Notes under the pieces: model-generated
The model's input: only the letters and a program-made list of their open reading frames with translations
Told to the model about the DNA's origin: nothing
Databases searched by the model: none
Shown here: one piece after another, positions 1 through 64,000 of the stretch
How the letters are laid out: each line of letters starts with the position of its first letter
Numbering within the stretch: position 1 is the stretch's first letter
From: Comamonadaceae bacterium
GTDB lineage: Bacteria > Pseudomonadota > Gammaproteobacteria > Burkholderiales > Burkholderiaceae_C
Assembly: GCA_027486755.1 (NCBI GenBank)
Contig: JAIXOM010000059.1
Span: 186,001 to 250,000, forward strand
Length of the DNA stretch: 64,000 nucleotides
Direction: 5' to 3'
Position numbers and translations under genes: made by a program

Positions 1-395
1 CGGCCGCTTATTCCATGACCAAGTACGCAGTGGTCGCACTCTCTGAGGGCCTGCACAATGAGCTGCAGGGCACGCAAGTGGGCGTCTCCATCTTGGCGCC
101 TGCCGCCGTCGACACCCGCATCCATTTGTCAGAGCGCAGCCGGCCCGAGCGCCTGGGTGGCGCCACCGTCAGGCCGCAAAACCATTTCATGGGCGACCTG
201 CTCAAGGGCAGCATGCCGCCAGACGCGGTCGGCGACCGGGTGGTCGATGCCATTGAGTCCGGGGACCTGTACATCTTCACTCACCCAGACACCCGGCAGT
301 GGCTGGACAGGCGGCATGCCGCGATTTCGGCCGCATTCGACAAAGCAGAGCGCCTTGCCACCACGGCAGCGCGCCACGCCAAGGAGAAGAGCTGA
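1..395 (+). CDS. Short-chain dehydrogenase/reductase, C-terminal part (cut by window start)
   Basis: Only the last 131 or so residues are present; the gene starts before the window. The first readable residues contain YSMTK, which fits the SDR catalytic YxxxK motif (Tyr codon at 9-11), followed by a helix typical of SDRs (AVVALSEGLHNEL). A segment with APAAVDTRI matches the usual P-G-x-V-x-T loop after the active site. The tail is basic and ends in KEKS. An NAD(P)-dependent oxidation or reduction of an alcohol or ketone is expected from the family, but the cofactor-binding half cannot be seen. It lies upstream of the TAXI transporter/FAH/BVMO run on the same strand, so it may belong to that ketone pathway. 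Confidence 0.85.
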   Translation, partial: AAYSMTKYAVVALSEGLHNELQGTQVGVSILAPAAVDTRIHLSERSRPERLGGATVRPQNHFMGDLLKGSMPPDAVGDRVVDAIESGDLYIFTHPDTRQWLDRRHAAISAAFDKAERLATTAARHAKEKS

Positions 396-518
396 ATGAC
401 AGCTCGCGCGTTCATCAGTCGACTGGCCCGCAGGGCCAGGTGGGTGAGTTCGGTGGCGCAGCAGGTGCTGCGCAAGCATAGGGAAGCGGCGCAGTCGAAC
501 GCCGCGGTCGGAGCCTGA
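396..518 (+). CDS. Possible small basic protein (40 residues)
   Basis: An ATG follows directly after the TGA of the upstream SDR gene, and a perfect AAGGAG stands at 381-386, nine bases before it. The predicted peptide begins MTARAFISRLARRARW and is rich in Arg and Ala; the first half could form an amphipathic basic helix. I recognise no family. The Shine-Dalgarno bases also encode Lys-Glu in the SDR tail, so they could be a coincidence. Nothing else occupies 396-646 except this frame and a small CCCGC/GCGGG hairpin near 613-627, just before the ribosome site of the next gene. Confidence 0.25.
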   Translation: MTARAFISRLARRARWVSSVAQQVLRKHREAAQSNAAVGA

Positions 519-646
519 TGGATGCGCAGCATCCCTGCGTTCAATCAGGTGCAGCTCCAGTGGCGCGTGGCAGGCGAAGGCCCGCCGCGCGCTGCTTGGC
601 ATTCAATCAATCCCCCGCTTTGGCGGGACAACTGGAGACAAAGAGC

Positions 647-1609
647 ATGAAATCGTTTCTTCTTCGCGCGGCCAGCCTGAGTGCCGCTTGCGTGGTGTCG
701 GGTGCGGCCTGGGCGCAAACCGTCAGTATTTCCACCTTGCCGCCAGGCTCGGTCAACAATGTACAGACCCAGGCGATAGCCAAGGTGGTGCAAAAGGCCG
801 CGGACATGCAGATGCGGGTGGTGACCTTCAATTCCCCCCACGCCTCCATGGGGGCCGTGCAAGCTGGCCAGGCGGCCTTTACTTTCATGTCCAACGACGA
901 GCTGGGCATTGCGGTGCGCGGCAGGGACGAGCACCAGGGCAAGCCCATGGACAAGCTGCGCCTGGCCGCTGTCGTCTTCCCGTTCAAGATAGGCATCCTG
1001 GTCCGTAAAGACTCCAACATCAACTCGGTGGCCGACCTCAAGGGCAAGCGCTTCCCCACCGGCTGGCAAGGCTTTCCGCAAGGCATTGCGCTGGCCAATG
1101 CCATGCTGGCCACTGCCGGGCTATCTTTGAAAGACGTCGATGGTGTGCCCACCGCCAATCTGCTGCGCGCCGCCGACGACTTCAAGGCCGGCCGCCTGGA
1201 CGCTACCTTGTTCGCCATTGGCGCGCCCAAGATGGCCGAAGTCGATTCCGCTGTGGGCATCCGCTTTTTGAGCCTGGACAACAGCGACAAGGCCAAGGCC
1301 GCCATGGCCGCCATCCGGCCCGAGTACACCGTGGCCTCACAAACGCCCGCACCCCCGCTCAACGGGGTGATAGGCACGACCAACCTCATGCAGTACGCGA
1401 TGACGGTGGGCACCAGCGTCGACGCCGATGAGGAGTCGGTCTACAAGGTCGTCAAGGCCCTGCACCAGAACAAGGCCGAGCTGGTCGCCACCCACCCCTC
1501 GTTCATGGCCATGGATCCGGCTCAGTTGGCCCTGCAGCAGCCTGGTGTGAGCTACCACCCGGGCGCGATCCGCTACTACAAAGAAGTCGGCATCTGGCCG
1601 GTCAAGTGA
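647..1609 (+). CDS. TAXI-family TRAP transporter solute-binding protein
   Basis: Periplasmic binding protein of 320 residues for a tripartite ATP-independent (TRAP) transporter of the TAXI subfamily. Residues 1-23 form a Sec signal peptide ending in AWA, with predicted cleavage before QT. The mature part opens with a VSISTLPPGSVNN strand-loop like that of TAXI proteins and ends in a typical GIWPVK tail. The chosen ATG is preceded by GGAGACAAAGAG; the frame remains open upstream to 518, but that stretch does not look coding. The fused TRAP permease follows 47 bases downstream, so the two form one uptake system. The ligand is not known from sequence; the neighbouring FAH and BVMO genes suggest an organic acid or ketone. 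Confidence 0.88.
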   Translation: MKSFLLRAASLSAACVVSGAAWAQTVSISTLPPGSVNNVQTQAIAKVVQKAADMQMRVVTFNSPHASMGAVQAGQAAFTFMSNDELGIAVRGRDEHQGKPMDKLRLAAVVFPFKIGILVRKDSNINSVADLKGKRFPTGWQGFPQGIALANAMLATAGLSLKDVDGVPTANLLRAADDFKAGRLDATLFAIGAPKMAEVDSAVGIRFLSLDNSDKAKAAMAAIRPEYTVASQTPAPPLNGVIGTTNLMQYAMTVGTSVDADEESVYKVVKALHQNKAELVATHPSFMAMDPAQLALQQPGVSYHPGAIRYYKEVGIWPVK

Positions 1610-1656
1610 ACGCCAAACTCCATCCACCAAAACAACATTCAATCAGGAGATAAACC

Positions 1657-3627
1657 ATGGCCATGCCAGGAGAAGAAGACCTCCAACCCCCCTCGGGGAC
1701 TGCCATGTCGGTCGCCACGACCGCGATGGGCGCACTCATCGGCCTGGGCGGCATCGCCTGGGGGGCCGATCTCTACCGCATGGTGGGCTGGAATTTCCTG
1801 GCCGAGCAGTTCCTGGCGGTGGTGCTCGGGCTGGCCATGGGCATTGTTTTCCTGATCAAGCCTTTGCGCAGCAGCAGCGGCCCCACGCGGGCCTCGGCCC
1901 CCTGGTACGACTGGATCCTTTCTCTTGGGTCGGTGGCCCTGGGCGTGTACCTGAGCTGGCACTACCCGCGCATGCTGGGTGAATTTTTCAATTCACCGCT
2001 GGACGTGGTGGTGTCCTGCACGCTGCTGTTTGTGTTGGTGGTTGAAGGCCTGCGCCGGGCCTCGGGCTGGGCGCTGGTGATCGTAGTCTTGGTGTTTTTT
2101 GCTTACGCCCTGGCTGGCCACAAGGTCGGCGGGGCGCTGCAAACCCGCGAGGTCGATCTGAGCGGCCTGCTGGTCTACCTCGGCCTGGACTCGAGCGGGC
2201 TGTTTGGTTTGGTGCTGCTGATTGGGGTGACGGTGGTCATCCCCTTTGTGTTTTTCGGGCAGCTGCTGGCGTCGTCTGGCGGCGCGAATTTCTTCAACGA
2301 CATTTCCATCGGCCTGATGGGCCGCTTTCGCGGCGGCGCGGCCAAGATCTCCATCTTGGCCTCCTCGCTGTTTGGCTCCATCAACGGCATCGTGGTCTCC
2401 AACATCCTGGCCACGGGCGTGGTCACCATCCCCATGATGAAACGCTCGGGCTTCAAGCCCGAGCAGGCCGCAGCCGTCGAGGCGACCGCCTCCAACGGCG
2501 GGCAGATGATGCCGCCTGTCATGGGCGCCGTGGCCTTTTTGATGGCCGACTTCTTGCAAATCAGCTATGCCGAGGTGGCCATTGCGGCGCTCGTGCCTTC
2601 AGTGCTGTACTACATCGCGCTGTTCATACAGGCCGACCTTGAGGCAGCCAAGGGCAACATCTTGCGGGTGCCGGCCAAAGACATTCCAAAGATGCTCCAG
2701 GTCTTGGCCAAAGGCTGGCTGTTCATGCTGCCCTTTGCCGTGCTGATCTATGCCCTGTTCTGGGAAAACCGGGAACCCGAAAACGCCGCCATCTTCGCCA
2801 GCTTGGCGGTGATGCTGATCGGCTTTGCCTTCGGCTATGGTGCAGACCGCTTGTCGCTCAAAGAGTTGTGGCAATGCGTGGTGCGCACCGGCGTGTCCTC
2901 GGCCGACATCATCTTGATCTCGGCGGCGGCCGGCTTCATCATGGGCATTTTGCAAATCACCGGTCTGGGCTTTGCACTGACGCTTTACCTGGTCGAGCTG
3001 GGTCAGGGCAATGTCTTTTTGCTGCTGCTCATCTCGGGCGCGCTGTGCATCGTGTTGGGCATGGGCATGCCCACGCTGGGCGTGTATGTGTTGCTGGCGG
3101 TGCTCTTTGTGCCGGCCTTTGTGGAGGTGGGCGTCTCGCCCATGGCCGCGCACATGTTCATCTTGTACCTGGGCATGATGTCTTTCGTCACGCCGCCCGT
3201 GGCGATTGCGGCCTTTTTTGCCGCCAACCTGGCCGGCGCCGACCCCATGCGCACCGGTTGGGTCTCTATGCGGTTTTCCTGGACCGCCTACATCGTGCCC
3301 TTCATCTTTGTGTTTTCACCAAGCTTGCTGCTGCAAAGCACCTCCTGGGTAGAGACCGCTTTCAGCATCACCATGGCCATTGGCGGAGTCTGGTTTGTGT
3401 CTGCGGGCATGGTCGGCTACGGGCTGCGCCTCATGAGCGGTTGGCTGCGCACCGCATCCATCACAGCCGGCGCGCTCTTGCTCTTACCCCTCGGTATGGC
3501 GGGCTGGGTGGTTTATGCCAACGTGCTGGGCGCCGTGCTGGCGGTGCTTGTCACGGCGGTGGGGCTGGCAGACCGCCGCAAGGACATCGCTCGGGTGTCG
3601 GCCGCCTCGGCATCAGGCCGGCCCTGA
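1657..3627 (+). CDS. TRAP transporter fused permease (4TM/12TM, TAXI type)
   Basis: Inner-membrane permease of 656 residues in which the small (DctQ-like) and large (DctM-like) TRAP subunits are fused, as is usual for TAXI systems. The N-terminal ~110 residues hold several hydrophobic segments. The DctM part contains the conserved stretch with SSLFGSINGIVVSNILATG and the following VEATASNGGQMMPPVMG, near residues 230-290, and a second repeat with LGMGMPTLGVYVLL. It would drive ion-coupled import of the ligand captured by the preceding binding protein. The start has a clear AGGAG (about 1647) before the ATG. Its length and layout are normal for the family. Confidence 0.92.
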   Translation: MAMPGEEDLQPPSGTAMSVATTAMGALIGLGGIAWGADLYRMVGWNFLAEQFLAVVLGLAMGIVFLIKPLRSSSGPTRASAPWYDWILSLGSVALGVYLSWHYPRMLGEFFNSPLDVVVSCTLLFVLVVEGLRRASGWALVIVVLVFFAYALAGHKVGGALQTREVDLSGLLVYLGLDSSGLFGLVLLIGVTVVIPFVFFGQLLASSGGANFFNDISIGLMGRFRGGAAKISILASSLFGSINGIVVSNILATGVVTIPMMKRSGFKPEQAAAVEATASNGGQMMPPVMGAVAFLMADFLQISYAEVAIAALVPSVLYYIALFIQADLEAAKGNILRVPAKDIPKMLQVLAKGWLFMLPFAVLIYALFWENREPENAAIFASLAVMLIGFAFGYGADRLSLKELWQCVVRTGVSSADIILISAAAGFIMGILQITGLGFALTLYLVELGQGNVFLLLLISGALCIVLGMGMPTLGVYVLLAVLFVPAFVEVGVSPMAAHMFILYLGMMSFVTPPVAIAAFFAANLAGADPMRTGWVSMRFSWTAYIVPFIFVFSPSLLLQSTSWVETAFSITMAIGGVWFVSAGMVGYGLRLMSGWLRTASITAGALLLLPLGMAGWVVYANVLGAVLAVLVTAVGLADRRKDIARVSAASASGRP

Positions 3628-3637
3628 TAGAGCAACA

Positions 3638-3662
3638 GACCGATGCGCACGGCGCATCGGTC
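3638..3662 (+). terminator. Perfect 11-bp hairpin between TRAP permease and FAH genes
   Basis: GACCGATGCGC pairs exactly with GCGCATCGGTC around a three-base ACG loop. It starts 10 bases after the permease stop and ends 16 bases before the FAH start. No T-run follows, so it may be a transcript-stabilising or partial-termination hairpin rather than a strong terminator. It could lower expression of FAH and BVMO relative to the transporter. Confidence 0.5.
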
Positions 3663-3678
3663 ACTAGGATGAACACAC

Positions 3679-4548
3679 ATGCGTTTTTGCCGCTTCAATG
3701 ACAACCGACTCGGCGTGGTCCGGGGCACTCAGGTCCACGACGTCACCGCCGCTTTGGACAGCCTGCCTGCTTTGCGCTGGCCGGCTCCACAAGGCGACCA
3801 CTTCTTCAACCATTTCGAGGCCCTGCGGCCGCGCATGCAGGCCCTGGCCGATGCCATGCCGGGCATGCCCGTGTCATCGGTCCGTTTGCTCTCGCCCGTA
3901 GGCAACCCGGGCAAGATCGTTGCGGCGCCGGTCAACTACCAACTGCACCTGGACGAGTCGCGCGCCGACAAAGCCATCAACTTTGGCACCCAGGTCAAAA
4001 CCATTGCCGATTACGGCGTGTTCCTCAAGGCCAGCAGCTCCATGATTGGCGCCAGCCAAGCCGTGGTGGCCGACTGGGCCGAGCGCCGCATTGACCACGA
4101 AATCGAGTTGGCGCTGGTCATTGGAAAAAAAGCCTTTCGCATCACCGAAGGCCAGGCGCTGTCGCATGTGGCCGGTTACATGATAGGCCTGGACATGACC
4201 ATACGCGGCACCGAAGACCGCTCCTTTCGCAAGTCCCTGGACACCTTCACGGTGTTCGGCCCGCACATGGTGACCGCCGACGAAATCAGCGATCCCAATC
4301 AGCTGGACTTTGAACTCCAGGTCAACCAGCAGACCCGGCAAAAAGCCAACACAGCCCAGCTGATCTGGAACGTGCAAAAACTCATTGCCTACGCCAGCCA
4401 GGCTTACACGCTGTACCCGGGCGACATCCTCATGACGGGCACACCCGAGGGTGTGGCGCCCGTCCTTCCTGGCGACACCATGCACGCCCGAATCGACCAG
4501 ATCGGCGAGATGACGGTGGCCGTCAGGGGCACGCACAACGAGGTCTAG
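3679..4548 (+). CDS. Fumarylacetoacetate hydrolase (FAH) family protein
   Basis: Soluble enzyme of 289 residues in the FAH superfamily, which covers fumarylacetoacetase, 2-hydroxyhepta-2,4-diene-1,7-dioate isomerase/decarboxylase, ureidoglycolate lyase-like and acylpyruvase enzymes. The metal-binding ExE motif is in HEIELALVIGK (near residue 142) and the C-terminal GTPEGV loop is near 253. The short N-terminal lid domain is present. Metal-dependent cleavage or isomerisation of a 2-oxo or acyl-pyruvate-type acid is the family role; the substrate is unknown. It sits between the TAXI transporter and a BVMO, flanked by two hairpins. Two further FAH genes occur in this window on the minus strand. 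Confidence 0.85.
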   Translation: MRFCRFNDNRLGVVRGTQVHDVTAALDSLPALRWPAPQGDHFFNHFEALRPRMQALADAMPGMPVSSVRLLSPVGNPGKIVAAPVNYQLHLDESRADKAINFGTQVKTIADYGVFLKASSSMIGASQAVVADWAERRIDHEIELALVIGKKAFRITEGQALSHVAGYMIGLDMTIRGTEDRSFRKSLDTFTVFGPHMVTADEISDPNQLDFELQVNQQTRQKANTAQLIWNVQKLIAYASQAYTLYPGDILMTGTPEGVAPVLPGDTMHARIDQIGEMTVAVRGTHNEV

Positions 4549-4574
4549 CCCACAGCGTGGTGAATGGATCACGG

Positions 4575-4602
4575 GCGACCGGGCAGACGATCTGCCGGTC
4601 GC
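4575..4602 (+). terminator. Strong hairpin between FAH and BVMO genes
   Basis: GCGACCGGGCAGA and TCTGCCGGTCGC pair over 12 base pairs with one bulged G and a CGA loop. There is no T-run. It could act as an attenuating terminator or as an mRNA-end hairpin separating the FAH message from the BVMO message. Confidence 0.5.
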
Positions 4603-4640
4603 ACCGTGCATCGAACAATGAACGACAGAGGATTTAAAGC

Positions 4641-6620
4641 ATGATGTCAGCGACACGCCCCGCCGAGCACGAACTCGGGGGAGACATGAAGGTATTCAAC
4701 CGGGTGGAGCCTATAGCCGCTTCCGACGAATTCATCCGTCAAGCCGTCGAGCAGGCCGACCTGCCGTCCCTCATGGTGACGCTCGCCATGGTGACCGGCG
4801 ACACCTCGCTGATTGGACCGGATGTCAAGCCGCCGGTGCCACCCATGCGCGTGGAGATCGCGCAGCAAGGCGGAATGAGCAAGGAGATGCAGGTCAAGGC
4901 CAGGCGCCTGGCCACGGCGGCGCTCATTGCCTACCGCGACAGCGGGCAGCAGGGCTGTCCCCCGCCCTCGGCCGAGCTGCTGACCCAGTGCATGCAGTAC
5001 CTGCTGCCGCGCGACATCGGCGAGTTGCGGCCCTTGCTGGAGCACGAAATGGGGTTCACTAAGGATCCGGGCGCGCCCGACTGGACGCGGGACAGCGTGG
5101 CGCCCGGTGTGAAGTTCCGCGTGGCCGTGATCGGCGCGGGCTTTTCTGGCATTGCCGCCGGATACCGCCTGCAGCAGACCCAGCTTGACTTCACCATCTA
5201 CGAAAAGAATGAGGAGGTGGGCGGCGTCTGGTGGGAGAACCGCTACCCGGGCTGCCGCCTGGACACGCCCAACTTCGCCTACAGCCTGTCCTTTGCGCAA
5301 AAGCAGGACTGGCCCCAGCAGTTCTCCCGCCAGCCGGAAATCCAGGCCTACCTCGCCACGGTGGCCAGTGCCTCTGGACTCAAGCGCCACATCCGCTTTG
5401 GCACCGAGGTCGATGCCATGCGCTTCAATGAAGATCGCGCCACCTGGACCCTCACCATCAGGGACCGCAGCGGTGGGGTGACCGAGGAGGAGTTCAACGC
5501 CGTCATCACGGCGGTTGGCATTTTGAGTCGGCCCAGCCTGCCAGACATTCCAGGGCTGGACACCTTCAAGGGCCGCATCGTTCACTCAGCGGTCTGGCCA
5601 GAGGACTTGGACCTGGCGGGCAAGCGGGTGGCACTGGTGGGCACGGGAGCCAGCGCATTCCAGATTGGCCCCTCCATCGTTGACCAGGTGGCCGGTCTCA
5701 AAATCTTCCAGCGCAGTCCGCCCTGGATGCTGCCCACGCCGACCTACCACGATGACATTGCGCCCGGCATGCAATGGCTGCTCAAGCACGTTCCGTATTA
5801 CGGCCGGTGGCTGCGGTTCTGGCAGTTCTGCATTTCCATCGAAGGACGCTTTCCCCTGACCGCGGTCGAGGACGACTGGGACCACCCAGTGTCTGTGGGC
5901 CGCGACAACGAGGAACTGCGCCAGGGCTGCCTGAAGTGGATCACCTCCCAGTACCAGGACAGGCCGGACCTGCTGGAGAAGATGACGCCGAACTACCCGC
6001 CTACCTCCAAGCGCATGTTGCGCGACAACGGCGTGTGGGCAGCCATGCTGAAAAAGCCGCACGTTGAACTCAACACCACGGGCATAGACCAATTCACCCC
6101 CGAGGGTATTCGCACTCAGGATGGCGTGCTTCACGCCTTTGATGTGGTCATCTGCGCCACCGGTTTCAAGGCCTCCGACTTCCTGGCGCCTATGACCATC
6201 ACGGGCTCAGGCGGTCGGCAATTGCACCGCGATTGCTGGGACGGCGATTGCCGCGCCTATCTGGGCATCAGCGTGCCGGGCTTCCCCAACCTGTTCATGA
6301 CGGGCGGACCGAACACGGCGGTCGTCATCAACGGCAGTTCGATCTTCTCCTCGGAGTGCCAGGTTGAATACAGCCTGCGGGCGATTCGCTACCTGCTCGA
6401 GACGGGACAAAAAGCGCTGAACTGCAAAGAGGCCCCGTTTGTGGACTACAACAAGTGGGTCGACGCAGGCAACTTGAAGCGCTCCTGGGGCTCTCCCCGC
6501 GCCAGGAGCTGGTACAAAAATGCAAAAGGACGCGCCTCTCAGCCCTGGCCCTTCGGCATGCTGGACTACTGGAATCTGACGGGCCGGTTCAAGGCGGAAG
6601 ATTACGAGTTCATCAAGTAA
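4641..6620 (+). CDS. Baeyer-Villiger-type flavoprotein monooxygenase with HAPMO-like N-terminal extension (BVMO 1)
   Basis: FAD- and NADPH-dependent monooxygenase of 659 residues. The first Rossmann motif GAGFSG is near residue 165, the BVMO fingerprint FKGRIVHSAVWP fits F-x-G-x3-H-x3-W-P near 310, and the second Rossmann motif GTGASA follows near 335. About 130 residues precede the first Rossmann fold and carry LPSLMVTLAMVTGD and a proline-rich turn before an ELL helix; such an extension is typical of 4-hydroxyacetophenone monooxygenases, which are about 640 residues. The family inserts oxygen next to a ketone to give an ester or lactone. ATGATG at 4641 follows GAGGA; the next ATG at 4686 is also possible. 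It is last in the TRAP/FAH run and is one of three such paralogues here. Confidence 0.9.
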   Translation: MMSATRPAEHELGGDMKVFNRVEPIAASDEFIRQAVEQADLPSLMVTLAMVTGDTSLIGPDVKPPVPPMRVEIAQQGGMSKEMQVKARRLATAALIAYRDSGQQGCPPPSAELLTQCMQYLLPRDIGELRPLLEHEMGFTKDPGAPDWTRDSVAPGVKFRVAVIGAGFSGIAAGYRLQQTQLDFTIYEKNEEVGGVWWENRYPGCRLDTPNFAYSLSFAQKQDWPQQFSRQPEIQAYLATVASASGLKRHIRFGTEVDAMRFNEDRATWTLTIRDRSGGVTEEEFNAVITAVGILSRPSLPDIPGLDTFKGRIVHSAVWPEDLDLAGKRVALVGTGASAFQIGPSIVDQVAGLKIFQRSPPWMLPTPTYHDDIAPGMQWLLKHVPYYGRWLRFWQFCISIEGRFPLTAVEDDWDHPVSVGRDNEELRQGCLKWITSQYQDRPDLLEKMTPNYPPTSKRMLRDNGVWAAMLKKPHVELNTTGIDQFTPEGIRTQDGVLHAFDVVICATGFKASDFLAPMTITGSGGRQLHRDCWDGDCRAYLGISVPGFPNLFMTGGPNTAVVINGSSIFSSECQVEYSLRAIRYLLETGQKALNCKEAPFVDYNKWVDAGNLKRSWGSPRARSWYKNAKGRASQPWPFGMLDYWNLTGRFKAEDYEFIK

Positions 6621-6695
6621 GAGGCCTTGGCCTTTGAAAATAGTGGCCAAGCCGGCGAGCTGTTGATGCAGCCCGCAGCCTTGGGCCTGCCTGGC

Positions 6696-7544
6696 TCAAG
6701 CGGCTTCGTCGACCACCCGGTTGCGCAGCACGCCGATGTTGCTCACTTCCACTTCGAGCAGATCGCCGGCCTTCATGAAAATCTGAGGGTCACGCCGGTG
6801 GCCTACCCCGCCTGGGGTGCCGGTGGAGATCACGTCGCCCGGCACCAAGGCGCAGATTCCTGAGATGTAGGCGACCAGCTCGGCCAGGTCCCAGGCCATC
6901 AGGTCAAAGCCGCTGTGTTGCATCAGCTGGCCGTTGAGACGGGTGCTCAGCACCAGTTTTTTCGGGTCGCCCACCTCGTCGGGGGTGACCAGCCAGGGAC
7001 CGAAGGAGCTGCTGGCATCAAAGTTCTTGCCTGCGGTGACGCTGTGCTTTTGGTAGTCGCGTACCGAGCCGTCCATGACGATGCTGTAGCCGCCGATGTG
7101 GGACATGGCCTGCTCGGCCGGGATGTGGCGCCCGCCTTTGCCGATGACGATGGCCACTTCGCCTTCAAAGTCAAAGCGATCGGACAGGCGCGGGCGCACG
7201 ATGGGCTGATCATGGCCGACCAGCGACTGCGGATGCTTGCTGAACATATTGGGATGCGTCAGATCTTCCTTGCCCGCCTCCATTTGGTGCGCCTTGTAGG
7301 CCCAGCCCAGGGCAAACATGCGCATATCGCTGCGCGGGTTGACCGGCCGATACTGCAGCTCGCTCAAAGACGCGTCCACCGGGCCTTGTGCCAGATGGCG
7401 GGCCTGATCGAGCAGGCTGTTCTCAAACAGGGCCACCAGGTCGCGGCAGCCAGGGTCCAGGCGCCGGCCCAGGTCCACAAAGCCCCGTTCATTGATCACG
7501 CCAAAAGTTGGCTTGCCACGCAGCTCTACGCTGGCCAGTTTCAT
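6696..7544 (-). CDS. Fumarylacetoacetate hydrolase family protein (second copy)
   Basis: 282 residues, FAH superfamily. It has the metal motif ExE in FEGEVAIVIGKG (near residue 120), the YSIVMDGSVRDYQ segment, and GTPGGVG near residue 236 in place of the more usual GTPEGV. It is transcribed alone, convergent with BVMO 1 (75-base gap with a weak CTTGGCC/GGCCAAG inverted repeat) and divergent from a Bug binding protein. GAAGGG stands before the start. Expected to be a metal-dependent hydrolase or isomerase of an oxo-acid. It differs clearly from the FAH at 3679, so it is a separate family member, not a recent duplicate. Confidence 0.85.
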   Translation of the reverse strand: MKLASVELRGKPTFGVINERGFVDLGRRLDPGCRDLVALFENSLLDQARHLAQGPVDASLSELQYRPVNPRSDMRMFALGWAYKAHQMEAGKEDLTHPNMFSKHPQSLVGHDQPIVRPRLSDRFDFEGEVAIVIGKGGRHIPAEQAMSHIGGYSIVMDGSVRDYQKHSVTAGKNFDASSSFGPWLVTPDEVGDPKKLVLSTRLNGQLMQHSGFDLMAWDLAELVAYISGICALVPGDVISTGTPGGVGHRRDPQIFMKAGDLLEVEVSNIGVLRNRVVDEAA

Positions 7545-7699
7545 GCATCACCCTTCGGATAAATGATGTGTAAGCATAAGATTTTTTCACCCGCCGCGCC
7601 TCGGTATCTCCCCCGACTGCGGGTAAATGCCAGTTGCTCGCAGCGCCTGCCTTCTTAGACTTCGCGCACCCCATCATGGATAGAAGACAGGAGCCTGTT

Positions 7700-8677
7700 A
7701 TGAACTCGGATTTTTCGCGTCGCCAATTGCTGATTGCTGGTGCCGGCGCCGCCTGGTCGGCGACTGCCTCGGCCCAGGACTTTCCGAGCAAGCCGATACG
7801 CATCGTGGTGCCGCAGGCGCCAGGCGGCGGCACCGACATCCTGGCACGTAACCTGGCCGCCCGCATGACTGAGCTGCTCAAGCAGGGTGTGGTGGTTGAA
7901 AATCGCACCGGCGCCGGCTCCCTGGTGGGCACCGAGTTCGTGGCCCGCGCGCCCGCCGACGGCTACACCCTGCTGATGGGCGGTATCTTCAACATGGTGA
8001 TGAACAAGGCTCTGGTCAAAAACCTGTCGTACTCGCCGGAGAACGACTTCGTCAGCCTGGGCTATGTGTCGGCCTATCCCTTTGTGCTTTTGATGCGCGC
8101 CGACCTGCCGGTCAATTCCCTGGCCGAACTGGTGGCCTATGCCAAGGCCAGGCCGGGCAAGCTCACCTACGGATCTGGTGGTATGGGCACGCTGCAGCAT
8201 GTCTGGGGCGCGATTCTCACCAGCAGCTTGGGGCTAGACATGGTGCACGTGCCCTTCAAGGGCGCGGCACCGGCGCACCAGGAGATGATGGCCGGGCGTG
8301 TGGACATCATGTTTGACAACATCTCCGCCGCCAAGCCGCACATCCAGGCCGGCCGGCTCAAGGGTCTGGTGGTGTCTTCGGCCCAGCGCAGCGCGCAATT
8401 GCCGCAATTGCCCACAGTCAATGAGTCGGGCTTGACCCGCTTCGAAGGCGAAAGCTGGTTTGGCGTGTTTGCGCCTGCAGCCACGCCGGCGCCGGTGGTC
8501 ACTCGCTTGCGCGAGACGCTGGCAGCCATTAACCGTGAGCCTGAATTCATCGCCAGGGTCGACCGCGACGGCGGGCGCCTGCTCAATATCGCGCCCGCTC
8601 AACAACAGGCCTTTTTGCGCGATGAGATTGAGCGTTGGGTAGGGGCCGCGCAGCGCTACAAGGTCACGGCCGACTGA
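7700..8677 (+). CDS. Bug/TctC-family tripartite tricarboxylate binding protein
   Basis: Periplasmic substrate-binding protein of 325 residues. The leader has a twin-arginine-like SRRQLLIAGAG followed by ATASA, with likely cleavage after residue 25. Family marks are PQAPGGGTDILAR near residue 42, VVENRTGAGS, and APADGYTLL. The ATG at 7700 has AGGAG seven bases upstream and is preferred over an earlier in-frame ATG at 7676. Bug proteins bind carboxylates or other small solutes, either for TctAB permeases or as sensors; no TctAB gene lies in the window. It is divergent from the FAH gene at 6696-7544, which may act on the same compound. Confidence 0.88.
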   Translation: MNSDFSRRQLLIAGAGAAWSATASAQDFPSKPIRIVVPQAPGGGTDILARNLAARMTELLKQGVVVENRTGAGSLVGTEFVARAPADGYTLLMGGIFNMVMNKALVKNLSYSPENDFVSLGYVSAYPFVLLMRADLPVNSLAELVAYAKARPGKLTYGSGGMGTLQHVWGAILTSSLGLDMVHVPFKGAAPAHQEMMAGRVDIMFDNISAAKPHIQAGRLKGLVVSSAQRSAQLPQLPTVNESGLTRFEGESWFGVFAPAATPAPVVTRLRETLAAINREPEFIARVDRDGGRLLNIAPAQQQAFLRDEIERWVGAAQRYKVTAD

Positions 8678-8724
8678 GGGTCTGGGCCCTTATGAGGCTG
8701 CGGCCCGATGGCGGTGCGCTGATG

Positions 8725-8760
8725 CCCTCACCCTAAGCCTCTCCCAGGGGGAGAGGGGAC
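8725..8760. repeat. Interspersed GGGAGAGGG palindromic element, copy 1
   Basis: The core CCTCTCCC pairs with GGGAGAGG over a three-base loop (8738-8756), and a CCCTCACCCTAAG shoulder lies on the left. The reverse complement matches the element at 16814-16850 closely, including the GGGTGAGGGC shoulder. It lies between the convergent Bug gene and the CoxG-like gene, in a 221-base gap that otherwise shows no gene. Confidence 0.7.
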
Positions 8761-8898
8761 AAGATAAAAATGCGCATCCCCGGCGCGATGCCACATTCGC
8801 TGACGACGCCAGCCTGGTACTGTTGGTACGCGTCCCAATGACCGCCCTGGCGCCACCGGGCGTCCTGACCGATGGTCTGTCGGAGGGCGTCCTGAGGA

Positions 8899-9615
8899 TT
8901 AGCGCGACAGATGGATGGCCATCACCGCTGCCAGCACCGCCACGGCTGCTGCGGTGGCGGCGACTGCCGCAGCGATGACTGTAATCTGGGTGGCTGCTTG
9001 GGTCGACTGTTGGGGCGGCTGTTGGGGCGGCTGTGCCGCAGGGGCGGGCGGCAGTTGCTGTGAGCGAATTTCTGGAGACGCGGGCGCCTGCACGCTCGGC
9101 GGGGTACTTGCAACCGCCGCCTCAGCCGTTGTCTCAAGCGCCGCCTCAACTGGCACTTCAGCGGGCGCCGGCGCAGAAGACGCCAGATCGGTGACCAGGC
9201 GGCTGAAAAACTCATCAGCCATGCGGCGGGTGACTCCATCGATCAGCCGACCGCCGACCTGGGACAAGCGGCCGCCAACCTGGGCCTGCGCCGTGTACCG
9301 CAAGCGCGTGCCCTCGGCCACATCATCGAGCGTGACCCGGGCGCTGCCTTTGCCGAAGCCGGCTGCTCCGCCAGAGCCTTCAAAAGCCAGGGCGTAGGAT
9401 TGTTCAGGCACCAGGTCGAGCAGTTGCAGCTTGCCAGCAAAACGCGCCCGCACCGGGCCAACCGAGGCATGCATGGCCACCCGGAACTTGTTCTCGCCCT
9501 CGGCCTCAAAGGTGTCGCAGCCGGCCAGACAACGTTGCAGAACGGCTGGCTCATTCAGTGCCCGCCACACCTGGCTGCGTGGCGCTGCAAGAATTTTCTC
9601 TCCCTGGACGTCCAT
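8899..9615 (-). CDS. CoxG-like SRPBCC protein with C-terminal membrane anchor
   Basis: 238 residues. The N-terminal ~145 residues are an SRPBCC (START-like) domain of the carbon monoxide dehydrogenase subunit G family, with MDVQGEKILAAPRSQVWRAL, a DTFEAEGENKF strand and a closing amphipathic helix. Then come a Pro/Ala/Gln-rich linker of about 55 residues and a C-terminal hydrophobic segment (ITVIAAAVAATAAAVAVLA) that should anchor the protein to the membrane. CoxG-like proteins recruit or assist molybdenum hydroxylases. I place the start at 9615, where the domain begins; the frame stays open further upstream. It is the last gene of the hydrolase-CoxM-CoxL-CoxS operon, 14 bases after the small subunit. 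Confidence 0.8.
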   Translation of the reverse strand: MDVQGEKILAAPRSQVWRALNEPAVLQRCLAGCDTFEAEGENKFRVAMHASVGPVRARFAGKLQLLDLVPEQSYALAFEGSGGAAGFGKGSARVTLDDVAEGTRLRYTAQAQVGGRLSQVGGRLIDGVTRRMADEFFSRLVTDLASSAPAPAEVPVEAALETTAEAAVASTPPSVQAPASPEIRSQQLPPAPAAQPPQQPPQQSTQAATQITVIAAAVAATAAAVAVLAAVMAIHLSR

Positions 9616-9629
9616 GAGCTTTTCTTCTT

Positions 9630-10112
9630 TCAGGCCGCGGCCCGCATGCGCTGGCCGGCGAGTTTGACGGCCTCGATGATTTCGGGATATGCGCCACAGC
9701 GGCACAAATTACCCGCCAGGAAATGCCGAATCTCGTGGTCGCTGGGCTCGCTGTTTTGCTGCAGGAGTTGACGGGCCATGAGGATGAAGCCCGGCGTGCA
9801 AAAGCCGCACTGCAGCGCGCCGGCGTCCATGAAGGCCTGCTGTACAGGGTCTAGCTGTCCGTCTTGCTCCAGGCCTTCGATCGTCCCGACCTCGGCCCCT
9901 TCGGCATGCATCGCCGGATAGATGCAGCCGGTCACAGCCTGTCCGTCGACCACGATGGTGCAGCAGCCGCACAGGCCTTGTCCGCAACTTTCGCGAGCGC
10001 CGTGCAAGCCGCATTCGCGCACGAGCTCCAGCAGGGTGTGGTGGGGCTCCACCTGGCGGGAGACGAGTTCGCCATTGAGGCGAAATTGGATCAAGGTGCT
10101 GGTCGTGCTCAT
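9630..10112 (-). CDS. Molybdenum hydroxylase small subunit, two [2Fe-2S] clusters (CoxS type)
   Basis: 160 residues. The plant-type ferredoxin half carries the cysteines of GLHGARESCGQGLCGCC and the later Cys in VTGC; the second cluster uses CGFCTPG and LCRCGAYP in the helical C-terminal half. It passes electrons from the molybdenum site to the FAD subunit in xanthine-dehydrogenase-family enzymes. Its ATG overlaps the stop of the large subunit by four bases, so translation is coupled. The length is normal for the family. Confidence 0.93.
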   Translation of the reverse strand: MSTTSTLIQFRLNGELVSRQVEPHHTLLELVRECGLHGARESCGQGLCGCCTIVVDGQAVTGCIYPAMHAEGAEVGTIEGLEQDGQLDPVQQAFMDAGALQCGFCTPGFILMARQLLQQNSEPSDHEIRHFLAGNLCRCGAYPEIIEAVKLAGQRMRAAA

Positions 10113-12415
10113 GGTGTGGAGTCCGTGTTGGCCAGAGGCTCGCCGCGTTGTTCGGCCAGTGCGCGGTACACCGCCTCTGGGGTGATGGGCAGCGACACGA
10201 TGCGCACGCCGACCGCATCGTCTATGGCCTGCGCCATCGCCGAGGCCACGCCAAAGCAGCCGCTCTCGCCCAGGCCTTTGGCGCCGAACGGCCCCGTGCT
10301 TTGCTGTGAATCCACGGCCGCATAGCCCATCTGGTGGGGAAGGTCCAGGATGCCTGGAATCTTGTACTCCGAGAAGGACGCGTTGCGCAGCTGGCCCTCG
10401 GCGTCAAATTCCATTTTTTCCAGGAAGGTCGCCCCCAGTTGCTGGATGGCAGCGCCAGTGATCTGTGTCTGTACGACCTTGGGGTTCAGGGGCGTGCCGC
10501 AGTCGACCACGTTTTCCATGCGCACGATGCGGAACTGGCCGGTTTCGGTGTCGACTTCCACTTCAATGCCGGTGCCCCCGACCATCCAGTTGGGGGTGAT
10601 GTCAGGCGATCGGCCGTCCGCGTCAGGCGATTGGTAGGGCGGGACAAAGCTGCCCGTGCCCACGACGGTGCCGGCTTGCATGCCGAACTTCTTCTTGAGC
10701 AGCGTCGATATATTGCGGGTGCCCTCGAAGGGCAAACCCACTTCTTGGGCCAGCGCGCGCACCTTGTCCAGCAAGTCCTGCGCGGCCTGCTTGACCGCAT
10801 TGCCCATGGAAAAAGTCGAGCGCGAGCCCAGCGTGGCCATGTCGTAAGGCGTGACGTCGGTGTCTGGGTTGACCACGCGGATGTCTTCGGCGCGCAGCCC
10901 CAGCACGTCGGCTGCCACGATGGCCATCGCAGTGTCCGAGCCCTGACCCATTTCGACGGTGGAGATCAGCAGGGTGCAGCTGCCGTCGCCGCCGGCTGTG
11001 ATCGTCGCCACCGAGGTGGTCGGTGCCACCAGCGCCTTGAAGCCCAGGCCGATGCCGCGGCCGCGTCGCACGGTGCCCGTGCCACGGTCCAGCGGTTTGT
11101 CCCAGTCCATGGCACTGGCCACGCGATCGAGCACCAAGCGCAGCCCAGCGTCCTTGAGGACGGTGCCGGTGGCATGGGGTCTACCGTTTTCCAGCAGGTT
11201 CAGGCGCCGGAAGGCCACCGGATCCATGCCCAGCTTGTGTGCAATCAGGTCGGCTTGCGACTCATAGGCCCAGACCACCTGGGTGATGCCGAAGCCGCGA
11301 AAGGCGCCCGCTGGCGGCAAGTTGGTGTAGACCTGGTAGGAGTCGATGTCAAGGTTGGCGATGTCATACGGTCCGCCGGCAGTGAAGCCTGACTTTTGCG
11401 TCACCCGCGGACCGATATCGGCGTAGGCGCCGCCATTCCAATACACCTCGCAGTGGCGGGCGGTGATGCGGCCATCGGCGTCCACGGCGCTGCGGATGCG
11501 AAAGGTGGTCGCATGCTTGGTGACCATGTAGAACTGCTCTTCCATGGTCAGCGCAACCCGCACCGGTCGGTGCGCGATCAGCGCAAGCGCCACCGCCAGG
11601 GCTTCGAGCTTGATGTAGAGCTTGGCGCCAAAGCCACCGCCGAGCAGTCGCGTCTTGACCTGCACCTGGTTCTCGGCCCAGCCCAGCAAGCGCGCGATTT
11701 CCAGGCGCACAAACGAGGGGCTCTGGGATGCGGTGTGGATGATGATGCGCCTGTCCAGCGGCTGCGCGATCGAGACCATGGGCTCGAGCGGTACATGCAC
11801 CACCTGCTGCGTGCGGAAGGTATGGTCGAACACGTGCGCCGCTTGGGCGAAGGCCGTTTTCACATCGCCGTGCCGAAGCCGGTAGTCCAGGGCGACGTTG
11901 GTGCCCTTGCGGCCGGCCAGATGCTTGAGGTCGGGGAAGGTGCCGGCCGGACGCAGCACCTCGTGAACCAGCACGTCGGTGTTGTTGGCCGCCTGAACCT
12001 CGTCGAAAACCGCCGGCAGAACTTCGTACTCCACGCTCACCAGCGCGGCAGCAGTCTCGGCAATGTGCACGTCGTCGGACAAGACCACCGCCACCGGCTC
12101 ACCGATATGGCGCACCTTGTCGATGGCCAGGATGGGCTGGTCGTGGAAGGCCGGGCCGTAATAGGGGTCGGGGATGACCCGCATCACATCTTGTGCGGTC
12201 ACCACTTTAACAACGCCGGGGACTGCCGCCGCCGCGCTCGTGTCTATGGACAGGATGCGGGCGTGTGCGTGCACGCTGCGCACGATCTTGGCGTGCAGCA
12301 TCCGGGGCAGCACCACGTTGTGCGTGTAGTCGGCGGTGCCCGTGACCTTGGAGCGCGATTCGAGGCGGTCTATGCGCCGGCCGACCTGGCGCTCTGGGGT
12401 GTTGGTGTCGTTCAT
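10109..12415 (-). CDS. Molybdenum hydroxylase large subunit (xanthine dehydrogenase / aldehyde oxidase family)
   Basis: 768 residues, catalytic subunit that binds the molybdopterin cytosine dinucleotide cofactor. GGGFGAKLYIK, GAFRGFG (near 360) and the C-terminal GAKGLGESGCFG with the catalytic Glu are all visible. The AYRCSFR active-site loop of form I CO dehydrogenase is absent: the corresponding region reads PPAGAFRGFG, so the enzyme is more likely a hydroxylase of an aldehyde, N-heterocycle or similar compound than a CO dehydrogenase. It starts with an ATG overlapping the medium-subunit stop. Gene order in the operon is medium, large, small, then CoxG-like. Confidence 0.92.
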   Translation of the reverse strand: MNDTNTPERQVGRRIDRLESRSKVTGTADYTHNVVLPRMLHAKIVRSVHAHARILSIDTSAAAAVPGVVKVVTAQDVMRVIPDPYYGPAFHDQPILAIDKVRHIGEPVAVVLSDDVHIAETAAALVSVEYEVLPAVFDEVQAANNTDVLVHEVLRPAGTFPDLKHLAGRKGTNVALDYRLRHGDVKTAFAQAAHVFDHTFRTQQVVHVPLEPMVSIAQPLDRRIIIHTASQSPSFVRLEIARLLGWAENQVQVKTRLLGGGFGAKLYIKLEALAVALALIAHRPVRVALTMEEQFYMVTKHATTFRIRSAVDADGRITARHCEVYWNGGAYADIGPRVTQKSGFTAGGPYDIANLDIDSYQVYTNLPPAGAFRGFGITQVVWAYESQADLIAHKLGMDPVAFRRLNLLENGRPHATGTVLKDAGLRLVLDRVASAMDWDKPLDRGTGTVRRGRGIGLGFKALVAPTTSVATITAGGDGSCTLLISTVEMGQGSDTAMAIVAADVLGLRAEDIRVVNPDTDVTPYDMATLGSRSTFSMGNAVKQAAQDLLDKVRALAQEVGLPFEGTRNISTLLKKKFGMQAGTVVGTGSFVPPYQSPDADGRSPDITPNWMVGGTGIEVEVDTETGQFRIVRMENVVDCGTPLNPKVVQTQITGAAIQQLGATFLEKMEFDAEGQLRNASFSEYKIPGILDLPHQMGYAAVDSQQSTGPFGAKGLGESGCFGVASAMAQAIDDAVGVRIVSLPITPEAVYRALAEQRGEPLANTDSTP

Positions 12416-13281
12416 GCGTGGCTCCGGCTGCGACGCAGCGCCGCTTCAATGGCCCTGGGCAGGGCGACCCTTAGCAGTTGGCTCTTGTAAGGAGCCGATC
12501 CGTGTGCATCGCCCATCAGCGGGGCTTCGGCCACAGCGGCTTGAGCCGCCGCGCGCTGGGCGCCTGCATCGAGGCCGCGCTGCTCCAGGACAGACTGGGC
12601 CTGAAGCAGCCGCGTCGGCCTGTCGGTGGCCGCGCCGGTGAAGACGCTGGCGCGCTGCACCTGCTCGCCGTTCATCTTGAGCACCACGGCAACGCCCAGC
12701 GCCGGCCAGTCGTGGGCGGCGCGGGTGGTCATCTTGAGGTAGGCGCCGGGGCCGGCTTGCGGGGGCACGAAGATCCCGGTGACAAGTTCGTCGCGCTGGA
12801 GCACGGTTTCGTAGTAGCCGGTGCTGAAGTCTTCTGCACGAACCATGCGCTCGCCGCGCGGCCCGCTGATGGCGATGCGTGCTTCTAGAGCCGCCAACAC
12901 TGGCGGCATGTCCAGGTGCGGGTCGGCATGGCTGATGCAGCCACCCAGGGTGGCGACAGCCCGCACCCGCGCGTTGGCCACGCCGCGCAGCGCCTGCGCC
13001 AGCAGCGGCCAGCCCGCGCGAACCGCAGGGTGGCATTCGATGTCCGCCAGCTTGGCCTGCCCGCCGATCACCAGTTCACCGCTGGCCTTGACCTCGATGG
13101 CTGCATGCTGCTGGCCGATCTTGTGCAAGCTGACCAGCCGTGTCGGTCGCAGCACGCCGGCCTTCATCATCAGCATCACCGCCGTGCCGCCCGAGACCGG
13201 CCGGATGCCGGGATCTTCAGGGTCGAGCAGGGACAGGGCCTCCTCCAGGGAATAGGGAAGCAGGAATTCGAAAGGAGTCAT
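12412..13281 (-). CDS. Molybdenum hydroxylase medium subunit, FAD-binding (CoxM type)
   Basis: 289 residues, PCMH-type FAD domain. The two flavin-binding motifs are PVSGGTAVMLMMK near residue 30 and ATLGGCISHADP near residue 110, both fitting CoxM/XdhB. The C-terminal CO-dehydrogenase-flavoprotein-like domain follows. It accepts electrons from the iron-sulfur subunit and reduces NAD or another acceptor. The start overlaps the stop of the alpha/beta hydrolase gene by four bases, and its own stop overlaps the large-subunit start, a fully coupled chain. Confidence 0.92.
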   Translation of the reverse strand: MTPFEFLLPYSLEEALSLLDPEDPGIRPVSGGTAVMLMMKAGVLRPTRLVSLHKIGQQHAAIEVKASGELVIGGQAKLADIECHPAVRAGWPLLAQALRGVANARVRAVATLGGCISHADPHLDMPPVLAALEARIAISGPRGERMVRAEDFSTGYYETVLQRDELVTGIFVPPQAGPGAYLKMTTRAAHDWPALGVAVVLKMNGEQVQRASVFTGAATDRPTRLLQAQSVLEQRGLDAGAQRAAAQAAVAEAPLMGDAHGSAPYKSQLLRVALPRAIEAALRRSRSHA

Positions 13282-14099
13282 CGCAGCACCTGTGAACAGA
13301 GATCGATCAGGGCGGCGCCCACGCGATCGGGAACTTCCAGCGGCGTCAGATGGCGGGCGCCGAGGATCACTTCCATGCGCGAGCCGGCAATCTCCTCGTG
13401 CATGGCTTGCGTCATGGCGACCGGGGTGGCGTAGTCTTCCTCGCCGACCAGCAGCAGGGTCGGGATGCGCAGCTGCGCCAGCACAGGACGGGCATCGAAG
13501 CCGCCCATCATGCGGCAGGCGGCCATGTAGCCCTGCAGCTCATTGGCCACAAAGGTATCGACGCTCGCCTGGACAATCTCTGGGTGGCTGGCGCGAAAGC
13601 TGTCGCTGAACCAGCGCGTTTTCTGAAAGTCGACCATGGATGCCAGGCCTTTGGCCTGGGCGTTCAGAGCTCGGTCTTCCCAGTCCTTGGGCGCTGTAGG
13701 ACCGTACCAGGCGGTGGTGTCCATCAGCGCCAAGCCTAGGGTTCGCTGCGGATGGCTGCCAGCGAACTGCAAGGCGATGCAGCCGCCCATCGAGGCACCG
13801 CCCACGATGGCGCTGGGCACCCCCAGGTGGTCCAGCACCTCGGCCAGATCGTCGGCCATGCGCTGTGCGGTGACGGGCGTCTGGCCGAGGCCGGAGCGGC
13901 CGTGGCCCCGGGCGTCGATGGTGACCAGGGTGGCGCGGCCCGCCAGGCTGAGCGCAACCGGATCCCAAAAGCGGTGGTCCATCCCGAGCGAATGAACAAG
14001 GGCGATGACCGGCGCCTCTGGCGCTGCCTGGCGTAGGCGGTATGCGAGCCGCGTGCCGTCGCTGGCCTCCAAAATGCGGGGAGCTGATTCTTGCGTCAT
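13278..14099 (-). CDS. Alpha/beta-fold hydrolase, enol-lactonase-like
   Basis: 273 residues. It shows the oxyanion region VIALVHSLGMDHRFWD, the nucleophile elbow GGASMGG near residue 98, an acid in the LLLVGEEDYATP loop and a His near GARHLTPLE at the end. This resembles 3-oxoadipate enol-lactonase and related C-C or lactone hydrolases. ATG at 14099 (MTQESAPRIL) fits the family start; the open frame upstream to 14213 is probably not coding. It is the first gene of the molybdenum hydroxylase operon. That placement suggests it opens a lactone or amide in the same pathway, for example after ring hydroxylation. This role is inference. Confidence 0.85.
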   Translation of the reverse strand: MTQESAPRILEASDGTRLAYRLRQAAPEAPVIALVHSLGMDHRFWDPVALSLAGRATLVTIDARGHGRSGLGQTPVTAQRMADDLAEVLDHLGVPSAIVGGASMGGCIALQFAGSHPQRTLGLALMDTTAWYGPTAPKDWEDRALNAQAKGLASMVDFQKTRWFSDSFRASHPEIVQASVDTFVANELQGYMAACRMMGGFDARPVLAQLRIPTLLLVGEEDYATPVAMTQAMHEEIAGSRMEVILGARHLTPLEVPDRVGAALIDLCSQVLR

Positions 14100-14328
14100 G
14101 GTTAGGGCATTGTTGGCCCCGCCGCCTTGCGCGTCCAACGAGAAATTTGTGGGGAGCCGATGAAAACTGTTCATGACCCTGGGTCCGGATCTAGGGCCGG
14201 CTCCTCGGCGCATGAAGGCTTTTGATGACCGACAGGCAAAAAAGTCATTTGACCGTTGCAGCCCTATCGCCGAGCATCGCTACCATTGCCCTACAAGCCT
14301 GAACACCAAGATGCATCAAGGAGATGAA

Positions 14329-15327
14329 ATGACTCATAGGATTTTTTCGCGCCGCACGCTGGCACTGGCTGGCGCTGCCTTGCTGGCACACCCCTTTATT
14401 GCCGGCACGGCGGCGGCCCAGGCACAGGACTATCCTTCGCGCGCGATCCGGGTGGTGGTGCCCTTTGCTCCGGGCGGTGTGGTCGATGTGACCGCCCGGA
14501 TCCTGACGCAAAAGATGACCGAGCGTCTGGGCTGGAACTTCATCGTGGAGAACCGGCCGGGCGGCAATGGCTTTATCGCGGTGACCCAGGTGGCCAAGTC
14601 CGCCCCCGACGGTTACACCTTGCTGACTGCGCACACCGGCGAGTTTGCGGTCAACCCAGCGCTCTTTCCCAACGTGCCCTATGAGCTCGACCGTGACTTT
14701 GCCGCGATCACCATGATCAGCGACACCCCGATGCTGTTGGTGGCCAACGCGAAGGAGCCCTACAACACCATTCAGGAGCTGGTTGCCGCAGCCAAGAAGG
14801 ACCCCGGCAAGCTGTCCTTCTCCTCGCCGGGCAACGGCAGCATCAATCACCTGGCCGGTGAATGGTTCTCGATCGAATCCGGCGCGAAGCTGACGCACAT
14901 CCCCTACAAGGGCGGCGCACCGGCCGTCGCAGCGGTTGCCGCCGGCGAGGTGCCCTTGGGTGTGGTTGCCATTCCTGCGGTCATGCCCCATGTGCAGTCG
15001 GGCCGCGTGAAAGTGCTGGGCCTGACGACGGCCAAGCGCGCCACTTACAACAAAGACTGGGTACCCGCCAATGAAGCTGGCGTCAAGAATGTAGATGCTT
15101 CCAACTGGGTGGGCCTTTTTGCCCCCAAGGGCGTGCCGGCAGATATCCTGGCCAAGCTGCAGTCTGAAGTGGCAAAAATCCTGGCCGAGCCCGATGTCAG
15201 GAAACGCTTTGCCGACGCCGGCGCTGAAGTCGGCGGCATGTCGTCTGCAGCCTTTGCCGATCGCATCCGCAAGGACGCGGCGCGCTACAAGGAAGTGGTG
15301 CGGGACGGCAAGATCCGCGCCGAGTGA
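14329..15327 (+). CDS. Bug/TctC-family binding protein
   Basis: 332 residues with a leader containing SRRTLALAGAALLA and ending GTAAA, so export through Tat or Sec. Family motifs are VVVPFAPGGVVDVTARI, IVENRPGGNGF, and APDGYTLL. The start has an excellent AAGGAGATGAA. It is divergent from the hydrolase/molybdenum hydroxylase operon, with 229 bases between them and no other gene seen there. It ends six bases from the end of the convergent LysR gene. It may capture the substrate handled by the molybdenum hydroxylase. Confidence 0.9.
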   Translation: MTHRIFSRRTLALAGAALLAHPFIAGTAAAQAQDYPSRAIRVVVPFAPGGVVDVTARILTQKMTERLGWNFIVENRPGGNGFIAVTQVAKSAPDGYTLLTAHTGEFAVNPALFPNVPYELDRDFAAITMISDTPMLLVANAKEPYNTIQELVAAAKKDPGKLSFSSPGNGSINHLAGEWFSIESGAKLTHIPYKGGAPAVAAVAAGEVPLGVVAIPAVMPHVQSGRVKVLGLTTAKRATYNKDWVPANEAGVKNVDASNWVGLFAPKGVPADILAKLQSEVAKILAEPDVRKRFADAGAEVGGMSSAAFADRIRKDAARYKEVVRDGKIRAE

Positions 15328-15333
15328 GATTGA

Positions 15334-16227
15334 TCAGGACTGGGCGAAATAAGCCAGCAGCCATTGCTTGAACAGATGCACCTTCGGCAGCGCCGATCGC
15401 TCGGGTCGGCTCAGCACCTGGTAGCCGGCGGGCGAGGTGCAGCGCAGGCCGAAGGGCGCCACCAGACGGCCGGCGGCCAGATCGTCGCGCACCAGCAGCG
15501 ATCGGCCTATGCCCAGGCCCAAGCCCTCCATGATGGCGTACATCGAGAAGGACAAGGTTGCGCAGTAGATCTCGCTGCTGAAAGCGTCCTGCTCGCAACC
15601 GGCGTGTTGCAGCCAGACCGGCCAGTCGTCGGTGATGATGGGCGAGACGGTGCGCACAATCGGGTACTGCGCCAGGTCTGCAGGCGTACGCAGGGGCGGG
15701 CCATCGCGCAGCAAAGCAGGCACGCAGACTGGGAAAATCTCCTCGTCGGCGATGCGCTGCCCTTCGAAGTCCTTCCACTGATCCAGGCCATGCCAGATGG
15801 CTACGTCAAATTCGCGCTGCTCGAGCCGGTCGGTCGGCGCCAGCGGCGTCAGCCGCAGCTCGAACTGAGGGTGGCGCTGACGGAAGTCGCGCAGCGCCGG
15901 GACCAGGCATTTGGCGGCAAACGCGCTCAGGCAGGCGATGGTCAGCCGGTTGTCGTGAACGGAAGAAACGCTCTCGGTGGCGGCGGCAATCTGCGCCATC
16001 GCCGGTCGTATGCATTCCAGGTAGGTGCGGCCCTCGTCGGTCAGACGGGTCGTGTTTTGCTTGCGGGTGAACAGTTGCACCGACAGCAGGCTTTCCAGCT
16101 CTTTGATCCGATGGCTGATGGCCGTCTGCGTCAGCTTGAGTTCGATGGCCGCGCGGGTGAAGCTCTGATGGCGTGCGGTGGCTTCGAAGGCAAGAAGAGC
16201 GCTCAGAGGCGGCAAAGCTCGTGACAT
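15334..16227 (-). CDS. LysR-family transcriptional regulator (GcvA-like)
   Basis: 297 residues. The N-terminal winged helix-turn-helix reads PPLSALLAFEATARHQSFTRAA with the recognition part LTQTAISHRIKELE near residues 30-47; the remaining 200 residues are the periplasmic-binding-protein-like effector domain. The LRPLNALRAFEA-like beginning is typical of the GcvA/AmpR branch. It is divergent from the RidA-like gene (157 bases between) and convergent with a Bug gene. Candidate targets are the RidA gene, itself, and the neighbouring Bug/hydroxylase genes. I could not fix a T-N11-A box with confidence. Confidence 0.9.
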   Translation of the reverse strand: MSRALPPLSALLAFEATARHQSFTRAAIELKLTQTAISHRIKELESLLSVQLFTRKQNTTRLTDEGRTYLECIRPAMAQIAAATESVSSVHDNRLTIACLSAFAAKCLVPALRDFRQRHPQFELRLTPLAPTDRLEQREFDVAIWHGLDQWKDFEGQRIADEEIFPVCVPALLRDGPPLRTPADLAQYPIVRTVSPIITDDWPVWLQHAGCEQDAFSSEIYCATLSFSMYAIMEGLGLGIGRSLLVRDDLAAGRLVAPFGLRCTSPAGYQVLSRPERSALPKVHLFKQWLLAYFAQS

Positions 16228-16384
16228 TTCACAATTTTATGACAGACCCTGACGCTGGAAATTCGCTGGCATCCAGGCCTTCGGCCTGTCTGCGTGCGCG
16301 CCTGACCGCGCCTTGCCATGATGGCATCGGTGGTGTCCGGGTGGCGCAGGCGCTCGATCATTGACTCACATCAGGAGACAGACA

Positions 16385-16777
16385 ATGAGTGGCAACTCCA
16401 TTCCCACCTACTACGAGCCAGCGGGCATGGCCGCCTCCCGCGGGCACTACAGCCATGCGACGAGCGGGGCCGGGCTGGTTTTTATCTCCGGGCAACTGCC
16501 CGTCGCGCAAGACGGTAGCGTGCTCCATGACGCAACTTTCGAGGTGCAGGCGCAGCAGGTGCTCGCCAACGTCGCAGCGGCGTTGCAGGGCGCAGGCAGC
16601 TCGATCGGCCAGTTGTTGCAGGTTCGCGTTTACATCACCGATATGGCGCTGTGGCCGGCCTTCAATGCGATCTACGCACAATGGGCTGGCACGGCGCGTC
16701 CTGCCCGCGCGGTCGTACCGGTTCCGACGCTGCACTACGGCTGCGCGCTGGAGGTGGAGGCGACCGCCCTGGGGTGA
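16385..16777 (+). CDS. RidA/YjgF-family protein
   Basis: 130 residues, RidA superfamily. The pattern YSHATSGAGLVFISGQLPV, then QVLANVAAALQGAG and VRVYITDM, and the terminal PARAVVPVPTL...VEATA with the conserved Arg, fits this family. RidA-like proteins deaminate reactive enamine/imine intermediates; diverged members act in amino-compound catabolism. AGGAGA stands nine bases before the ATG. It is transcribed alone, divergent from the LysR gene, which is the obvious candidate regulator. Confidence 0.85.
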   Translation: MSGNSIPTYYEPAGMAASRGHYSHATSGAGLVFISGQLPVAQDGSVLHDATFEVQAQQVLANVAAALQGAGSSIGQLLQVRVYITDMALWPAFNAIYAQWAGTARPARAVVPVPTLHYGCALEVEATALG

Positions 16778-16813
16778 GCGCTTGCGCCGCCCCGGCGCGA
16801 TGCAGCCTTCTTA

Positions 16814-16850
16814 CTCCCTCTCCCCCTGGGAGAGGGCGGGGGTGAGGGCA
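16814..16850. repeat. Interspersed GGGAGAGGG palindromic element, copy 2
   Basis: CCCTCTCCC (16816-16824) pairs with GGGAGAGGG (16828-16836) over CCT, and GGGTGAGGGCATG follows. It is in the opposite orientation to copy 1 and very similar to it. It lies in the 84-base gap between the convergent RidA and BVMO 2 genes, where it could end transcription from both sides. Confidence 0.7.
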
Positions 16851-16861
16851 TGGGCCTTTGC

Positions 16862-18754
16862 TCACGCCCTCAAGCGGTATTCGTCCATCTTTGCGCTCAG
16901 CGTCAGCTTCCAGTAGTCGACCAGACGCCAGGGCTGGTTGGTGACGATACGGCCTTGGGTGTTTTTGTACCAGGTGGTGACGCTGGCGTGGCTCCAGGAG
17001 AGCTGGCTGAGTTTGTTGTCGATGAGGACGTTGTAGGCGTCGTGAACATCGCGGCGCACTTCGGCTTCGCGTGCGCCCTGCGCTTGCAGGCCCTGCAGCA
17101 CGCTCAGGGTGTAGCGCACCTGGCATTCGGCCAGGAAGATGGCGCTGCCGCCGTGGCCCACATTGGTGTTGGGGCCGTAGAGGACGAAGAGATTGGGGAA
17201 GTCGGGCACGGTGATGCCCAGGTAGGCACGCGGGTTGTCATCGCCCCAGACCTGGCGTATTGACACACCGCCACGGCCGCGTATGTCCATAGGCCAGAGC
17301 ATTTTCCCGGCCTGAAAGCCGGTGGCAAAAACAAGGGTGTCGACCTCGACAAGGCGGCCGTCGCTCAGCCGCAGACCCTGGGGCTCGACGCGCTGGATGT
17401 CGGTGGTGACCAGCTCCACATGCTCACGCCGCAGCATGCGGTACCAGCCGGCGTCGCCCAGCACCCGCTTGCCAAACGGCGGATAGCTGGGGATGACTTT
17501 TTCCAGCAGGGCCTCATCGCCTTGCAGCTCGCGCCGCATGTGGCGAACCATGGCCTCACGCAGCTGCGCGTTGTAGGCGCTGATGGACTGGTTGCCGCCG
17601 TCCCAGTCGGGGTCGATTTTCAGGGCTTCAAACAAGCCGTCGCCGAAGGCCCAGAACAATTGGAAGCGGTACCAGGCGGCATAGTAGGGCAGGTACTTGA
17701 GGGCCCATTTTTTGTCCTCGCTGACCGCCTTGTCGATGCCGGGCCTGCGCACCACCCAGGCGCCTGAGCGCTGCATCACATGCAGCGCCTGCACCTCGTC
17801 GACGATGGCCGGGCCCACCTGCACCGCGCTCGCACCGGTGCCAATCAGCGCCACCCGCTTGCCCTTGACCGAACTGCCCTCAGCCCAGGCCCCGGTGTGC
17901 AGCACCTGGCCGGCAAAGTCTTGCAGTCCTGGTAGCGCGGGAATCATCGGACGATTGAGCTGACCGACTGCGCAGATCAGGACATTGGCCTCCAGGGTCT
18001 CGGTCTTGCCCTCGGCCGTGCGTGCGCGCACCTGCCAGATCTTGCGCGCCTCGTCGTAGTAGGCCGCCTCGACCTCGCAGCCCAGGCGCAGATGCGGCAG
18101 CAAGCCGTACTTGCGGGCGCAGTGCTCCAAATAGGCACGGATGCTGGGCTGGCGTGAAAAGTAGTCGGGCCAGTCGTTGTTAGGCTCGAAGCTGAATTGG
18201 TAGAAATGGTTGGGTGTATCGACCGCGCAGCCGGGGTAGCGGTTTTCATACCAGGTGCCGCCCAGTTGAGGGTTCTTTTCAAGCACGGTGTAGGCCATAC
18301 CCGCTTGAGCCAGCCGCACCGCCGCGCAGATGCCGGAGGCGCCCGCGCCAATCACGATCGCGCTCAGGCGCGATGGCTGGCTTGCAGCAGCCGGTGGCGG
18401 GGTGTCCAGGCCCTCCAGGCGCATGTGCTCGAGCAGCATGGGAATGTATTCCTCATGCACCGCTTCGCCAACGGCCACCGTCATCATGCGCTGCATCAGC
18501 TCGGGCGGCGGCACGGGGCAGGCGGGAGCGCCGCCGGCGGCGACGCGCTCAAGTTCAAGCGCCAGTCGGTCGCGGATGGAGGCCGCCAGCTCGGGGGGCA
18601 CTTTTTCCAGATGCTCCCAGGCTCCCCGAACATGGGGCCGCAGGCTTTCGAGCAGCTGCTCGTCGCCGCTGAGCTGCAGCAGCGTCATGGCCAGCGGAAC
18701 GATGGCCGCGCCTTCCAGGCGCTGGCGCAGCGTGTCGCTGGCCTGTGAGCTCAT
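16862..18754 (-). CDS. Baeyer-Villiger-type flavoprotein monooxygenase with HAPMO-like extension (BVMO 2)
   Basis: 630 residues. GAGASG (first Rossmann) is near residue 138, the fingerprint FAGQVLHTGAWA near 281 keeps F-G-H-W but has Ala where Pro or Asp is usual, and GTGASA follows. The N-terminal ~130 residues match the extension of BVMO 1 in pattern (VPLAMTLLQLSGD, PPPELMQRM, PMLLEHMRLEG). The family converts ketones to esters or lactones with O2 and NADPH. It is the last gene of the ten-gene operon reading left from 28130, and its start overlaps the SDR stop by four bases. Being translation-coupled to a dehydrogenase-like gene suggests an alcohol-ketone-ester sequence. Confidence 0.88.
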   Translation of the reverse strand: MSSQASDTLRQRLEGAAIVPLAMTLLQLSGDEQLLESLRPHVRGAWEHLEKVPPELAASIRDRLALELERVAAGGAPACPVPPPELMQRMMTVAVGEAVHEEYIPMLLEHMRLEGLDTPPPAAASQPSRLSAIVIGAGASGICAAVRLAQAGMAYTVLEKNPQLGGTWYENRYPGCAVDTPNHFYQFSFEPNNDWPDYFSRQPSIRAYLEHCARKYGLLPHLRLGCEVEAAYYDEARKIWQVRARTAEGKTETLEANVLICAVGQLNRPMIPALPGLQDFAGQVLHTGAWAEGSSVKGKRVALIGTGASAVQVGPAIVDEVQALHVMQRSGAWVVRRPGIDKAVSEDKKWALKYLPYYAAWYRFQLFWAFGDGLFEALKIDPDWDGGNQSISAYNAQLREAMVRHMRRELQGDEALLEKVIPSYPPFGKRVLGDAGWYRMLRREHVELVTTDIQRVEPQGLRLSDGRLVEVDTLVFATGFQAGKMLWPMDIRGRGGVSIRQVWGDDNPRAYLGITVPDFPNLFVLYGPNTNVGHGGSAIFLAECQVRYTLSVLQGLQAQGAREAEVRRDVHDAYNVLIDNKLSQLSWSHASVTTWYKNTQGRIVTNQPWRLVDYWKLTLSAKMDEYRLRA

Positions 18755-19512
18755 ACCGAATAGCCGCCGTCCACCGCCAATTGCTGGCCGGTCACATAGG
18801 CGGCCGCATCCGAGGCGAGGAATACCGCCACCTTGGCCACCTCCTCGGCGGTGCCGAAGCGGCGCAGCGCGGTGTTGCGCCGCATCGCATCCACAAACTC
18901 AGGCTTGACCTGCTCTTTCAGGCGCAGGAACAGGCCGCCGTCGACGATGCCTGGCGCCACCGAGTTGGCGCGGATCTGGTATCGGCCTTCCTCGCGGGCA
19001 ATGCCGCGCACCAGTGCTTCGATGCCAGCTTTGGGCACGGTCGAGAGGATGTCCATGGGCGGGTGGCGAACAATGCCAGCGCTGGTGATGGCCACGAAGG
19101 AGCCGCCACCGTCTGCGCGCATCAGCGGCAGGCTGGCTTTGACCACATAGAAAAAACCATCGAGATCGCCTGCCATGGTGCGTTGCCATTCATCAGGGTC
19201 GATGTGGGCCACATGCACCATGCTGATGTCGGCGCCCGAAGCAAACACCACCGTATGAATGCGGCCGTATTGCTGGTGCACAGCCTGCAAGGCCGCAGCC
19301 ACCTGCTCGCGCTCGGACAGTTGCAGGGCGAAAGCGTGGGCCTGCACGCCCAGTGCCTGCAGCGAAGCGACCACCTCCTGCGCCGCCTGGGCGTTTTTAC
19401 GGTAGCTCAGGGCCACATGACAGCCCTGGCGAGCCAGTTCGAGGCAGATGGCCTGCCCCAGGCCGCCGCTGCCACCGATGACCACCGCCACGCCCTGGCC
19501 AAATCCGCTCAT
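18751..19512 (-). CDS. SDR-fold protein lacking the catalytic tyrosine
   Basis: 253 residues. The cofactor motif GGSGGLG is at residue 13, FASGADIS stands in the NNAG position, and the C-terminal YVTGQQLAVDGG is typical of SDRs. The catalytic Ser is in ITSAGI, and the Lys is in VPKAG, but the position 13 residues after the Ser and 4 before the Lys is Ser (STVPK) instead of Tyr. No Tyr is close enough to fit Y-x6-K. It may be a non-canonical reductase, a binding partner, or an enzyme with a different proton donor. It overlaps both neighbours by four bases, between the flavoprotein and BVMO 2 genes. Confidence 0.85.
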   Translation of the reverse strand: MSGFGQGVAVVIGGSGGLGQAICLELARQGCHVALSYRKNAQAAQEVVASLQALGVQAHAFALQLSEREQVAAALQAVHQQYGRIHTVVFASGADISMVHVAHIDPDEWQRTMAGDLDGFFYVVKASLPLMRADGGGSFVAITSAGIVRHPPMDILSTVPKAGIEALVRGIAREEGRYQIRANSVAPGIVDGGLFLRLKEQVKPEFVDAMRRNTALRRFGTAEEVAKVAVFLASDAAAYVTGQQLAVDGGYSV

Positions 19513-20987
19513 GGCTGCGCGCTGCGCGCTTGCAGTGCAGCGTCCTCTCCCGCGATTTTTCCGAACACCGCGCCGCGCAGCACCGAGGTGGCGCCGGTAT
19601 AGACCTGGTAGTACAAGCCAGTGGCCTCACCGGCGGCGTACAGGCCTGGGACGGTGCGACCGTCGCTGTCGACCACCTGGGCGCGGCTGTTGGTCTTGAT
19701 GCCGCCGTAGGTAAAGCACACGCCTGCGATGATGGGGTAGGCCAGGAAGGGGCCCTGGGCGATGGGCCGGGCCCAGTTGGACTTGCGTGGCTCCAGCCCT
19801 TGGGTAGCCAGTCCGTCCACTTTGAGCGGCGAGAACTCGCCCTTGCTGCAGGCCGCGTTGTATTGGTCCACCGTTTGCTGCAGGCCCTGCGCATCGACTT
19901 CGATCAGCTCGGCCAACTCGGCGATGCTGCTGGCCTGCACCGGCGGCTGGTCGGTGCGTATGCTGCGTTTCCAGTTGGGCACATCGTCGATGCTTTGGTC
20001 AAACACCACCCAGCAAATGCCGTCGGGCTGGTCTTTGATGGCGCGCGAAATGTGGTCGTAGTTGACGTCTACCGGACCAGGCGCCTCGTCCACAAAACGC
20101 TTGCCCTGGCGGTTGACCAGAATCCCGTAAGGGAAGTTCATCACCAGCGCTTCGGGCAGCGGCGAGCGCGGGTCCAGTGGCTCGGCATGAAAGGAGCTGA
20201 AGTCACCCGCTGGAGCCGCGCCCAGGGCCAGAGCCAGCCGTATGCCCTCGCCCTTGTTGTAGTAGCCGCCGCGCGCCACCGGCCGGATGTAGCGGGCGGT
20301 CGGGCCGATGTAGTGCGTCATCATTTCGGGGTTGCCCTCGAAGCCGCCCGAGGCAATCACCACCGAGCGGGCCGCCATCTGATGGCCCTGGCCATCCTGG
20401 CTGACCACACCGACCTGCAAAAAGCCTTGCGCGTCCCGCCGGGTCAGCTGGTGGGCGGTGGTCTCAAAATAAAGGGCCACGCCCAGCTTGCGCGCCTGCT
20501 CCTGCAGCGCCTCGATCAGCGCCAGCCCGCCGCCTACGGGCATGAGCCGCGGCGCGGCCGCCGTCACAAAGTAGGTCGGCAGGGCGGCAAAGCGCACGCC
20601 CCATTTCTTGAGCCATTGCACCGTCGGGCCGGCCTGTGTCGACAGCGTCGACACCAGCTCGGGGTCGGGCATGCCATGGGCCTTCACATAGCCCGGCCAC
20701 TGCGCATAGTCCCGCGACACCGCCTCGATCACGTTGGGGTCGATGTGGTGGCCGGCATTGGCCACCAGCAGCTCCTCGAAGTCGTCGCTGACTTCATCCT
20801 CGTTCTTCATGCGAAAGTAAGACTCGGTCCAGCGGGTGTTGCCGCCGAACTCTTCGGGCGCTGAGCGCTCGAGCACCGCCACCTTGGCGCCGGCGGCAGC
20901 GGCAGCCACCGCCGCAGACAAGCCGGCGATGCCGCTGCCGATCACCAGCAGGTCGAAGCTGCTGTCAAAAGACGGGTTCTCATACAT
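19509..20987 (-). CDS. FAD-dependent dehydrogenase of the fumarate reductase / tricarballylate dehydrogenase family
   Basis: 492 residues, FAD_binding_2 fold. GSGIAGLSAAVAAAAAGA binds the ADP part of FAD near residue 17, GGNTRWTESYFRM follows, and the C-terminal GLYAAGEATGLYY is the second flavin contact. The family includes fumarate reductase flavoproteins, 3-ketosteroid 1-dehydrogenases and tricarballylate dehydrogenase; all move hydrogens at a C-C bond next to a carbonyl or carboxylate. I set the start at 20987 (MYENPSFDSSFD); the open frame to 21143 overlaps the aldehyde dehydrogenase and is not needed. It is inside the ten-gene operon, 25 bases after the aldehyde dehydrogenase. Confidence 0.86.
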   Translation of the reverse strand: MYENPSFDSSFDLLVIGSGIAGLSAAVAAAAAGAKVAVLERSAPEEFGGNTRWTESYFRMKNEDEVSDDFEELLVANAGHHIDPNVIEAVSRDYAQWPGYVKAHGMPDPELVSTLSTQAGPTVQWLKKWGVRFAALPTYFVTAAAPRLMPVGGGLALIEALQEQARKLGVALYFETTAHQLTRRDAQGFLQVGVVSQDGQGHQMAARSVVIASGGFEGNPEMMTHYIGPTARYIRPVARGGYYNKGEGIRLALALGAAPAGDFSSFHAEPLDPRSPLPEALVMNFPYGILVNRQGKRFVDEAPGPVDVNYDHISRAIKDQPDGICWVVFDQSIDDVPNWKRSIRTDQPPVQASSIAELAELIEVDAQGLQQTVDQYNAACSKGEFSPLKVDGLATQGLEPRKSNWARPIAQGPFLAYPIIAGVCFTYGGIKTNSRAQVVDSDGRTVPGLYAAGEATGLYYQVYTGATSVLRGAVFGKIAGEDAALQARSAQP

Positions 20988-21012
20988 GGTTGACTGCCTC
21001 TGCCAAAGCGGC

Positions 21013-22491
21013 TCAGTATTTGCGAATAAAGGGGTCGGGCATTTCCAGCTCGGTGGAGATCCACACGCTCTTGACCTCCAGAAACTCCTTGACCGCCTCA
21101 ACCCCACCTTCGCGGCCCAGCCCGCTGTCTTTGTAGCCGCCAAAAGGCGTGGTGAAACTGGTAGAGCGGTAGTTGTTGATCCAGACGGTGCCGGCGCGCA
21201 GCTTGGCGCTCATGTGCATGGCGCGGTGCAGGCTGCGGGTCCAGACGCCGGCGGCCAGCCCGAAGCGTATGTCGTTGCCGATGCGCACCGCGTCGGCCTC
21301 GTCCTTGAACTTGAGCACCGACAGCACCGGTCCAAAAACCTCCTCCTGAGCAATGCGCATGTGGTTGCTCACCCCGGTGAAGATGGTGGGCTCAACAAAC
21401 TGGCCCGCGCCATAGCCCGGGCCAGTGCGTGCATTGCCGCCCAGGGTCACCACCGCGCCTTCGGCCTTGGCGATGTCGATGTAGCTCATCACCTTGTCAA
21501 ACTGCGGCTTGGTCGCCACCGGCCCCACCTGTATGCCGGGCTCGGCTGGGTTGCCAATTTTTGCGTCCTTGCAGATGGCGAGCAGCCGCTCGATGAATTC
21601 GTCGTGGATGCTCTCTTGCAGCAGCAGGCGCGAGCCGGCCATGCAGGTTTGTCCACCGGCCGAAAAAATTCCGGTGACCACGCCATTGGCGGCGTTGGCC
21701 AGATCGGCGTCGTCGAACACGATGTTGGGTGACTTGCCCCCGAGCTCAAGCGTGCAGCGCTTGAGGTGCTGAGCAGCCTGCACAGCCACCCGGCGCCCGC
21801 CTTCGTCGCCGCCGGTAAAAGCCACCGCCGCCACATCGGGGTGGGCGATCAGCGGCTCGCCCACTTCTTTGCCAAAGCCGGTGATCACGTTAAACACGCC
21901 GGGCGGAAAGCCGGCCTCGACAAACAGACGGCCGAGCTCGAACATCGATACCGAGGTGTGCTCCGAGGGCTTGGCGACGATGGTGTTGCCAGCGGCCAGC
22001 GCCGGGGCGACCTTCCAGGCGGTCAAGAGCAGCGAGGAGTTCCAGGGCGTGATAGTGGCCACCACACCGACTGGCTCGTAGCGGGTGTAGTTGAAGACCT
22101 TGGGCTTGTCGATGGGGATGACCGCGCCTTGAATTTTGTCGGCCAGGCCGCCGAAGTAGTAGAAGTATTTGGCGGTATACCTGACCTGGCCGAGCACCTC
22201 GCTGAGCAGCTTGCCGTTGTCCCGGCTTTCGATCTTGGCCAGTTGCTCCGCGTTTTTATCGATCAGGGCGCCGAGCTTGTAGAGCAGGGCGCCACGGTCG
22301 GTGGCCGACATCTGGCCCCAGGGCCCTTGCAAGGCAGCGGCAGCCGCCTTGGCCGCCTTGTCGACGTCTTTGGCATTGCCTTGCGGTACCTGGGCCCAAG
22401 CCTCGCCGGAATAAGGGTCGAGCGCGTCAAAGTATTGGCCGGAGTCGGGGGCGAGCCATTCGTTGTTGATCAGCAGTTGGCAGGTTTGCAT
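21013..22491 (-). CDS. NAD(P)-dependent aldehyde dehydrogenase
   Basis: 492 residues, full-length ALDH fold. The catalytic Glu is in LELGGKSPNIVF (near 257), the catalytic Cys in GGQTCMAGSRL (near 293), and the EEVFGPVLSVL and FGGYKDSGLGREGG motifs are intact. It oxidises an aldehyde to the acid, probably the product of earlier alcohol oxidation or ester cleavage in the BVMO pathway. It lies between the acyl-CoA dehydrogenase and the flavoprotein in the ten-gene operon. The ALDH remnant at 40431-41012 belongs to a different ALDH type. Confidence 0.93.
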   Translation of the reverse strand: MQTCQLLINNEWLAPDSGQYFDALDPYSGEAWAQVPQGNAKDVDKAAKAAAAALQGPWGQMSATDRGALLYKLGALIDKNAEQLAKIESRDNGKLLSEVLGQVRYTAKYFYYFGGLADKIQGAVIPIDKPKVFNYTRYEPVGVVATITPWNSSLLLTAWKVAPALAAGNTIVAKPSEHTSVSMFELGRLFVEAGFPPGVFNVITGFGKEVGEPLIAHPDVAAVAFTGGDEGGRRVAVQAAQHLKRCTLELGGKSPNIVFDDADLANAANGVVTGIFSAGGQTCMAGSRLLLQESIHDEFIERLLAICKDAKIGNPAEPGIQVGPVATKPQFDKVMSYIDIAKAEGAVVTLGGNARTGPGYGAGQFVEPTIFTGVSNHMRIAQEEVFGPVLSVLKFKDEADAVRIGNDIRFGLAAGVWTRSLHRAMHMSAKLRAGTVWINNYRSTSFTTPFGGYKDSGLGREGGVEAVKEFLEVKSVWISTELEMPDPFIRKY

Positions 22492-22544
22492 GGCAGGGTT
22501 CAGGGGGATTTGATACAGGCCTGGGTGAGTCAGGACTAGGCCAT

Positions 22545-23750
22545 TTAGGCCGAGGTTTCAATCGGCTTGCTGGTCAGCTCGGGGGTCTTGACCTTGCCCA
22601 GCAGGGCGTCGGAGATGATGCGCAACTGGATTTCCGAGGTGCCCTCGAAGATCTTGGTCAGGCGCGCGTCGCGCCAGTAGCGCTCGACCGCGAAATGTGT
22701 GGTGTAACCCGCGCCGCCGAGTATTTGTATTGCTTCGCTGGTGACTTCCTCGGCCATTTCAGCGGCCAGGTACTTGACCATGGCGGCCTCGGTGTCGCAG
22801 CGCTGGCCTTCGTCGATCTTGGTGCAGACCGAATACATCAGCTGGCGGCAGGACTCGATCTGCGCCGCCATGTGGGCGAGCTTGAAACGTATGGCCTGAA
22901 AGTTGGCGATGGGCTGGCCAAACTGCGCCCGGTCTTGGGCATAGGCCATGGCGTCCTCCAGGGCGCCGCGTGCCAGCCCGATGGAGCGGGCTGCGGTTTG
23001 TGCGCGCGAGCTTTCCAGGCCGGAGGTGACCAGGTAGAAGGCCTTGCCTTCTTCGCCCAGCATGTTTTCGGCCGGCACGCGTACGTTGTCCAGAGCCAGC
23101 TCGCAGGTGTTCCAGCCGAAGTAGCCGATCTTGGGGATGGGATGGCCTTGGATGCCGGCCGGCCAGGCGCCTCGCGGCTTTTCCACAATGAAGGCGCTCA
23201 GTCCCAGGTGGCGGCGCTTGGGATCGATGTTGGGGTCGGTGCGGGCGATGACCACCAGAAAGTCAGCGCCATCGCCGAAGGTGCACCAGTACTTGTTGCC
23301 GGTGATCAGCCAGTCATTGCCCTCGCGCCGCGCCCGCGTGGCCAGGCCCGAGATGTCCGAGCCCGTGCCTGGCTCGGACATGGCCAGCGCGCCCAGAAAC
23401 TGTCCGCTGGCCATGCGCTTGAAGTATTTTTCTTTCTGCGCTGGCGAGAAGGCCGAGCCCGGAATGATGCTGTGCGCCATCGAATGGCGGATGATGCTCG
23501 AGACGCTCATCCAGGCGCGGGCCAGTTCTTCGGAGATCAGGCAGTACTCGAAGCAGCCCATGTCCAGACCGCCGTATTCGGTCGGCATCTTGATGCCGAA
23601 GTAGCCCAACTCGGCCATCTTGTCGCGCAAGCTCATCGGGATCGCGCCTTTTTCCGGATCGAGCTTGTTGGCAATGGGCAGCACTTCCTGCATGGCGAAC
23701 TTGCGCGTCGCCTCCTGCAGCATCAGTCGCTCTTCGGTGAGATAGGTCAT
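22545..23750 (-). CDS. Acyl-CoA dehydrogenase
   Basis: 401 residues. It shows the family substrate and flavin regions ALAMSEPGTGSDISGLATRA and YWCTFGDGADF, and the C-terminal RYWRDARLTKIFEGTSEIQ that carries the usual catalytic Glu region. It makes a 2,3-double bond in an acyl-CoA and passes electrons to ETF. The start overlaps the stop of the MmgE/PrpD gene by four bases. In this operon its product would go to the MaoC hydratases, giving a short beta-oxidation-like or methylsuccinyl-type sequence; the chain length cannot be told. Confidence 0.92.
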   Translation of the reverse strand: MTYLTEERLMLQEATRKFAMQEVLPIANKLDPEKGAIPMSLRDKMAELGYFGIKMPTEYGGLDMGCFEYCLISEELARAWMSVSSIIRHSMAHSIIPGSAFSPAQKEKYFKRMASGQFLGALAMSEPGTGSDISGLATRARREGNDWLITGNKYWCTFGDGADFLVVIARTDPNIDPKRRHLGLSAFIVEKPRGAWPAGIQGHPIPKIGYFGWNTCELALDNVRVPAENMLGEEGKAFYLVTSGLESSRAQTAARSIGLARGALEDAMAYAQDRAQFGQPIANFQAIRFKLAHMAAQIESCRQLMYSVCTKIDEGQRCDTEAAMVKYLAAEMAEEVTSEAIQILGGAGYTTHFAVERYWRDARLTKIFEGTSEIQLRIISDALLGKVKTPELTSKPIETSA

Positions 23751-25159
23751 CGGCTTGTTTTTTCAGGGGTTTGAAGTCCGGCACTGGCCGGGGATGCATC
23801 GGGTCGGCACAGGCGCAGCAGGGCTTGCAGATCGGCCGCTTGCTCGAACTTTTCAAGGACGCCGAGCAGGGCCTGAGTTTTGTCTGCGCCTGCTGCCGGC
23901 GTGACCAGGGCCTTGAACTTGGCGCGCAGCTTGAGCGTTTGTGCCTGCTTATCGGGGCTGGGGGTGCCACAGTCGAAGTGGCGCTCGAGCATGCGGCCGT
24001 CTTTGAGTTTCATACTCACCCGCGACTCGCTCAAGCTCATGCCGGGCACCAGCGTCACTTCTACCCGCTGGCGCAGCGCCTCCACCTCGGGCTCTGTGAC
24101 CCGGTCCCAGGTGTGCAGGTCAGCGGTGTCTATGCCCAGCATCGCGAAGGCGGCGGTCGCGCGCAGGCTGAACTTGGCCTCCAGGCCGGTGCGCGGTTGC
24201 TGGATATTGCAGATGCTGCAGCCCTCGCCGGCCACCACCGCGATGGATTCAACCGCATCCGCTGTCAATTGCTGCGCCTGGCGCAGCTCGCCCACCGCCT
24301 CGATGGTCGAGTGGGTGCTGTAGCAGGCGGCGTGAAACTTGAACAGGTTGTGCGTCAGATGCCAGTGGCCAGCCGGCGCGCTCAAGGCCGCATCGACATT
24401 GAAGTCGCTGCCGTGCAGCCGCGCAAAGCCTTTGTCGCATTCGATGGCATCGCCCCGACTGCTCATACCCCGCTGGGCGTAAAGCGCGGCGCGCAGCCCG
24501 GCCTGTGCGGCCAAGCCGGCATGCAGCGGTTTGGTCATGCTGCCAAACATGGCTTTGAGGCCGGCCGATTGGGTGGCGGCAATACCCACAGCGTGGCTGG
24601 CCTGCTCGGCCGGCAGTTCAAGCAGGCGGGCGCAGGCGATGGCCGCGCCTATGCCGCCTATGGTGGCCGTAGCATGGAATCCATTGGCGTAGTGGGCCGG
24701 CTCGACCAGTGTGCCGATGCGACAGGCCGCCTCATAGCCGGCCGCAAAGGCTGCAATCACCTGCTCGCCGCTGGCGCCTCGGTGCTCGGCCAGCGCGATG
24801 ACCGCTGGCAAGATGGCTGCCGACATATGCCCGGGCACCGCCAGATTGACATCGTCGTAATCGAGCGCGTGCGACAAGGCGCCGTTGTAGAGCGCGGCCT
24901 GTAGCACCGTGCCGCGCTCGGCCTGGCCGATCAGCGTGGCTTGCGGCCTGCCGCCTTCCTCCTGCATGCTCGCAGCCAGGATGGTGGCCAGCGGCTCGCT
25001 CAAACCGGCAAAGCTGCAGGCCAGCCAGTCGGTGACGCAGGCCCGGGCCACTTCGAGGGCGTCAGCGCTCAGCGCGTCCAGACGCAAAGCCAGCGCCTGC
25101 TCGACCAAATAGGCGGTCAGGCCTTCGCCACCGCTGCGCCTCACCGAGGCTGCGTCCAC
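23747..25159 (-). CDS. MmgE/PrpD-family protein
   Basis: About 470 residues. The family includes 2-methylcitrate dehydratase and cis-aconitate decarboxylase. Visible family stretches are LSHALDYDDVN near residue 80 with the conserved Asp pair, a GFHATATIGGIGAA motif and FKFHAACYSTHSTIEA with a Cys-His pair. There is no ATG near the front: I prefer GTG at 25159, preceded by AAGGTG, over TTG at 25177, which lies inside the Bug gene end. It follows the Bug gene by seven bases and overlaps the acyl-CoA dehydrogenase. With the CoA-transferase, hydratase and lyase genes nearby it suggests handling of a branched di- or tricarboxylate. That is inference. Confidence 0.85.
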   Translation of the reverse strand: MDAASVRRSGGEGLTAYLVEQALALRLDALSADALEVARACVTDWLACSFAGLSEPLATILAASMQEEGGRPQATLIGQAERGTVLQAALYNGALSHALDYDDVNLAVPGHMSAAILPAVIALAEHRGASGEQVIAAFAAGYEAACRIGTLVEPAHYANGFHATATIGGIGAAIACARLLELPAEQASHAVGIAATQSAGLKAMFGSMTKPLHAGLAAQAGLRAALYAQRGMSSRGDAIECDKGFARLHGSDFNVDAALSAPAGHWHLTHNLFKFHAACYSTHSTIEAVGELRQAQQLTADAVESIAVVAGEGCSICNIQQPRTGLEAKFSLRATAAFAMLGIDTADLHTWDRVTEPEVEALRQRVEVTLVPGMSLSESRVSMKLKDGRMLERHFDCGTPSPDKQAQTLKLRAKFKALVTPAAGADKTQALLGVLEKFEQAADLQALLRLCRPDASPASAGLQTPEKTSR

Positions 25160-25166
25160 AGTCACC

Positions 25167-26150
25167 TTATTCGGCAAAACTCAGGCCAGAGGCGCGAATA
25201 CGTTCGCCCAAGCGACGCGTGTCGTCCACCAAGATCTTGCCCAGCGCGGCTGGGGCGATGTAGTTGGCCACATTGCCTTGCAGGTAGAGCTTCTTGGCGT
25301 ACTCGGCTTCTTGAGCCATGGCCTGCAACTCGGTGCTGAGCTTTTGGACCACATCGCTAGGCAGGCCTTTGGGCCCGAACAGCGCATACCAGATCGGAAA
25401 GACCAGGTCGGGGTAGCCCTGCTCGGCCAGGGTAGGCACATCGGGCAGGAAGGGCAGGCGCTTGCTGGAGGTCACAGCGATAGGTATCAACTGCCCGCTC
25501 TTGATGGGCTCGTCGAGCGCGCCCGAATAGCCCGGGGCTGAGAGTGTGACGCGCCCGGCGATGGTGTCCATCAGGGCCGGGGCTGCGCCTTTGTAGGGTA
25601 CATGCAGCACCTTGATGCCGGCCTGGTGCGCGAACAGTGCAGGCGGCAGGTGGGTGGTGCCACCGACACCGGCCGAGCCATAGCTGACCGCGTCCGGACT
25701 TTTCTTGGCCAGGGCCACCAGATCGCTGACGCTGCGCAAGCCGCTGGCCTTGCTGACCACCATCACATGCGCCGAATCGGCCACGCCGCCAATCGGGGTG
25801 AAGTCGGTCACGTTAAAGGGCAGGGGGTTGTTGGGCGGCCGCACATTGGGGTAAATGGCCATGGAGTTCACCCCCATGTAGAGGGTGTAGCCGTCGGGCT
25901 TGGCGCGAAAGGCTTGCTCGGTGCCCACCACCCCGCCTGCGCCCAGGATGTTTTTGACCACCACCGCCTGGCCGAGCCGCTCGGTCAGGCGTTGGGCCAT
26001 CACCCGTGCAACCGTATCGGTGGGGCCGCCCGCACTGACCGGGACGATGATCTCGATGGTTCTGTTCGGATAGCTTTGGGCCGCAGCCCAGGCAGGGATG
26101 GAAAGTGCAAGCGCAGCGAAGATCCTGCGGCTCAGGGCGTTCTTGGTCAT
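25167..26150 (-). CDS. Bug/TctC-family binding protein
   Basis: 327 residues. The leader MTKNALSRRIFAALALSIPAWA ends in AAAQS and directs export. PVSAGGPTDTVARVMAQRL, VVVKNILGAGGVVG and KPDGYTLYMG match the Bug family, although the usual ENR before GAGG is replaced by KNI. It is fourth in the ten-gene operon, between the lyase and MmgE/PrpD genes, so its ligand is probably the growth substrate or an excreted intermediate of this pathway. No permease is encoded with it. Confidence 0.9.
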   Translation of the reverse strand: MTKNALSRRIFAALALSIPAWAAAQSYPNRTIEIIVPVSAGGPTDTVARVMAQRLTERLGQAVVVKNILGAGGVVGTEQAFRAKPDGYTLYMGVNSMAIYPNVRPPNNPLPFNVTDFTPIGGVADSAHVMVVSKASGLRSVSDLVALAKKSPDAVSYGSAGVGGTTHLPPALFAHQAGIKVLHVPYKGAAPALMDTIAGRVTLSAPGYSGALDEPIKSGQLIPIAVTSSKRLPFLPDVPTLAEQGYPDLVFPIWYALFGPKGLPSDVVQKLSTELQAMAQEAEYAKKLYLQGNVANYIAPAALGKILVDDTRRLGERIRASGLSFAE

Positions 26151-26171
26151 GGTGGGTCTCCTTCTGTGTTG

Positions 26172-27086
26172 TTACATACCGATCAGGTCGGCGCGGTGCA
26201 AGATGCCGCTTTGGGCGCGCACTGTGGCCACGTCCACCAGCGAGCCGTCGAGCGCGATGGAGCCCAGGCCCTGCTCCAGCGCCTTGGCATAGGCGGCGGC
26301 CATGGCGCGCGCTTTGTCCACGTCAGCTTGCAGGGGGGTGTGCGCCTTGTTGGCTGGCTCGATCTGGCTGGGGTGTATGGCCCACTTGCCGACAAAGCCC
26401 ATGATGGCGCCACGGCGCGCTTCAATTTCGTAGCCGGCGGCGTTGCGAAAGTCGGCGAAGGGGCCGTCGATCGCGTCTATGCCGGCGGCCCGCGCGGCGA
26501 TCACCACTTTGTAGCGTGGGTAGTGCCAGAGGTCGCCCGGGTAGTCCTTGGAGCCCCAGATCTCTTTCTGGTCCATGCCCTGCGAGGCCGAGTAGTCGCC
26601 CATGCCCAAAATCAGGGCCTCCAGGCGCGGGCTGCAGCGGGCGATTTGCTCAACATTGATCAGGCCTTCGACCTCCTCGATCAAGACCTCCAGGCCGATC
26701 CGCTTTTTCAGCTTGAGCTTTAGCTCGAGCTGGTTGAGCAAGGTCTCGACGAAGTGCAGGTCACGCGGGTGGCGGACCTTGGGGATCATGATGACATCGA
26801 GGTTTTCGCGGGCACCTTCGACGACTTCGATGATGTCGTTGTAGCAGTATTCGGTCTCCACATCGTTGATGCGCACGCAGCGGGTTTTCTTGCCCCAGTC
26901 CAGCGTGTTCAGAGCGGTGACCACCTTGCCGCGCGCTTCGGCCTTGGCGCTGGGTGCGACCGCGTCTTCGAGGTCCAGAAAGACAAAGTCGGCCGCGCTG
27001 GCGGCGCCTTTGGCCATCATTTTTTCGCTGCTGCCGGGAACGGCGAGTTCGGAGCGGCGCAGCCGCTTGCTGGGAGGCAGGTGCAT
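26172..27086 (-). CDS. HpcH/HpaI (CitE-like) lyase, malyl-CoA / citramalyl-CoA lyase type
   Basis: 304 residues, TIM-barrel CitE family. RRSELAVPGSSEKMM is the usual N-terminal phosphate loop, DFVFLDLEDAVAP carries acidic metal ligands, RINDVET and IMIPKVRHP follow, and LEVLIEEVEGLINVEQIA holds the second acid. Length and the GMGDYSASQG segment fit L-malyl-CoA/beta-methylmalyl-CoA lyases. Such enzymes split a 3-hydroxy-acyl-CoA dicarboxylate into acetyl- or propionyl-CoA and a 2-oxo acid. It follows two MaoC genes and precedes a Bug gene (21-base gap), which fits hydration followed by cleavage. Confidence 0.87.
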   Translation of the reverse strand: MHLPPSKRLRRSELAVPGSSEKMMAKGAASAADFVFLDLEDAVAPSAKAEARGKVVTALNTLDWGKKTRCVRINDVETEYCYNDIIEVVEGARENLDVIMIPKVRHPRDLHFVETLLNQLELKLKLKKRIGLEVLIEEVEGLINVEQIARCSPRLEALILGMGDYSASQGMDQKEIWGSKDYPGDLWHYPRYKVVIAARAAGIDAIDGPFADFRNAAGYEIEARRGAIMGFVGKWAIHPSQIEPANKAHTPLQADVDKARAMAAAYAKALEQGLGSIALDGSLVDVATVRAQSGILHRADLIGM

Positions 27087-27126
27087 GGGAGCTTTCTCTG
27101 GTGAGGATGGAAAAATTAAAAAGGGC

Positions 27127-27606
27127 TCAGGCCTGCAGGCCGGCAGGGCGGCGCCGGATCAGCACGGTGCGCTGACCTTCAAAGACCTGCTCGTCTTTTT
27201 GGTTGAAGCCCAGATGACGGAAGACCACGACGCCAGCGTCAGGGCGGTCTGCATTGCGCTTGTCGAGCACCTCGGTGTAGGCATAGAGCGTGTCGCCGTG
27301 AAACACCATGGCTTTGAGACGTATGCCGGTGACACTCAATTCGGCCAGCGCGTTTTCAGCGGTGTCTTGGGCGGCCAGGCCTATGACCATCGAGGTGGTC
27401 AGGCCGCCAAAGTAGACCCGCTGACCGAAGGCGCCCTTGTTCATGGCGTGTTCGTTGAAGTGGCCTTGGGCGGTGTTCATCACCAGATGGGCGAACATCG
27501 TGTTGTCGATTTCGCCGATGGTCTTGCCGCGCGCATGGCGCAGCACTTGGCCGACTTGAAAGTCTTCAAAATAGTTGCTGGTGCCGGTCAGGGTGAGCGA
27601 GGTCAT
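27127..27606 (-). CDS. MaoC-family hydratase (hotdog fold), second of a pair
   Basis: 159 residues. NYFEDFQVGQVLRHARGKTI is the typical MaoC opening; NTAQGHFNEHAM and VYFGGLTTSMVIGL follow the order of mesaconyl-CoA/2-methylfumaryl-CoA hydratase-like proteins. The start at 27606 is chosen for its AAGGA; an earlier ATG at 27627 overlaps the previous gene. It adds water to an enoyl-CoA, often a branched unsaturated dicarboxyl-CoA in this branch. It probably pairs with the MaoC protein just upstream, since members of this group occur as double-hotdog or two-subunit enzymes. Confidence 0.85.
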   Translation of the reverse strand: MTSLTLTGTSNYFEDFQVGQVLRHARGKTIGEIDNTMFAHLVMNTAQGHFNEHAMNKGAFGQRVYFGGLTTSMVIGLAAQDTAENALAELSVTGIRLKAMVFHGDTLYAYTEVLDKRNADRPDAGVVVFRHLGFNQKDEQVFEGQRTVLIRRRPAGLQA

Positions 27607-27623
27607 GGCAGTCCTTGATGGGT

Positions 27624-28130
27624 TCACGCGGCGTTCTTGCGCAGCACGAGGTTGGTGCGGCGAAAGTGGATCACCCGCTGGCCTTTGCGCAGACCCTCGG
27701 TATGCCAGGTCACGATGCCCTGGTCCTTGCGGCTCGACGAGTTGCGCCGGTCGACCACGGTGCTGCGCGCCACCAGGGTGTCACCGGGATACACCGGCTG
27801 TTCAAACACCATGTCGTCGACGCCCAGGAAGGCGCCGCCGAGCTCGCTCAGGTCTTCGGTGCTCAGCCCAAAGACCAGGTTGAACACCAGGTAGGGGTTG
27901 ACTGGGCAGCGTTCGTAGCCCAGCGACTGGGCATGCTCCTGATTGAAATAGATCGGGTTGAAGTGCAGCGTCATCGTCGAGAAGAAGCTGTTGTCCGATT
28001 CGGTCAGGGTGCGGCCCCAGTGGTGCTCGAAAACCCGGCCGGGCTCGAAGTCTTCGAAGTAGCAGCCCTTGGGCAACAGGACCGCAGCCTGACGGATTTC
28101 GTCGGCGCTGCGCAGGGGAGTAGGTGGCAT
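27624..28130 (-). CDS. MaoC-family hydratase (hotdog fold), first gene of the ten-gene operon
   Basis: 168 residues. KGCYFEDFEPGRVFEHHWGRTLTESDN is a MaoC opening, with DN and HFNPIYFN giving the usual Asp/His catalytic region, followed by the VYPGDTLVARSTVVDRR strand. The start at 28130 (MPPTPLRS) is favoured because the promoter, operator and a GAGAG lie just upstream; a longer frame to 28187 would run into the operator. It shares its general pattern with the next gene but is not a recent copy. It is the first gene behind operator A, so its message begins about 41 bases upstream. Confidence 0.87.
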   Translation of the reverse strand: MPPTPLRSADEIRQAAVLLPKGCYFEDFEPGRVFEHHWGRTLTESDNSFFSTMTLHFNPIYFNQEHAQSLGYERCPVNPYLVFNLVFGLSTEDLSELGGAFLGVDDMVFEQPVYPGDTLVARSTVVDRRNSSSRKDQGIVTWHTEGLRKGQRVIHFRRTNLVLRKNAA

Positions 28131-28151
28131 GGGTATTCGCTCTCTGGCCGT

Positions 28152-28175
28152 AAACGTCCGGACGTCTGAATGACT
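28152..28175 (-). promoter_or_regulatory. GntR operator A (TCCGGA palindrome)
   Basis: The centre ACGTCCGGACGT (28154-28165) is a perfect 12-base palindrome with AAA on its left and CTGAATGA on its right. It covers the expected transcription start of the MaoC-led operon, just downstream of the -10 box. The same core occurs as operator B at 28261 and twice in operator C at 30847. Position at +1 fits repression by the neighbouring GntR protein. Confidence 0.72.
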
Positions 28176-28177
28176 TA

Positions 28178-28206
28178 ATCCTTTCATGGGCCAGCCGATT
28201 TGTCAA
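28178..28206 (-). promoter_or_regulatory. Promoter of the ten-gene catabolic operon
   Basis: On the minus strand a perfect TTGACA (-35, 28201-28206) is 17 bases from AAGGAT (-10, 28178-28183). Transcription would start near 28171, inside operator A, leaving about 40 bases before the first MaoC start. Confidence 0.65.
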
Positions 28207-28248
28207 CCGTGAGAAGTCACTCAGAGGGAAAACCCTCGTGACACGGTT
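28205..28248. repeat. Nested 44-base inverted repeat between operators A and B
   Basis: Reading inward, AACCGT/ACGGTT, GTCAC/GTGAC and GAGGG/CCCTC pair around an AAAA loop. The right arm is continuous; the left arm has inserts of five (GAGAA) and three (TCA) bases. It lies between divergent promoters, so it is not at a gene end. Its right arm holds the GTGACA that I read as the -35 box for the rightward promoter, and its left end touches the leftward TTGACA. Confidence 0.6.
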
Positions 28249-28266
28249 TGAGCTTAGTCCAAACAT
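28238..28266 (+). promoter_or_regulatory. Rightward promoter toward the remnant and GntR gene
   Basis: GTGACA (28238-28243) and AAACAT (28261-28266) are 17 bases apart, and the -10 box overlaps operator B. This is weaker than the leftward promoter. It could drive the regulator gene at 28682 through the remnant, giving autoregulation. Confidence 0.45.
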
Positions 28267-28284
28267 CCGGACATTCAGACAACC
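28261..28284 (+). promoter_or_regulatory. GntR operator B
   Basis: AAACATCCGGACATTCAGAC repeats the plan of operator A; the 12-base core ACATCCGGACAT (28263-28274) is a palindrome at its central eight to ten bases. It lies 24 bases before the ATG of the chimeric remnant and about 400 bases before the GntR gene. Confidence 0.65.
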
Positions 28285-28307
28285 GTATGTCATGGTTTGA
28301 AGCCCCG

Positions 28308-28664
28308 ATGAAGATTGCGATCCTGGATGACATCTATGGGGTGGTGCGCACATTGCCCAGCGCCAGCCGCTCGCCGACCCTGCCCGATGTGCCTACCTTT
28401 GAGGAAGCGGGCGTGACCGGCTTTGCTGCCAACCCCTGGGCCGGCATCTTCGCGCCAGCGCGCACGCCGCAGGCGGTGGTCGAGCGCTTCAACAGCGAAC
28501 TCAATGCCCTGCTCGCTTCCCCTGAGGTACGCGATAAGCTGGCCGGCATGGGCATCACCGCCACCCTGATCCGGCTCGATCAGTTTGCTGCTGAAATCCG
28601 GCGTGAGCTCGATGCCTGCGGTCCCATGCTCAAGCAGGCTAACATCCGGGCCGATTCGTCTTGA
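28308..28664 (+). pseudogene. Chimeric remnant: dehydrogenase-like N-terminus joined to the C-terminus of a Bug protein
   Basis: The frame encodes 118 residues. The first ~17 (MKIAILDDIYGVVRTLP) resemble the start of D-2-hydroxyacid dehydrogenases of the SerA type. From about residue 20 onward, SPTLPDVPTFEEAG, PWAGIFAPARTPQAVVERFN and the closing helices are the last third of a Bug/TctC protein. No signal peptide or ligand-binding N-terminal lobe is left. An internal deletion that joined two genes in frame explains this best. It sits right behind operator B and 17 bases before the GntR gene, so it may still be transcribed. A short expressed protein cannot be ruled out. Confidence 0.75.
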
Positions 28665-28681
28665 ACCAGGATTGAGGCACC

Positions 28682-29488
28682 GTGCCAGTCACCCTTGAGA
28701 AAACCAGAAAGAAAGCGCCTACGAAGGCCGCTGCAGCACCGGCGCGCTCCCACCTGTCGCAGAGCACCACCCGTTATGAAATGTTTGCCAACTCCCTGGT
28801 GGCTGACATTGAGTCGGGCCGCTATCCGGTGGGCGCGCTGCTGCCGCCTGAGCCAGAGTTGTGCGCGCATTACGGCCTGAGCCGCCATACGGTGCGCGAA
28901 GGGGTGCGCAAGCTGGTGGACATGGGGCTGGTTTCGCGCCAGCAGGGGGTAGGTACCAAGGTGATTTCGGCCCAGGTCGGCCCCAACAACTTTTCCGCCG
29001 CCACCTCGCTGGAGGCCCTGTTCAGCTATGTAGGCGGCACCTATCTGGAAATCTATGAAGAAGGCTGGGTCAGTGCCGACGACCAGCTCGCCCGCCTGCT
29101 CGACTGCAAGGTGGGTCAGCGCTGGCTGAAGGTCAGCAGCTATCGCTACAAGCAAAACGACCAGCAGCCGCTGTCGCACACCGTGCTCTACATACCGCCG
29201 GCCTATGAGGGGATCCGGCAGTACCTTGGCGAGGTCAATCACCCGGTCTACCAGCTGATTGAAAAGCATTACGGTCACAAGGTGCAAGACCTGCAGATGG
29301 ATGTCAGCGCCCTGTCGATTCCCACTGCGATGGCGCGCAAGCTGCAATGCCGCCCGAATTCACCCGGCTTGCTGGTGGTGCGCCGCTACCGGGGCGCCAA
29401 TGACTCGGGACTGTCCAACTCGGTCAGCATCTACCCGCAGTCGCGCTTTCAGGTCTCGATCCGTTACCGGCTCAACTGGGCGGCCTGA
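28682..29488 (+). CDS. GntR-family regulator with UTRA effector domain (HutC type)
   Basis: 268 residues with a GTG start behind GAGG. A basic Ala-rich tail of 25 residues comes first. The winged helix-turn-helix then reads MFANSLVADIESGRYPVGALLPPE, with the recognition part YGLSRHTVREGVRKL near residues 65-80. Residues ~105-265 form the UTRA ligand-binding domain (WLKVSSYRYK, then SHTVLYIPPAY, and the final VSIRYRLNW). It stands between the ten-gene operon and a CoA-transferase gene, both of which carry the same palindrome at their promoters, so it is the probable repressor of both. The effector is likely a CoA ester or acid of the pathway. Confidence 0.92.
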   Translation: MPVTLEKTRKKAPTKAAAAPARSHLSQSTTRYEMFANSLVADIESGRYPVGALLPPEPELCAHYGLSRHTVREGVRKLVDMGLVSRQQGVGTKVISAQVGPNNFSAATSLEALFSYVGGTYLEIYEEGWVSADDQLARLLDCKVGQRWLKVSSYRYKQNDQQPLSHTVLYIPPAYEGIRQYLGEVNHPVYQLIEKHYGHKVQDLQMDVSALSIPTAMARKLQCRPNSPGLLVVRRYRGANDSGLSNSVSIYPQSRFQVSIRYRLNWAA

Positions 29489-29563
29489 GATCGGCTGCCT
29501 GAGGTCGATTGCATAAAGCCAGCGTGGGCAGGCCCGTTGTGCCGGCTTCATTGCTCAAGCGCC

Positions 29564-30844
29564 TTAAGCTGCGCAGCGCACCGCGCCGCTGGCCGTCAGT
29601 TGATCGATCTGCGCCGCCGTCATGCCCGCGGCCAGCAGCACCTCGCGGGTGTGCTCACCGAGCATAGGAGCCCGGGTACGGACGCTTCCCGGTGTTTCAG
29701 ACATCTTGATCGGAACGCCTGCGATGGTGAGTTTTTTGCTGCTGTGCGGTTGCTCGACTTCGACCAGCATCTCGCGCGCGGCGAAGTAGGGGTCGGTGAA
29801 GATGTCCTGCGCGTCGTAGATCGGCCCGAAGGGCAATTGCCCGCCGAGCAGTTGCCGCAGCTGCTCCTTGGTGTGGGCGCTGGTAAAGGCGCCCAGCTCG
29901 GCCTTGAGCGCGGGGGCGTTGCGCACCCGGTCGTCGTTGCTGCGAAAACGGGGGTCTTCGGCCAACTCGGGCCGCCCCATGAGCTTGCACAGCTTGATCC
30001 AAAAGCCGTCGTTGGGGCTGCCGACCGTGACCCAACCGTCAGCCGCCGGGAATACCCCCATGGGGACGAACATCGGGTGGTGTGAACCCTGGGGCCTGGG
30101 GATCACACCGCTGATGGAGTATTGGTAGATCACGCGCTCGCAAAAGGCCAGCACGCCGTCGACCATGGCCACGTCAATGAATTGCCCACGCCCGGTGCGC
30201 TGCGCACGCATGACGGCAGCGAGCACGCCGAAGGCGCACAAGGTGGCCGGGATCAGATCGCCCACGCCGGGGCCCACCTTCATCGGCACGCCGTCCTCGG
30301 CGCCGGTCACGCCCATCATGCCGCCCATGGACTGAGACACCACGTCAAAGGCTGGCCAGTCGGTGTAGTCGTTGCTGGCGCTGCGCGGGTCGCCGAAGCC
30401 GCGGATGCAGGCGTACACCAAGCGGGGGTTGCGCTCGGCCAGCTTTTCATACGACAGCCCGAGCCTGTCGAGCACACCGGCCCGAAAGTTCTCGATCAGC
30501 ACATCGGCCTTGTCGACCAGCGACAGCAGCACCTCCCGCCCTTGTTCGGACTTCAGATCGATGACCACGCCCTTTTTGTTGCGGTTGACGCTCTGGTAGT
30601 AGCCGCCCATATTGCGCACCTGATCGTCATCGCAGTAGGGGCCGAAGGCGCGGGTCATGTCGCCCTCGGGCGACTCGACCTTGATCACCTCGGCGCCATG
30701 GTCGGCCATGAGTTGTGCGCAAAATGGACCGGCGAGCATCTGCGTGAGGTCGAGCACCCGCAGGCCCTCGAGGGCGCCGGCCAGGCCAGCACTGGCAGAT
30801 GAAGGTGCGGTGTCTGCCGAGGGCGGAACAGCGGTTCGATTCAT
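29564..30844 (-). CDS. CaiB/BaiF (class III) CoA-transferase under operator C
   Basis: 426 residues, family III CoA-transferase. ALEGLRVLDLTQMLAGPFCAQLMADHGAEVIKVE is the classic opening, the catalytic Asp is in VGPGVGDLIPAT (near 188), and RGQFIDVAMVDGVLAF follows. It moves CoA from a donor acyl-CoA to a carboxylic acid, forming an acyl-CoA for the dehydrogenase, hydratase and lyase of the nearby operon. Its start codon is four bases from a double TCCGGA operator and lacks a Shine-Dalgarno. The N-terminal ~25 residues (Ser/Ala/Pro-rich) before the fold are unusual, so a later start is possible. It is transcribed alone. Confidence 0.9.
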   Translation of the reverse strand: MNRTAVPPSADTAPSSASAGLAGALEGLRVLDLTQMLAGPFCAQLMADHGAEVIKVESPEGDMTRAFGPYCDDDQVRNMGGYYQSVNRNKKGVVIDLKSEQGREVLLSLVDKADVLIENFRAGVLDRLGLSYEKLAERNPRLVYACIRGFGDPRSASNDYTDWPAFDVVSQSMGGMMGVTGAEDGVPMKVGPGVGDLIPATLCAFGVLAAVMRAQRTGRGQFIDVAMVDGVLAFCERVIYQYSISGVIPRPQGSHHPMFVPMGVFPAADGWVTVGSPNDGFWIKLCKLMGRPELAEDPRFRSNDDRVRNAPALKAELGAFTSAHTKEQLRQLLGGQLPFGPIYDAQDIFTDPYFAAREMLVEVEQPHSSKKLTIAGVPIKMSETPGSVRTRAPMLGEHTREVLLAAGMTAAQIDQLTASGAVRCAA

Positions 30845-30846
30845 TT

Positions 30847-30876
30847 AAACATCCGGATGTCTGTACGTCTGGACAT
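30847..30876 (-). promoter_or_regulatory. GntR operator C (double site) in the CoA-transferase leader
   Basis: ACATCCGGATGT (30849-30860) is a perfect 12-base palindrome; ACGTCTGGACAT (30865-30876) is a second, imperfect copy 16 bases away. Together they fill the space between the -10 box and the start codon of the CoA-transferase gene. Confidence 0.72.
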
Positions 30877-30903
30877 CTTCACATGCGGGCCTGAGCTTGT
30901 CAA
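30875..30903 (-). promoter_or_regulatory. Promoter of the CoA-transferase gene
   Basis: On the minus strand TTGACA (30898-30903) is exactly 17 bases from GAAGAT (30875-30880). The -10 box overlaps the second half of operator C by two bases. Spacing, -35 sequence and operator position copy those of the ten-gene operon promoter. The message would have a leader of only about 25 bases. Confidence 0.65.
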
Positions 30904-31156
30904 GGATGCTGGCCCGGGGGGCGGGCCGGGGCTTTCATGAAATCTAAGCGCCCCAGCGCCTAAAACTTGGACGATGCCCCAAGCCGTATCCTGCAAAGAC
31001 TGCGCGATGCTAGGATTTGGCGATGCAGTCCTTCATTCGTCGCCGCGGTTTATTCGCTCTAGGCCTAGGCCTGAGTCCGTCCTCTGTGCCCCAATCCTGC
31101 GAAGGTGGAGATGGCGCCAAACCCTCACGGGCGCAGGCTCATCAGAGTGGTGCGCG
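30904..31156. other. Intergenic stretch without a recognised gene
   Basis: Together with operator C this makes a 312-base gap between divergent genes. A GC-rich run (CCCGGGGGGCGGGCC) lies near 30913-30930. An open frame runs from 30974 into the next gene, but its residues are Arg/Pro/Ser-rich and unlike the family, so I treat it as the upstream region of the thiolase-like gene. Confidence 0.5.
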
Positions 31157-32623
31157 GTGAGGGTGCCCGATCGAACGCCGGTGCTGGTGGGCGTGGGTGT
31201 GACGACCCAGCGCGAGGATGATTGGCGCCAAGCCAAGGAGCCGATGGGCCTGATGCTCGATGCGGTGCGCGCCGCCGGGCAGGACAGCGGTAGCGCATCG
31301 GCTTTGGCCGGCGCGCAATGGATTGCGGTGCCGCGTGGCCGGTGGACCTACACCAACCCGGCCGGTGCAATTGCCCGCGCGGTCGGCGCCCGCCAGGCCA
31401 CCACGGTGCTTACCAGCGTCGGCGTGTTGCAGCAGACCCTGATTGGCGCGGCCTGCCAGCGCATTGCCGTAGGTGATGTACACACCGCTTTGGTGGCTGG
31501 ATCGGACGCCGGATACCGTTTGCTGCGCGCTCAAATGTCCGGGCAAACTGCTGGTGAAGATACCGATCAGGGCACGCCCGATGAATACTGGGAGCCCGCC
31601 GAGGAATTGCGCCACCCGGTGGAGCGCCGCGCTGGCTTGAAAATGCCGGTGGGCTTATATGCACTGCTTGACAGCGCCTACCGCCATGCCCAGGGTTTGA
31701 GTGTGGCCGAGCATTGCGATGCGCTCGCGCGCCTTTATGCGGGCTTTAGCAAGGTTGCGGCGGCTAATCCGCATGCCTGGCTGCGGCAGGAGCTCGACGC
31801 CGATGCGATACGCGAGGCTTCGTCGCGTAACCCGATGCAGGCTTTTCCCTATACCCGCCTGCATTGCGCCAGCTGGAATGTGGATCAGGCCAGCGCGCTG
31901 CTTTTGTGCTCAGCGGGTCGGGCCCGCGACTTGGGCATAGACCCCGCGCGCTGGGTCTATCCCTGGGCTAGCACCGAGTCCAATCATATGCTGGCGTTGT
32001 CGGCTCGGGCGAGTTTGCATGACTGTGTGGGCGCCCGTGTCGCCGGTCGTGCTGCCATGGACAGCGCAGGCCTGGCTCCACAGGACTTGGATTTGGTCGA
32101 GCTCTACAGCTGCTTTCCGATCGCGGTCCTGTCGTACGCGCAGGCACTGGGGCTGAGCATGGAGCGCGAGCTCACGCTGACCGGGGGTATGTCGTTTGCT
32201 GGCGGCCCTTTCAACAACTATGAGTTCCAGAGCACTGCCCGTGCGGCCGAGCTGTTGCGCGCTGGCCGTGGCCGCAATGCTCTGGTGTCTTGCGTGTCGG
32301 GCATTCTGACCAAGCAGGGCTTTGGCCTATGGGGCATGACGCCACCACCGGATGATTTTTTTCATGCTGATCTGAGCGACCAGGTGGCTGCGCAGACCCA
32401 GGCCCGGGAGGTCGTCGATGGCTATACCGGGCCGGCGCGTGTGGCTGCCTGCACGGTGGTGCATGGCCGTGGCAAGACGCCGCGCGGTATCGTGCTGGTC
32501 GACCTGCCCGGGGGTCAACGCGCCTTGGCCACCACCGAGCAGGAAGGCTGGGTGGCACGGCTGCAGCAAGAAGAATGGGTGGGCCGTCAGGTGCAGGTGG
32601 CCGATCAGGCGCTGCTGCCCTGA
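31157..32623 (+). CDS. Thiolase-like protein with additional C-terminal domain, no canonical nucleophilic Cys
   Basis: About 488 residues with a GTG start at 31157 (another GTG at 31163); no clear Shine-Dalgarno. The fold follows SCP-x-type thiolases: PVLVGVGVTTQRED at the front, LVAGSDAGYRLLRA after the usual Cys region, and GGMSFAGGPFNNYEFQSTA near the end. Where thiolases carry the nucleophilic Cys (VxxxCxSG), this protein reads VLTSVGVLQQTL. The last ~80 residues form an extra domain like that of mycobacterial thiolase-like protein type 1. It may bind an acyl-CoA rather than cleave it, or use another residue. It stands alone on the plus strand between two minus-strand CoA operons. Confidence 0.78.
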   Translation: MRVPDRTPVLVGVGVTTQREDDWRQAKEPMGLMLDAVRAAGQDSGSASALAGAQWIAVPRGRWTYTNPAGAIARAVGARQATTVLTSVGVLQQTLIGAACQRIAVGDVHTALVAGSDAGYRLLRAQMSGQTAGEDTDQGTPDEYWEPAEELRHPVERRAGLKMPVGLYALLDSAYRHAQGLSVAEHCDALARLYAGFSKVAAANPHAWLRQELDADAIREASSRNPMQAFPYTRLHCASWNVDQASALLLCSAGRARDLGIDPARWVYPWASTESNHMLALSARASLHDCVGARVAGRAAMDSAGLAPQDLDLVELYSCFPIAVLSYAQALGLSMERELTLTGGMSFAGGPFNNYEFQSTARAAELLRAGRGRNALVSCVSGILTKQGFGLWGMTPPPDDFFHADLSDQVAAQTQAREVVDGYTGPARVAACTVVHGRGKTPRGIVLVDLPGGQRALATTEQEGWVARLQQEEWVGRQVQVADQALLP

Positions 32624-32690
32624 GCGATGCCTCGCTGATCCGGACCACCGCCCGGTGCCCTTGCCAAAGGTCGGCGGGCGTCAGAGTGGC

Positions 32691-33458
32691 TCAGGTGCGG
32701 GTGTGGGTCCAGCCACCATCGATGACCAGGGTCGAGCCGACCACATAATCGCCGCCCCGTGAGGCCAGGTAAACCACCGCTGCCTCAATGTCTTCGGTCT
32801 GTCCGATGCGCCCGGCCGGCACCTGACTGGCCATGGCCTGCTCATGGTCTCGGGCCAGCACATTCATGTCGGAGGCGAAGGCGCCCGGTGCGATGCAGTT
32901 GACCACGATGCGCTCACCGACGAGCGCCAGCGCCAGGCGCTTGGTCAGGTGGATCAAGCCGGCTTTGCTGGCCGTATACGGGAAGGTTTCCCAGGCGGTG
33001 GTCGACAGGCCATCGATGGAGGCGATGTTGATCACCTTGGCGCAGCGCTGTTTGGCGCTCTCGCGCAGCAGGGGCAGCATCGCCTGGGTCAAAAAAAATG
33101 GCGCCTTCATGTTCAGATCGACCACCTTGTCCCAGCCATTTTCGGGAAAGCGCTCAAAGGGCGCGCTCCAAGCTGCACCGGCGTTATTGACCAGGATGTC
33201 CAGCCTGCTTTCGCGGCCCGCCAGGGTCTGCGCCAGCGTGCGCGCGCCTTCGACGGTGGCGATGTCGGCCGGCAGCGCATGGCAGGGCCCGAGGCTGGAG
33301 AGCTCGCGGGCGGTGGTCTCGCAGTCTTTTGCCTTGCGTGAGCAGATGTAGACGGTAGCACCATGCTTGAGCAGGCCACCGGCCATCATGCGGCCGATGC
33401 CGCGCGAGCCGCCGGTCACCAGGGCGATGCGGCCTTCGAGAGAGAAAACCTGTGTCAT
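32691..33458 (-). CDS. Short-chain dehydrogenase/reductase
   Basis: 255 residues. TGGSRGIG binds the cofactor near residue 16, NNAGAAW is present, and the active site is SIDGLS with YTASK near 163. The closing VVGSTLVIDGGW is typical. This is a complete classical SDR, close in pattern to RhlG or gluconate-5-dehydrogenase-like 3-oxoacyl reductases. ATG at 33458 is preferred over TTG at 33461. It is the last gene of the acyl-CoA operon, three bases after the IclR gene, and could act as 3-hydroxyacyl-CoA dehydrogenase after the enoyl-CoA hydratase. Confidence 0.9.
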   Translation of the reverse strand: MTQVFSLEGRIALVTGGSRGIGRMMAGGLLKHGATVYICSRKAKDCETTARELSSLGPCHALPADIATVEGARTLAQTLAGRESRLDILVNNAGAAWSAPFERFPENGWDKVVDLNMKAPFFLTQAMLPLLRESAKQRCAKVINIASIDGLSTTAWETFPYTASKAGLIHLTKRLALALVGERIVVNCIAPGAFASDMNVLARDHEQAMASQVPAGRIGQTEDIEAAVVYLASRGGDYVVGSTLVIDGGWTHTRT

Positions 33459-33461
33459 CAA

Positions 33462-34271
33462 TTAGGGTGCGGGTGGCCAGGGTCCGAGCCAGCCCAGGCT
33501 GTTGGAAATTTCTTCAGCGGTGTTGCGCACTAGGCGGGCTATGGCGCCGAGCTGCGGTGCCATGCGCACGGTGGGCCCGCCGGCACTGACCGCCGCCATC
33601 ACCCGTCCGTGGGCGTTGAAGATGGGCGCTGCCACCGACATCACCTGTGCGACGGTGCCGCTGTCGGTGGTGCTGACCTGCTCGCGCCTGACCTTGGCCA
33701 GCGCGCTCAGCAGGCTGCGTCGTGAGCCTACTGTCTTGGATGTGATTTTTTCGAATTGCACCCGACTGAGGATGGCCTCCAGATCGGGCTTGGGTAAATA
33801 GGCCAGCATCGCATGTCCGGTGCCAGTGGCGTAGGCGGGCTTGAGCGAGTCGCTCTGCACGCTAAATCGCAGCCAGTTGCCCGACTCCACCACCGACAGG
33901 TAGCGGCAATGCAGGCCGTCATCGGTGAGCACGGCCAGAAAGCTGGTTTCGCCGGTGCGGCGGCTAAGATTTTGCAGCTGCTCATGTGCGCATTGCGGAA
34001 AACTGCTGCGCGCGCTTTCGGCCATCTGGGCGCCCAGCGCGATAGAGGGTGCGCCGAGCTTGTACAGCCCCTGATCGAGTACCAGGTGGCCGCCGGCCTG
34101 CAGGGTCTTGAGCATGACGAACAAGCTGGTCTTGGGCACCCTGAGTGTCTGGCACAGCTGGGTCAGAGTGCAGCCCTGCGGGTGCTGGGCCAGATGTCCC
34201 AGCACCTGCAGCACCCGGACAATGGCGCGCGGGCCGCTGTTGGAGCCGTCCAGGCCTTGCAGCTCAAACAT
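33462..34271 (-). CDS. IclR-family transcriptional regulator
   Basis: 269 residues. The winged helix-turn-helix spans about residues 15-75 (AIVRVLQVLGHLAQHPQGCTLTQL, then VPKTSLFVMLKTL). The effector domain follows, with YATGTGHAMLAYLP and VAAPIFNAHGRVMAAVSAGGP. It lies inside the acyl-CoA synthetase operon, 17 bases behind the Bug gene, so it would be made with the enzymes it probably controls. A candidate target is the region upstream of the synthetase gene, which has two TTCTGAATT repeats 21 bases apart. Confidence 0.9.
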   Translation of the reverse strand: MFELQGLDGSNSGPRAIVRVLQVLGHLAQHPQGCTLTQLCQTLRVPKTSLFVMLKTLQAGGHLVLDQGLYKLGAPSIALGAQMAESARSSFPQCAHEQLQNLSRRTGETSFLAVLTDDGLHCRYLSVVESGNWLRFSVQSDSLKPAYATGTGHAMLAYLPKPDLEAILSRVQFEKITSKTVGSRRSLLSALAKVRREQVSTTDSGTVAQVMSVAAPIFNAHGRVMAAVSAGGPTVRMAPQLGAIARLVRNTAEEISNSLGWLGPWPPAP

Positions 34272-34288
34272 GGGCGGGGTTCAACGCA

Positions 34289-35263
34289 TTATTCAGGCTG
34301 GATTCCGGCCAGCGCGAGGTTGCGGCCCCAGATGTCCAGCTGCCGCTTGACCAGCTCGGTAAAGGCCGGCGTGTCCGAGGGAGTCGGCTCTGCGCCCAGG
34401 GCGGTGATGCGCTCGCGCACCTCGGGCTTGGCCAGGCTGCGCGTCAGCGCGGTCGAGACCTTGCTGACCACCTCCTTGGGCAGCCCGGCCGGGCCGAACA
34501 TGCCGGTCCAGGCGGCCAGGTCGAAGTCCTTCAGGCCCAGGGCTTCTTCCACGGTGGGCAACTCGGGCGCCAGGGCCGAGCGCTTGGCCGAGGTCACGGC
34601 CAGGGCGCGCAGGCGGCCCGATTGCAGGTGCGGCCGCGCCGATGCCAGATCGACCACCAGGAATTGAACCAGACCGGCCACCACATCATTGAGGGCGGGC
34701 GGACTGCTCTTGTAGGGCACGCCCACTGCGCCGAGCTGCTTGAGTCGGTTGATGGCCTCGCAGGGGATTTGCACCGTCGGCGTTCCGTAGGCGTAGGACA
34801 TCTTGCCTCGGTTGTTCTGTGAATACGTCACCAGCTCCTGCGCGGTGCGGATCGGCAGGCTCGCATTGACCGCCAAAATAAAGGGGAAGTAGGCCACCCC
34901 GCCTATGGGCGTGAAGTCGGCGATCGGGTCGTAGGGCAGCTTCTTGAACAGGTGGGGGTTGACCGAATGCGTGGTGTTGGAGGTCAGCATCAGGGTGTAG
35001 CCGTCGGGTGCAGATTTGGCCACCGCGGTGGCGGCGATCTGCGCCGAGGCGCCGGGCCGGTTGTCTACCACGAAGGGCTGCCCCAGAGTCTGCCGCAATT
35101 CCTCGGCTATCAGGCGGCTGATGATGTCGGTGCCGCTGCCTGGCCCGAAGCCGATGATGATTTTCACCGGGCTCTGTGGGTAAGGCGCCTGGGCCGTGGC
35201 CAGGCCTGAAAGTGTGCCTGCGCTCAGGCCGGTGATCCATTGATTGAATTGACGACGTTGCAT
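34289..35263 (-). CDS. Bug/TctC-family binding protein
   Basis: 324 residues with a good GGAGG before the ATG. The leader MQRRQFNQWITGLSAGTLSGLATAQ has an RR pair and a moderate hydrophobic core, so Tat or Sec export. GFGPGSGTDIISRLIAEEL, VVDNRPGASAQI and APDGYTLML are the family marks. It lies between a CoA-transferase gene (65-base gap) and the IclR gene, and probably binds the acid activated by this operon. Confidence 0.9.
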   Translation of the reverse strand: MQRRQFNQWITGLSAGTLSGLATAQAPYPQSPVKIIIGFGPGSGTDIISRLIAEELRQTLGQPFVVDNRPGASAQIAATAVAKSAPDGYTLMLTSNTTHSVNPHLFKKLPYDPIADFTPIGGVAYFPFILAVNASLPIRTAQELVTYSQNNRGKMSYAYGTPTVQIPCEAINRLKQLGAVGVPYKSSPPALNDVVAGLVQFLVVDLASARPHLQSGRLRALAVTSAKRSALAPELPTVEEALGLKDFDLAAWTGMFGPAGLPKEVVSKVSTALTRSLAKPEVRERITALGAEPTPSDTPAFTELVKRQLDIWGRNLALAGIQPE

Positions 35264-35328
35264 GGTATTTCCTCCAGTGGGGGGTGGGTTGAATAGGGCG
35301 GTACAGTCATTCATCTCGTGATGGGCTT

Positions 35329-36537
35329 TCATGTGGCGCACAGCACCGCGCCGCTGGCCACCAGGGCGTTGCGGCGGCTCTCTTCATAGCCCAGATCCTG
35401 CAGCACCTGCAGGCTGTGCTCGCCCAGGCGGGGCGCGGGCCGCACCCAGGGCAGTGCCTGGCCGTCGACCAGCCAGGGCAGTCGGACCAGCGGCACGCCC
35501 TCGGACTCGATGAAGGTCTGGCGCTCTTGCGCCATCGGGCCGCGCGCGGTCTGCTCCAGGCCGCTGACCCGGGTGACCGGCACACCCGCCTGGGTAAAAC
35601 GGGCCACCCAGTTGTCGACGTCGTCGCTGGCCAGCCGCAGGCTGATCTCGGTCTCGAGTTCCTTGATATGGCGCGAGCGCAGCGCGACGGTCGCAAAGCG
35701 GGCATCGCTGGCCAGCTCGGGGGCTTGTAGTACCTTCACGACGGCCTCCCACAGTCGCTGGCTGGGCGCAGCCAGCATCAGCTCGCCGTCGCGGGTCGGG
35801 TAGCACTGGTAGGGCGCCGCAATCGGGTTGCCCGAGCCGGCCTTGGGCGGGCGCTGGCCGCTCATGCGCGCTGCGCTAGCCTGGTAGGGCACCACGCTGA
35901 AGGCGGTGTCGATGAGGGCGGTTTCCATGTGCTTGACCGCCTGACCCTGGCGACGCGCCATGATGGCGGCCAGGATGCCCATCGCGATCCATTGACCGGT
36001 GCCCAGATCGATCATCGATGGCGCGCAGCGGGTGGGCGGCATGCCCTCGTGGCCATTCATCTGCATGATGCCGGAATAGGCCTGCACCAGCGGGTCGTAG
36101 CCTGGCATGGCCTGGCCGGTGGGACCGGCGCCAAAGGCGCTGAGGTCGTAGTACAGCACCTGCGGATTGGCCCTGCGGGCGGCCTGCTCGCCGATGCCCA
36201 CCCGGTCGGCCACGCCCGGACGCATGCTCTGTAGCACCACATCGCAGTGCGCCATCACATCCAGAGCCACCTGCACAGCCTCGGGAATTTTGAGGTCGAG
36301 CGCTAGGCCGCGCTTGCCGGCGCTCATGTGCCGGTGGGTCAGGCTCAGGCCATCGACGATGGGCGGCCAGGCGCGCGCGTCGTCGCCCTTGGGCGCTTCG
36401 ATCTTAATCACATCCGCGCCCAGCTGGGCCAAGATCATGGTGGCAAATGGGCCGGCCATGTTGGAGCTGAAGTCGGCAATGCGCACGCCCTGGAGCGGGC
36501 GCAATGGGCCGATGTCAACGGGGCTGTCTTTGCTCAT
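35329..36537 (-). CDS. CaiB/BaiF CoA-transferase, second of a tandem pair
   Basis: 402 residues. RPLQGVRIADFSSNMAGPFATMILAQLGADVIKIEAPKGDDARAW starts the fold, and SMIDLGTGQWIAMG contains the likely catalytic Asp near residue 174. The close AGL-type C-terminal part (GEHSLQVLQDLGY) is intact. Its start overlaps the stop of the preceding CaiB gene by four bases. Tandem, unlike CaiB genes are known to make two-subunit CoA-transferases such as the one for benzylsuccinate; whether these two do so here is inference. Confidence 0.9.
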   Translation of the reverse strand: MSKDSPVDIGPLRPLQGVRIADFSSNMAGPFATMILAQLGADVIKIEAPKGDDARAWPPIVDGLSLTHRHMSAGKRGLALDLKIPEAVQVALDVMAHCDVVLQSMRPGVADRVGIGEQAARRANPQVLYYDLSAFGAGPTGQAMPGYDPLVQAYSGIMQMNGHEGMPPTRCAPSMIDLGTGQWIAMGILAAIMARRQGQAVKHMETALIDTAFSVVPYQASAARMSGQRPPKAGSGNPIAAPYQCYPTRDGELMLAAPSQRLWEAVVKVLQAPELASDARFATVALRSRHIKELETEISLRLASDDVDNWVARFTQAGVPVTRVSGLEQTARGPMAQERQTFIESEGVPLVRLPWLVDGQALPWVRPAPRLGEHSLQVLQDLGYEESRRNALVASGAVLCAT

Positions 36538-37766
36538 GAAAGTACTTTGTCCTCGCGCAATTTCTGCAGATCGGCCGGGCTGTAGCCCAGCGCGCTGACG
36601 ATGGTGTCTGTATCGGCGCCTATACCCGGCGGCGCGCCGGCTGGGCCTGCCGGCGTGGCGCTGAAGTCCACCGGAGTGGCCACGCCATTGGCCGGCGCGT
36701 CGGCGCCGCTGGCCGCAGCCGGCTCGGCAGCATCGGGGACATGCACAAAGGCACCGGCGGCAATGGCCTGCGGATCGACGATGACCTCATCAATGGACTG
36801 CACCGGCGCCCACCAGACATCCTGCGCGCGAAAGATCTCTGCCCATTCGGCGCGGCTGCGCTGGGCCAGGGCGGCATCGAGCTCGGCCACCAGGGCCGGC
36901 GCATTGCGCCTCCGGTCGCGCGGCGTCTTGAAGCGCTCGTCATCCATCAGCGCCGTCAGGCCCAGGGCCGAGGCGATCGCTGGCCAGTGACGCTCCGACT
37001 GCGCGCCGACCAGCCAGAACCATTTGCCGTCGCCGGCGCAGTACAGATTCATCAAGGGGTTCTGCGGCTTGGTGCGCGGCGGAGGCGAGGCCGCGCGGCC
37101 CAGCCCGATGCGCGAGGACACATCCATGCCTATGCTGTAGATGCCGGTGCGCAGCAAGGAGGTAGCTACCAGCTGACCCTGGCCGCTGCGTTCGCGGTGA
37201 AACAGGGCCGCGCAGATGCCCGAGACCAGCGACAGCGCGCTGACGTTGTCGCCCAGGCCGCCGGGCAGGATGGGCGGCTGCCCGCCCGCAGGCGTGGCCC
37301 GCTCAGCCAGTCCGCTGCGGCCGGAGAAGGCGGCCATGTCATAGCCCGGCGCGTCGCTGTCGGGTCCTTGCAGGCCGTAGGCGGTCAGGCTGGCATAGAT
37401 CAGGCGGTCGTAGCGGCTGCGCAGGCTGTCCGGATCCAGTCCGACGCGGGCCAGGAACTGCGGCCGCATGTTTGTGACGAAGACATCGGCGGTGGACAGC
37501 AGGCGCAGCATCAGCTCGCGCCCCTGCGCCTGATTGATATCGAGGGTCAGACTTTTTTTGCCGCGGTTGTAGAGCTCAAACGGCGGGCAGCGTGACTCTT
37601 TGGAGCCCGAGAGCGCAGCAAACAGGCTGCGCATCGGATCGCCGCCGGGCATCTCGACCTTGATCACCTCGGCGCCCCAGTCGGCGAGGATGCCGCCGGC
37701 CGCCGGGCCGGCCACCCACAGGCCCATCTCGACCACCCGCACCCCAGCCAGTGCACCGGGCGCCAT
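36534..37766 (-). CDS. CaiB/BaiF CoA-transferase, first of a tandem pair
   Basis: 410 residues from ATG at 37766 (MAPGALAGVRVVEMGLWV). The ATG shares its A with the TGA of the enoyl-CoA hydratase gene. GGLGDNVSALSLVSGI contains the likely catalytic Asp near residue 174. It differs from its neighbour throughout; FSGRSGLAERATP and a WFWLVGAQSERHW segment are distinct. Both keep the Asp, so either could be active alone. The operon order synthetase, hydratase, CaiB, CaiB suggests two routes of CoA activation, ligase and transferase. Confidence 0.9.
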   Translation of the reverse strand: MAPGALAGVRVVEMGLWVAGPAAGGILADWGAEVIKVEMPGGDPMRSLFAALSGSKESRCPPFELYNRGKKSLTLDINQAQGRELMLRLLSTADVFVTNMRPQFLARVGLDPDSLRSRYDRLIYASLTAYGLQGPDSDAPGYDMAAFSGRSGLAERATPAGGQPPILPGGLGDNVSALSLVSGICAALFHRERSGQGQLVATSLLRTGIYSIGMDVSSRIGLGRAASPPPRTKPQNPLMNLYCAGDGKWFWLVGAQSERHWPAIASALGLTALMDDERFKTPRDRRRNAPALVAELDAALAQRSRAEWAEIFRAQDVWWAPVQSIDEVIVDPQAIAAGAFVHVPDAAEPAAASGADAPANGVATPVDFSATPAGPAGAPPGIGADTDTIVSALGYSPADLQKLREDKVLS

Positions 37767-38581
37767 CAGTGGGTCCTCCGGCCGCGAAACACCGGAGCTC
37801 GTTTTTCCATGAAGGCGCGCGGGCCTTCCTTGGCATCGTCCATGGCCGCGTTTTCCTTGGTGCACTGGGTCTCGATGGCAAAGGCCTCTTCCAGCGGCAG
37901 GCCGCTGGTGCGAACCATGACCTCCTTGGTTTTTTCCAGCGCCACCGGCGCGCCTAGGCTGACCTGTCGGGCCAACTCCATCGCCTTGTCCAGCACCTGC
38001 TCGGGCGGCACCACCCAGTTGACCAGGCCCATGGTTTGGGCCCGCTCGGCCGACACCGGCTCGCCCAGCATCAGCAGTTCCATCGCATGGGCCCAGGGCA
38101 CTTGGCGCGGCATGCGCACCAGCGAGCCGCCGCTGGCAATCAGCCCGCGGCGCACCTCGGTGACGGCCAGTTTGGCCTGGCTGGACATGACCCTCAAGTC
38201 GGTGGCCAGCACCAGCTCGGCGCCGCCCGCATGGGCATGGCCGTTGATGGCCGCAATCACCGGCTTGAAGAAACGGGCGCCGCGCAGCAGGGCCCGGCCC
38301 AGCGCTTTTCGGTCGGCCGAGAATTTTTCTTCCCAGGGGCCGACCGGCGCACGGGTGCGCATCATCAAGGGGATGAGGCTGCCCATATCACCCCCGGCAG
38401 AAAACGCCTTGTCGCCGGCGCCTGTGATGACGATGGCCCGTACATCGTCGTCTTGCGCCACCTCGTCCCAGAAGGCGGCCAGCTTGACCACCATTTCGGG
38501 CGAGAAGGCATTGCGTTTTTCGGGCCGGTTGAGGGTGACCAGGGCCACCTCGCCGCGGCGTTCAACGATCAGGTCCGACAT
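37766..38581 (-). CDS. Enoyl-CoA hydratase/isomerase family protein
   Basis: 271 residues, crotonase fold. VALVTLNRPEKRNAFSPEM is the standard opening, GAGDKAFSAGGDMGSLIP gives the first oxyanion loop, and AAINGHAHAGGAELVLATDLRV the second; GLIASGGSLVRMPRQVP covers the usual catalytic Glu region, where I see Ser-Gly-Gly rather than an obvious Glu. The C-terminal FAIETQCTKENAAMDDAKEGPRAF is typical. It would hydrate or isomerise an enoyl-CoA made in this operon. The stop is fused to the next CaiB start. Confidence 0.9.
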   Translation of the reverse strand: MSDLIVERRGEVALVTLNRPEKRNAFSPEMVVKLAAFWDEVAQDDDVRAIVITGAGDKAFSAGGDMGSLIPLMMRTRAPVGPWEEKFSADRKALGRALLRGARFFKPVIAAINGHAHAGGAELVLATDLRVMSSQAKLAVTEVRRGLIASGGSLVRMPRQVPWAHAMELLMLGEPVSAERAQTMGLVNWVVPPEQVLDKAMELARQVSLGAPVALEKTKEVMVRTSGLPLEEAFAIETQCTKENAAMDDAKEGPRAFMEKRAPVFRGRRTH

Positions 38582-38614
38582 GGCTCTTGTCCCTGCTGCA
38601 TGGCTCTGTTGCTT

Positions 38615-40270
38615 TCAAGAAATTGCTAGAACGCGCTCTTGCGCCAGCCGGCGCAGGCCTGGGTAATCGGCCTTGCCGCTAGGGCCACGGCCAATGGTCT
38701 CGACCACGATCAGGTGGCGCGGCACCTTGTGGCCGGCCAGGCGGCCGTGTGCATGGTTGGTGATTTCATCAAGCGAGAGCATCTGGCCGGGCTGCAGCTC
38801 GACCACCGCGCTGACGCTCTCGCCAAAGCGCTCATGCGGCACTCCGACCACGACCGCGTCGCGCACCTGGGGCAGCAGCTTGATGCATTCCTCCACCTCC
38901 TCCGGGAAGACTTTTTCGCCGCCGGTGTTGATGCTCACCGAGCCGCGACCGAGCAGGGCGATCGAGCCGTCGGCCTCCAGCCGCGCGTAGTCGCCTGGGA
39001 TGGCATAGCGCACGCCGTCGATCACCGGAAAGGTGGCGGCGGTTTTTTCCGGATCGCCGTAATAGCCGAGCGGCACGTTGCCCCGCACCGCAATGCGGCC
39101 GATCTCGGGGCTGCCCGGCGGCAGGGGCCGGCCTTGCGCGTCGAGCACCACCGCATGCTTGCCGGGTTTGAACTGCGCGGCCTCGCCCCCGCGTTCGCGC
39201 GAGGAAATTGCCCGACCCATGCCGCTGGCTTCGCTGCTGTTGAGAAAGTCGACCAGCACTGCCGCCTTGGCATGCTGCAGCAGGCGCTGCTTGTTGGGCT
39301 GGCTCCACATCATGCCCGAGGAGGAGACGGCCTTGAGGCTGGCCAGCTTCCAGCGCCCGGGCTCGGCATCGAGCGCATCGACCATGGGCCGGCAAAACGC
39401 GTCGCCGACGATGCACAGTTCGCTCACTTGGCGCTCGTCCACGGCGTCCAGCAGTTCGTCCATCTGCAGTTGGCGGTGGGTGAGCGTGACCACCTTGCCA
39501 CCGCGGTTGAGCACCGTCGATGCGAACACAAAGGCGGTGCCGTGCATCAGTGGCGCGGCGGGCAGTCCTACCGGCAGTTGGGCGCTGTTGCTTACCCGCT
39601 GGCGTACCAGCTCCATGTCGGCCTCGGGTGGGTCTGCGGTGGTGTTGGAGGCCATGTACAGGTCATGCTGCTGCCACATCACCCCGCGCGGATGGCCGGT
39701 GGTGCCGCCGGTGTAGATCAGGATCAGGTCGTCGCCCGAGCGGTCCCAGGCGGTGTGCGGCGGCTCGGGCAGCGGCTGGGCTTGGGCCTGCCAGGGGCTG
39801 GCCCAGACCGGGCAGTCGGAGACCTCACCGACGCACAGCCAGGCGCGCACCTTCGTGCAGCGGGCTCGGATATCTTCAATCGTGTGGCGCAGCGCCGCGT
39901 CGAAGACCACCACCGCAGCGTCGGCGTTGTCCCACAGCGAGTGCAGCTCGTTTTGGGTGTAGCGGTAATTGGTGTTCACCGGCACCAGCGAGGCCTTCAG
40001 GCATGCAAAGGCGGCCTGCATGTATTCAGGCCCGTTGTACATATACAGAGCCACTTTGTCCTGATGCTGGCAGCCAGCGGCCAGCAGCCAGGCCGCCACA
40101 CCATTGGCGCCTTGGTCGAACTCGCCCCAGCTCTGGCTGCGCTGTCCATGCTGCTGTGCAATGGACTCGGGCTGCAGCATAGCAATCGTCTCCCAGACGT
40201 CGGCGAAATTCCAGCGCCGGGCTATGCCGGGGGCTGACGCTTTGGGTGTGGACAGAGCTGCAGCGAACAT
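38615..40270 (-). CDS. AMP-forming acyl-CoA synthetase
   Basis: 551 residues, ANL superfamily. The phosphate loop LIYTGGTTGHPRG is near residue 187, the later motifs GDYARLEADGSIALLGRGSVSINTGGEKVFPEEVE and PSGKADYP with the catalytic Lys are intact. It activates a carboxylic acid with ATP and CoA. The arrangement resembles FadD-type ligases acting on bulky acids such as steroid side-chain or ring-derived acids, but the substrate is not clear. It is the first gene of a seven-gene minus-strand operon that ends with the SDR at 32691. Confidence 0.92.
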   Translation of the reverse strand: MFAAALSTPKASAPGIARRWNFADVWETIAMLQPESIAQQHGQRSQSWGEFDQGANGVAAWLLAAGCQHQDKVALYMYNGPEYMQAAFACLKASLVPVNTNYRYTQNELHSLWDNADAAVVVFDAALRHTIEDIRARCTKVRAWLCVGEVSDCPVWASPWQAQAQPLPEPPHTAWDRSGDDLILIYTGGTTGHPRGVMWQQHDLYMASNTTADPPEADMELVRQRVSNSAQLPVGLPAAPLMHGTAFVFASTVLNRGGKVVTLTHRQLQMDELLDAVDERQVSELCIVGDAFCRPMVDALDAEPGRWKLASLKAVSSSGMMWSQPNKQRLLQHAKAAVLVDFLNSSEASGMGRAISSRERGGEAAQFKPGKHAVVLDAQGRPLPPGSPEIGRIAVRGNVPLGYYGDPEKTAATFPVIDGVRYAIPGDYARLEADGSIALLGRGSVSINTGGEKVFPEEVEECIKLLPQVRDAVVVGVPHERFGESVSAVVELQPGQMLSLDEITNHAHGRLAGHKVPRHLIVVETIGRGPSGKADYPGLRRLAQERVLAIS

Positions 40271-40278
40271 GGCCGGTA

Positions 40279-40308
40279 TTCTGAATTAGATCAAACGAGT
40301 TCTGAATT
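40279..40308 (-). promoter_or_regulatory. Two TTCTGAATT direct repeats, 21 bases apart
   Basis: TTCTGAATT occurs at 40279-40287 and again at 40300-40308, two helical turns apart and on the same face. They lie 9 to 38 bases before the acyl-CoA synthetase start, in an AT-rich stretch unlike the surroundings. This is a plausible operator, perhaps for the IclR protein of the operon. The gap 40271-40430 holds no gene that I can see. Confidence 0.4.
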
Positions 40309-40430
40309 CGGAATTTTTTCCTGTTGCCATTTTTCCTTTGATGCGCAGCGTAGATGGCGGATTTTCGGTCGAGACAGTTCCTCTTTCGGAACAAACAGAC
40401 GGAAAGAAATAATGGTCCGCCAGTCAGCAT

Positions 40431-41012
40431 CTGGCGCGCTTGCAGCGCTCGATCCCCGACGAGTTCGTACGGCGGCTGGTTGACTTCAGCAAGACCTTGC
40501 GTTTGGGCAATGGCCTGGATCCCGATGTTCAGCTGGGCCCGCTGATCTCGGGCAAGCAGCTCGACAAGGTGATGAACTATGTGAAGATCGGCGAGAAGGA
40601 AGGCGCCCAGTTGGCCGGCGGCGGGCAGCGCCTGGGTGGCGACCACGCCAAGGGTTATTTCATCGAGCCAACCGTTTTCAGCCAGGTCAACAACAGCATG
40701 ACGATTGCGCGCGAGGAGATCTTCGGCCCGGTGGTCTCGGTGATTCCTTTTGACGGCATCGACGACGCGCTCAAGATGGCCAATGACACACCCTACGGCC
40801 TGGGCAGCGCGGTCTGGACCGAGAATTTGTCGACCGCCCTGCGCATGACCGACGGCATCAAGGCGGGGACCGTTTGGGTCAACTGCTACGGCTTGCTCGA
40901 TCCCAGCATAGGCTTTGCCGGCTACAAGATGAGCGGCTACGGTAACAAGGGTGGCCCGCAGCATGTTGACGGCTTCCTCTACCAAAAAGTCGTCTACATC
41001 AAGAAGAGGTGA
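40431..41012 (+). pseudogene. Aldehyde dehydrogenase remnant (C-terminal 190 residues)
   Basis: The frame begins in the middle of an ALDH at LQRSIPDEFVRRLVDFS, just after the place of the catalytic Cys, and runs intact to YQKVVYIKKR. EEIFGPVVSVIPFD and YGLGSAVWTENLSTA are well kept. The NAD-binding half, the catalytic Glu and the catalytic Cys are missing, and nothing upstream encodes them. Only a TTG at 40440 could start it. It is a 5'-truncated gene, similar to phenylacetaldehyde or betaine-aldehyde-type ALDHs, and is not a copy of the ALDH at 21013. Confidence 0.85.
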
Positions 41013-41014
41013 AC

Positions 41015-41042
41015 GCAGGCGGCGCAGTGCAGCGCCGCCTGC
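41015..41042. terminator. Bidirectional hairpin between ALDH remnant and FAH gene
   Basis: GCAGGCGGCG and CGCCGCCTGC form a perfect 10-base-pair stem with an eight-base loop. It lies between convergent frames, two bases after the ALDH stop. There is no T-run. Confidence 0.55.
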
Positions 41043-41058
41043 GCTTGCGGGTCTGGCC

Positions 41059-41991
41059 TCAACCCACCTTGGCGTGCTTGCCGGTGAGCTGTGGCGTCAG
41101 GCCTTCCAGGCCCTTTTGGGTGCGCTCCAGGCGCGTCTCGCGCGACCAGGTGCGCTTGAGCTCGTCGCGCACATTGATTTGTAGCCGTCCCATGCCTTCG
41201 CATTCAAGCTCAACCAGATCGCCGTCCTGGAAGGACGACAGGCCGCGGTGGTTGGTGCCGGTGGCGATGATGTCGCCGGGTTCGAGGTCGTGTATGTGCG
41301 AGACCCATTCGACGCAACGCGGGATCTTGTGTGCCATGTCGTCGGTGTTGAAGTTCTGCTTGAGCTGGCCGTTGACCCAGAGTTTGATTTGCAGCTTTTG
41401 CGGGTCGGGCACTTCGTCGGCGGTCACCAGATAAGGCCCGATCGGCGCGAAGGTGGCACGCGACTTCATTTGATAGAACACATTGGTCGGCGGCACCACA
41501 CCGCGGGCTGAGCCGTCGATGAAGTTGATGTAGCCGAACACATGGTCCATGGCATTGGCGGCTGACACCCGGCTGGTGGGCTTGCCGATCACCAGGCCCA
41601 GCTCGGCCTCACCCTCGAAGACCGAGGCCGGAAAATCGGGCAGCACCATGGTGTCGCCGTGGCCGATGATGCAGCCAGGGGACTTGTGAAAGGCGTTGAT
41701 GGCCGCCGGCTCCTTGAGCGTGCCGTCTTCCATGTAGTTGACCGCCATGCATTCAATGTTGGTCGGCTTGGGCACCGGCGGGCGGATGCGCACCGAGCCT
41801 ACTGGCACGCCGCTGCCGGCGGCCACAGCCGCTTCGATGCGCGGGCGCAGATCGGCAAAGTTGGCGATCACGCTGTTCATGCGGTCGCCCGGCCCGCTGT
41901 GCGGGATGTTGGCGATGACGGCTGTGACATCGACCACCTGGTCGCCCTTGAGCACGCCCAGTCGAAAGTCGTTGAAGTGCAGCAGTTTCAT
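41059..41991 (-). CDS. Fumarylacetoacetate hydrolase family protein (third copy)
   Basis: 310 residues from ATG at 41991 (MKLLHFNDFRLGVLKGDQVVDVT), preceded by GGGGAGACTCC. The metal motif ExE is in FEGEAELGLVIGK (near 141) and the C-terminal GTNHRGL replaces the usual GTPEGV. It is longer at the C-terminus than the other two and ends in a basic helix. This branch is common near CoA-transferases and BVMOs in beta-proteobacteria; the reaction is unknown. It is transcribed alone, and its leader carries four TGTGG repeats. Confidence 0.85.
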   Translation of the reverse strand: MKLLHFNDFRLGVLKGDQVVDVTAVIANIPHSGPGDRMNSVIANFADLRPRIEAAVAAGSGVPVGSVRIRPPVPKPTNIECMAVNYMEDGTLKEPAAINAFHKSPGCIIGHGDTMVLPDFPASVFEGEAELGLVIGKPTSRVSAANAMDHVFGYINFIDGSARGVVPPTNVFYQMKSRATFAPIGPYLVTADEVPDPQKLQIKLWVNGQLKQNFNTDDMAHKIPRCVEWVSHIHDLEPGDIIATGTNHRGLSSFQDGDLVELECEGMGRLQINVRDELKRTWSRETRLERTQKGLEGLTPQLTGKHAKVG

Positions 41992-42006
41992 GGTGGAGTC
42001 TCCCCT

Positions 42007-42026
42007 TGTGGTGTGGTGTGGTGTGG
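42007..42026. repeat. Four tandem copies of TGTGG in the FAH leader
   Basis: TGTGG is repeated four times without error, 16 to 35 bases upstream of the FAH start. Short tandem repeats in a leader can change expression when the copy number varies, though four copies is few. Confidence 0.6.
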
Positions 42027-42285
42027 ATGAGGCTCGGGCCTTGACGCACAAACCCCTCGCGGAGCCAGATTGTGCCTTCATCGAGGGCTACACAAAATGC
42101 ACATGAGCGCTTTCACCGACCTTGGAAATCGGTGCGGAGTTCCTGAGCGGCTCGCTCGGGCGGCGCTGCCGTAACGCTGCTTGCGCGACAGCGCCTTCAA
42201 CGATCGGCCGCGAAAATGGTGGCCTTGGCACCATCGGCCTAAGGTACTACTGTCCCAGCCACAGCGATGGCAGATGAAGGAGCAC

Positions 42286-42840
42286 ATGCAAGACACACAA
42301 CTTACCCGGCAAGAGCTGCATCACAGGCGCATCGATATGCGTGCCTGGCGCAGGAGTGATGGCTTGTTCGAGGTCGAGTCGCGTCTGACCGACCAAAAGT
42401 CAGCGGACTTTTTGCGTCCCCGCACCGATAAATTCGTCCCTGCGGGCCAGAGTCTGCATGACATGGGTATCAGGCTGGTCTTTGACGAGGACCTCACGGT
42501 CACCGCGGTGTCGACCTTCACTGACGCTGCGCCGGTTGACGACTGCTGGGACGGTGGCCACGCGCTGCAAGCCATGGTCGGGGTCAAGATGAGCAGCGGC
42601 TGGGGCAAGGAGGTGCGTGAGCGCGTATCCGGCGCGCGCAGCTGCACCCACCTCAGGGAGTTGCTCATGCCCATGGCCACGACGGCCTACCAGGCGATTG
42701 CCGGTCTGCGCAAGAACAGGCCTGAGCCCCTGGATGCATCCGGGCGCCCCAAAAAGATCGACAGCTGCTATGCCTACGGGGAAGAGCGCGAACTGGTGCT
42801 GAGGTTCTGGCCGGAGTTTTACCGGGGCAAGCGCAGATAG
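42286..42840 (+). CDS. DUF2889-family protein of unknown function
   Basis: 184 residues from ATG at 42286, with AAGGAG three bases before it; ATG at 42274 is an alternative with normal spacing to nothing obvious. LHHRRIDMRAWRRSDGLFEVESRLTDQK near the front and GARSCTHLRELLMPMATTAYQAI near the end are the recognisable family stretches; the latter keeps a Cys-Thr-His that could bind metal. The family has no assigned function that I know. It is divergent from the third FAH gene and is followed by an alpha/beta hydrolase 98 bases later. Confidence 0.75.
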   Translation: MQDTQLTRQELHHRRIDMRAWRRSDGLFEVESRLTDQKSADFLRPRTDKFVPAGQSLHDMGIRLVFDEDLTVTAVSTFTDAAPVDDCWDGGHALQAMVGVKMSSGWGKEVRERVSGARSCTHLRELLMPMATTAYQAIAGLRKNRPEPLDASGRPKKIDSCYAYGEERELVLRFWPEFYRGKRR

Positions 42841-42938
42841 GGCGATGCGTCTGGCGTGTTTCGTTGGCGCCTTTCGGCCGCCCTTGTGTATAGTCGGCTC
42901 GCCGTTTCGGCCTGACCCTTCCCCCTTGCCAAATCACC

Positions 42939-43805
42939 ATGGAAACTCCCATTCACTTCACCTCCAGCGGCCTCAAGCTCGCCGGTCTCTTATACATTCC
43001 TGATGACCTGCCGGCCGGTCAGCGTCGCGCTGCGGTGGTGGTCTTGCACGGTTTTGGTAGCAACAAGGATGGCGGCATTTCCATGGCCGCTTCGCAATTG
43101 TTTGCCGCTTTGGGGTACATCACGCTGCGCTTTGACATGCGGGGCTGCGGCCAGAGCGAAGGTCAACGCGGCAAGGTGATCTGCCTGGAGCAGGTGCAAG
43201 ACACCCAGGCCGCGATCGATTTCTTGCAGGGCCGCCCCGAGGTGGACCCTGAGCGCATCGGCGTGATGGGCCACAGCTTTGGCGCGGCGGTGGCCATTTA
43301 CACCGCCGGCGTCGACAAGCGGGTGGCCGCCTGCGTCTCCACCGGCGGCTGGGGCGACGGCGAGAAAAAATTCCGCAAGCAGCATGAAAGCGACGAGGCC
43401 TGGAAGAAGTTCACCGACATGATGGCCGAGGGTCGGCGCCGATTGGCCCGGGGCGAGACCATGATGGTGCCGCGCTACGACATCGTGCCGATACAACCCG
43501 GCCTGCGCAATCAGCTCGCCGCCGGCTCGATCACCGAGTTCCCCTACGAGGTGGTCGAGAGCATGTACAACTTTCGCGCCAACGAGGTGGTCGGCCAGAT
43601 CGCGCCGCGCCCGCTCTTGCTGGTGCATCCTTCCAAGGACACGGTGACGCCCACCGAACAGTCCGTTGACCTCTTCGCCCACGCCGGCCAGCCCACCGAC
43701 CTGCACCTGTTTGCCAACACCGACCATTTCATTTTGGGCGAGGGCAATGCGCTGGTGATCGACTTGGTGACCAGCTGGATGCAAAAGAACCTGCCCTTGG
43801 CTTGA
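42939..43805 (+). CDS. Alpha/beta hydrolase (serine esterase/peptidase-like)
   Basis: 288 residues. VVVLHGFGSNKDGG provides the oxyanion hole, GVMGHSFGAAVAIY the nucleophile (near residue 115), LLVHPSKDTVTP the acid and FANTDHFILG the His. The fold is close to the dienelactone hydrolase/acyl-peptidase-like group without an N-terminal leader, so it is cytoplasmic. It heads a plus-strand operon with a Bug gene (33 bases after) and an amidohydrolase. It could cut an ester or amide of the imported compound. Confidence 0.87.
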   Translation: METPIHFTSSGLKLAGLLYIPDDLPAGQRRAAVVVLHGFGSNKDGGISMAASQLFAALGYITLRFDMRGCGQSEGQRGKVICLEQVQDTQAAIDFLQGRPEVDPERIGVMGHSFGAAVAIYTAGVDKRVAACVSTGGWGDGEKKFRKQHESDEAWKKFTDMMAEGRRRLARGETMMVPRYDIVPIQPGLRNQLAAGSITEFPYEVVESMYNFRANEVVGQIAPRPLLLVHPSKDTVTPTEQSVDLFAHAGQPTDLHLFANTDHFILGEGNALVIDLVTSWMQKNLPLA

Positions 43806-43838
43806 TGCCTTCTCTTTCCATCAACACTGGAGACTCCT

Positions 43839-44825
43839 ATGCAGACAAATAAACGACTGAGCCTGAAGCAACTCGCGGTCGCGCTGATCGCTGGCTTGAG
43901 CCTGGGCGGCCAGGCCCTGGCCCAGACCGGCCCCTACCCCAATCGCCCGATTAAACTGGTGGTGCCCTTTGTGCCCGGTGGCACGCTCGATGTGGTGGCC
44001 CGCTTGCTGGCTCGGCAGCTGCAAGACAGCCTCAAGCAGCCGGTGGTGGTCGACAACCGCGCCGGCGCTGGCGGGGTGGTGGGCGTGGACCATGTGGCCA
44101 AGAGCCCGGCCGATGGCTACACCTTGGTGCTCAATGCCGCCACGCCCATGGTCACCGTGGTCAGCTTGCAGCCCACGCCGTATGACTTGTTTCGCGACAT
44201 GGCGGCAGTGGCCCAGGTCAGCACCTTTGACTATGTGATGGCGGTCAACAGCAAGTCCAGCATCAACACAGTGCAGGATCTGGTGCAGCAGGCGCGCAAG
44301 CAGCCGGGCAAGCTCAACTATTCCAGCGCTGGCACGGGCTCGGGTCAGCACATGTATATGGAGCTGGCACGCAGCGCGGCTGGCATCCAGTTGCAGCACA
44401 TTCCCTACAAGGGTAACGCGCCAGCCATCCAGGCGCTGCTGGCCGGCGAGGTCGACCTGATGTTCGACACCACCCTGGGCATGTTGCCGCAAGTGCAGTC
44501 CGGCCGCCTGCGCCCCCTGATGACCAGCAGCGCCAAGCCGCTGCAGGCCCTGCCCAATGTGCCGACCATGGACAGCCTGTTTCCGGGCTCGGGCATACAG
44601 GGCTGGCACGGCATCTTCGCCCCGGCAGGCACCCCCAAGGAGGTGGTCAATCTGCTGGCCGAGGCGATACGCAAGGTGATCGGCTCGGCAGAGACCAGCG
44701 CCAGATTGCGCGAGCTCGGCCTGGAGCCCTCCGACCTGGGGCCCGAGCGCTTTACTGAGGTGGTCAAGCGCGACCATGCGCGCTGGGGCAAGGTCATCCG
44801 CGACAACAACATCAAGGCCGACTGA
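43839..44825 (+). CDS. Bug/TctC-family binding protein
   Basis: 328 residues. The leader has a KR-rich start, then LAVALIAGLSLGGQALAQ with cleavage near residue 29. PFVPGGTLDVVARLLARQL, VVDNRAGAGGVVG and PADGYTLVLN match the family. The mature protein has a characteristic central KLNYSSAGTGSGQH loop. It lies between a hydrolase and an amidohydrolase gene and probably binds their substrate. Confidence 0.9.
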   Translation: MQTNKRLSLKQLAVALIAGLSLGGQALAQTGPYPNRPIKLVVPFVPGGTLDVVARLLARQLQDSLKQPVVVDNRAGAGGVVGVDHVAKSPADGYTLVLNAATPMVTVVSLQPTPYDLFRDMAAVAQVSTFDYVMAVNSKSSINTVQDLVQQARKQPGKLNYSSAGTGSGQHMYMELARSAAGIQLQHIPYKGNAPAIQALLAGEVDLMFDTTLGMLPQVQSGRLRPLMTSSAKPLQALPNVPTMDSLFPGSGIQGWHGIFAPAGTPKEVVNLLAEAIRKVIGSAETSARLRELGLEPSDLGPERFTEVVKRDHARWGKVIRDNNIKAD

Positions 44826-44854
44826 AGGTCCCCGTCCTCTCCAATGCGACACCC

Positions 44855-46261
44855 ATGACAGAACCTCAAAGCTGTGACCTGCTGGTCACCCACATCGACT
44901 GGCTGATCAGCGTGGACACCGAGCGGCGCGTCATTCGCGACGCGGCGCTGGCCGTCAAGGACGGCCTGTTCGTAGCCGTCGGCAAGAGCGCGGACCTGCT
45001 CGAGCGCTACCAGGCCAGCCGGGTGGTCAATGCCAGCGGCAGCGTGGTCACCCCGGGGATGATCGACAACCATCTGCATGCCTCGTTTCAGCTCTCGCGC
45101 GGCCTGGCCGACGAGGCCAATGCCCAGCAGTTTCTGTTCGAGCACATGTACCCCTACGAGGCGGCCAACACCCGCGAGGATGTGCAGGTCAGCTCGGCAT
45201 TTGCTGCGCTTGAGTTGCTGCGCCATGGCGTGACCTGCTTTACCGATCCGGGCAACTACCACCCGGAGGCAACGATTGAAGCGGTGATGGGCACCGGCAT
45301 GCGGCTGGTGGCTGCCTGCTCCTGCTTTGACAAGACCAAGTCGGTGATGGGGCTGCTGCCGGCCAGCATGATCGAGTCGACCGGTGCCTGCCTGGAAAAA
45401 ACCGAGGCCCTGTTCGAACGCTATCTGGGCCAGCACCATGGCCGGCTCACCCTGTCGGCCTCCTTCAGGGGCATGAACAATGCCAGCGATGAGCTGATCA
45501 CCGGCCTGAAAGATCTGGCCAACAAGCACCAGGTCAAGCTGCAGACCCATGCCTGCTTCAGCTACCAGACCCATGACGCCAGCGTGGCTGCATACGGCAA
45601 GCCCGAAATCGAGCGCCTGGAAGCCCTGGGCGTGCTCGACGAGAACATGATCCTGGTGCACTCGGGCTGGCTCGAACCGCAGGAACTGGCCCTGCTGGTC
45701 AAGCGCAAGCCCACCCTGGTGTGCAGCCCCTCTTCATCGCTGCACAACGGCTATGGCTATATCGCCGCGGGCAAGCACCCGGAGCTGATGGCCATGGGCG
45801 TCAACGTCAGCCTGGGCTCGGACCATGCGAGTTCGGGCGTGGTGGACATGGCGCAGGAGATGCGCATGGCCGCCTGCATGTACAAGGAAGTGCGCATGAA
45901 CCCCCGGGTCATGCCGCCGGAGCTGGCCGTCGAGATGGCCACCATCAACGGCGCCAAGGGCGTGGGGCTGGCCCACCGCATCGGCTCGATTGAGGTGGGC
46001 AAGGAGGCCGACTTCGTGCTCTTCGATGCCACCCAGCCCGAATGGCAGCCGCTGTACAACCCGGTTTCCAACCTGGTCTACAGCGCCACTGGCAGCAGCG
46101 TCAAGCATGTCTTCATTGCCGGCGAGCAGGTCCTCAAGGACGGGCGCCTGACCCGCATCGACCATGACGCGCTGATGCGCGAGGTAGGTCAAGCGGCCGA
46201 GCGCATCGCAGGCCGGCTCGACATGAAGAAGCTGCTCAAGGGGCTGTGGCCGGTGACTTAG
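44855..46261 (+). CDS. Amidohydrolase of the cytosine/guanine/SAH deaminase type
   Basis: 468 residues, metal-dependent amidohydrolase superfamily. The HxH metal pair is in MIDNHLHASFQ (near 71), a further His in KLQTHACFSYQTHD (near 231), ILVHSGWLEP follows, and the catalytic Asp in LGSDHASSG (near 325). EVGKEADFVLFD is the usual beta-sandwich end. Members remove ammonia or chloride from aromatic N-heterocycles such as guanine, S-adenosylhomocysteine or triazines. The central ACSCFDK region has few features of guanine deaminase, so the substrate is open. It is the last gene of the hydrolase-Bug-amidohydrolase operon. Confidence 0.88.
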   Translation: MTEPQSCDLLVTHIDWLISVDTERRVIRDAALAVKDGLFVAVGKSADLLERYQASRVVNASGSVVTPGMIDNHLHASFQLSRGLADEANAQQFLFEHMYPYEAANTREDVQVSSAFAALELLRHGVTCFTDPGNYHPEATIEAVMGTGMRLVAACSCFDKTKSVMGLLPASMIESTGACLEKTEALFERYLGQHHGRLTLSASFRGMNNASDELITGLKDLANKHQVKLQTHACFSYQTHDASVAAYGKPEIERLEALGVLDENMILVHSGWLEPQELALLVKRKPTLVCSPSSSLHNGYGYIAAGKHPELMAMGVNVSLGSDHASSGVVDMAQEMRMAACMYKEVRMNPRVMPPELAVEMATINGAKGVGLAHRIGSIEVGKEADFVLFDATQPEWQPLYNPVSNLVYSATGSSVKHVFIAGEQVLKDGRLTRIDHDALMREVGQAAERIAGRLDMKKLLKGLWPVT

Positions 46262-46320
46262 GCTGAGCCCGCGGGGCAGCAGGCCTTGGGCATCATCGGC
46301 GGTTTATCCTGAGGTGGCCG

Positions 46321-46335
46321 TATTACAATGTAATA
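46321..46335 (+). promoter_or_regulatory. Palindromic operator of the toxin-antitoxin pair
   Basis: TATTACAATGTAATA is a perfect six-base inverted repeat around AAT, 29 bases before the antitoxin ATG. It overlaps an AT-rich -10-like stretch (TAATAT, 46331-46336). Ribbon-helix-helix antitoxins usually repress their own operon through such a palindrome. Confidence 0.65.
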
Positions 46336-46363
46336 TTAAGCCATTCCCATTCAGAGAAGTCCC

Positions 46364-46591
46364 ATGAGCACATTGACCGTTCGTCTGAGCGATGTTGAAG
46401 ATCAGGCTCTCAAATTGGCCTGCGAGCAGTCCGGCAAGAGCAAGAGCGAAGTGGTGCGCGAACTCCTGTCCGATTCATTGAAAACCTACCGTCTGCGCCA
46501 GGCCTTGCAGCAGGCCCATGCGGAGCTGAGTGCATCGGCGCGGCAGTCGGGCTGGTTGACCGAGGACGACATCTTGCAGGATGTTCGGTGA
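46364..46591 (+). CDS. Ribbon-helix-helix antitoxin
   Basis: 75 residues. The N-terminal STLTVRLSDVEDQALKLACEQSGKSKSEVVRELL is a ribbon-helix-helix DNA-binding domain of the CopG/Arc type. The rest (QAHAELSASARQSGWLTEDDILQDVR) is the tail expected to cover the toxin, with a common GWLTEDDIL ending. It overlaps the PIN toxin start by four bases (GTGA). A TATTACaatGTAATA palindrome precedes it. Confidence 0.9.
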   Translation: MSTLTVRLSDVEDQALKLACEQSGKSKSEVVRELLSDSLKTYRLRQALQQAHAELSASARQSGWLTEDDILQDVR

Positions 46592-46983
46592 AGGTTTTTC
46601 TGGACACCAATGTCTGGTTGTCCGCTACCGTGTTTGCGGGCCTGTGCGAGGCCATCGTGCTCGAGAGCCATCAACGCCATCGCTTGCTGACGACCCGCTT
46701 GGTCCAGCAGGAGGCCCACGCGGTGCTGCGCCGTAAATTTCCCCATCTCAGCCATGCACCGGCGCTGTTCGATGCGGTTTGGTCGCAGGCTGAGTGTGTG
46801 GCGGATGTGGATGAGCCTGCCAAGGACAACGACGCCCGGCTGGTGCGCGCTGCGCAAGCGGCAGGCGCTGCGGTGTTCGTCACCGGCGACCGGCGCGTCC
46901 TAAGCTGGGGCCCGGAGTCAGGAGCGCTGCAGATCCTGAGCCCGCGTCAAGCCTGGTTGCTGTTGTCTGGGCAGGCGCAGTAG
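46588..46983 (+). CDS. PIN-domain toxin
   Basis: 131 residues from GTG. MKVFLDTNVWLSATVF carries the first acidic residue of the PIN nuclease site, CEAIVLESHQRH the second, and KDNDARLVRAAQAAGAAVFVTGDRRVL the last two Asp. This is the COG1569-like group of PIN toxins, which are Mg-dependent RNases. With the ribbon-helix-helix protein it forms a type II toxin-antitoxin pair. Its stop is followed by the third interspersed palindrome. Confidence 0.9.
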   Translation: MKVFLDTNVWLSATVFAGLCEAIVLESHQRHRLLTTRLVQQEAHAVLRRKFPHLSHAPALFDAVWSQAECVADVDEPAKDNDARLVRAAQAAGAAVFVTGDRRVLSWGPESGALQILSPRQAWLLLSGQAQ

Positions 46984-47025
46984 AGCCAGGAGGGGCGCAG
47001 CCCTCGGCGTAATGCGCCATTCTTT

Positions 47026-47046
47026 CCTCCCCCTGAAGGGAGAGGG
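47026..47046. repeat. Interspersed GGGAGAGGG palindromic element, copy 3 (diverged)
   Basis: CCTCCCCCTGAAGGGAGAGG forms the same kind of stem as copies 1 and 2, with GAA at the centre and no right-hand shoulder. It again lies between convergent genes (PIN toxin and deacylase). Confidence 0.55.
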
Positions 47047-47066
47047 TCAAGACAAGTCAGCCTTGC

Positions 47067-48677
47067 TCAGCCCACACTTCCATCGCCAGACCGCCGCAGC
47101 ACCCGCCCCGGCAATGCCCCAGTGTGCTGGGTCTGATCGATCACCACCACGCCATTGACCAGCACCGTCGTGCGATCGCCGGCCGGATAGCGGTGTGGGT
47201 CCTCATAGGTCGACAGGTCCAAAAACACATCCGGCTCGAACAGCGTCACATCGGCGCACAGGCCCACGCGCAGCAGGCCGCGGTCGCGCAGGCGCAGGGC
47301 TCGGGCGGTCGCGCCGGTCATCTTGAAGATGGCCTGCTGCAAGCTGCTGACCCGTTCGCGGTGCACATAGCGGCCCAGGACCCGGGGGAAAGTGCCGTAA
47401 AACCGGGGATGCGGCATGCCCTGGCTGACAGTGCCGTAATCGGCCACGCAATTGCCGTCGGAGCCGACCAGGGCCTGCGGCGAGCGCAGCAAGGTGCGCA
47501 CATCCTCCTCTGAGATCGAAGTGACCAGCACGCGGGTGCCGCCACGGTCTTCGATGAGGAAGTCGCACAGCGCGTCAATCGGCCCGATGCCGCGCTCGGC
47601 CGCCAGTGCCGCAATGGTCTTGCCCGCATGCTGGGGCAGGAGGGGCGTGATCGAGATGCGGATCGCCTCCCAGGATTCGATGCGCCCCCAGTTGTTCAAG
47701 CCGTCGCGCTCAATGTCCTGCGCGATGCGCACGCGCGTCTCGGGCAGTGCCAGGCGCGCCAGCATGGCCTCGACACCACCGGCCTGCACCCACTGCGGCA
47801 GGATGTTTTTCAGCGGGTTGCTGCCGGCCGTGTAGGGGTAGGCGTCGCAGTCGATGTCCACGCCCTGCTCGCGCGCGGCTTGCATGCGTTCGAGCGCAGT
47901 GGCGGTCTGGCCCCAGTTGTCCAGGCCCGAGCATTTGAAGTGCACCACCTGCACATGGACCTTGCAGGCACGGCCTATGTCTATGGCCTCTTGCAGCGCT
48001 GCCAGCACCCCATTGGATTCATCGCGCAGGTGGGTGAAGTAAGCGCCCCGGCAGGGTTCGAGCTGGCGCACCAGGCGCAGCATTTCTTCAGGCTGCGCAT
48101 AAGAGCCCGGCGAGGTGAACAGGCCGCTCGACAGCCCGAGTGCGCCAGCCTGCAGGCCTTCGTTTAGCAGATCGACCATGGCCTGCATCTCGGCTTCGGT
48201 CGGTTGGCGCTGGGCCATGCCCATGACCATCAGGCGCAAGGTGTTGTGCCCAACCAGCATGCCCGCGTTGACCGCAGTGGCCGGGAAGCTGTCGAGGTAC
48301 TGCCCAAAACCCATTTCGCGAAACGGCAGCCAGGGCGCGCTGGGTTTGAGGTAGTCGGCCAGCAGTTCGACCTTGCCGGGCAGGCAGGGCGCGACCGAAA
48401 AACCGCAGTGGCCGATGATCTCGGTGGTCACTCCTTGGCGCAGCTTGCTCTCGGCCTTGGGGTTGATCGGCAGGGTGAAGTCTGAATGGGTCTTGATGTC
48501 GATGAAGCCCGGCGCCACCGCCAGGCCTCGGGCGTCAATGGTGCGCGTGGCCGAGACCGTGAGCTCTGGGGCAATGGCCACGATGCGGCCGTCTGCAATC
48601 GCCACATCGGCAACAAAGCCCGGCGAGCCGCTGCCGTCATAGACGGTGCCGCTGCGAATGAGGATGTCGCAGTTCAC
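47067..48677 (-). CDS. N-acyl-D-amino-acid deacylase (D-aminoacylase) family amidohydrolase
   Basis: 536 residues from GTG at 48677, which has GAGAGG nine bases upstream; the earlier GTG at 48686 touches that site. DILIRSGTVYDGSG and GLAVAPGFIDIKTHSDFTL show the family, but the first His of the HxH metal pair is Lys (IDIKTHSD). The bridging Cys is kept in EIIGHCGFSVAP. HLRDESNGVLAALQEAI and VHFKCSG follow as usual. The family removes acyl groups from N-acyl-D-amino acids or opens cyclic amides. With Lys in the metal site the enzyme may bind one metal only or be inactive. It follows the VOC gene by 16 bases. Confidence 0.88.
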   Translation of the reverse strand: MNCDILIRSGTVYDGSGSPGFVADVAIADGRIVAIAPELTVSATRTIDARGLAVAPGFIDIKTHSDFTLPINPKAESKLRQGVTTEIIGHCGFSVAPCLPGKVELLADYLKPSAPWLPFREMGFGQYLDSFPATAVNAGMLVGHNTLRLMVMGMAQRQPTEAEMQAMVDLLNEGLQAGALGLSSGLFTSPGSYAQPEEMLRLVRQLEPCRGAYFTHLRDESNGVLAALQEAIDIGRACKVHVQVVHFKCSGLDNWGQTATALERMQAAREQGVDIDCDAYPYTAGSNPLKNILPQWVQAGGVEAMLARLALPETRVRIAQDIERDGLNNWGRIESWEAIRISITPLLPQHAGKTIAALAAERGIGPIDALCDFLIEDRGGTRVLVTSISEEDVRTLLRSPQALVGSDGNCVADYGTVSQGMPHPRFYGTFPRVLGRYVHRERVSSLQQAIFKMTGATARALRLRDRGLLRVGLCADVTLFEPDVFLDLSTYEDPHRYPAGDRTTVLVNGVVVIDQTQHTGALPGRVLRRSGDGSVG

Positions 48678-48693
48678 GGGGTCCACCCTCTCA

Positions 48694-49926
48694 TCAACCT
48701 AATGGGCCGAGAAAGACCTCGCCCATCAGGCTGTCGGTCTGCGCATCGATGTCCTCGGGCCAGGCCGCCGGATCGCTGGGCCACTGGCGCCGCTGTTCGG
48801 CTGGCCGGGGCTGGCCGCTCCAGCCGATCTGCTCGATTTCCCAATACAGCTGCACTGCATTGCCGTCGGGGTCGCGCAGCCAGACATGGTGACCCAGCCC
48901 AGGTGAGAGCGCCTGCGGCAGCAGCCAGGGTGTGTAGCCCGCCTGGCCCAAAAACGCCACCGCTGCGCGCAGCTGCGCATAGCTGCCCAGTTGCAGGCCA
49001 AAGCCCAGCAGGCTGCGCTCATGGCCCAGGCCGAGGGCGCCGCGCAGGGCCTCGGGGTAGAGCGCGAGCGCATGGTGCTCGGTGTTGGCGCGAAGGAAGT
49101 AGCAGCGCTGGCCCATGATCTCGACGCTTTCGGTCAAAGCCAGGCCCAGGGTGTCCCGGTAAAAACCCACCGCTGCCTCGATGTCTTCAACCAGCAGGCG
49201 CACCGGCCCGATGCGGGTGATCTTGAAGGGCCGCGCCAGCAGCACGCCGCCCACGTCATGGGTCTCTGGCCAATCGGTGCCGCGCCGGCAGCCCGCATCG
49301 CTGGCCACGCCCTGGGCCAGCGCCTGGTTGACCTCTGCGTATTCAGAGCGGTGCGGCAGTTCGGGCGGCTGCATATAGCGTATGCCGTGCATGGCCATGG
49401 GCTTGGAATAACCCGACCAGCCGACCTGCTCGATGCCGTAGTAGAGCTCGTTGATATGGCCTTGCGGATCGGCCGGGTAGATGTGCCAGTTCGAGCCCGG
49501 CGTATCGCGGCCTGAGCGCATGATCTTGCAGCCGCGTGATTCAAACCAGCCCATGCCCTGGACCACCTCGCGCAGGCTGCCCACCTGCCAGGTGATCTGG
49601 TTGACGTTGAGCCTGGGGTGGGCGCCGTAGTGCGGGTTGCTGGCGTGCATGGCCGCTTGCGGGAATAAGACAAAAGAATGATGGTCGGTGCCGTGGCGGG
49701 TGAAATAGCCGACGGTGGGCCCGACCTGGGCCTTGAGTTCGGCCGGCACACGCGGGCCGAAGTCGAGTTCGTCGGAGATCTCCAGTCCCAGCAGTCGGCC
49801 ATAAAAGTCCATGGCCCGCTCCACCGAGGCCACGTTAATGCCAAAGTGCCCAAGGCGGCGCACTTGAAAAGGGCGGGCCAGGCGCAGGCCGTCCACCACG
49901 GCAGTCGTCGTATCGCGAGAGGTCAT
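48694..49926 (-). CDS. Two-domain VOC (glyoxalase/extradiol dioxygenase-like) protein
   Basis: 410 residues with two VOC halves. The first, near residues 24-170, begins RRLGHFGINVASVERAMDFYGRLLGLEI and has HHSFVLFP and HINELYYGIEQVGW; the second, near 235-375, begins IGPVRLLVEDIEAAVGFYRDTLGL and has EHHALALYP and GNAVQLYWEIEQIGW. Each half ends in the same EIEQ(V/I)GWSG. His and Glu in the expected metal positions are present in both, so ring-cleaving dioxygenase or isomerase activity is possible. It leads the two-gene operon with the deacylase, and is divergent from the DapA-like gene. Confidence 0.85.
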   Translation of the reverse strand: MTSRDTTTAVVDGLRLARPFQVRRLGHFGINVASVERAMDFYGRLLGLEISDELDFGPRVPAELKAQVGPTVGYFTRHGTDHHSFVLFPQAAMHASNPHYGAHPRLNVNQITWQVGSLREVVQGMGWFESRGCKIMRSGRDTPGSNWHIYPADPQGHINELYYGIEQVGWSGYSKPMAMHGIRYMQPPELPHRSEYAEVNQALAQGVASDAGCRRGTDWPETHDVGGVLLARPFKITRIGPVRLLVEDIEAAVGFYRDTLGLALTESVEIMGQRCYFLRANTEHHALALYPEALRGALGLGHERSLLGFGLQLGSYAQLRAAVAFLGQAGYTPWLLPQALSPGLGHHVWLRDPDGNAVQLYWEIEQIGWSGQPRPAEQRRQWPSDPAAWPEDIDAQTDSLMGEVFLGPLG

Positions 49927-50025
49927 GCTTGCTCAATAAGAAATAGGGGCAAGCCGCGCGGACATCGCAGCGGCCATGCCTTATCCTACCCGCTTCGCTC
50001 TTTTATTCATCGCCACCGACTCGCC

Positions 50026-50961
50026 ATGCCCGCACGACACTCCTTCAAACCGCACGGCGTGATCCCCGCCGTCTTGCTGCCCTTCTTCGACGACTTGAGC
50101 ATCGACGAGGCAAGTTTTCGCTCGCACCTGCGCGATGTGGCCAGCGTGCCGGGCATCAGTGCGATCACCATCAACGCCCACTCCACCGAAGCGGGCTCCT
50201 GCACCTTCGAGGAGCAAAAGCGGGTGCTGGCCATCACCCAGGACGAAGTCGGCGAGCGCCTGCCCATCGTCAACGGCATTTATTGCGACGGCAGCCTAGA
50301 GGCGCAGCGCCTGGCGCGCATGGCCGATGAGGGCGGCGCCTCGGCCCTGCTGGTGTTTCCTTCCGGAATCACCACCTTCGGCCAGCGACCGGAAATGGCC
50401 ATTGAGCATTTCAAGCGCATCGCCGCGGTGACCGACCTGCCGCTGATCGTCTTCCAATACAACCCGGCCGGCGGCCAGGGCTACCCGCTGGCGACCTTGC
50501 TGCGCATGGTCGATGAGGTGCCGACGATTGCGGCCATCAAGGACTGGAGCGGCGGCGCGCAGCTGGCCGACCGGCAGATCCGCGCGCTGCAAAGCCGTGA
50601 GCGGCCGGTCAATGTGCTGAGCACGCACAGTGCTTGGCTGTTCAGCTCTCTGGTGCTCGGTTGCAAGGGCTTGCTCTCGGGCAGTGGCTCGGTGATCGCC
50701 GATCTGCAGGCGCAGCTGTTCCGCGCGGTGCAAAACAAGGATCTGGCGCTGGCCCAGCAGATTCACGATCGCATCTATCACACCGCCGAGGTGTTCTACA
50801 GCGACCCCTTCGTTGACATGCACAACCGCATGAAGGAGGCGCTGGTGCTCATGGGCAAGCTGCCCCGAGCGGTGGTGCGACCACCGCTGGTCAAAATCCC
50901 GGCCGACGAGATCGAGCGCATCCGCCGCGCGCTGATTGCTGCTGGCCTGCTGCCTGCGTGA
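50026..50961 (+). CDS. DapA-like aldolase/lyase (dihydrodipicolinate synthase family)
   Basis: 311 residues. HGVIPAVLLPFFDDLSID is the family opening, the substrate Tyr is in IVFQYNPAGGQGYP (near 143), and the Schiff-base Lys is in IAAIKDWSGG (near 170). Instead of the GTTGE motif it has INAHSTEAGSC, so it does not make dihydrodipicolinate. It more likely handles pyruvate or another 2-oxo acid in a catabolic aldol or dehydration step. It starts a plus-strand run with a Bug gene and a malate/lactate dehydrogenase-like gene. Confidence 0.87.
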   Translation: MPARHSFKPHGVIPAVLLPFFDDLSIDEASFRSHLRDVASVPGISAITINAHSTEAGSCTFEEQKRVLAITQDEVGERLPIVNGIYCDGSLEAQRLARMADEGGASALLVFPSGITTFGQRPEMAIEHFKRIAAVTDLPLIVFQYNPAGGQGYPLATLLRMVDEVPTIAAIKDWSGGAQLADRQIRALQSRERPVNVLSTHSAWLFSSLVLGCKGLLSGSGSVIADLQAQLFRAVQNKDLALAQQIHDRIYHTAEVFYSDPFVDMHNRMKEALVLMGKLPRAVVRPPLVKIPADEIERIRRALIAAGLLPA

Positions 50962-50990
50962 ACCCTTCTGCAATAACCGGAGTTCTTGTC

Positions 50991-51998
50991 ATGACCTTTT
51001 CAACTGCGTTTTCCTCGGCCCGTCGCGCTCTGCTTGGCGCCACGGCCGGCCTCGCCGCTATGGGCGCGCTGAGCGCCTCATCGGCCTGGGCCCAGGCGCC
51101 TGCGGGCTATCCGGCCCGCCCACTCACCCTGGTCTGCCCTTTTGCCGCTGGCGGCTCGGCCGACATCATGGCGCGGCTGCTGGCGCAAAAGCTCAGTGAG
51201 GCCATAGGCAATCCGGTGGTGGTTGAAAACCGGCCCGGCGCCGGCGGTCTGGTGGGCGCAGCGGCGGTGGCGCGGGCCAGACCCGACGGCCACACCCTGT
51301 TGCTGGTCACCGGCGCCTACCCGGCCGCAGCCGCACTGGCCACCACTGCGTCCTTTGACTACCTCAAGGACGTCAGCATGATCTCCATGGTGACCTCCTA
51401 TCCCTTCATCATCAATGTGCCGGCCCAGTCGCCGTTCAAGACCTTCGCTGAGTTTGTGGCCCATGCCAAAAAGAACCCGGGCGTCTTGAACTACGCCAGC
51501 TCGGGGGTGGGATCGATCGGCCATCTGTCGGCCGAGTTGATGAACGCCATGGCCGGCATCGAGACAGTGCACATCCCGACCAAAGGCGGCAACACCGCCC
51601 TGAGCGAAGCCCTGGCCGGCCGGGTCGACTACCTGTTCGAGGCGCCCACCCTCTCGCTCAATTTCATCAAGACCGGCAAGCTGCGTGCGCTGGCGGCCAC
51701 TGGGCGCGAGCGTTACAAGCCCATGCCCGAGTTAGCCAACGTCAGTGAGTCGCTGCCTGGCTACGAGGTTTTCTCTTTCATCGGCCTGGGTACCACTGGC
51801 GGTAGCCCCGATGCAGTGGTGCAGTACCTCAATGCGCAGATGCGCAAGGTGCTCGAGCAGCCCGATATGGCGCGCCGTCTGCTCGAATTGGGCGGCGAGC
51901 CGCAGAGCAGTTCGGCCGAAGAGATGAACCGCTTTGTGGCCGCCGAATTGCGCAAGTGGCGCCAGGTGATTGATTCACGCAAGATCGAGCGGCAATGA
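50991..51998 (+). CDS. Bug/TctC-family binding protein
   Basis: 335 residues from ATG at 50991, preceded by CCGGAG. The leader contains SSARRALLGATAGLAAMGALSASSAWAQ, Tat-like with an RR pair. PFAAGGSADIMARLLAQKL, VVENRPGAGGLVG and RPDGHTLLLV are the family marks. It starts 29 bases after the DapA-like gene and overlaps the next gene by four bases, so the three are co-translated. Confidence 0.9.
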   Translation: MTFSTAFSSARRALLGATAGLAAMGALSASSAWAQAPAGYPARPLTLVCPFAAGGSADIMARLLAQKLSEAIGNPVVVENRPGAGGLVGAAAVARARPDGHTLLLVTGAYPAAAALATTASFDYLKDVSMISMVTSYPFIINVPAQSPFKTFAEFVAHAKKNPGVLNYASSGVGSIGHLSAELMNAMAGIETVHIPTKGGNTALSEALAGRVDYLFEAPTLSLNFIKTGKLRALAATGRERYKPMPELANVSESLPGYEVFSFIGLGTTGGSPDAVVQYLNAQMRKVLEQPDMARRLLELGGEPQSSSAEEMNRFVAAELRKWRQVIDSRKIERQ

Positions 51999-53038
51999 GC
52001 GAAGCAGCAGCGGTGCAGGCCCAGCGCCTGCAAGATTTTGTTCAAGCCCTGTTTGTGCATGCCGGGCTGTCAGCGCAGGCCGCCAACGATGTGGCCCGCG
52101 CCCTGATCTGGGCCGACCTGCGCGGTATCGACACCCACGGCGTGAGCCGGGTGGCGTTTTATCTGAACTTCATGCAAAAGGGCGTGATCAAGGTGCAGCC
52201 GCAGCGGCGCGTGCTGCATGAAACGCCAGCGGTGCAGGTGTTTGACGCCGACGCCAGCGCTGGCGCGGTGGCCATGTTCCATGCGGCCGAGCAGGCCGCG
52301 CTCAAGGCGCGTGCCCTGGGCCTGGGCCTGGTGATGGTGCGCGGCACCACCCACACCGGGGCCCTGGGCTGCTACACCCAGGCCCTGGCCCGGCAGGGCA
52401 TGGTGGGCATTGCGCTGGCCGCTTCGATTCCGCTGATGGCCTATCACGGCGCCAAGGCGGCTGGCGTGTCGACCGCACCGCTGTCCATTGCTGTGCCGGG
52501 TGCTGCCGACGAGCCCTTGATTCTGGACATGGCCAGTGGCGCGATGTCCATGGGCCAGCTGCGCGCCGCCAAGCAAAGCGGCACGCCGCTGCCCGCTGGC
52601 CTGGCGCTGAGCGAGCAGGGCGAGCCCACCACCGACCCGCAGCAAGCCAGCATCGTGCTGCCTATGGCCGGGCCCAAGGGCTCGGGCTTGGCGCTGATGT
52701 TTGAGCTGCTGTGCTCCCTGGTGGTGGGTAACCCCATCATTGCCGATTTCCTCAGCGACAAGCCGGGCGGGCGCAAGCACCGGCAGAACGCCTGGCTGCT
52801 GGCCATCGACATCAGCCGCTTCGGCGATGTGGCGCATTACCAGCAGGAGCTTGCTCGCACCGTGGCCGCATTGGCCGGCTTGCCGGCCAGTGTCCCGGGC
52901 GAGCCCGTGCGCATGCCCGGTGACCGGGGTCTGCAATGCCAGGCCGAGCGCCTGCGCGATGGCATACCGCTGCCGGCGGCGCTGTGCAAGGAGTTGGCCG
53001 CCTGCGCACGGCCCGAGGGTCTGGCCCTGCCTTGGTAG
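51995..53038 (+). CDS. Malate/L-lactate dehydrogenase-like protein (Ldh_2 family)
   Basis: 347 residues of the NAD(P)-dependent family that includes malate, L-sulfolactate, ureidoglycolate and delta-1-piperideine-2-carboxylate dehydrogenases. The catalytic His is in RGIDTHGVSR (near 48), VRGTTHTGALGCYTQAL is the cofactor region, and LPMAGPKGSGLALMFELL is typical. It would convert a 2-hydroxy (or 2-imino) acid to the 2-oxo form or back. Its substrate could be the product of the DapA-like aldolase two genes upstream. Confidence 0.88.
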   Translation: MSEAAAVQAQRLQDFVQALFVHAGLSAQAANDVARALIWADLRGIDTHGVSRVAFYLNFMQKGVIKVQPQRRVLHETPAVQVFDADASAGAVAMFHAAEQAALKARALGLGLVMVRGTTHTGALGCYTQALARQGMVGIALAASIPLMAYHGAKAAGVSTAPLSIAVPGAADEPLILDMASGAMSMGQLRAAKQSGTPLPAGLALSEQGEPTTDPQQASIVLPMAGPKGSGLALMFELLCSLVVGNPIIADFLSDKPGGRKHRQNAWLLAIDISRFGDVAHYQQELARTVAALAGLPASVPGEPVRMPGDRGLQCQAERLRDGIPLPAALCKELAACARPEGLALPW

Positions 53039-53077
53039 GGCCTTGCCTGCGCTTGTTGCGTTTTTAAAGGGCCTCAT

Positions 53078-54997
53078 TTGAGCGACACGGCTGATTTTTC
53101 TTTCACCGGCCAAGGCCTGCGGCAGGCGCTGGCACAGGCCCACCTGCCAGCCCTGATGCCGGCGATTGCCTGCCTGACCGGCGATTTGTCGGCGCTCGAT
53201 CCCGCCTGGCAGCCTGATCTGGCCGACCAGGCCCAGCGCCCGCAGGCGCAAGGCGGCTTGTCGGCCCAAGCCCAGCAGCTGGCGCGCGAGCGGGCTGAAC
53301 TGTTGCTCAGCCGCTGGCAGGCCCAGGGGTGTCCGAGCGCGCCCCAGTTGCCCCTGCCGGTGCTCCAGCAGATCATGGGTTTTGTCACCGGCGCGGTAGA
53401 CCCGCAGGTGGCAGACCTGCTCCTGCACGAACTGGGCATGGCCGTACCGGTGGGCGAGGGCGTGGGCGTGCCCGAGCGCCTGGGTCTACCGGCCGACTTT
53501 CAGGTGGTGGTCATCGGTGCCGGCATGTCGGGTCTGGTGTCCTCCTGGCATCTGCAGCGGCTGGGCATTGCCCACACGGTGCTGGAGCGCCAAGCCGAGA
53601 TCGGCGGCGTCTGGGTTGAGAACCACTACCCTGGCGCCAGGCTCGATACCAGCAACTTCTGCTACAGCTACTCCTTCGCACAGGATGCGGGCTGGCGCCA
53701 TTTTTTCTCGCCGCGCGACGAAGTTCAGCGCTACTTCCAGGAGCTCGCCGCCAAGCGAGGTCTGCTCAGGCATATTCAGCTGAGCACCGAAGTGCAGTCC
53801 CTGCGCTACGACGAGGCCCAGTGCTTGTGGCACATCGACATCGTGCAGGGCGGGCAGCGGCGCAGCTTGCGCGCCCATGCGGTCATCAGCGCGGTCGGCC
53901 AGCTCAACAAGCCGCGCCTGCCCGACATTGAAGGGCGCGAACGCTTTACCGGCCCCGCCTGGCATACCGCCCGCTGGCGCCATGATGTACCGCTCAAGGG
54001 CTTGCGGGTCGGCGTCATTGGCACTGGGGCCAGCGCCTTTCAGGTGATCCCACGCATCGCGGGTGAGGTGCAGTCGCTCACTGTGTTTCAGCGCACGCCG
54101 CCTTGGGTGATCAAGACACCGGCCTACAACCAGGAGCTGCCGGCCGGCCTGCACTGGCTGCTCGCCAGCCTGCCGGGCTACAACGCCTGGTACCGCTTTG
54201 AGCAGTTCTGGGTGGCGGTTGAAGGCCGCCGGCGCTATTCGGTGGTCGATCCCGATTGGCAGCAAGCGGGCTCGGTGTCGGCGCTCAACCAGCAGCTGCG
54301 CCAAATGCTCGAGGCCGAGCTCGACCAGGCCTACGCTGGTCGGCCCGATCTGCGCCGGCTCATGACGCCCGACTATCCGCCTTACGGCAAACGCATGCTG
54401 CGTGACGACGGCACCTGGTCGGATGCTCTAAAACGCAGCAATGTGACCGTGGTCAGCGAGCCGATTGCGCGCATCACTGAAAGCGCGGTGGTTTGCCGTG
54501 GCGGCAGCGTGCATGAGCTCGACGTGATCATCTACGGCACCGGCTTTCATGCCTCGCAGTTCCTCAATTCGCTGCAGGTCACAGGCCGTGGCGGCGTCGA
54601 TTTGCATGCGCAGTGGGGCGTGGACGCGCAGGCCTATCAAGGCGTGTGCGTGCCCAATTTTCCCAATCTCTTCATGCTCTACGGGCCCAACACCAACCTG
54701 ATCACCAATGGCAGCCTGGTGCTGTTTTCCGAGATTGAGATTGAATACATCCTTCGCTGCTTGGCGAGTCTGGGGCAGCGCGGTGCGCGTGCGATGGAAG
54801 TCAGCGCAGCGGCCAGTCAGCGCTATGACGAGCGGATCGATGCCCAGACCCGGCGCATGGCTTACGGCGTCGACGGGGTGAGCAACTGGTACAAATCGGC
54901 CACCGGTCGGGTGACGCAGAACTGGCCGTTCAGCACGGTGGACTTCTGGCGCCAGATGCAGTTGGTTAAGACCGAAGATTTCTCATTCTGGCCCTGA
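53078..54997 (+). CDS. Baeyer-Villiger-type flavoprotein monooxygenase with HAPMO-like extension (BVMO 3)
   Basis: 639 residues with a TTG start, six bases after AAAGGG. GAGMSG (first Rossmann) is near residue 149, the fingerprint FTGPAWHTARWR near 288 keeps F-G-H-W but has Arg where Pro or Asp is usual, and GTGASA follows near 313. The N-terminal extension has LPALMPAIACLTGD, as in BVMO 1. FPNLFMLYGPNTNLITNGS near the end is typical. It lies 39 bases after the malate/lactate dehydrogenase-like gene, so it is probably in that operon. In overall pattern it is closer to BVMO 1 than to BVMO 2. Confidence 0.88.
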   Translation: MSDTADFSFTGQGLRQALAQAHLPALMPAIACLTGDLSALDPAWQPDLADQAQRPQAQGGLSAQAQQLARERAELLLSRWQAQGCPSAPQLPLPVLQQIMGFVTGAVDPQVADLLLHELGMAVPVGEGVGVPERLGLPADFQVVVIGAGMSGLVSSWHLQRLGIAHTVLERQAEIGGVWVENHYPGARLDTSNFCYSYSFAQDAGWRHFFSPRDEVQRYFQELAAKRGLLRHIQLSTEVQSLRYDEAQCLWHIDIVQGGQRRSLRAHAVISAVGQLNKPRLPDIEGRERFTGPAWHTARWRHDVPLKGLRVGVIGTGASAFQVIPRIAGEVQSLTVFQRTPPWVIKTPAYNQELPAGLHWLLASLPGYNAWYRFEQFWVAVEGRRRYSVVDPDWQQAGSVSALNQQLRQMLEAELDQAYAGRPDLRRLMTPDYPPYGKRMLRDDGTWSDALKRSNVTVVSEPIARITESAVVCRGGSVHELDVIIYGTGFHASQFLNSLQVTGRGGVDLHAQWGVDAQAYQGVCVPNFPNLFMLYGPNTNLITNGSLVLFSEIEIEYILRCLASLGQRGARAMEVSAAASQRYDERIDAQTRRMAYGVDGVSNWYKSATGRVTQNWPFSTVDFWRQMQLVKTEDFSFWP

Positions 54998-55106
54998 GTC
55001 GTACACGGACATGACCCGAAACTACATAAGGGCTTGCCCGTGCACAGCCACCCTGGATCGGGCTTCGGTTAGATTTGATCGTTTTGTCATCAACGAAGGT
55101 CTCTTC

Positions 55107-56081
55107 ATGAAGCGTTTTGTTCTGGGCCAAAGTCTGATCGCTTTTTTTCTGCTGCTCGGGCTCGGCATGCCGGCATTTGGGCAAGCTTTTCCCAACAAGG
55201 CCATCACCTTGGTAGTGCCTGCGCCACCGGGCGGCGTGGTGGATGCGACCGGTCGGCTTCTGGGCGAGGCCATGTCGCGCCAACTCGGCCAACCGGTGGT
55301 GATTGATAACCGCGGTGGCGCCAGCGGCAACATCGGCTACAGCCATGCTGCACGGGCTTCGGCCGATGGCTACACCTTGCTAACCTCCTACTCCGCTTTC
55401 CATTTGGGCAACCCCTCGCTGTTTCCCAAGCCGGGCTGGGCCCAGAGCGATTTTGTCCCCATCGCCATGGCCGCTGCGGCGACCAATGTGATTGCAGTGC
55501 ATCCTTCGATACCCGCCAACACCCTGGGGGAGCTGATCGCTTATCTGAGGAGCAACCCGGACAAGGTGTCCTACGCATCACAAGGCTCGGGCTCCTTGGC
55601 CCATGTTGGCACTGAGATCTTCAAGGCCCAGACCGCCACCAGCATGGTGCATGTGCCTTACAGAGGCTCGGGTCCTGCTATCCAGGACATGCTCTCCGGC
55701 CAGGTGCAGTTGTTCATCACCACCCCGCCTTCGGTGATGCAGCACATCCAGGCCGGCAAACTCAAGGGCATTGCGGTAACAGGAAAGACGCGTCACCCCG
55801 GACTGCCGCAGGTACCGACCACTGCCGAGGCGGGGCTGCCTGGCTTTGAGTTGGAAGGCTGGGTGGCTTTGTTTGCCCCGGCGGGTACTCCGGCCGAAGC
55901 GGTCAGCCGCTTGGCTTCGGCAGTCAAGTCCTCGGTGGAGACGCCGGAAGTCATCGCCAAGGCCAGGGCGGCTGGGCTCGAGATACGCTACCTTCCTCCC
56001 GCTGCCCTGCAGGAATTGGTTCGCGCAGAGACTGCCGGCTGGGCCACTACCATCAAGAGCGCCAATATTTCGGTGCAATGA
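55107..56081 (+). CDS. Bug/TctC-family binding protein
   Basis: 324 residues from ATG at 55107, with GAAGG upstream. The leader has a strongly hydrophobic core, SLIAFFLLLGLGMPAFGQ, a Sec signal. PAPPGGVVDATGRLLGEAM, VIDNRGGASGNIG and SADGYTLLTSY match the family. The next gene begins four bases after its stop. The pair binding protein/flavoprotein suggests uptake and oxidation of the same acid. Confidence 0.9.
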   Translation: MKRFVLGQSLIAFFLLLGLGMPAFGQAFPNKAITLVVPAPPGGVVDATGRLLGEAMSRQLGQPVVIDNRGGASGNIGYSHAARASADGYTLLTSYSAFHLGNPSLFPKPGWAQSDFVPIAMAAAATNVIAVHPSIPANTLGELIAYLRSNPDKVSYASQGSGSLAHVGTEIFKAQTATSMVHVPYRGSGPAIQDMLSGQVQLFITTPPSVMQHIQAGKLKGIAVTGKTRHPGLPQVPTTAEAGLPGFELEGWVALFAPAGTPAEAVSRLASAVKSSVETPEVIAKARAAGLEIRYLPPAALQELVRAETAGWATTIKSANISVQ

Positions 56082-56085
56082 GTGT

Positions 56086-57411
56086 TTGAAACAAGATCTG
56101 GCTATTTTGGGTGCCGGCGCAGCCGGCATGTTCGTGGCGCTCGCTGCGCAGGCGCGCGGCTTGCGCGTGGCCCTGATCGAGCCTCGGGCCGACCTGCCCA
56201 ATAACCTGGCCATCAGCGGTGGGCTGCTGCCGGTGGCAGGTTCTGCCTTGCAGCGTGCAGCCGGTGTGTCAGACAGCCCCGAGGCCTGGCTGGCCGACTT
56301 GCGCCAATTTGCTCCGGGCATGGTCAATGAACAGATTGCCGAGGCTGTGGCGCTGGCCTTGCCCGCAGCCTGCGACTTTTTGCAGGCCCAGTGCGCCGCG
56401 CCGCTGCGCTTTCTGCCCGATATGGTGGCCCCCGGCCATGGCCAGCGACGCTTTCACAGTGTGCAGCCGGCCTCAGGCCTGGCACTGCATCAGTGGTTGC
56501 GCCAGGCGGTGCGCAGCGCGCCGGGCATCAGTTGGTTGGAAGCCAGTGCCGAGGTCGAGCGCAGCGGTGTCGGCTTTGAGTTAAGCAGTCCTCAGGGTCT
56601 GTTTGCTGATTTGCGAGCTGATCAACTGGTGCTGGCGGGCGGCGGCTTTGGCGCCAATACGGCCATGGTTGCGCAGTACATCCCCGGCATGGGTGGGGCG
56701 CTGCACAACGGCTCGGCCACCAACGACGGCAGCACCATCGCCCTGGGTCTGCGCTGGGGCGCGCAGCTCTGGGGCATGGATGGCTATCAGGGCCAGGGCC
56801 ATACCAACCCGGGCGGCGTCACCCGGCTGGGCATGGGCATCCCCTCGCTGGGCGGCATTCTGGTCAACCGTGAGGGACGGCGCTTCGTGGCCGAAGACAT
56901 CGGCCCTTCGGCGCTCGCGCCCCAGGTGCTGGCGCAAAGCGGCGGTATCGCGCTGGAGCTGTTTGACCAGGCCATTGAAGACCAGTTGGGCAACCACTCG
57001 GCCTATCAGCAGGCGCGGCAGGCTGGCTGCGTGATGAGTGCGCAGACCCTGCCTGAATTGGCGGCATTGGCTGGCATAGACCCAGCGGTGCTACAGCACA
57101 CTTTGGATGAGGTGGCCGCTTGCGCGCAAGGGCAAGCCGACCGCCTGGGTCGGCGCTCATTTGCCCGCGTGCTTGGCGCGCCCTGGAGGGCGTCCTGGGT
57201 GACCGGGGCGCTCTCGCACACCCAGGGCGGTCTGCTCACCGATGCCCATGGCGCGGTGCTGCACGAAAGTGGTCAGCGCCTACCTGGCGTGTTCTCGGCT
57301 GGCGGCTGCGCGGCCGGCCTGTCGGGCCGGGGCGCCGACGGTTATCTGCCCGGCAACGGTCTGGCGCAGGCCTTTGGTCTGGGCTGGCGGGTGGCGCAGG
57401 CTTTGTGCTGA
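56086..57411 (+). CDS. FAD-dependent dehydrogenase of the fumarate reductase flavoprotein family
   Basis: 441 residues with a TTG start at 56086 (LKQDLAILGAGAAGM); no ATG is available and no clear Shine-Dalgarno is seen, so it may depend on coupling to the Bug gene. GAGAAGMFVALAAQARGLRVALIE binds FAD, and ASGLALHQWLRQAV and GVFSAGGCAAGLSGRGADGYLPGNGLAQA form the later flavin contacts. It is shorter than the flavoprotein at 19509 and only distantly similar. Dehydrogenation next to a carbonyl or carboxylate is expected. Confidence 0.82.
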   Translation: MKQDLAILGAGAAGMFVALAAQARGLRVALIEPRADLPNNLAISGGLLPVAGSALQRAAGVSDSPEAWLADLRQFAPGMVNEQIAEAVALALPAACDFLQAQCAAPLRFLPDMVAPGHGQRRFHSVQPASGLALHQWLRQAVRSAPGISWLEASAEVERSGVGFELSSPQGLFADLRADQLVLAGGGFGANTAMVAQYIPGMGGALHNGSATNDGSTIALGLRWGAQLWGMDGYQGQGHTNPGGVTRLGMGIPSLGGILVNREGRRFVAEDIGPSALAPQVLAQSGGIALELFDQAIEDQLGNHSAYQQARQAGCVMSAQTLPELAALAGIDPAVLQHTLDEVAACAQGQADRLGRRSFARVLGAPWRASWVTGALSHTQGGLLTDAHGAVLHESGQRLPGVFSAGGCAAGLSGRGADGYLPGNGLAQAFGLGWRVAQALC

Positions 57412-57433
57412 TTGCGCCGAGCATGTGCGGGGG

Positions 57434-58693
57434 TCACAGCCCTTGTTCGGGCAACTCGATCAGAGCGCGCGGCAGGCTCCAGGCCGGCTCGGCGCCATGT
57501 TCGGTGATGAGGAACTGGTCTTCGATGATGAAGCCGCCTTCGCCGTCGACATACACCGGCGTCTCAAAGGCCAGCACCATGCCCGCCTCGATAGCCTCAT
57601 GGGCCTGCGCGGCAATGAAGGGCGGCACCTCGCAAAACGTGTCATGGCCCAGGCTGTGGCCGTAGTGGCCACGGCTAAAGCCAGCAAAGCCGGCCTTGTG
57701 GATGGCACGCGTGGCGCGGGCATGCACATCGCTGAGCAGATGGCCGGGCTTGAGCACTTCGATGCCAGCAGCAAAAGCGTCTTCCAGGGCCTGCATGATC
57801 TGGCGGGTGCGGGGCCTGGCCTTGCCCAGCACATAGGTGCGGCCGCTGTCTGAGCTATAGCCCTCGATCAGGCAGCCGACATCGAACTTGAGCACATCGC
57901 CCGTAGCGATCTGCCCGCCCCCTTGCCAGGGCAGCGGTCCCACCGTGGTGTATTCCCATTGGCCGGACAGGCGCACGCCCCGGCGCTGCACCTCGGCGGC
58001 CACGCCGTCCTTCCAGGCTTGCGCAATCGCATCGCGGTGCATGCCGGTGCGCACGCTGGCCACCGCGCGGCGCATGCCGGCTTCGGCCAAGGCCGCGGCC
58101 TGCTGCAGCAAAGCGATTTCACGCGCGCTTTTGACCGCCTTGATGCGGGCGATCACCGCGCTGGCATCGACCCAGCGCAGCCCGGGCAGGACCTCCTGCA
58201 GCAGGGCAAAGTCGCTGGCTGGCCAGAAGTCCAGGTCCAGCCCGATGCGCGCATCGGCCAGGCCCCGCTCGCGCAGCAGGACACCGAGTTGCTCGAAGGA
58301 GCGGCGAGCATCAAAGGCCGCAGGCCGGGCAAAACCGGCGGGCCGGCCATCGGCCCGCCAAGCGCGCTGCATCAACTCGGCCGCGCCTTCGCTGCTGTCC
58401 AGCCAGGGGCGGATGTCGGCGGTTTCGACCCAGTCGCTGTGGGTCAGTACCTGCGCCTGGCCCAAGGCGCGCCGTGCATGCGGGGCAAACAACTCGGTGG
58501 CCACCGCCGCAATCGGCTCGCCAGCGGCCGCTGGCACCAAGGCCAGGGCCGAGCCTGCGCGTCGAAAGAAAGAGGCCACGCCCGGCGGCGCGCCGGTGGC
58601 CCAGGCAAAGCTTTCGGGCTTGGCAAGTACCAGGGCGTCGATGGCGGCCTCGCGCAGCAATCGCTGGGCGCGTTGGCGTGGCACGTCACTCAT
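57434..58693 (-). CDS. M24-family metallopeptidase (Xaa-Pro peptidase/creatinase-like)
   Basis: 419 residues. The N-terminal ~170 residues form the creatinase-like domain. The catalytic domain keeps all five metal ligands: Asp in VLKFDVGC, Asp in SSDSGRTY, His in HYGHSLGHD, Glu in AFETPVYVD and Glu in FIIEDQFLI. It may be a proline peptidase or a C-N hydrolase similar to creatinase. It lies 11 bases behind the DctM gene, in the TRAP operon, which suggests that the transporter brings in its substrate. Confidence 0.9.
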   Translation of the reverse strand: MSDVPRQRAQRLLREAAIDALVLAKPESFAWATGAPPGVASFFRRAGSALALVPAAAGEPIAAVATELFAPHARRALGQAQVLTHSDWVETADIRPWLDSSEGAAELMQRAWRADGRPAGFARPAAFDARRSFEQLGVLLRERGLADARIGLDLDFWPASDFALLQEVLPGLRWVDASAVIARIKAVKSAREIALLQQAAALAEAGMRRAVASVRTGMHRDAIAQAWKDGVAAEVQRRGVRLSGQWEYTTVGPLPWQGGGQIATGDVLKFDVGCLIEGYSSDSGRTYVLGKARPRTRQIMQALEDAFAAGIEVLKPGHLLSDVHARATRAIHKAGFAGFSRGHYGHSLGHDTFCEVPPFIAAQAHEAIEAGMVLAFETPVYVDGEGGFIIEDQFLITEHGAEPAWSLPRALIELPEQGL

Positions 58694-58704
58694 GGCCAGG
58701 GCTC

Positions 58705-59997
58705 CTATTTGCCGTAAGACAGGGTGGGCAGCCAGGTGGCGATGTCCGGCACCAGGGTCAGCAGCAGCACGCCCAGCATCAAGAGCAGCCAGAAGGGCAG
58801 GGCGCCGATCGAGGCTTCTGCCAAACTCACCTCGTGCTTGCTGATGCCCACCAGCACAAACAGGTTCATGCCCACCGGCGGGGTGAGCATGCCGATCTCG
58901 ATCATGATGGTCACCACCACGCCTAGCCAGATGGGGTCAAAGCCCAGGCCGGTCATCAGCGGGAACACCACCGGCAGGGTCATCACCATCATCGACAGGC
59001 CGTCGAAAATCATGCCCAGCAGCAGGTAGATCAGCACGATCACGCCCAGCAGCGCATACCGGGACAGACCCAGGGCTGAAACGCCTTCGAGCATTTTTTG
59101 CGGCAGCTGCAAGAGGCTGATCGACTGCGCCAGGATCACCGCGCCTAAAAACACAAAGGCAATCACCGCAAAGGTGCGCGCTGAGCTCAAAAAGGTTTGA
59201 CCCAGCTTGCGCCAGGTCAGGTCGCCCTGGGTAAAGCCCATCAGGACGGCAGCGGCCACGCCCACCGCCGCCGATTCCGTGGGGGTGGCAATGCCTGCAA
59301 ACAAGCTGCCCAGCACCGCCAGGATCAGCACCAGAATCGGCCAGACTGCGAGGGCTGCGCGCAGGGTCGGGCCCCAGGGCAGAGCCTGCTCGCGCGGCAC
59401 CAGGCTGGGCTCGCGCCGGGTCTTGAACTCGATGTAGATCATGAACAGCAGCGCCATCATCAGGCCCGGTACCACACCGGCCAGAAACAGCTTGCCTATG
59501 GAGGTGTCGGTCAGCGCGCCATAAATCAGCAGCGACAGGCTTGGCGGAATCAAGAGCCCCAAGGTGCCGCCGGCAGCCAGCGTGCCCACCACCATCTTGC
59601 GTTCATAGCCACGCCGCACCAGCTGCGGATAGGCCACCGAACCGACCGCGGCAGACACCGACATCGACGAGCCGCTGACCGCGCCAAAGACGGTACAGAC
59701 CGCGATATTGGTGTGCAGCAGGCCGCCGCGCAGCCGTGCAAACAGCGGCGACATAGCTTTGTAAATACCGCCGGCCAGCCCGCTGGCCACCAGCACATCG
59801 CCGAGCAAGATGAACAGCGGAATGGCAGTCAGGGTGAATTCACCGAGCACATTAAAGACCGCCTGCACGCCCAGCCGAGTCGCGCCGCCGCCAAAGAAAT
59901 GCAAGATGGCAAAGCCAGTCAGGCCCAAGGCCGCGCCGAGTACCGCGCCCGAGAGCACGGTGATGCTCAGCAGGCCTAGCAAAATGGACCAGATCAT
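58705..59997 (-). CDS. dctM: TRAP transporter large permease (DctM)
   Basis: 430 residues and about 12 hydrophobic segments. FGAVSGSSMSVSAAVGSVAYPQLVRRGYERKMVVGTLAAGGTLG is the family signature, followed by LIPPSLSLLIYG; the second half has GLSMMVMTLPVVFPLM and LTPPVGMNLFV. It is the ion-coupled import channel of a DctPQM system. Its start overlaps the DctQ stop by four bases. Confidence 0.93.
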   Translation of the reverse strand: MIWSILLGLLSITVLSGAVLGAALGLTGFAILHFFGGGATRLGVQAVFNVLGEFTLTAIPLFILLGDVLVASGLAGGIYKAMSPLFARLRGGLLHTNIAVCTVFGAVSGSSMSVSAAVGSVAYPQLVRRGYERKMVVGTLAAGGTLGLLIPPSLSLLIYGALTDTSIGKLFLAGVVPGLMMALLFMIYIEFKTRREPSLVPREQALPWGPTLRAALAVWPILVLILAVLGSLFAGIATPTESAAVGVAAAVLMGFTQGDLTWRKLGQTFLSSARTFAVIAFVFLGAVILAQSISLLQLPQKMLEGVSALGLSRYALLGVIVLIYLLLGMIFDGLSMMVMTLPVVFPLMTGLGFDPIWLGVVVTIMIEIGMLTPPVGMNLFVLVGISKHEVSLAEASIGALPFWLLLMLGVLLLTLVPDIATWLPTLSYGK

Positions 59998-60512
59998 GCG
60001 TGCACCTCCTCGCCGGCCTGCGGCGTGACGGGCCGCAGTGCGCGCCAGGCGCCGGCCAGGCCGGCAGCGGCCACCGAGAGGGTCGAGACGAGCAGGAAGG
60101 GCGCCAAGGGCAGGCGCGACTGCTCGCTCATCAGATTGAGCTTGGCAGTAAATTCATAAATGCCCCAGGCTTCGCGCACGAACACCGCGCAAAAAGCCAG
60201 CAGCAGCAACTGCCCGAACAGGAACAGCCAGCGCTGCGGCCGCGCTGGCAGTTGCTCGGAAATCACCGTCACCCGGATGTTGATCTCGCGCAGCACCACG
60301 CTGGGCAGCAGGGTGAAGACGGCCAGTGTCATCAAGAGCCCGGAGAGCTCCTCGGTGAAGTCAAAGGGCCGGCCCCAGACATAGCGCATCACCACCGCCA
60401 CCAGCACCAGCGCAAAAATGCCCGCCAGTGCGGCGGCGCCTATGCCCGCCAGCGCGCCGGCGGCAGCGCGCAAGGTTTTGTCAATGATGCCGCCGGGCGC
60501 CGCCGTCGTCAT
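59994..60512 (-). CDS. dctQ: TRAP transporter small permease (DctQ)
   Basis: 172 residues with four hydrophobic segments. VVMRYVWGRPFDFTEELSGLLM carries the conserved Glu pair of DctQ, and INIRVTVISEQLP follows. It pairs with DctM in the inner membrane. Start overlaps the DctP stop. Confidence 0.92.
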   Translation of the reverse strand: MTTAAPGGIIDKTLRAAAGALAGIGAAALAGIFALVLVAVVMRYVWGRPFDFTEELSGLLMTLAVFTLLPSVVLREINIRVTVISEQLPARPQRWLFLFGQLLLLAFCAVFVREAWGIYEFTAKLNLMSEQSRLPLAPFLLVSTLSVAAAGLAGAWRALRPVTPQAGEEVHA

Positions 60513-61528
60513 TGCGGCAAGGCTTGCAAGATGCGCTGGCGGTAGGTGATGGCGTCACCGCCGGTTTCTTTGGCCAGTACGTCCCAGGTCTCCAGCGCCG
60601 ATTTGCGCAGGGCCGCGCGGTCGGCTGCCGGCATCACCGGGTGGAAGGTCACGCCCTGGCTTTGCAGCTTCTCGCGCGCGGCCCTCTCGGCTGCGGCGTC
60701 GCCGTCAAAGTTAAAGCTCACCTTCTCCAACTCGGCCACCGCCTCATTGAAGCCCTTTTTCAGGTCGGCCGGCAAAGCCGCCCACTTGCCCTTGTGGGCC
60801 AGCAGGGCGTAAGGCGCCGGCGGGAAGGGAAAGCCGGTCGGTGTAATGTGCTTGGCCACTTCCTGCAGCGAGATGGTGTTGGCAAAGCGCGGTGCATACA
60901 AGGCGCAGTCGACCACACCGGTCTGCATGGCCGAATACAGTTCGTTTTGCGGCACGATCTGCGCGGCCACGCCCAGGCGCTTGAAGGTCTCGACCTGCTC
61001 ACGGCTACCCACCCTCAGCTTCTTGCGCTTGAGTTCTTCAAGCGTGCGCACCGGCTCGCGGCAAAACAGTGAAGCGTCCACGATGGAAAAGCCCAGGAAG
61101 CCAGGCACTTCGATGTTCCATTTGGCAACGCCTTCTTTCAGGACCGCCTTCAGCGCTGGCAGCGCCTTCAGGTGCTCCTCGGCATTGGCCACCAGACCGT
61201 AAACATACAAATTGGCCAGGGCTGGCGCGTCGCGACCCACAAAGGGCGGCCAGATAAAGCCCAGCTCGGGCGTGCCCACCTGCATGAAGCGCAGGGCGTC
61301 GGCGTCTTTCAGGCCCAGGGCGCCACCTTCAGAGACCGAGATCTTCATCTTGCCGCCGGTGCGCTTTTCCACATCGGCCGCAAATGCGCGAATCTGCACC
61401 GACTCGGGGCGAGTCGGTGCGTAGCTGTTGTTGAACTTCCATTCGGTCTGCGCCTGCGCACCGCCGAGCAGCGACAGGGACAGAACGGACAGCGCCGACA
61501 GACGCTGGAAGGTTTTGGTAGCGGTCAT
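60509..61528 (-). CDS. dctP: TRAP transporter solute-binding protein (DctP)
   Basis: 339 residues. A Sec signal peptide of about 26 residues ends in GGAQA. The conserved ligand-binding Arg is in KKLRVGSREQVETF (near 176), and NELYSAMQTGVVDCALYA follows as in most DctP proteins. It binds an organic acid or other small solute and delivers it to DctQM. AAGGAG precedes the ATG. It is first in the four-gene operon DctP-DctQ-DctM-M24 peptidase. Confidence 0.92.
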   Translation of the reverse strand: MTATKTFQRLSALSVLSLSLLGGAQAQTEWKFNNSYAPTRPESVQIRAFAADVEKRTGGKMKISVSEGGALGLKDADALRFMQVGTPELGFIWPPFVGRDAPALANLYVYGLVANAEEHLKALPALKAVLKEGVAKWNIEVPGFLGFSIVDASLFCREPVRTLEELKRKKLRVGSREQVETFKRLGVAAQIVPQNELYSAMQTGVVDCALYAPRFANTISLQEVAKHITPTGFPFPPAPYALLAHKGKWAALPADLKKGFNEAVAELEKVSFNFDGDAAAERAAREKLQSQGVTFHPVMPAADRAALRKSALETWDVLAKETGGDAITYRQRILQALPQ

Positions 61529-61680
61529 GAAATCTCCTTGTAGCGGTCAAAGAATCGACGCATTCTAAGAGCCCAAACCAAACGCCGGGGCATGAGCTTA
61601 TGAGCGCGCAGGCGCTGTCCGGCTTGTTCTCGGGGCCGGGTGCGCTGGCATTGCCCCAAATTTGGCGACAATCGGCTCTG

Positions 61681-61772
61681 GCCCCGGTGGTGAAACCGGT
61701 AGACACAGCGGACTTAAAATCCGTCGCTTCCGTAACTGGGGCGTGCCGGTTCGATTCCGGCCCGGGGCACCA
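61681..61772 (+). tRNA. tRNA-Leu (anticodon UAA)
   Basis: GCCCCGG (61681-61687) pairs with CCGGGGC (61762-61768), followed by A and an encoded CCA (61770-61772). The anticodon loop CTTAAAA gives TAA at 61715-61717. The long variable arm after the anticodon stem and the GGTTCGATTCC T-arm are typical of leucine tRNA. It is a single gene between the DctP gene and the dehydratase gene. I see no repeated 3' end nearby that would mark an integrated element. Confidence 0.96.
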
Positions 61773-61907
61773 GAGATCTGGCTCCAGCCTGCCCCTAGTG
61801 GCATGCTCTCATTGACAGATCAATGACAAGGGTGCGACGATTCCGCCCATCAGGCCTTGCTCGCCGACCTGGGGTTGACGGCATTTGAGCCCCAGCACCG
61901 CACCGGC

Positions 61908-63605
61908 ATGAACCGTCCCCTTCGCAGCAATTTCCCGCGTGGCTCCTACCCTTGGGCTGTGCGTAACGCGCATTGGCGCGCCCTGGGCATTGCCGAGGAG
62001 GACTGCGACAAGCCCAAGATCGCCATCGTCAACAGCTCGTCGTCGTTGGCCGCTTGTTTTTCTCATCTCGATGGCATCGTGCCGACGGTCAAAGAGGCGA
62101 TCCGAGCTGCAGGCGGGGTGCCTTTCGAGGTGCGTACCTCGGCGCCCAGCGACTTTATCTTTGCGCCGGGCGCGCGCGGCGCCTACATGCTCACCAGCCG
62201 CGATCTGGTGACCAACGATATTGAGGTGGCGGTCGAGGGCCCGATGCTCGATGGCATGGTGTGCCTCACCTCCTGCGACAAGACGGTGCCCGGCCAGTTG
62301 ATGGCTGCGGCCCGGCTCGACATTCCCACCCTCATGCTGGCCTGTGGCTACCAGCCCAGCGGTGAGTATGAGGGCGAGCATGTCGACATTGAAGACGTGT
62401 TCATCGGCGCCATGCATGCGCAGATGGGACGGCTGCCGATGGAGCGCTTGGTGGGCATGAGCCGCGAGGCCATCCGTGGTCCCGGGGTGTGTACCGGCAT
62501 GGGCACGGCCAATTCCATGCACATCCTTTGCGAGGCCCTGGGCATGGCCCTGCCCGGCAGCACGCCAGTGGCGGCCAACAGCCCGGCGATGTTCGATGCG
62601 GCGCGGCGCGCCGGCCAGCGCATCGTCGGCATGGTCAGCGAGGACCTGCGCCCGCGCAAAATCATGAGCGCCCAGGCTTTTGCCAATGCGGTGCGGGCTT
62701 TGCTGGCCGTCGGCGGCTCGATCAACTGCATTAAGCATCTGCAGGCGGTGGCCACAGAGGCTGAGGTCGAGATCGATGTTTATGAACTGGTGCACCGCCT
62801 GTCGGTGCAGACCCCGGTGCTCGCGGCGGTGCGGCCGGTGGGTGCGCACACCATCGAAGCTTTCGAGGCCGCAGGCGGCGCGCAAGGCGTGATGCGGCAG
62901 CTGCGCCCCCTGCTCGATGTTCAGGCCTTGAGCGTCAGTGGACGCAGCCTGGGCGAGCATCTGGACGAAGCGCCGGCGCCCGACGAGACGGTGATCCGGC
63001 CGCTGGCGCGTCCCTGGGCCGAGCGCCCCGCCATCGTGATGCTGCGCGGCACCTTGGCGCCGCAGTGGGGCATCGTCAAGGCCGGCATTGTGGAGCGGGC
63101 CTCGCGCCGTTTTACCGGGCCGGCCCTGTGCTTCGACAGCTCCGATGCGGCCATCAGTGCCTTGCAGCGCGGCGAAATACGCCCCGGCCATGTGGTGGTG
63201 ATGCGCGGCGCGGGTGTGACCGGCGGGCCGGGCATGGGCGGCGGCGCCTCGCGGGTGGTGTTTGCCATCGACGGCGCCGGGCTGGGCGAGCAGGTGGCCA
63301 TGGTCACCGACGGCCACCTCTCGGGCTTGGTGTGCAAGGGCCTGGTGGTGGCCGAGGTGGCGCCCGAGGGCGCGGTCTGCGGCCCGCTGGCTCTGGTGCA
63401 AGACGGCGACCCGATCGAGATCGACCTTGATGAACATCGCTGCGACCTGCAGGTTGAGCAAGCCGAGTTGCAGCGCCGGCGTGAAGCCTGGCGCACCCCG
63501 GCCCTGCCTTATGACCGCGGCTGGCTCCAGATTTACCGGCGCAATGTGCGCCCTTTGAGCGAGGGCGCTGTACTGGTGCAGTCGCCCCTAGGCGGCAAGC
63601 CCTGA
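61908..63605 (+). CDS. IlvD/Edd-family dehydratase
   Basis: 565 residues from ATG at 61908 (MNRPLRSNFPRGSYPWAVRNAHW), where the family normally begins; a TTG at 61857 is an upstream alternative. The cluster cysteines are in SSLAACFSH (near 49), LTSCDKTVPGQ (near 119) and GPGVCTGMGTANSM (near 190). The C-terminal GGPGMGG and TDGHLSGLVCKG motifs are complete. This group includes dihydroxy-acid, sugar-acid and phosphogluconate dehydratases; being set beside a flavoprotein oxidoreductase gene, this is more likely a catabolic sugar-acid or hydroxy-acid dehydratase than biosynthetic IlvD. Confidence 0.9.
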   Translation: MNRPLRSNFPRGSYPWAVRNAHWRALGIAEEDCDKPKIAIVNSSSSLAACFSHLDGIVPTVKEAIRAAGGVPFEVRTSAPSDFIFAPGARGAYMLTSRDLVTNDIEVAVEGPMLDGMVCLTSCDKTVPGQLMAAARLDIPTLMLACGYQPSGEYEGEHVDIEDVFIGAMHAQMGRLPMERLVGMSREAIRGPGVCTGMGTANSMHILCEALGMALPGSTPVAANSPAMFDAARRAGQRIVGMVSEDLRPRKIMSAQAFANAVRALLAVGGSINCIKHLQAVATEAEVEIDVYELVHRLSVQTPVLAAVRPVGAHTIEAFEAAGGAQGVMRQLRPLLDVQALSVSGRSLGEHLDEAPAPDETVIRPLARPWAERPAIVMLRGTLAPQWGIVKAGIVERASRRFTGPALCFDSSDAAISALQRGEIRPGHVVVMRGAGVTGGPGMGGGASRVVFAIDGAGLGEQVAMVTDGHLSGLVCKGLVVAEVAPEGAVCGPLALVQDGDPIEIDLDEHRCDLQVEQAELQRRREAWRTPALPYDRGWLQIYRRNVRPLSEGAVLVQSPLGGKP

Positions 63606-63622
63606 ACTGAATCCCATAAAGC

Positions 63623-64000
63623 ATGAGCGACAAGAAAATCATTGACTACTCGGTGCTGGACCGCCAGCGCAACGACGAGCGTATTTTGGTGTCCGACACC
63701 TTCGGCCGCGACGACAGCAAGCCCGAGCGCGCCGACCTCGGGTATTGGCAGGAGCAGGGTCGGCAAGTGCCGATTTACCGCAAAACCCAGGTGCTGGTGG
63801 TCGGCGGTGGCCCATCGGGCACGGCGGCGGCGGTGGCAGCGGCGCGCGCCGGCGCCGACGTGACCCTGCTGGAGCGCTACAACCATCTGGGCGGGCTGTC
63901 GACCGGCGGCCTGGTGATCTGGATCGACCGCATGAGCGACTGGCAGGGCCAGCTGGTGATCCAGGGCTTGGCCAAGGAACTGCTCGATCGGCTACCGGCC
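63623..64000 (+). CDS. FAD-dependent oxidoreductase, N-terminal part (cut by window end)
   Basis: The first 126 residues are present. After about 50 polar residues comes VLVVGGGPSGTAAAVAAARAGADVTLLERYNHLGGLSTGG, the FAD Rossmann motif of the FAD_oxidored (PF12831-like) group. The start is 17 bases after the dehydratase stop, so the two are in one operon. The rest of the gene lies outside. Confidence 0.85.
   Translation, partial: MSDKKIIDYSVLDRQRNDERILVSDTFGRDDSKPERADLGYWQEQGRQVPIYRKTQVLVVGGGPSGTAAAVAAARAGADVTLLERYNHLGGLSTGGLVIWIDRMSDWQGQLVIQGLAKELLDRLPA

Follow-up and report, generated by a model that had tools for sequence, protein, structure and literature searches.

A GntR/UTRA regulator and 8-bp-period operator-like arrays at a putative acid-CoA regulon in a Comamonadaceae bacterium

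Genes of the locus

The window analysed here, a 64-kb stretch of DNA, contains a regulatory gene, gntR (28682..29488, forward strand), whose 268-residue product combines an N-terminal GntR winged helix-turn-helix domain (PF00392, 1.2e-16) with a C-terminal UTRA effector domain (PF07702, 9.9e-13), both above the Pfam cut-off. By the Pfam boundaries, about 31 residues precede the GntR domain. Twenty-one NCBIfam families are listed for the regulator, the HutC equivalogs (HutC, PhnF, PhnR, TreR and others), and all score below their curated cut-offs; DasR and YvoA are among the solved sequences nearest to it. The recognition helix carries His69, which follows an Arg residue, and alignment by eye places Pro58 where NagR has Arg38, its second operator-reading Arg.

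A ten-gene operon lies on the reverse strand (16862..28130), its genes identified from ORFs and Pfam and their co-transcription suggested by strand and spacing. These organic-acid breakdown genes encode two MaoC/mesaconyl-CoA-hydratase halves, a CitE-like lyase, TctC, an MmgE/PrpD protein, an acyl-CoA dehydrogenase, an aldehyde dehydrogenase, an FAD oxidoreductase, an SDR and an FMO-like protein. The gene for a family III CoA-transferase (29564..30844, reverse strand; Pfam CoA_transf_3, 3e-133) stands apart from the operon; its product falls below the cut-off of the NCBIfam mesaconate CoA-transferase model. An in-frame fusion ORF (28308..28664, forward strand), which runs from the start of a dehydrogenase-like gene straight into the 3' end of tctC, was recognised from ORFs, Pfam and comparison with a near-identical MAG. 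In that MAG a dehydrogenase-tctC-gntR unit is intact, and 1659 bp of it are missing from the window. The same window also encodes a LysR protein (15334-16227) and an IclR protein (33462-34271).

Putative operator arrays and promoters

The initial annotation had quoted four sequences built on a TCCGGA palindrome, all of which were found where it had placed them. These palindromes are the best units inside longer arrays, every site being a row of RTCYGGAY-like units with an 8-bp period. Array 1 (28156..28179, reverse strand; units GTCCGGAC/GTCTGAAT/GACTTAAT in forward-strand letters) has three units and lies over the promoter of the ten-gene operon. Array 2 (28257..28288, forward strand; GTCCAAAC/ATCCGGAC/ATTCAGAC/AACCGTAT) has four and fronts the dehydrogenase-tctC-gntR unit, upstream of what ends in gntR. 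Array 3 (30851..30882, reverse strand; ATCCGGAT/GTCTGTAC/GTCTGGAC/ATCTTCAC in forward-strand letters) also has four and lies over the CoA-transferase promoter. Scored over three units, arrays 3 (23/24) and 2 (22/24) give the top two array scores in the window; array 1 scores 20/24 by hand count, and the corresponding place in the near-identical contig L038 also reaches 20. GT and AC are 4 nt apart in units GTCCGGAC, GTCTGTAC and GTCTGGAC, some half-sites carry A for G, and the perfect palindrome at 30849 has no G at -4 in either half. At the promoters the units repeat in tandem with a fixed, close spacing, as in NanR-type repeat operators. In the window as a whole, period-8 self-similarity is not commoner than that of periods 7, 9 and 10 (16, 16, 12 and 12 positions for periods 8, 7, 9 and 10), and period 6 reaches 80 positions. 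Both the 8-bp array and the partly deleted unit behind array 2 had been overlooked in the initial annotation.

The exact motif ACRTCCGGAYRT gives 5 strand-matches at 3 places in the window, against 0.02 expected from 100 dinucleotide shuffles, and all three places are around the GntR/UTRA gene, to whose surroundings it had been said to be confined. The 4.0-Mb genome contains it at 4 places, of which the window accounts for 3, and the fourth (C56:30389) falls within ORFs of at least 100 aa. Since neither ACRTCCGGAYRT with two mismatches (23 versus 20.3 expected) nor bare TCCGGA (10 versus 12.9) is in excess in the window, the signal resides only in the exact, extended site. A wider genomic regulon was considered and rejected: at one mismatch, RTCYGGAYRTCYGNAYR yields 6+6 matches in the genome compared with 2+7 in the reversed control, and 5 of the 12 come from the window's own arrays. 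The 8 outside places inspected (7 of the 18 outside places of the genome-wide ACRTCCGGAYRT-type search, plus C18 of the RTCYGGAYRTCYGNAYR search) all fall within ORFs of at least 100 aa, which counts for little in a GC-rich genome. No targets are claimed beyond the local arrays.

Pattern scanning places a TTGACA-17-AAGGAT promoter-like site before the ten-gene operon (28178..28206, reverse strand) and a TTGACA-17-GAAGAT site before the CoA-transferase gene (30875..30903, reverse strand). The shared plan, TTGACA-N17-NANGAT, occurs exactly twice in the window (0.04 expected), at the two leftward promoters for which it had been described. The third promoter of that description, which faces rightward to the regulator at array 2, is the weakest, and a stricter consensus promoter scan listed none of the three. 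If transcription starts 7 nt past the -10 boxes, at about 28171 and 30868, array 1 would span about -8 to +16 and array 3 about -14 to +18, so that the earlier phrase "palindrome at +1" describes them loosely.

Repression is suggested by the overlap of the arrays with the -10/+1 region. It is improbable that the regulator instead activates its targets, or both activates and represses them. The -10 boxes, which match TATAAT at just 3 of 6 positions, do resemble those of some activated promoters, and GntR-type activators such as CitO exist (PMC8012715, in excerpt), but arrays 1 and 3 occupy the usual repressor position, rather than -35 and upstream, with a perfect TTGACA adjoining.

Operator-like sites around homologous regulators

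A Ramlibacter MAG (L007) encodes an orthologue 71% identical to the regulator, and there an array of three perfect consecutive units stands at the equivalent promoter position, the order TTGACA-17-AATCAT, array and GTTTA matching that in the window. The CoA-transferase gene of L007 sits within the corresponding operon. Plasmid relatives, 34 records in all, are each less than 60% identical. Of the earlier claim that the regulator represses the operon, the CoA-transferase gene and itself, the local regulon is supported, with arrays at both leftward promoters, before the gntR-ending unit and in L007, and repression is retained as a prediction.

In 62 homologue loci TGTNCGNACA occurs 40 times, against 3.0 expected and a maximum of 7 in 100 shuffles; the count is 0 in 17 distant GntR loci. 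TGTNxxNACA sites in the 62 loci have a CG centre in 40 cases and a TA centre in none, so the TA-type centre (NyGTMTAKACNy), a common consensus and not a strict requirement, was not encountered. Twenty-seven of the 40 TGTNCGNACA sites fall within 350 bp upstream of the regulator, and 37 of the 62 loci have none in that interval; a single genus supplies 9 of the 25 loci with an upstream site. In 35 of the 62 loci, against 0 of the 17 distant ones, a homologue of the CoA-transferase in the window is encoded no more than 1.6 kb away. CG-centred GT-N4-AC sites accompany GntR homologues across many genera. This association, together with the GT-N4-AC layout typical of HutC-type regulators (PMC4494728, in excerpt), makes it very improbable that the arrays belong to another nearby regulator, for which the LysR and IclR proteins of the window would be candidates; IclR-like ORFs, named by eye, are also present nearby in L007.

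Twelve pairs of cores are separated by a multiple of 8 bp, against 1.31 expected and a maximum of 6 in 2000 shuffles. The count used 8-mer cores with mononucleotide-shuffled flanks, kept a single locus (L043) from a genus in which 9 loci share an operator, leaving out the other 8 (L074-L077, L079, L081, L083 and L084), and included two sites beyond the upstream limit that were added by hand (L040 and L007). The 12 pairs derive from five loci, two of which are relatives, and pairs at non-multiples of 8 number 14 against about 7.5 expected, which indicates some general clustering too.

Most of the 30 homologue sites have no 8-bp partner, as would be expected if one dimer bound one palindromic unit per promoter, with the flanking units serving as alternative registers that are never co-occupied and that would raise the local concentration; the regulon would be unchanged. 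The two bases common to neighbouring units would also be hard for both dimers to contact, judging from NagR, whose contacts lie at -7 to -4. We give this arrangement slightly less than an even chance. Array 3 and L007 hold four or more in-register units, more than a single dimer needs, and dimers of E. coli NanR do assemble on a repeat operator, three of them binding (GGTATA)3 cooperatively (PMC8012715, in excerpt). Several dimers may likewise occupy one array here.

Proposed mechanism and known regulators

The GntR/UTRA protein probably acts as a repressor that responds to substrate and controls a local regulon, with arrays of 10-bp sites every 8 bp as its operators; its binding, repression and inducer are predicted from the arrangement of the locus. 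Three members would belong to the regulon: the ten-gene operon for the acid-CoA pathway, the CoA-transferase gene split off from it, and the unit ending in gntR. Each operator would be TGTNCGNACA, 10 bp long, repeated every 8 bp, so that neighbours share two bases (C/T, then A/G); the R/Y wobble in the window units is the pattern produced when TGTNCGNACA-type sites follow one another at 8 bp with a 2-bp overlap. When the inducer is absent, dimers on one or several units over -10/+1 would block RNA polymerase, and they would leave the DNA once an acid or its CoA thioester bound to the UTRA domain. TGTNCGNACA is a specific predicted operator for a GntR/UTRA group often found beside CoA-transferase genes, through which regulons become predictable, and the arrays offer a clean case of overlapping operators 8 bp apart that could hold one dimer or a row of dimers.

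The suggestion that the operator type is new does not survive comparison with known systems. The GT-N4-AC spacing of HutC-type operators (PMC4494728, in excerpt) is retained, and a CG centre is known from operator ORA1 of AraR, AATTGTTCGTACAAAT (PMC4218819, in excerpt). The operator therefore appears to join HutC spacing to an AraR-like CG centre and is not wholly new. HutC-subfamily repressors such as NagR/YvoA and DasR share the GntR winged helix-turn-helix, the UTRA domain and the spacing, whereas they have a TA centre in place of CG, no 8-bp arrays, and, in NagR, Arg38 in place of Pro58. The effector domain of AraR is of a different type from UTRA, to which Pfam assigns the C-terminal domain of the window regulator. 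AraR of Bacillus subtilis resembles it in the CG-centred GT-N4-AC operator and in the His after the recognition-helix Arg, but forms its own GntR/AraR subfamily and, as described in PMC4218819, binds separate operators cooperatively rather than an 8-bp array.

A CG centre together with a recognition-helix His is found here as in AraR, yet Tyr and Ser homologues have CG sites too. HTH position 39 is His in 33 and Tyr in 12 of the 62 homologues, and two Ser loci (L044 and L045) carry CG-centred sites 5.4 kb upstream. That His alone determines the CG centre was rejected because Tyr loci also have CG sites; His explains the centre in part at most. Nor is Y at -5 attributed to Pro58: L107 and L085, two of the three other Pro members, are without a site, and L061 fits.

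NanR is not known to be a UTRA protein. Its operator is likewise made of close direct repeats, but these differ in sequence and are not palindromic. The cooperativity of NanR requires a 32-residue N-terminal extension (PMC8012715, in excerpt), about as long as the stretch of some 31 residues that precedes the GntR domain here. It is conceivable, if rather doubtful, that the CG-centred operator is read by a large set of Burkholderiales UTRA regulators linked to CoA-transferases, and that some of these assemble several dimers on overlapping sites in an 8-bp lattice, NanR-like but separately evolved.

No report of an operator of this kind for a UTRA regulator was found in the open-licence literature among the matches listed. 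Suvorova et al. 2015 (PMC4494728, in excerpt) report that 23 groups, including 4 from the HutC subfamily, have additional weaker boxes at 7-12 nt from the centre of the site; those boxes are single, in contrast to up to four or more strict 8-bp units here. Direct repeats are read by the HutC-subfamily members FarR (TGTATTAWTT) and NagQ (TGGTATT), according to the same excerpt, and these have other sequences and units that are not palindromic.

Arrays of a palindromic 8-bp unit and their genes

The gntR gene (28682–29488, + strand) encodes, by domain search, a GntR winged-helix (wHTH) and UTRA protein, and this regulator is an ordinary member of the UTRA-type GntR proteins. Leftward of it, open reading frames and domain searches define a minus-strand run of ten genes (28130–16862). 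Its products are a pair of MaoC-type hydratase halves akin to mesaconyl-CoA hydratase, a CitE-like lyase, a TctC binding protein, MmgE/PrpD, an acyl-CoA dehydrogenase, an aldehyde dehydrogenase, an FAD oxidoreductase, an SDR and an FMO-like enzyme. A family III CoA-transferase gene (29564–30844) is convergent with gntR. The presence together of CoA-transferase, hydratase and lyase suggests a pathway in which a dicarboxylic acid is activated, hydrated and split, as in mesaconate or itaconate routes. NCBIfam showed no model above its cut-off for the ten proteins scanned, a set that stops short of the last three operon genes.

Written as successive eights on the + strand, the three predicted operators read GTCCGGAC-GTCTGAAT-GACTTAAT (array 1, 28156–28179), GTCCAAAC-ATCCGGAC-ATTCAGAC-AACCGTAT (array 2, 28257–28288) and ATCCGGAT-GTCTGTAC-GTCTGGAC-ATCTTCAC (array 3, 30851–30882). 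When three consecutive RTCYGGAY units are scored on both window strands (maximum 24), arrays 3 and 2 take the top two places with 23/24 and 22/24; array 1 scores 20 by hand count. Period-8 self-similarity as such is nothing special in the window, and what is unusual is that a palindromic unit repeats in strict 8-bp register. A further period-8 self-similar stretch (27123–27150, up to 15/20), where the second MaoC gene ends, is probably chance in coding sequence.

The initial annotation described a palindrome at three places, and exact ACRTCCGGAYRT indeed occurs at three places in the 64 kb (5 strand-matches, 0.02 expected) and at only four in the 4.0-Mb genome. The motif is thus beyond chance; with two mismatches it is at background level in the window. 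Both promoters of the form TTGACA-17-NANGAT were likewise found where proposed and nowhere else in the window (0.04 expected). A stricter consensus promoter scan listed none of the claimed promoters, because their -10 boxes match only 3/6 positions. We conclude that the proposed local regulon is real and has a real operator, with binding and repression putative.

Array 3 nearly reaches the ATG annotated for the CoA-transferase gene (30844), no ribosome-binding site is evident between them (30840–30850), and the true start may lie further inside the gene.

Array 2 and the regulator's own unit

On contig L006, which carries a regulator 99% identical to the one here, the genes after array 2 are a 2-hydroxyacid-dehydrogenase-like gene (named by eye), an intact tctC and gntR. 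Of this stretch 1659 bp are missing from the window, between two points with 15 common bases, so that the beginning of the dehydrogenase-like gene is fused in frame with the tctC 3' end (28308–28664). Because of this gene order in L006, array 2 is the predicted operator of the unit ending in gntR. Its position fits autoregulation, as had been proposed. The 1659-bp loss had been missed; the rightward promoter there is weak, as described.

The predicted operator across the regulator group

L006 keeps all three arrays, which says little at so short a distance. In L007, a Ramlibacter MAG with a regulator orthologue at 71% identity, the array GTACGGAC-GTCTGGAT-GTCTGGAT-GTCTGGAT precedes the MaoC gene, with TTGACA-17-AATCAT ahead and GTTTA after it, the latter as in the window; the CoA-transferase gene lies within the operon, whereas in the window it is separate with its own array.

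Among 62 homologue loci (223 kb; tblastn E below 1e-25; the window and two contigs of a near-identical genome excluded), TGTNxxNACA has a CG centre 40 times (3.0 expected, maximum 7 in 100 shuffles), GC once, and TA and AT never, while 17 more distant GntR loci gave CG 0, AT 1 and GC 1. Twenty-seven of these CG-centred sites are no more than 350 bp upstream of where the regulator gene is estimated to start, at 25 of the 62 loci by our count, 9 of these 25 being one genus with an identical operator. At three loci where the regulator gene comes after a CoA-transferase gene (L040, L044, L045), a CG-centred site is as far as 7.3, 5.4 and 5.4 kb upstream. From these counts and far-upstream sites we infer that the group reads GT-NCGN-AC. 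The window ACRTCCGGAYRT is, on its letters, this predicted site packed every 8 bp: its Y arises because the C of one unit's ACA coincides with the first T of the next TGT, and its R because the last A of ACA coincides with the G of that TGT.

Separately, at L041 (9472), L042 (9278) and L100 (2322) the regulator homologue is preceded at short distance by a CG-centred GT-N4-AC core, and a homologue of the CoA-transferase is no more than 1.6 kb away; by eye, this CoA-transferase looks divergent in L041 and L042.

With the window and L007 set aside, 30 primary sites were scored for a second RTNYRNAY core nearby, against 2000 shuffles. At a spacing of exactly 8 bp there are 5 pairs (0.27 expected, maximum 3). 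Of the 26 pairs at least 8 bp apart (8.8 expected), 12 are spaced by a multiple of 8 up to 40 bp (1.31 expected, maximum 6). The 12 come from five loci (L061, L067, L068, L069 and L104, of which L067 and L068 are apparent relatives), and most of the 30 sites have no partner in 8-bp register. Only some members of the regulator group thus show the lattice.

Mode of action and known systems

Arrays 1 and 3 overlie the -10 box and the likely transcription start, a region that is a classical repressor site. An array may take several dimers. NanR offers an analogy with several dimers on a repeat operator, and the NagR DNA-binding domains lie side by side on a pseudo-continuous helix in the crystal (PMC4333415), but neighbouring array units have bases in common.

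In NagR, one recognition-helix Arg reads G at -4 and a second Arg reads G at -5 (PMC4333415). By eye, the first is retained here as R68 and the second is Pro58, in line with the loss of G at -5 from the window operator. His69, the residue after R68, is common to AraR and the window regulator, and the AraR ORA1 operator has a CG centre like that of the window, but homologues with Tyr or Ser at the position have CG sites too. The suggestion of a new operator type is not supported, given the CG centre of AraR; for direct repeats, earlier examples are NanR, FarR and NagQ.
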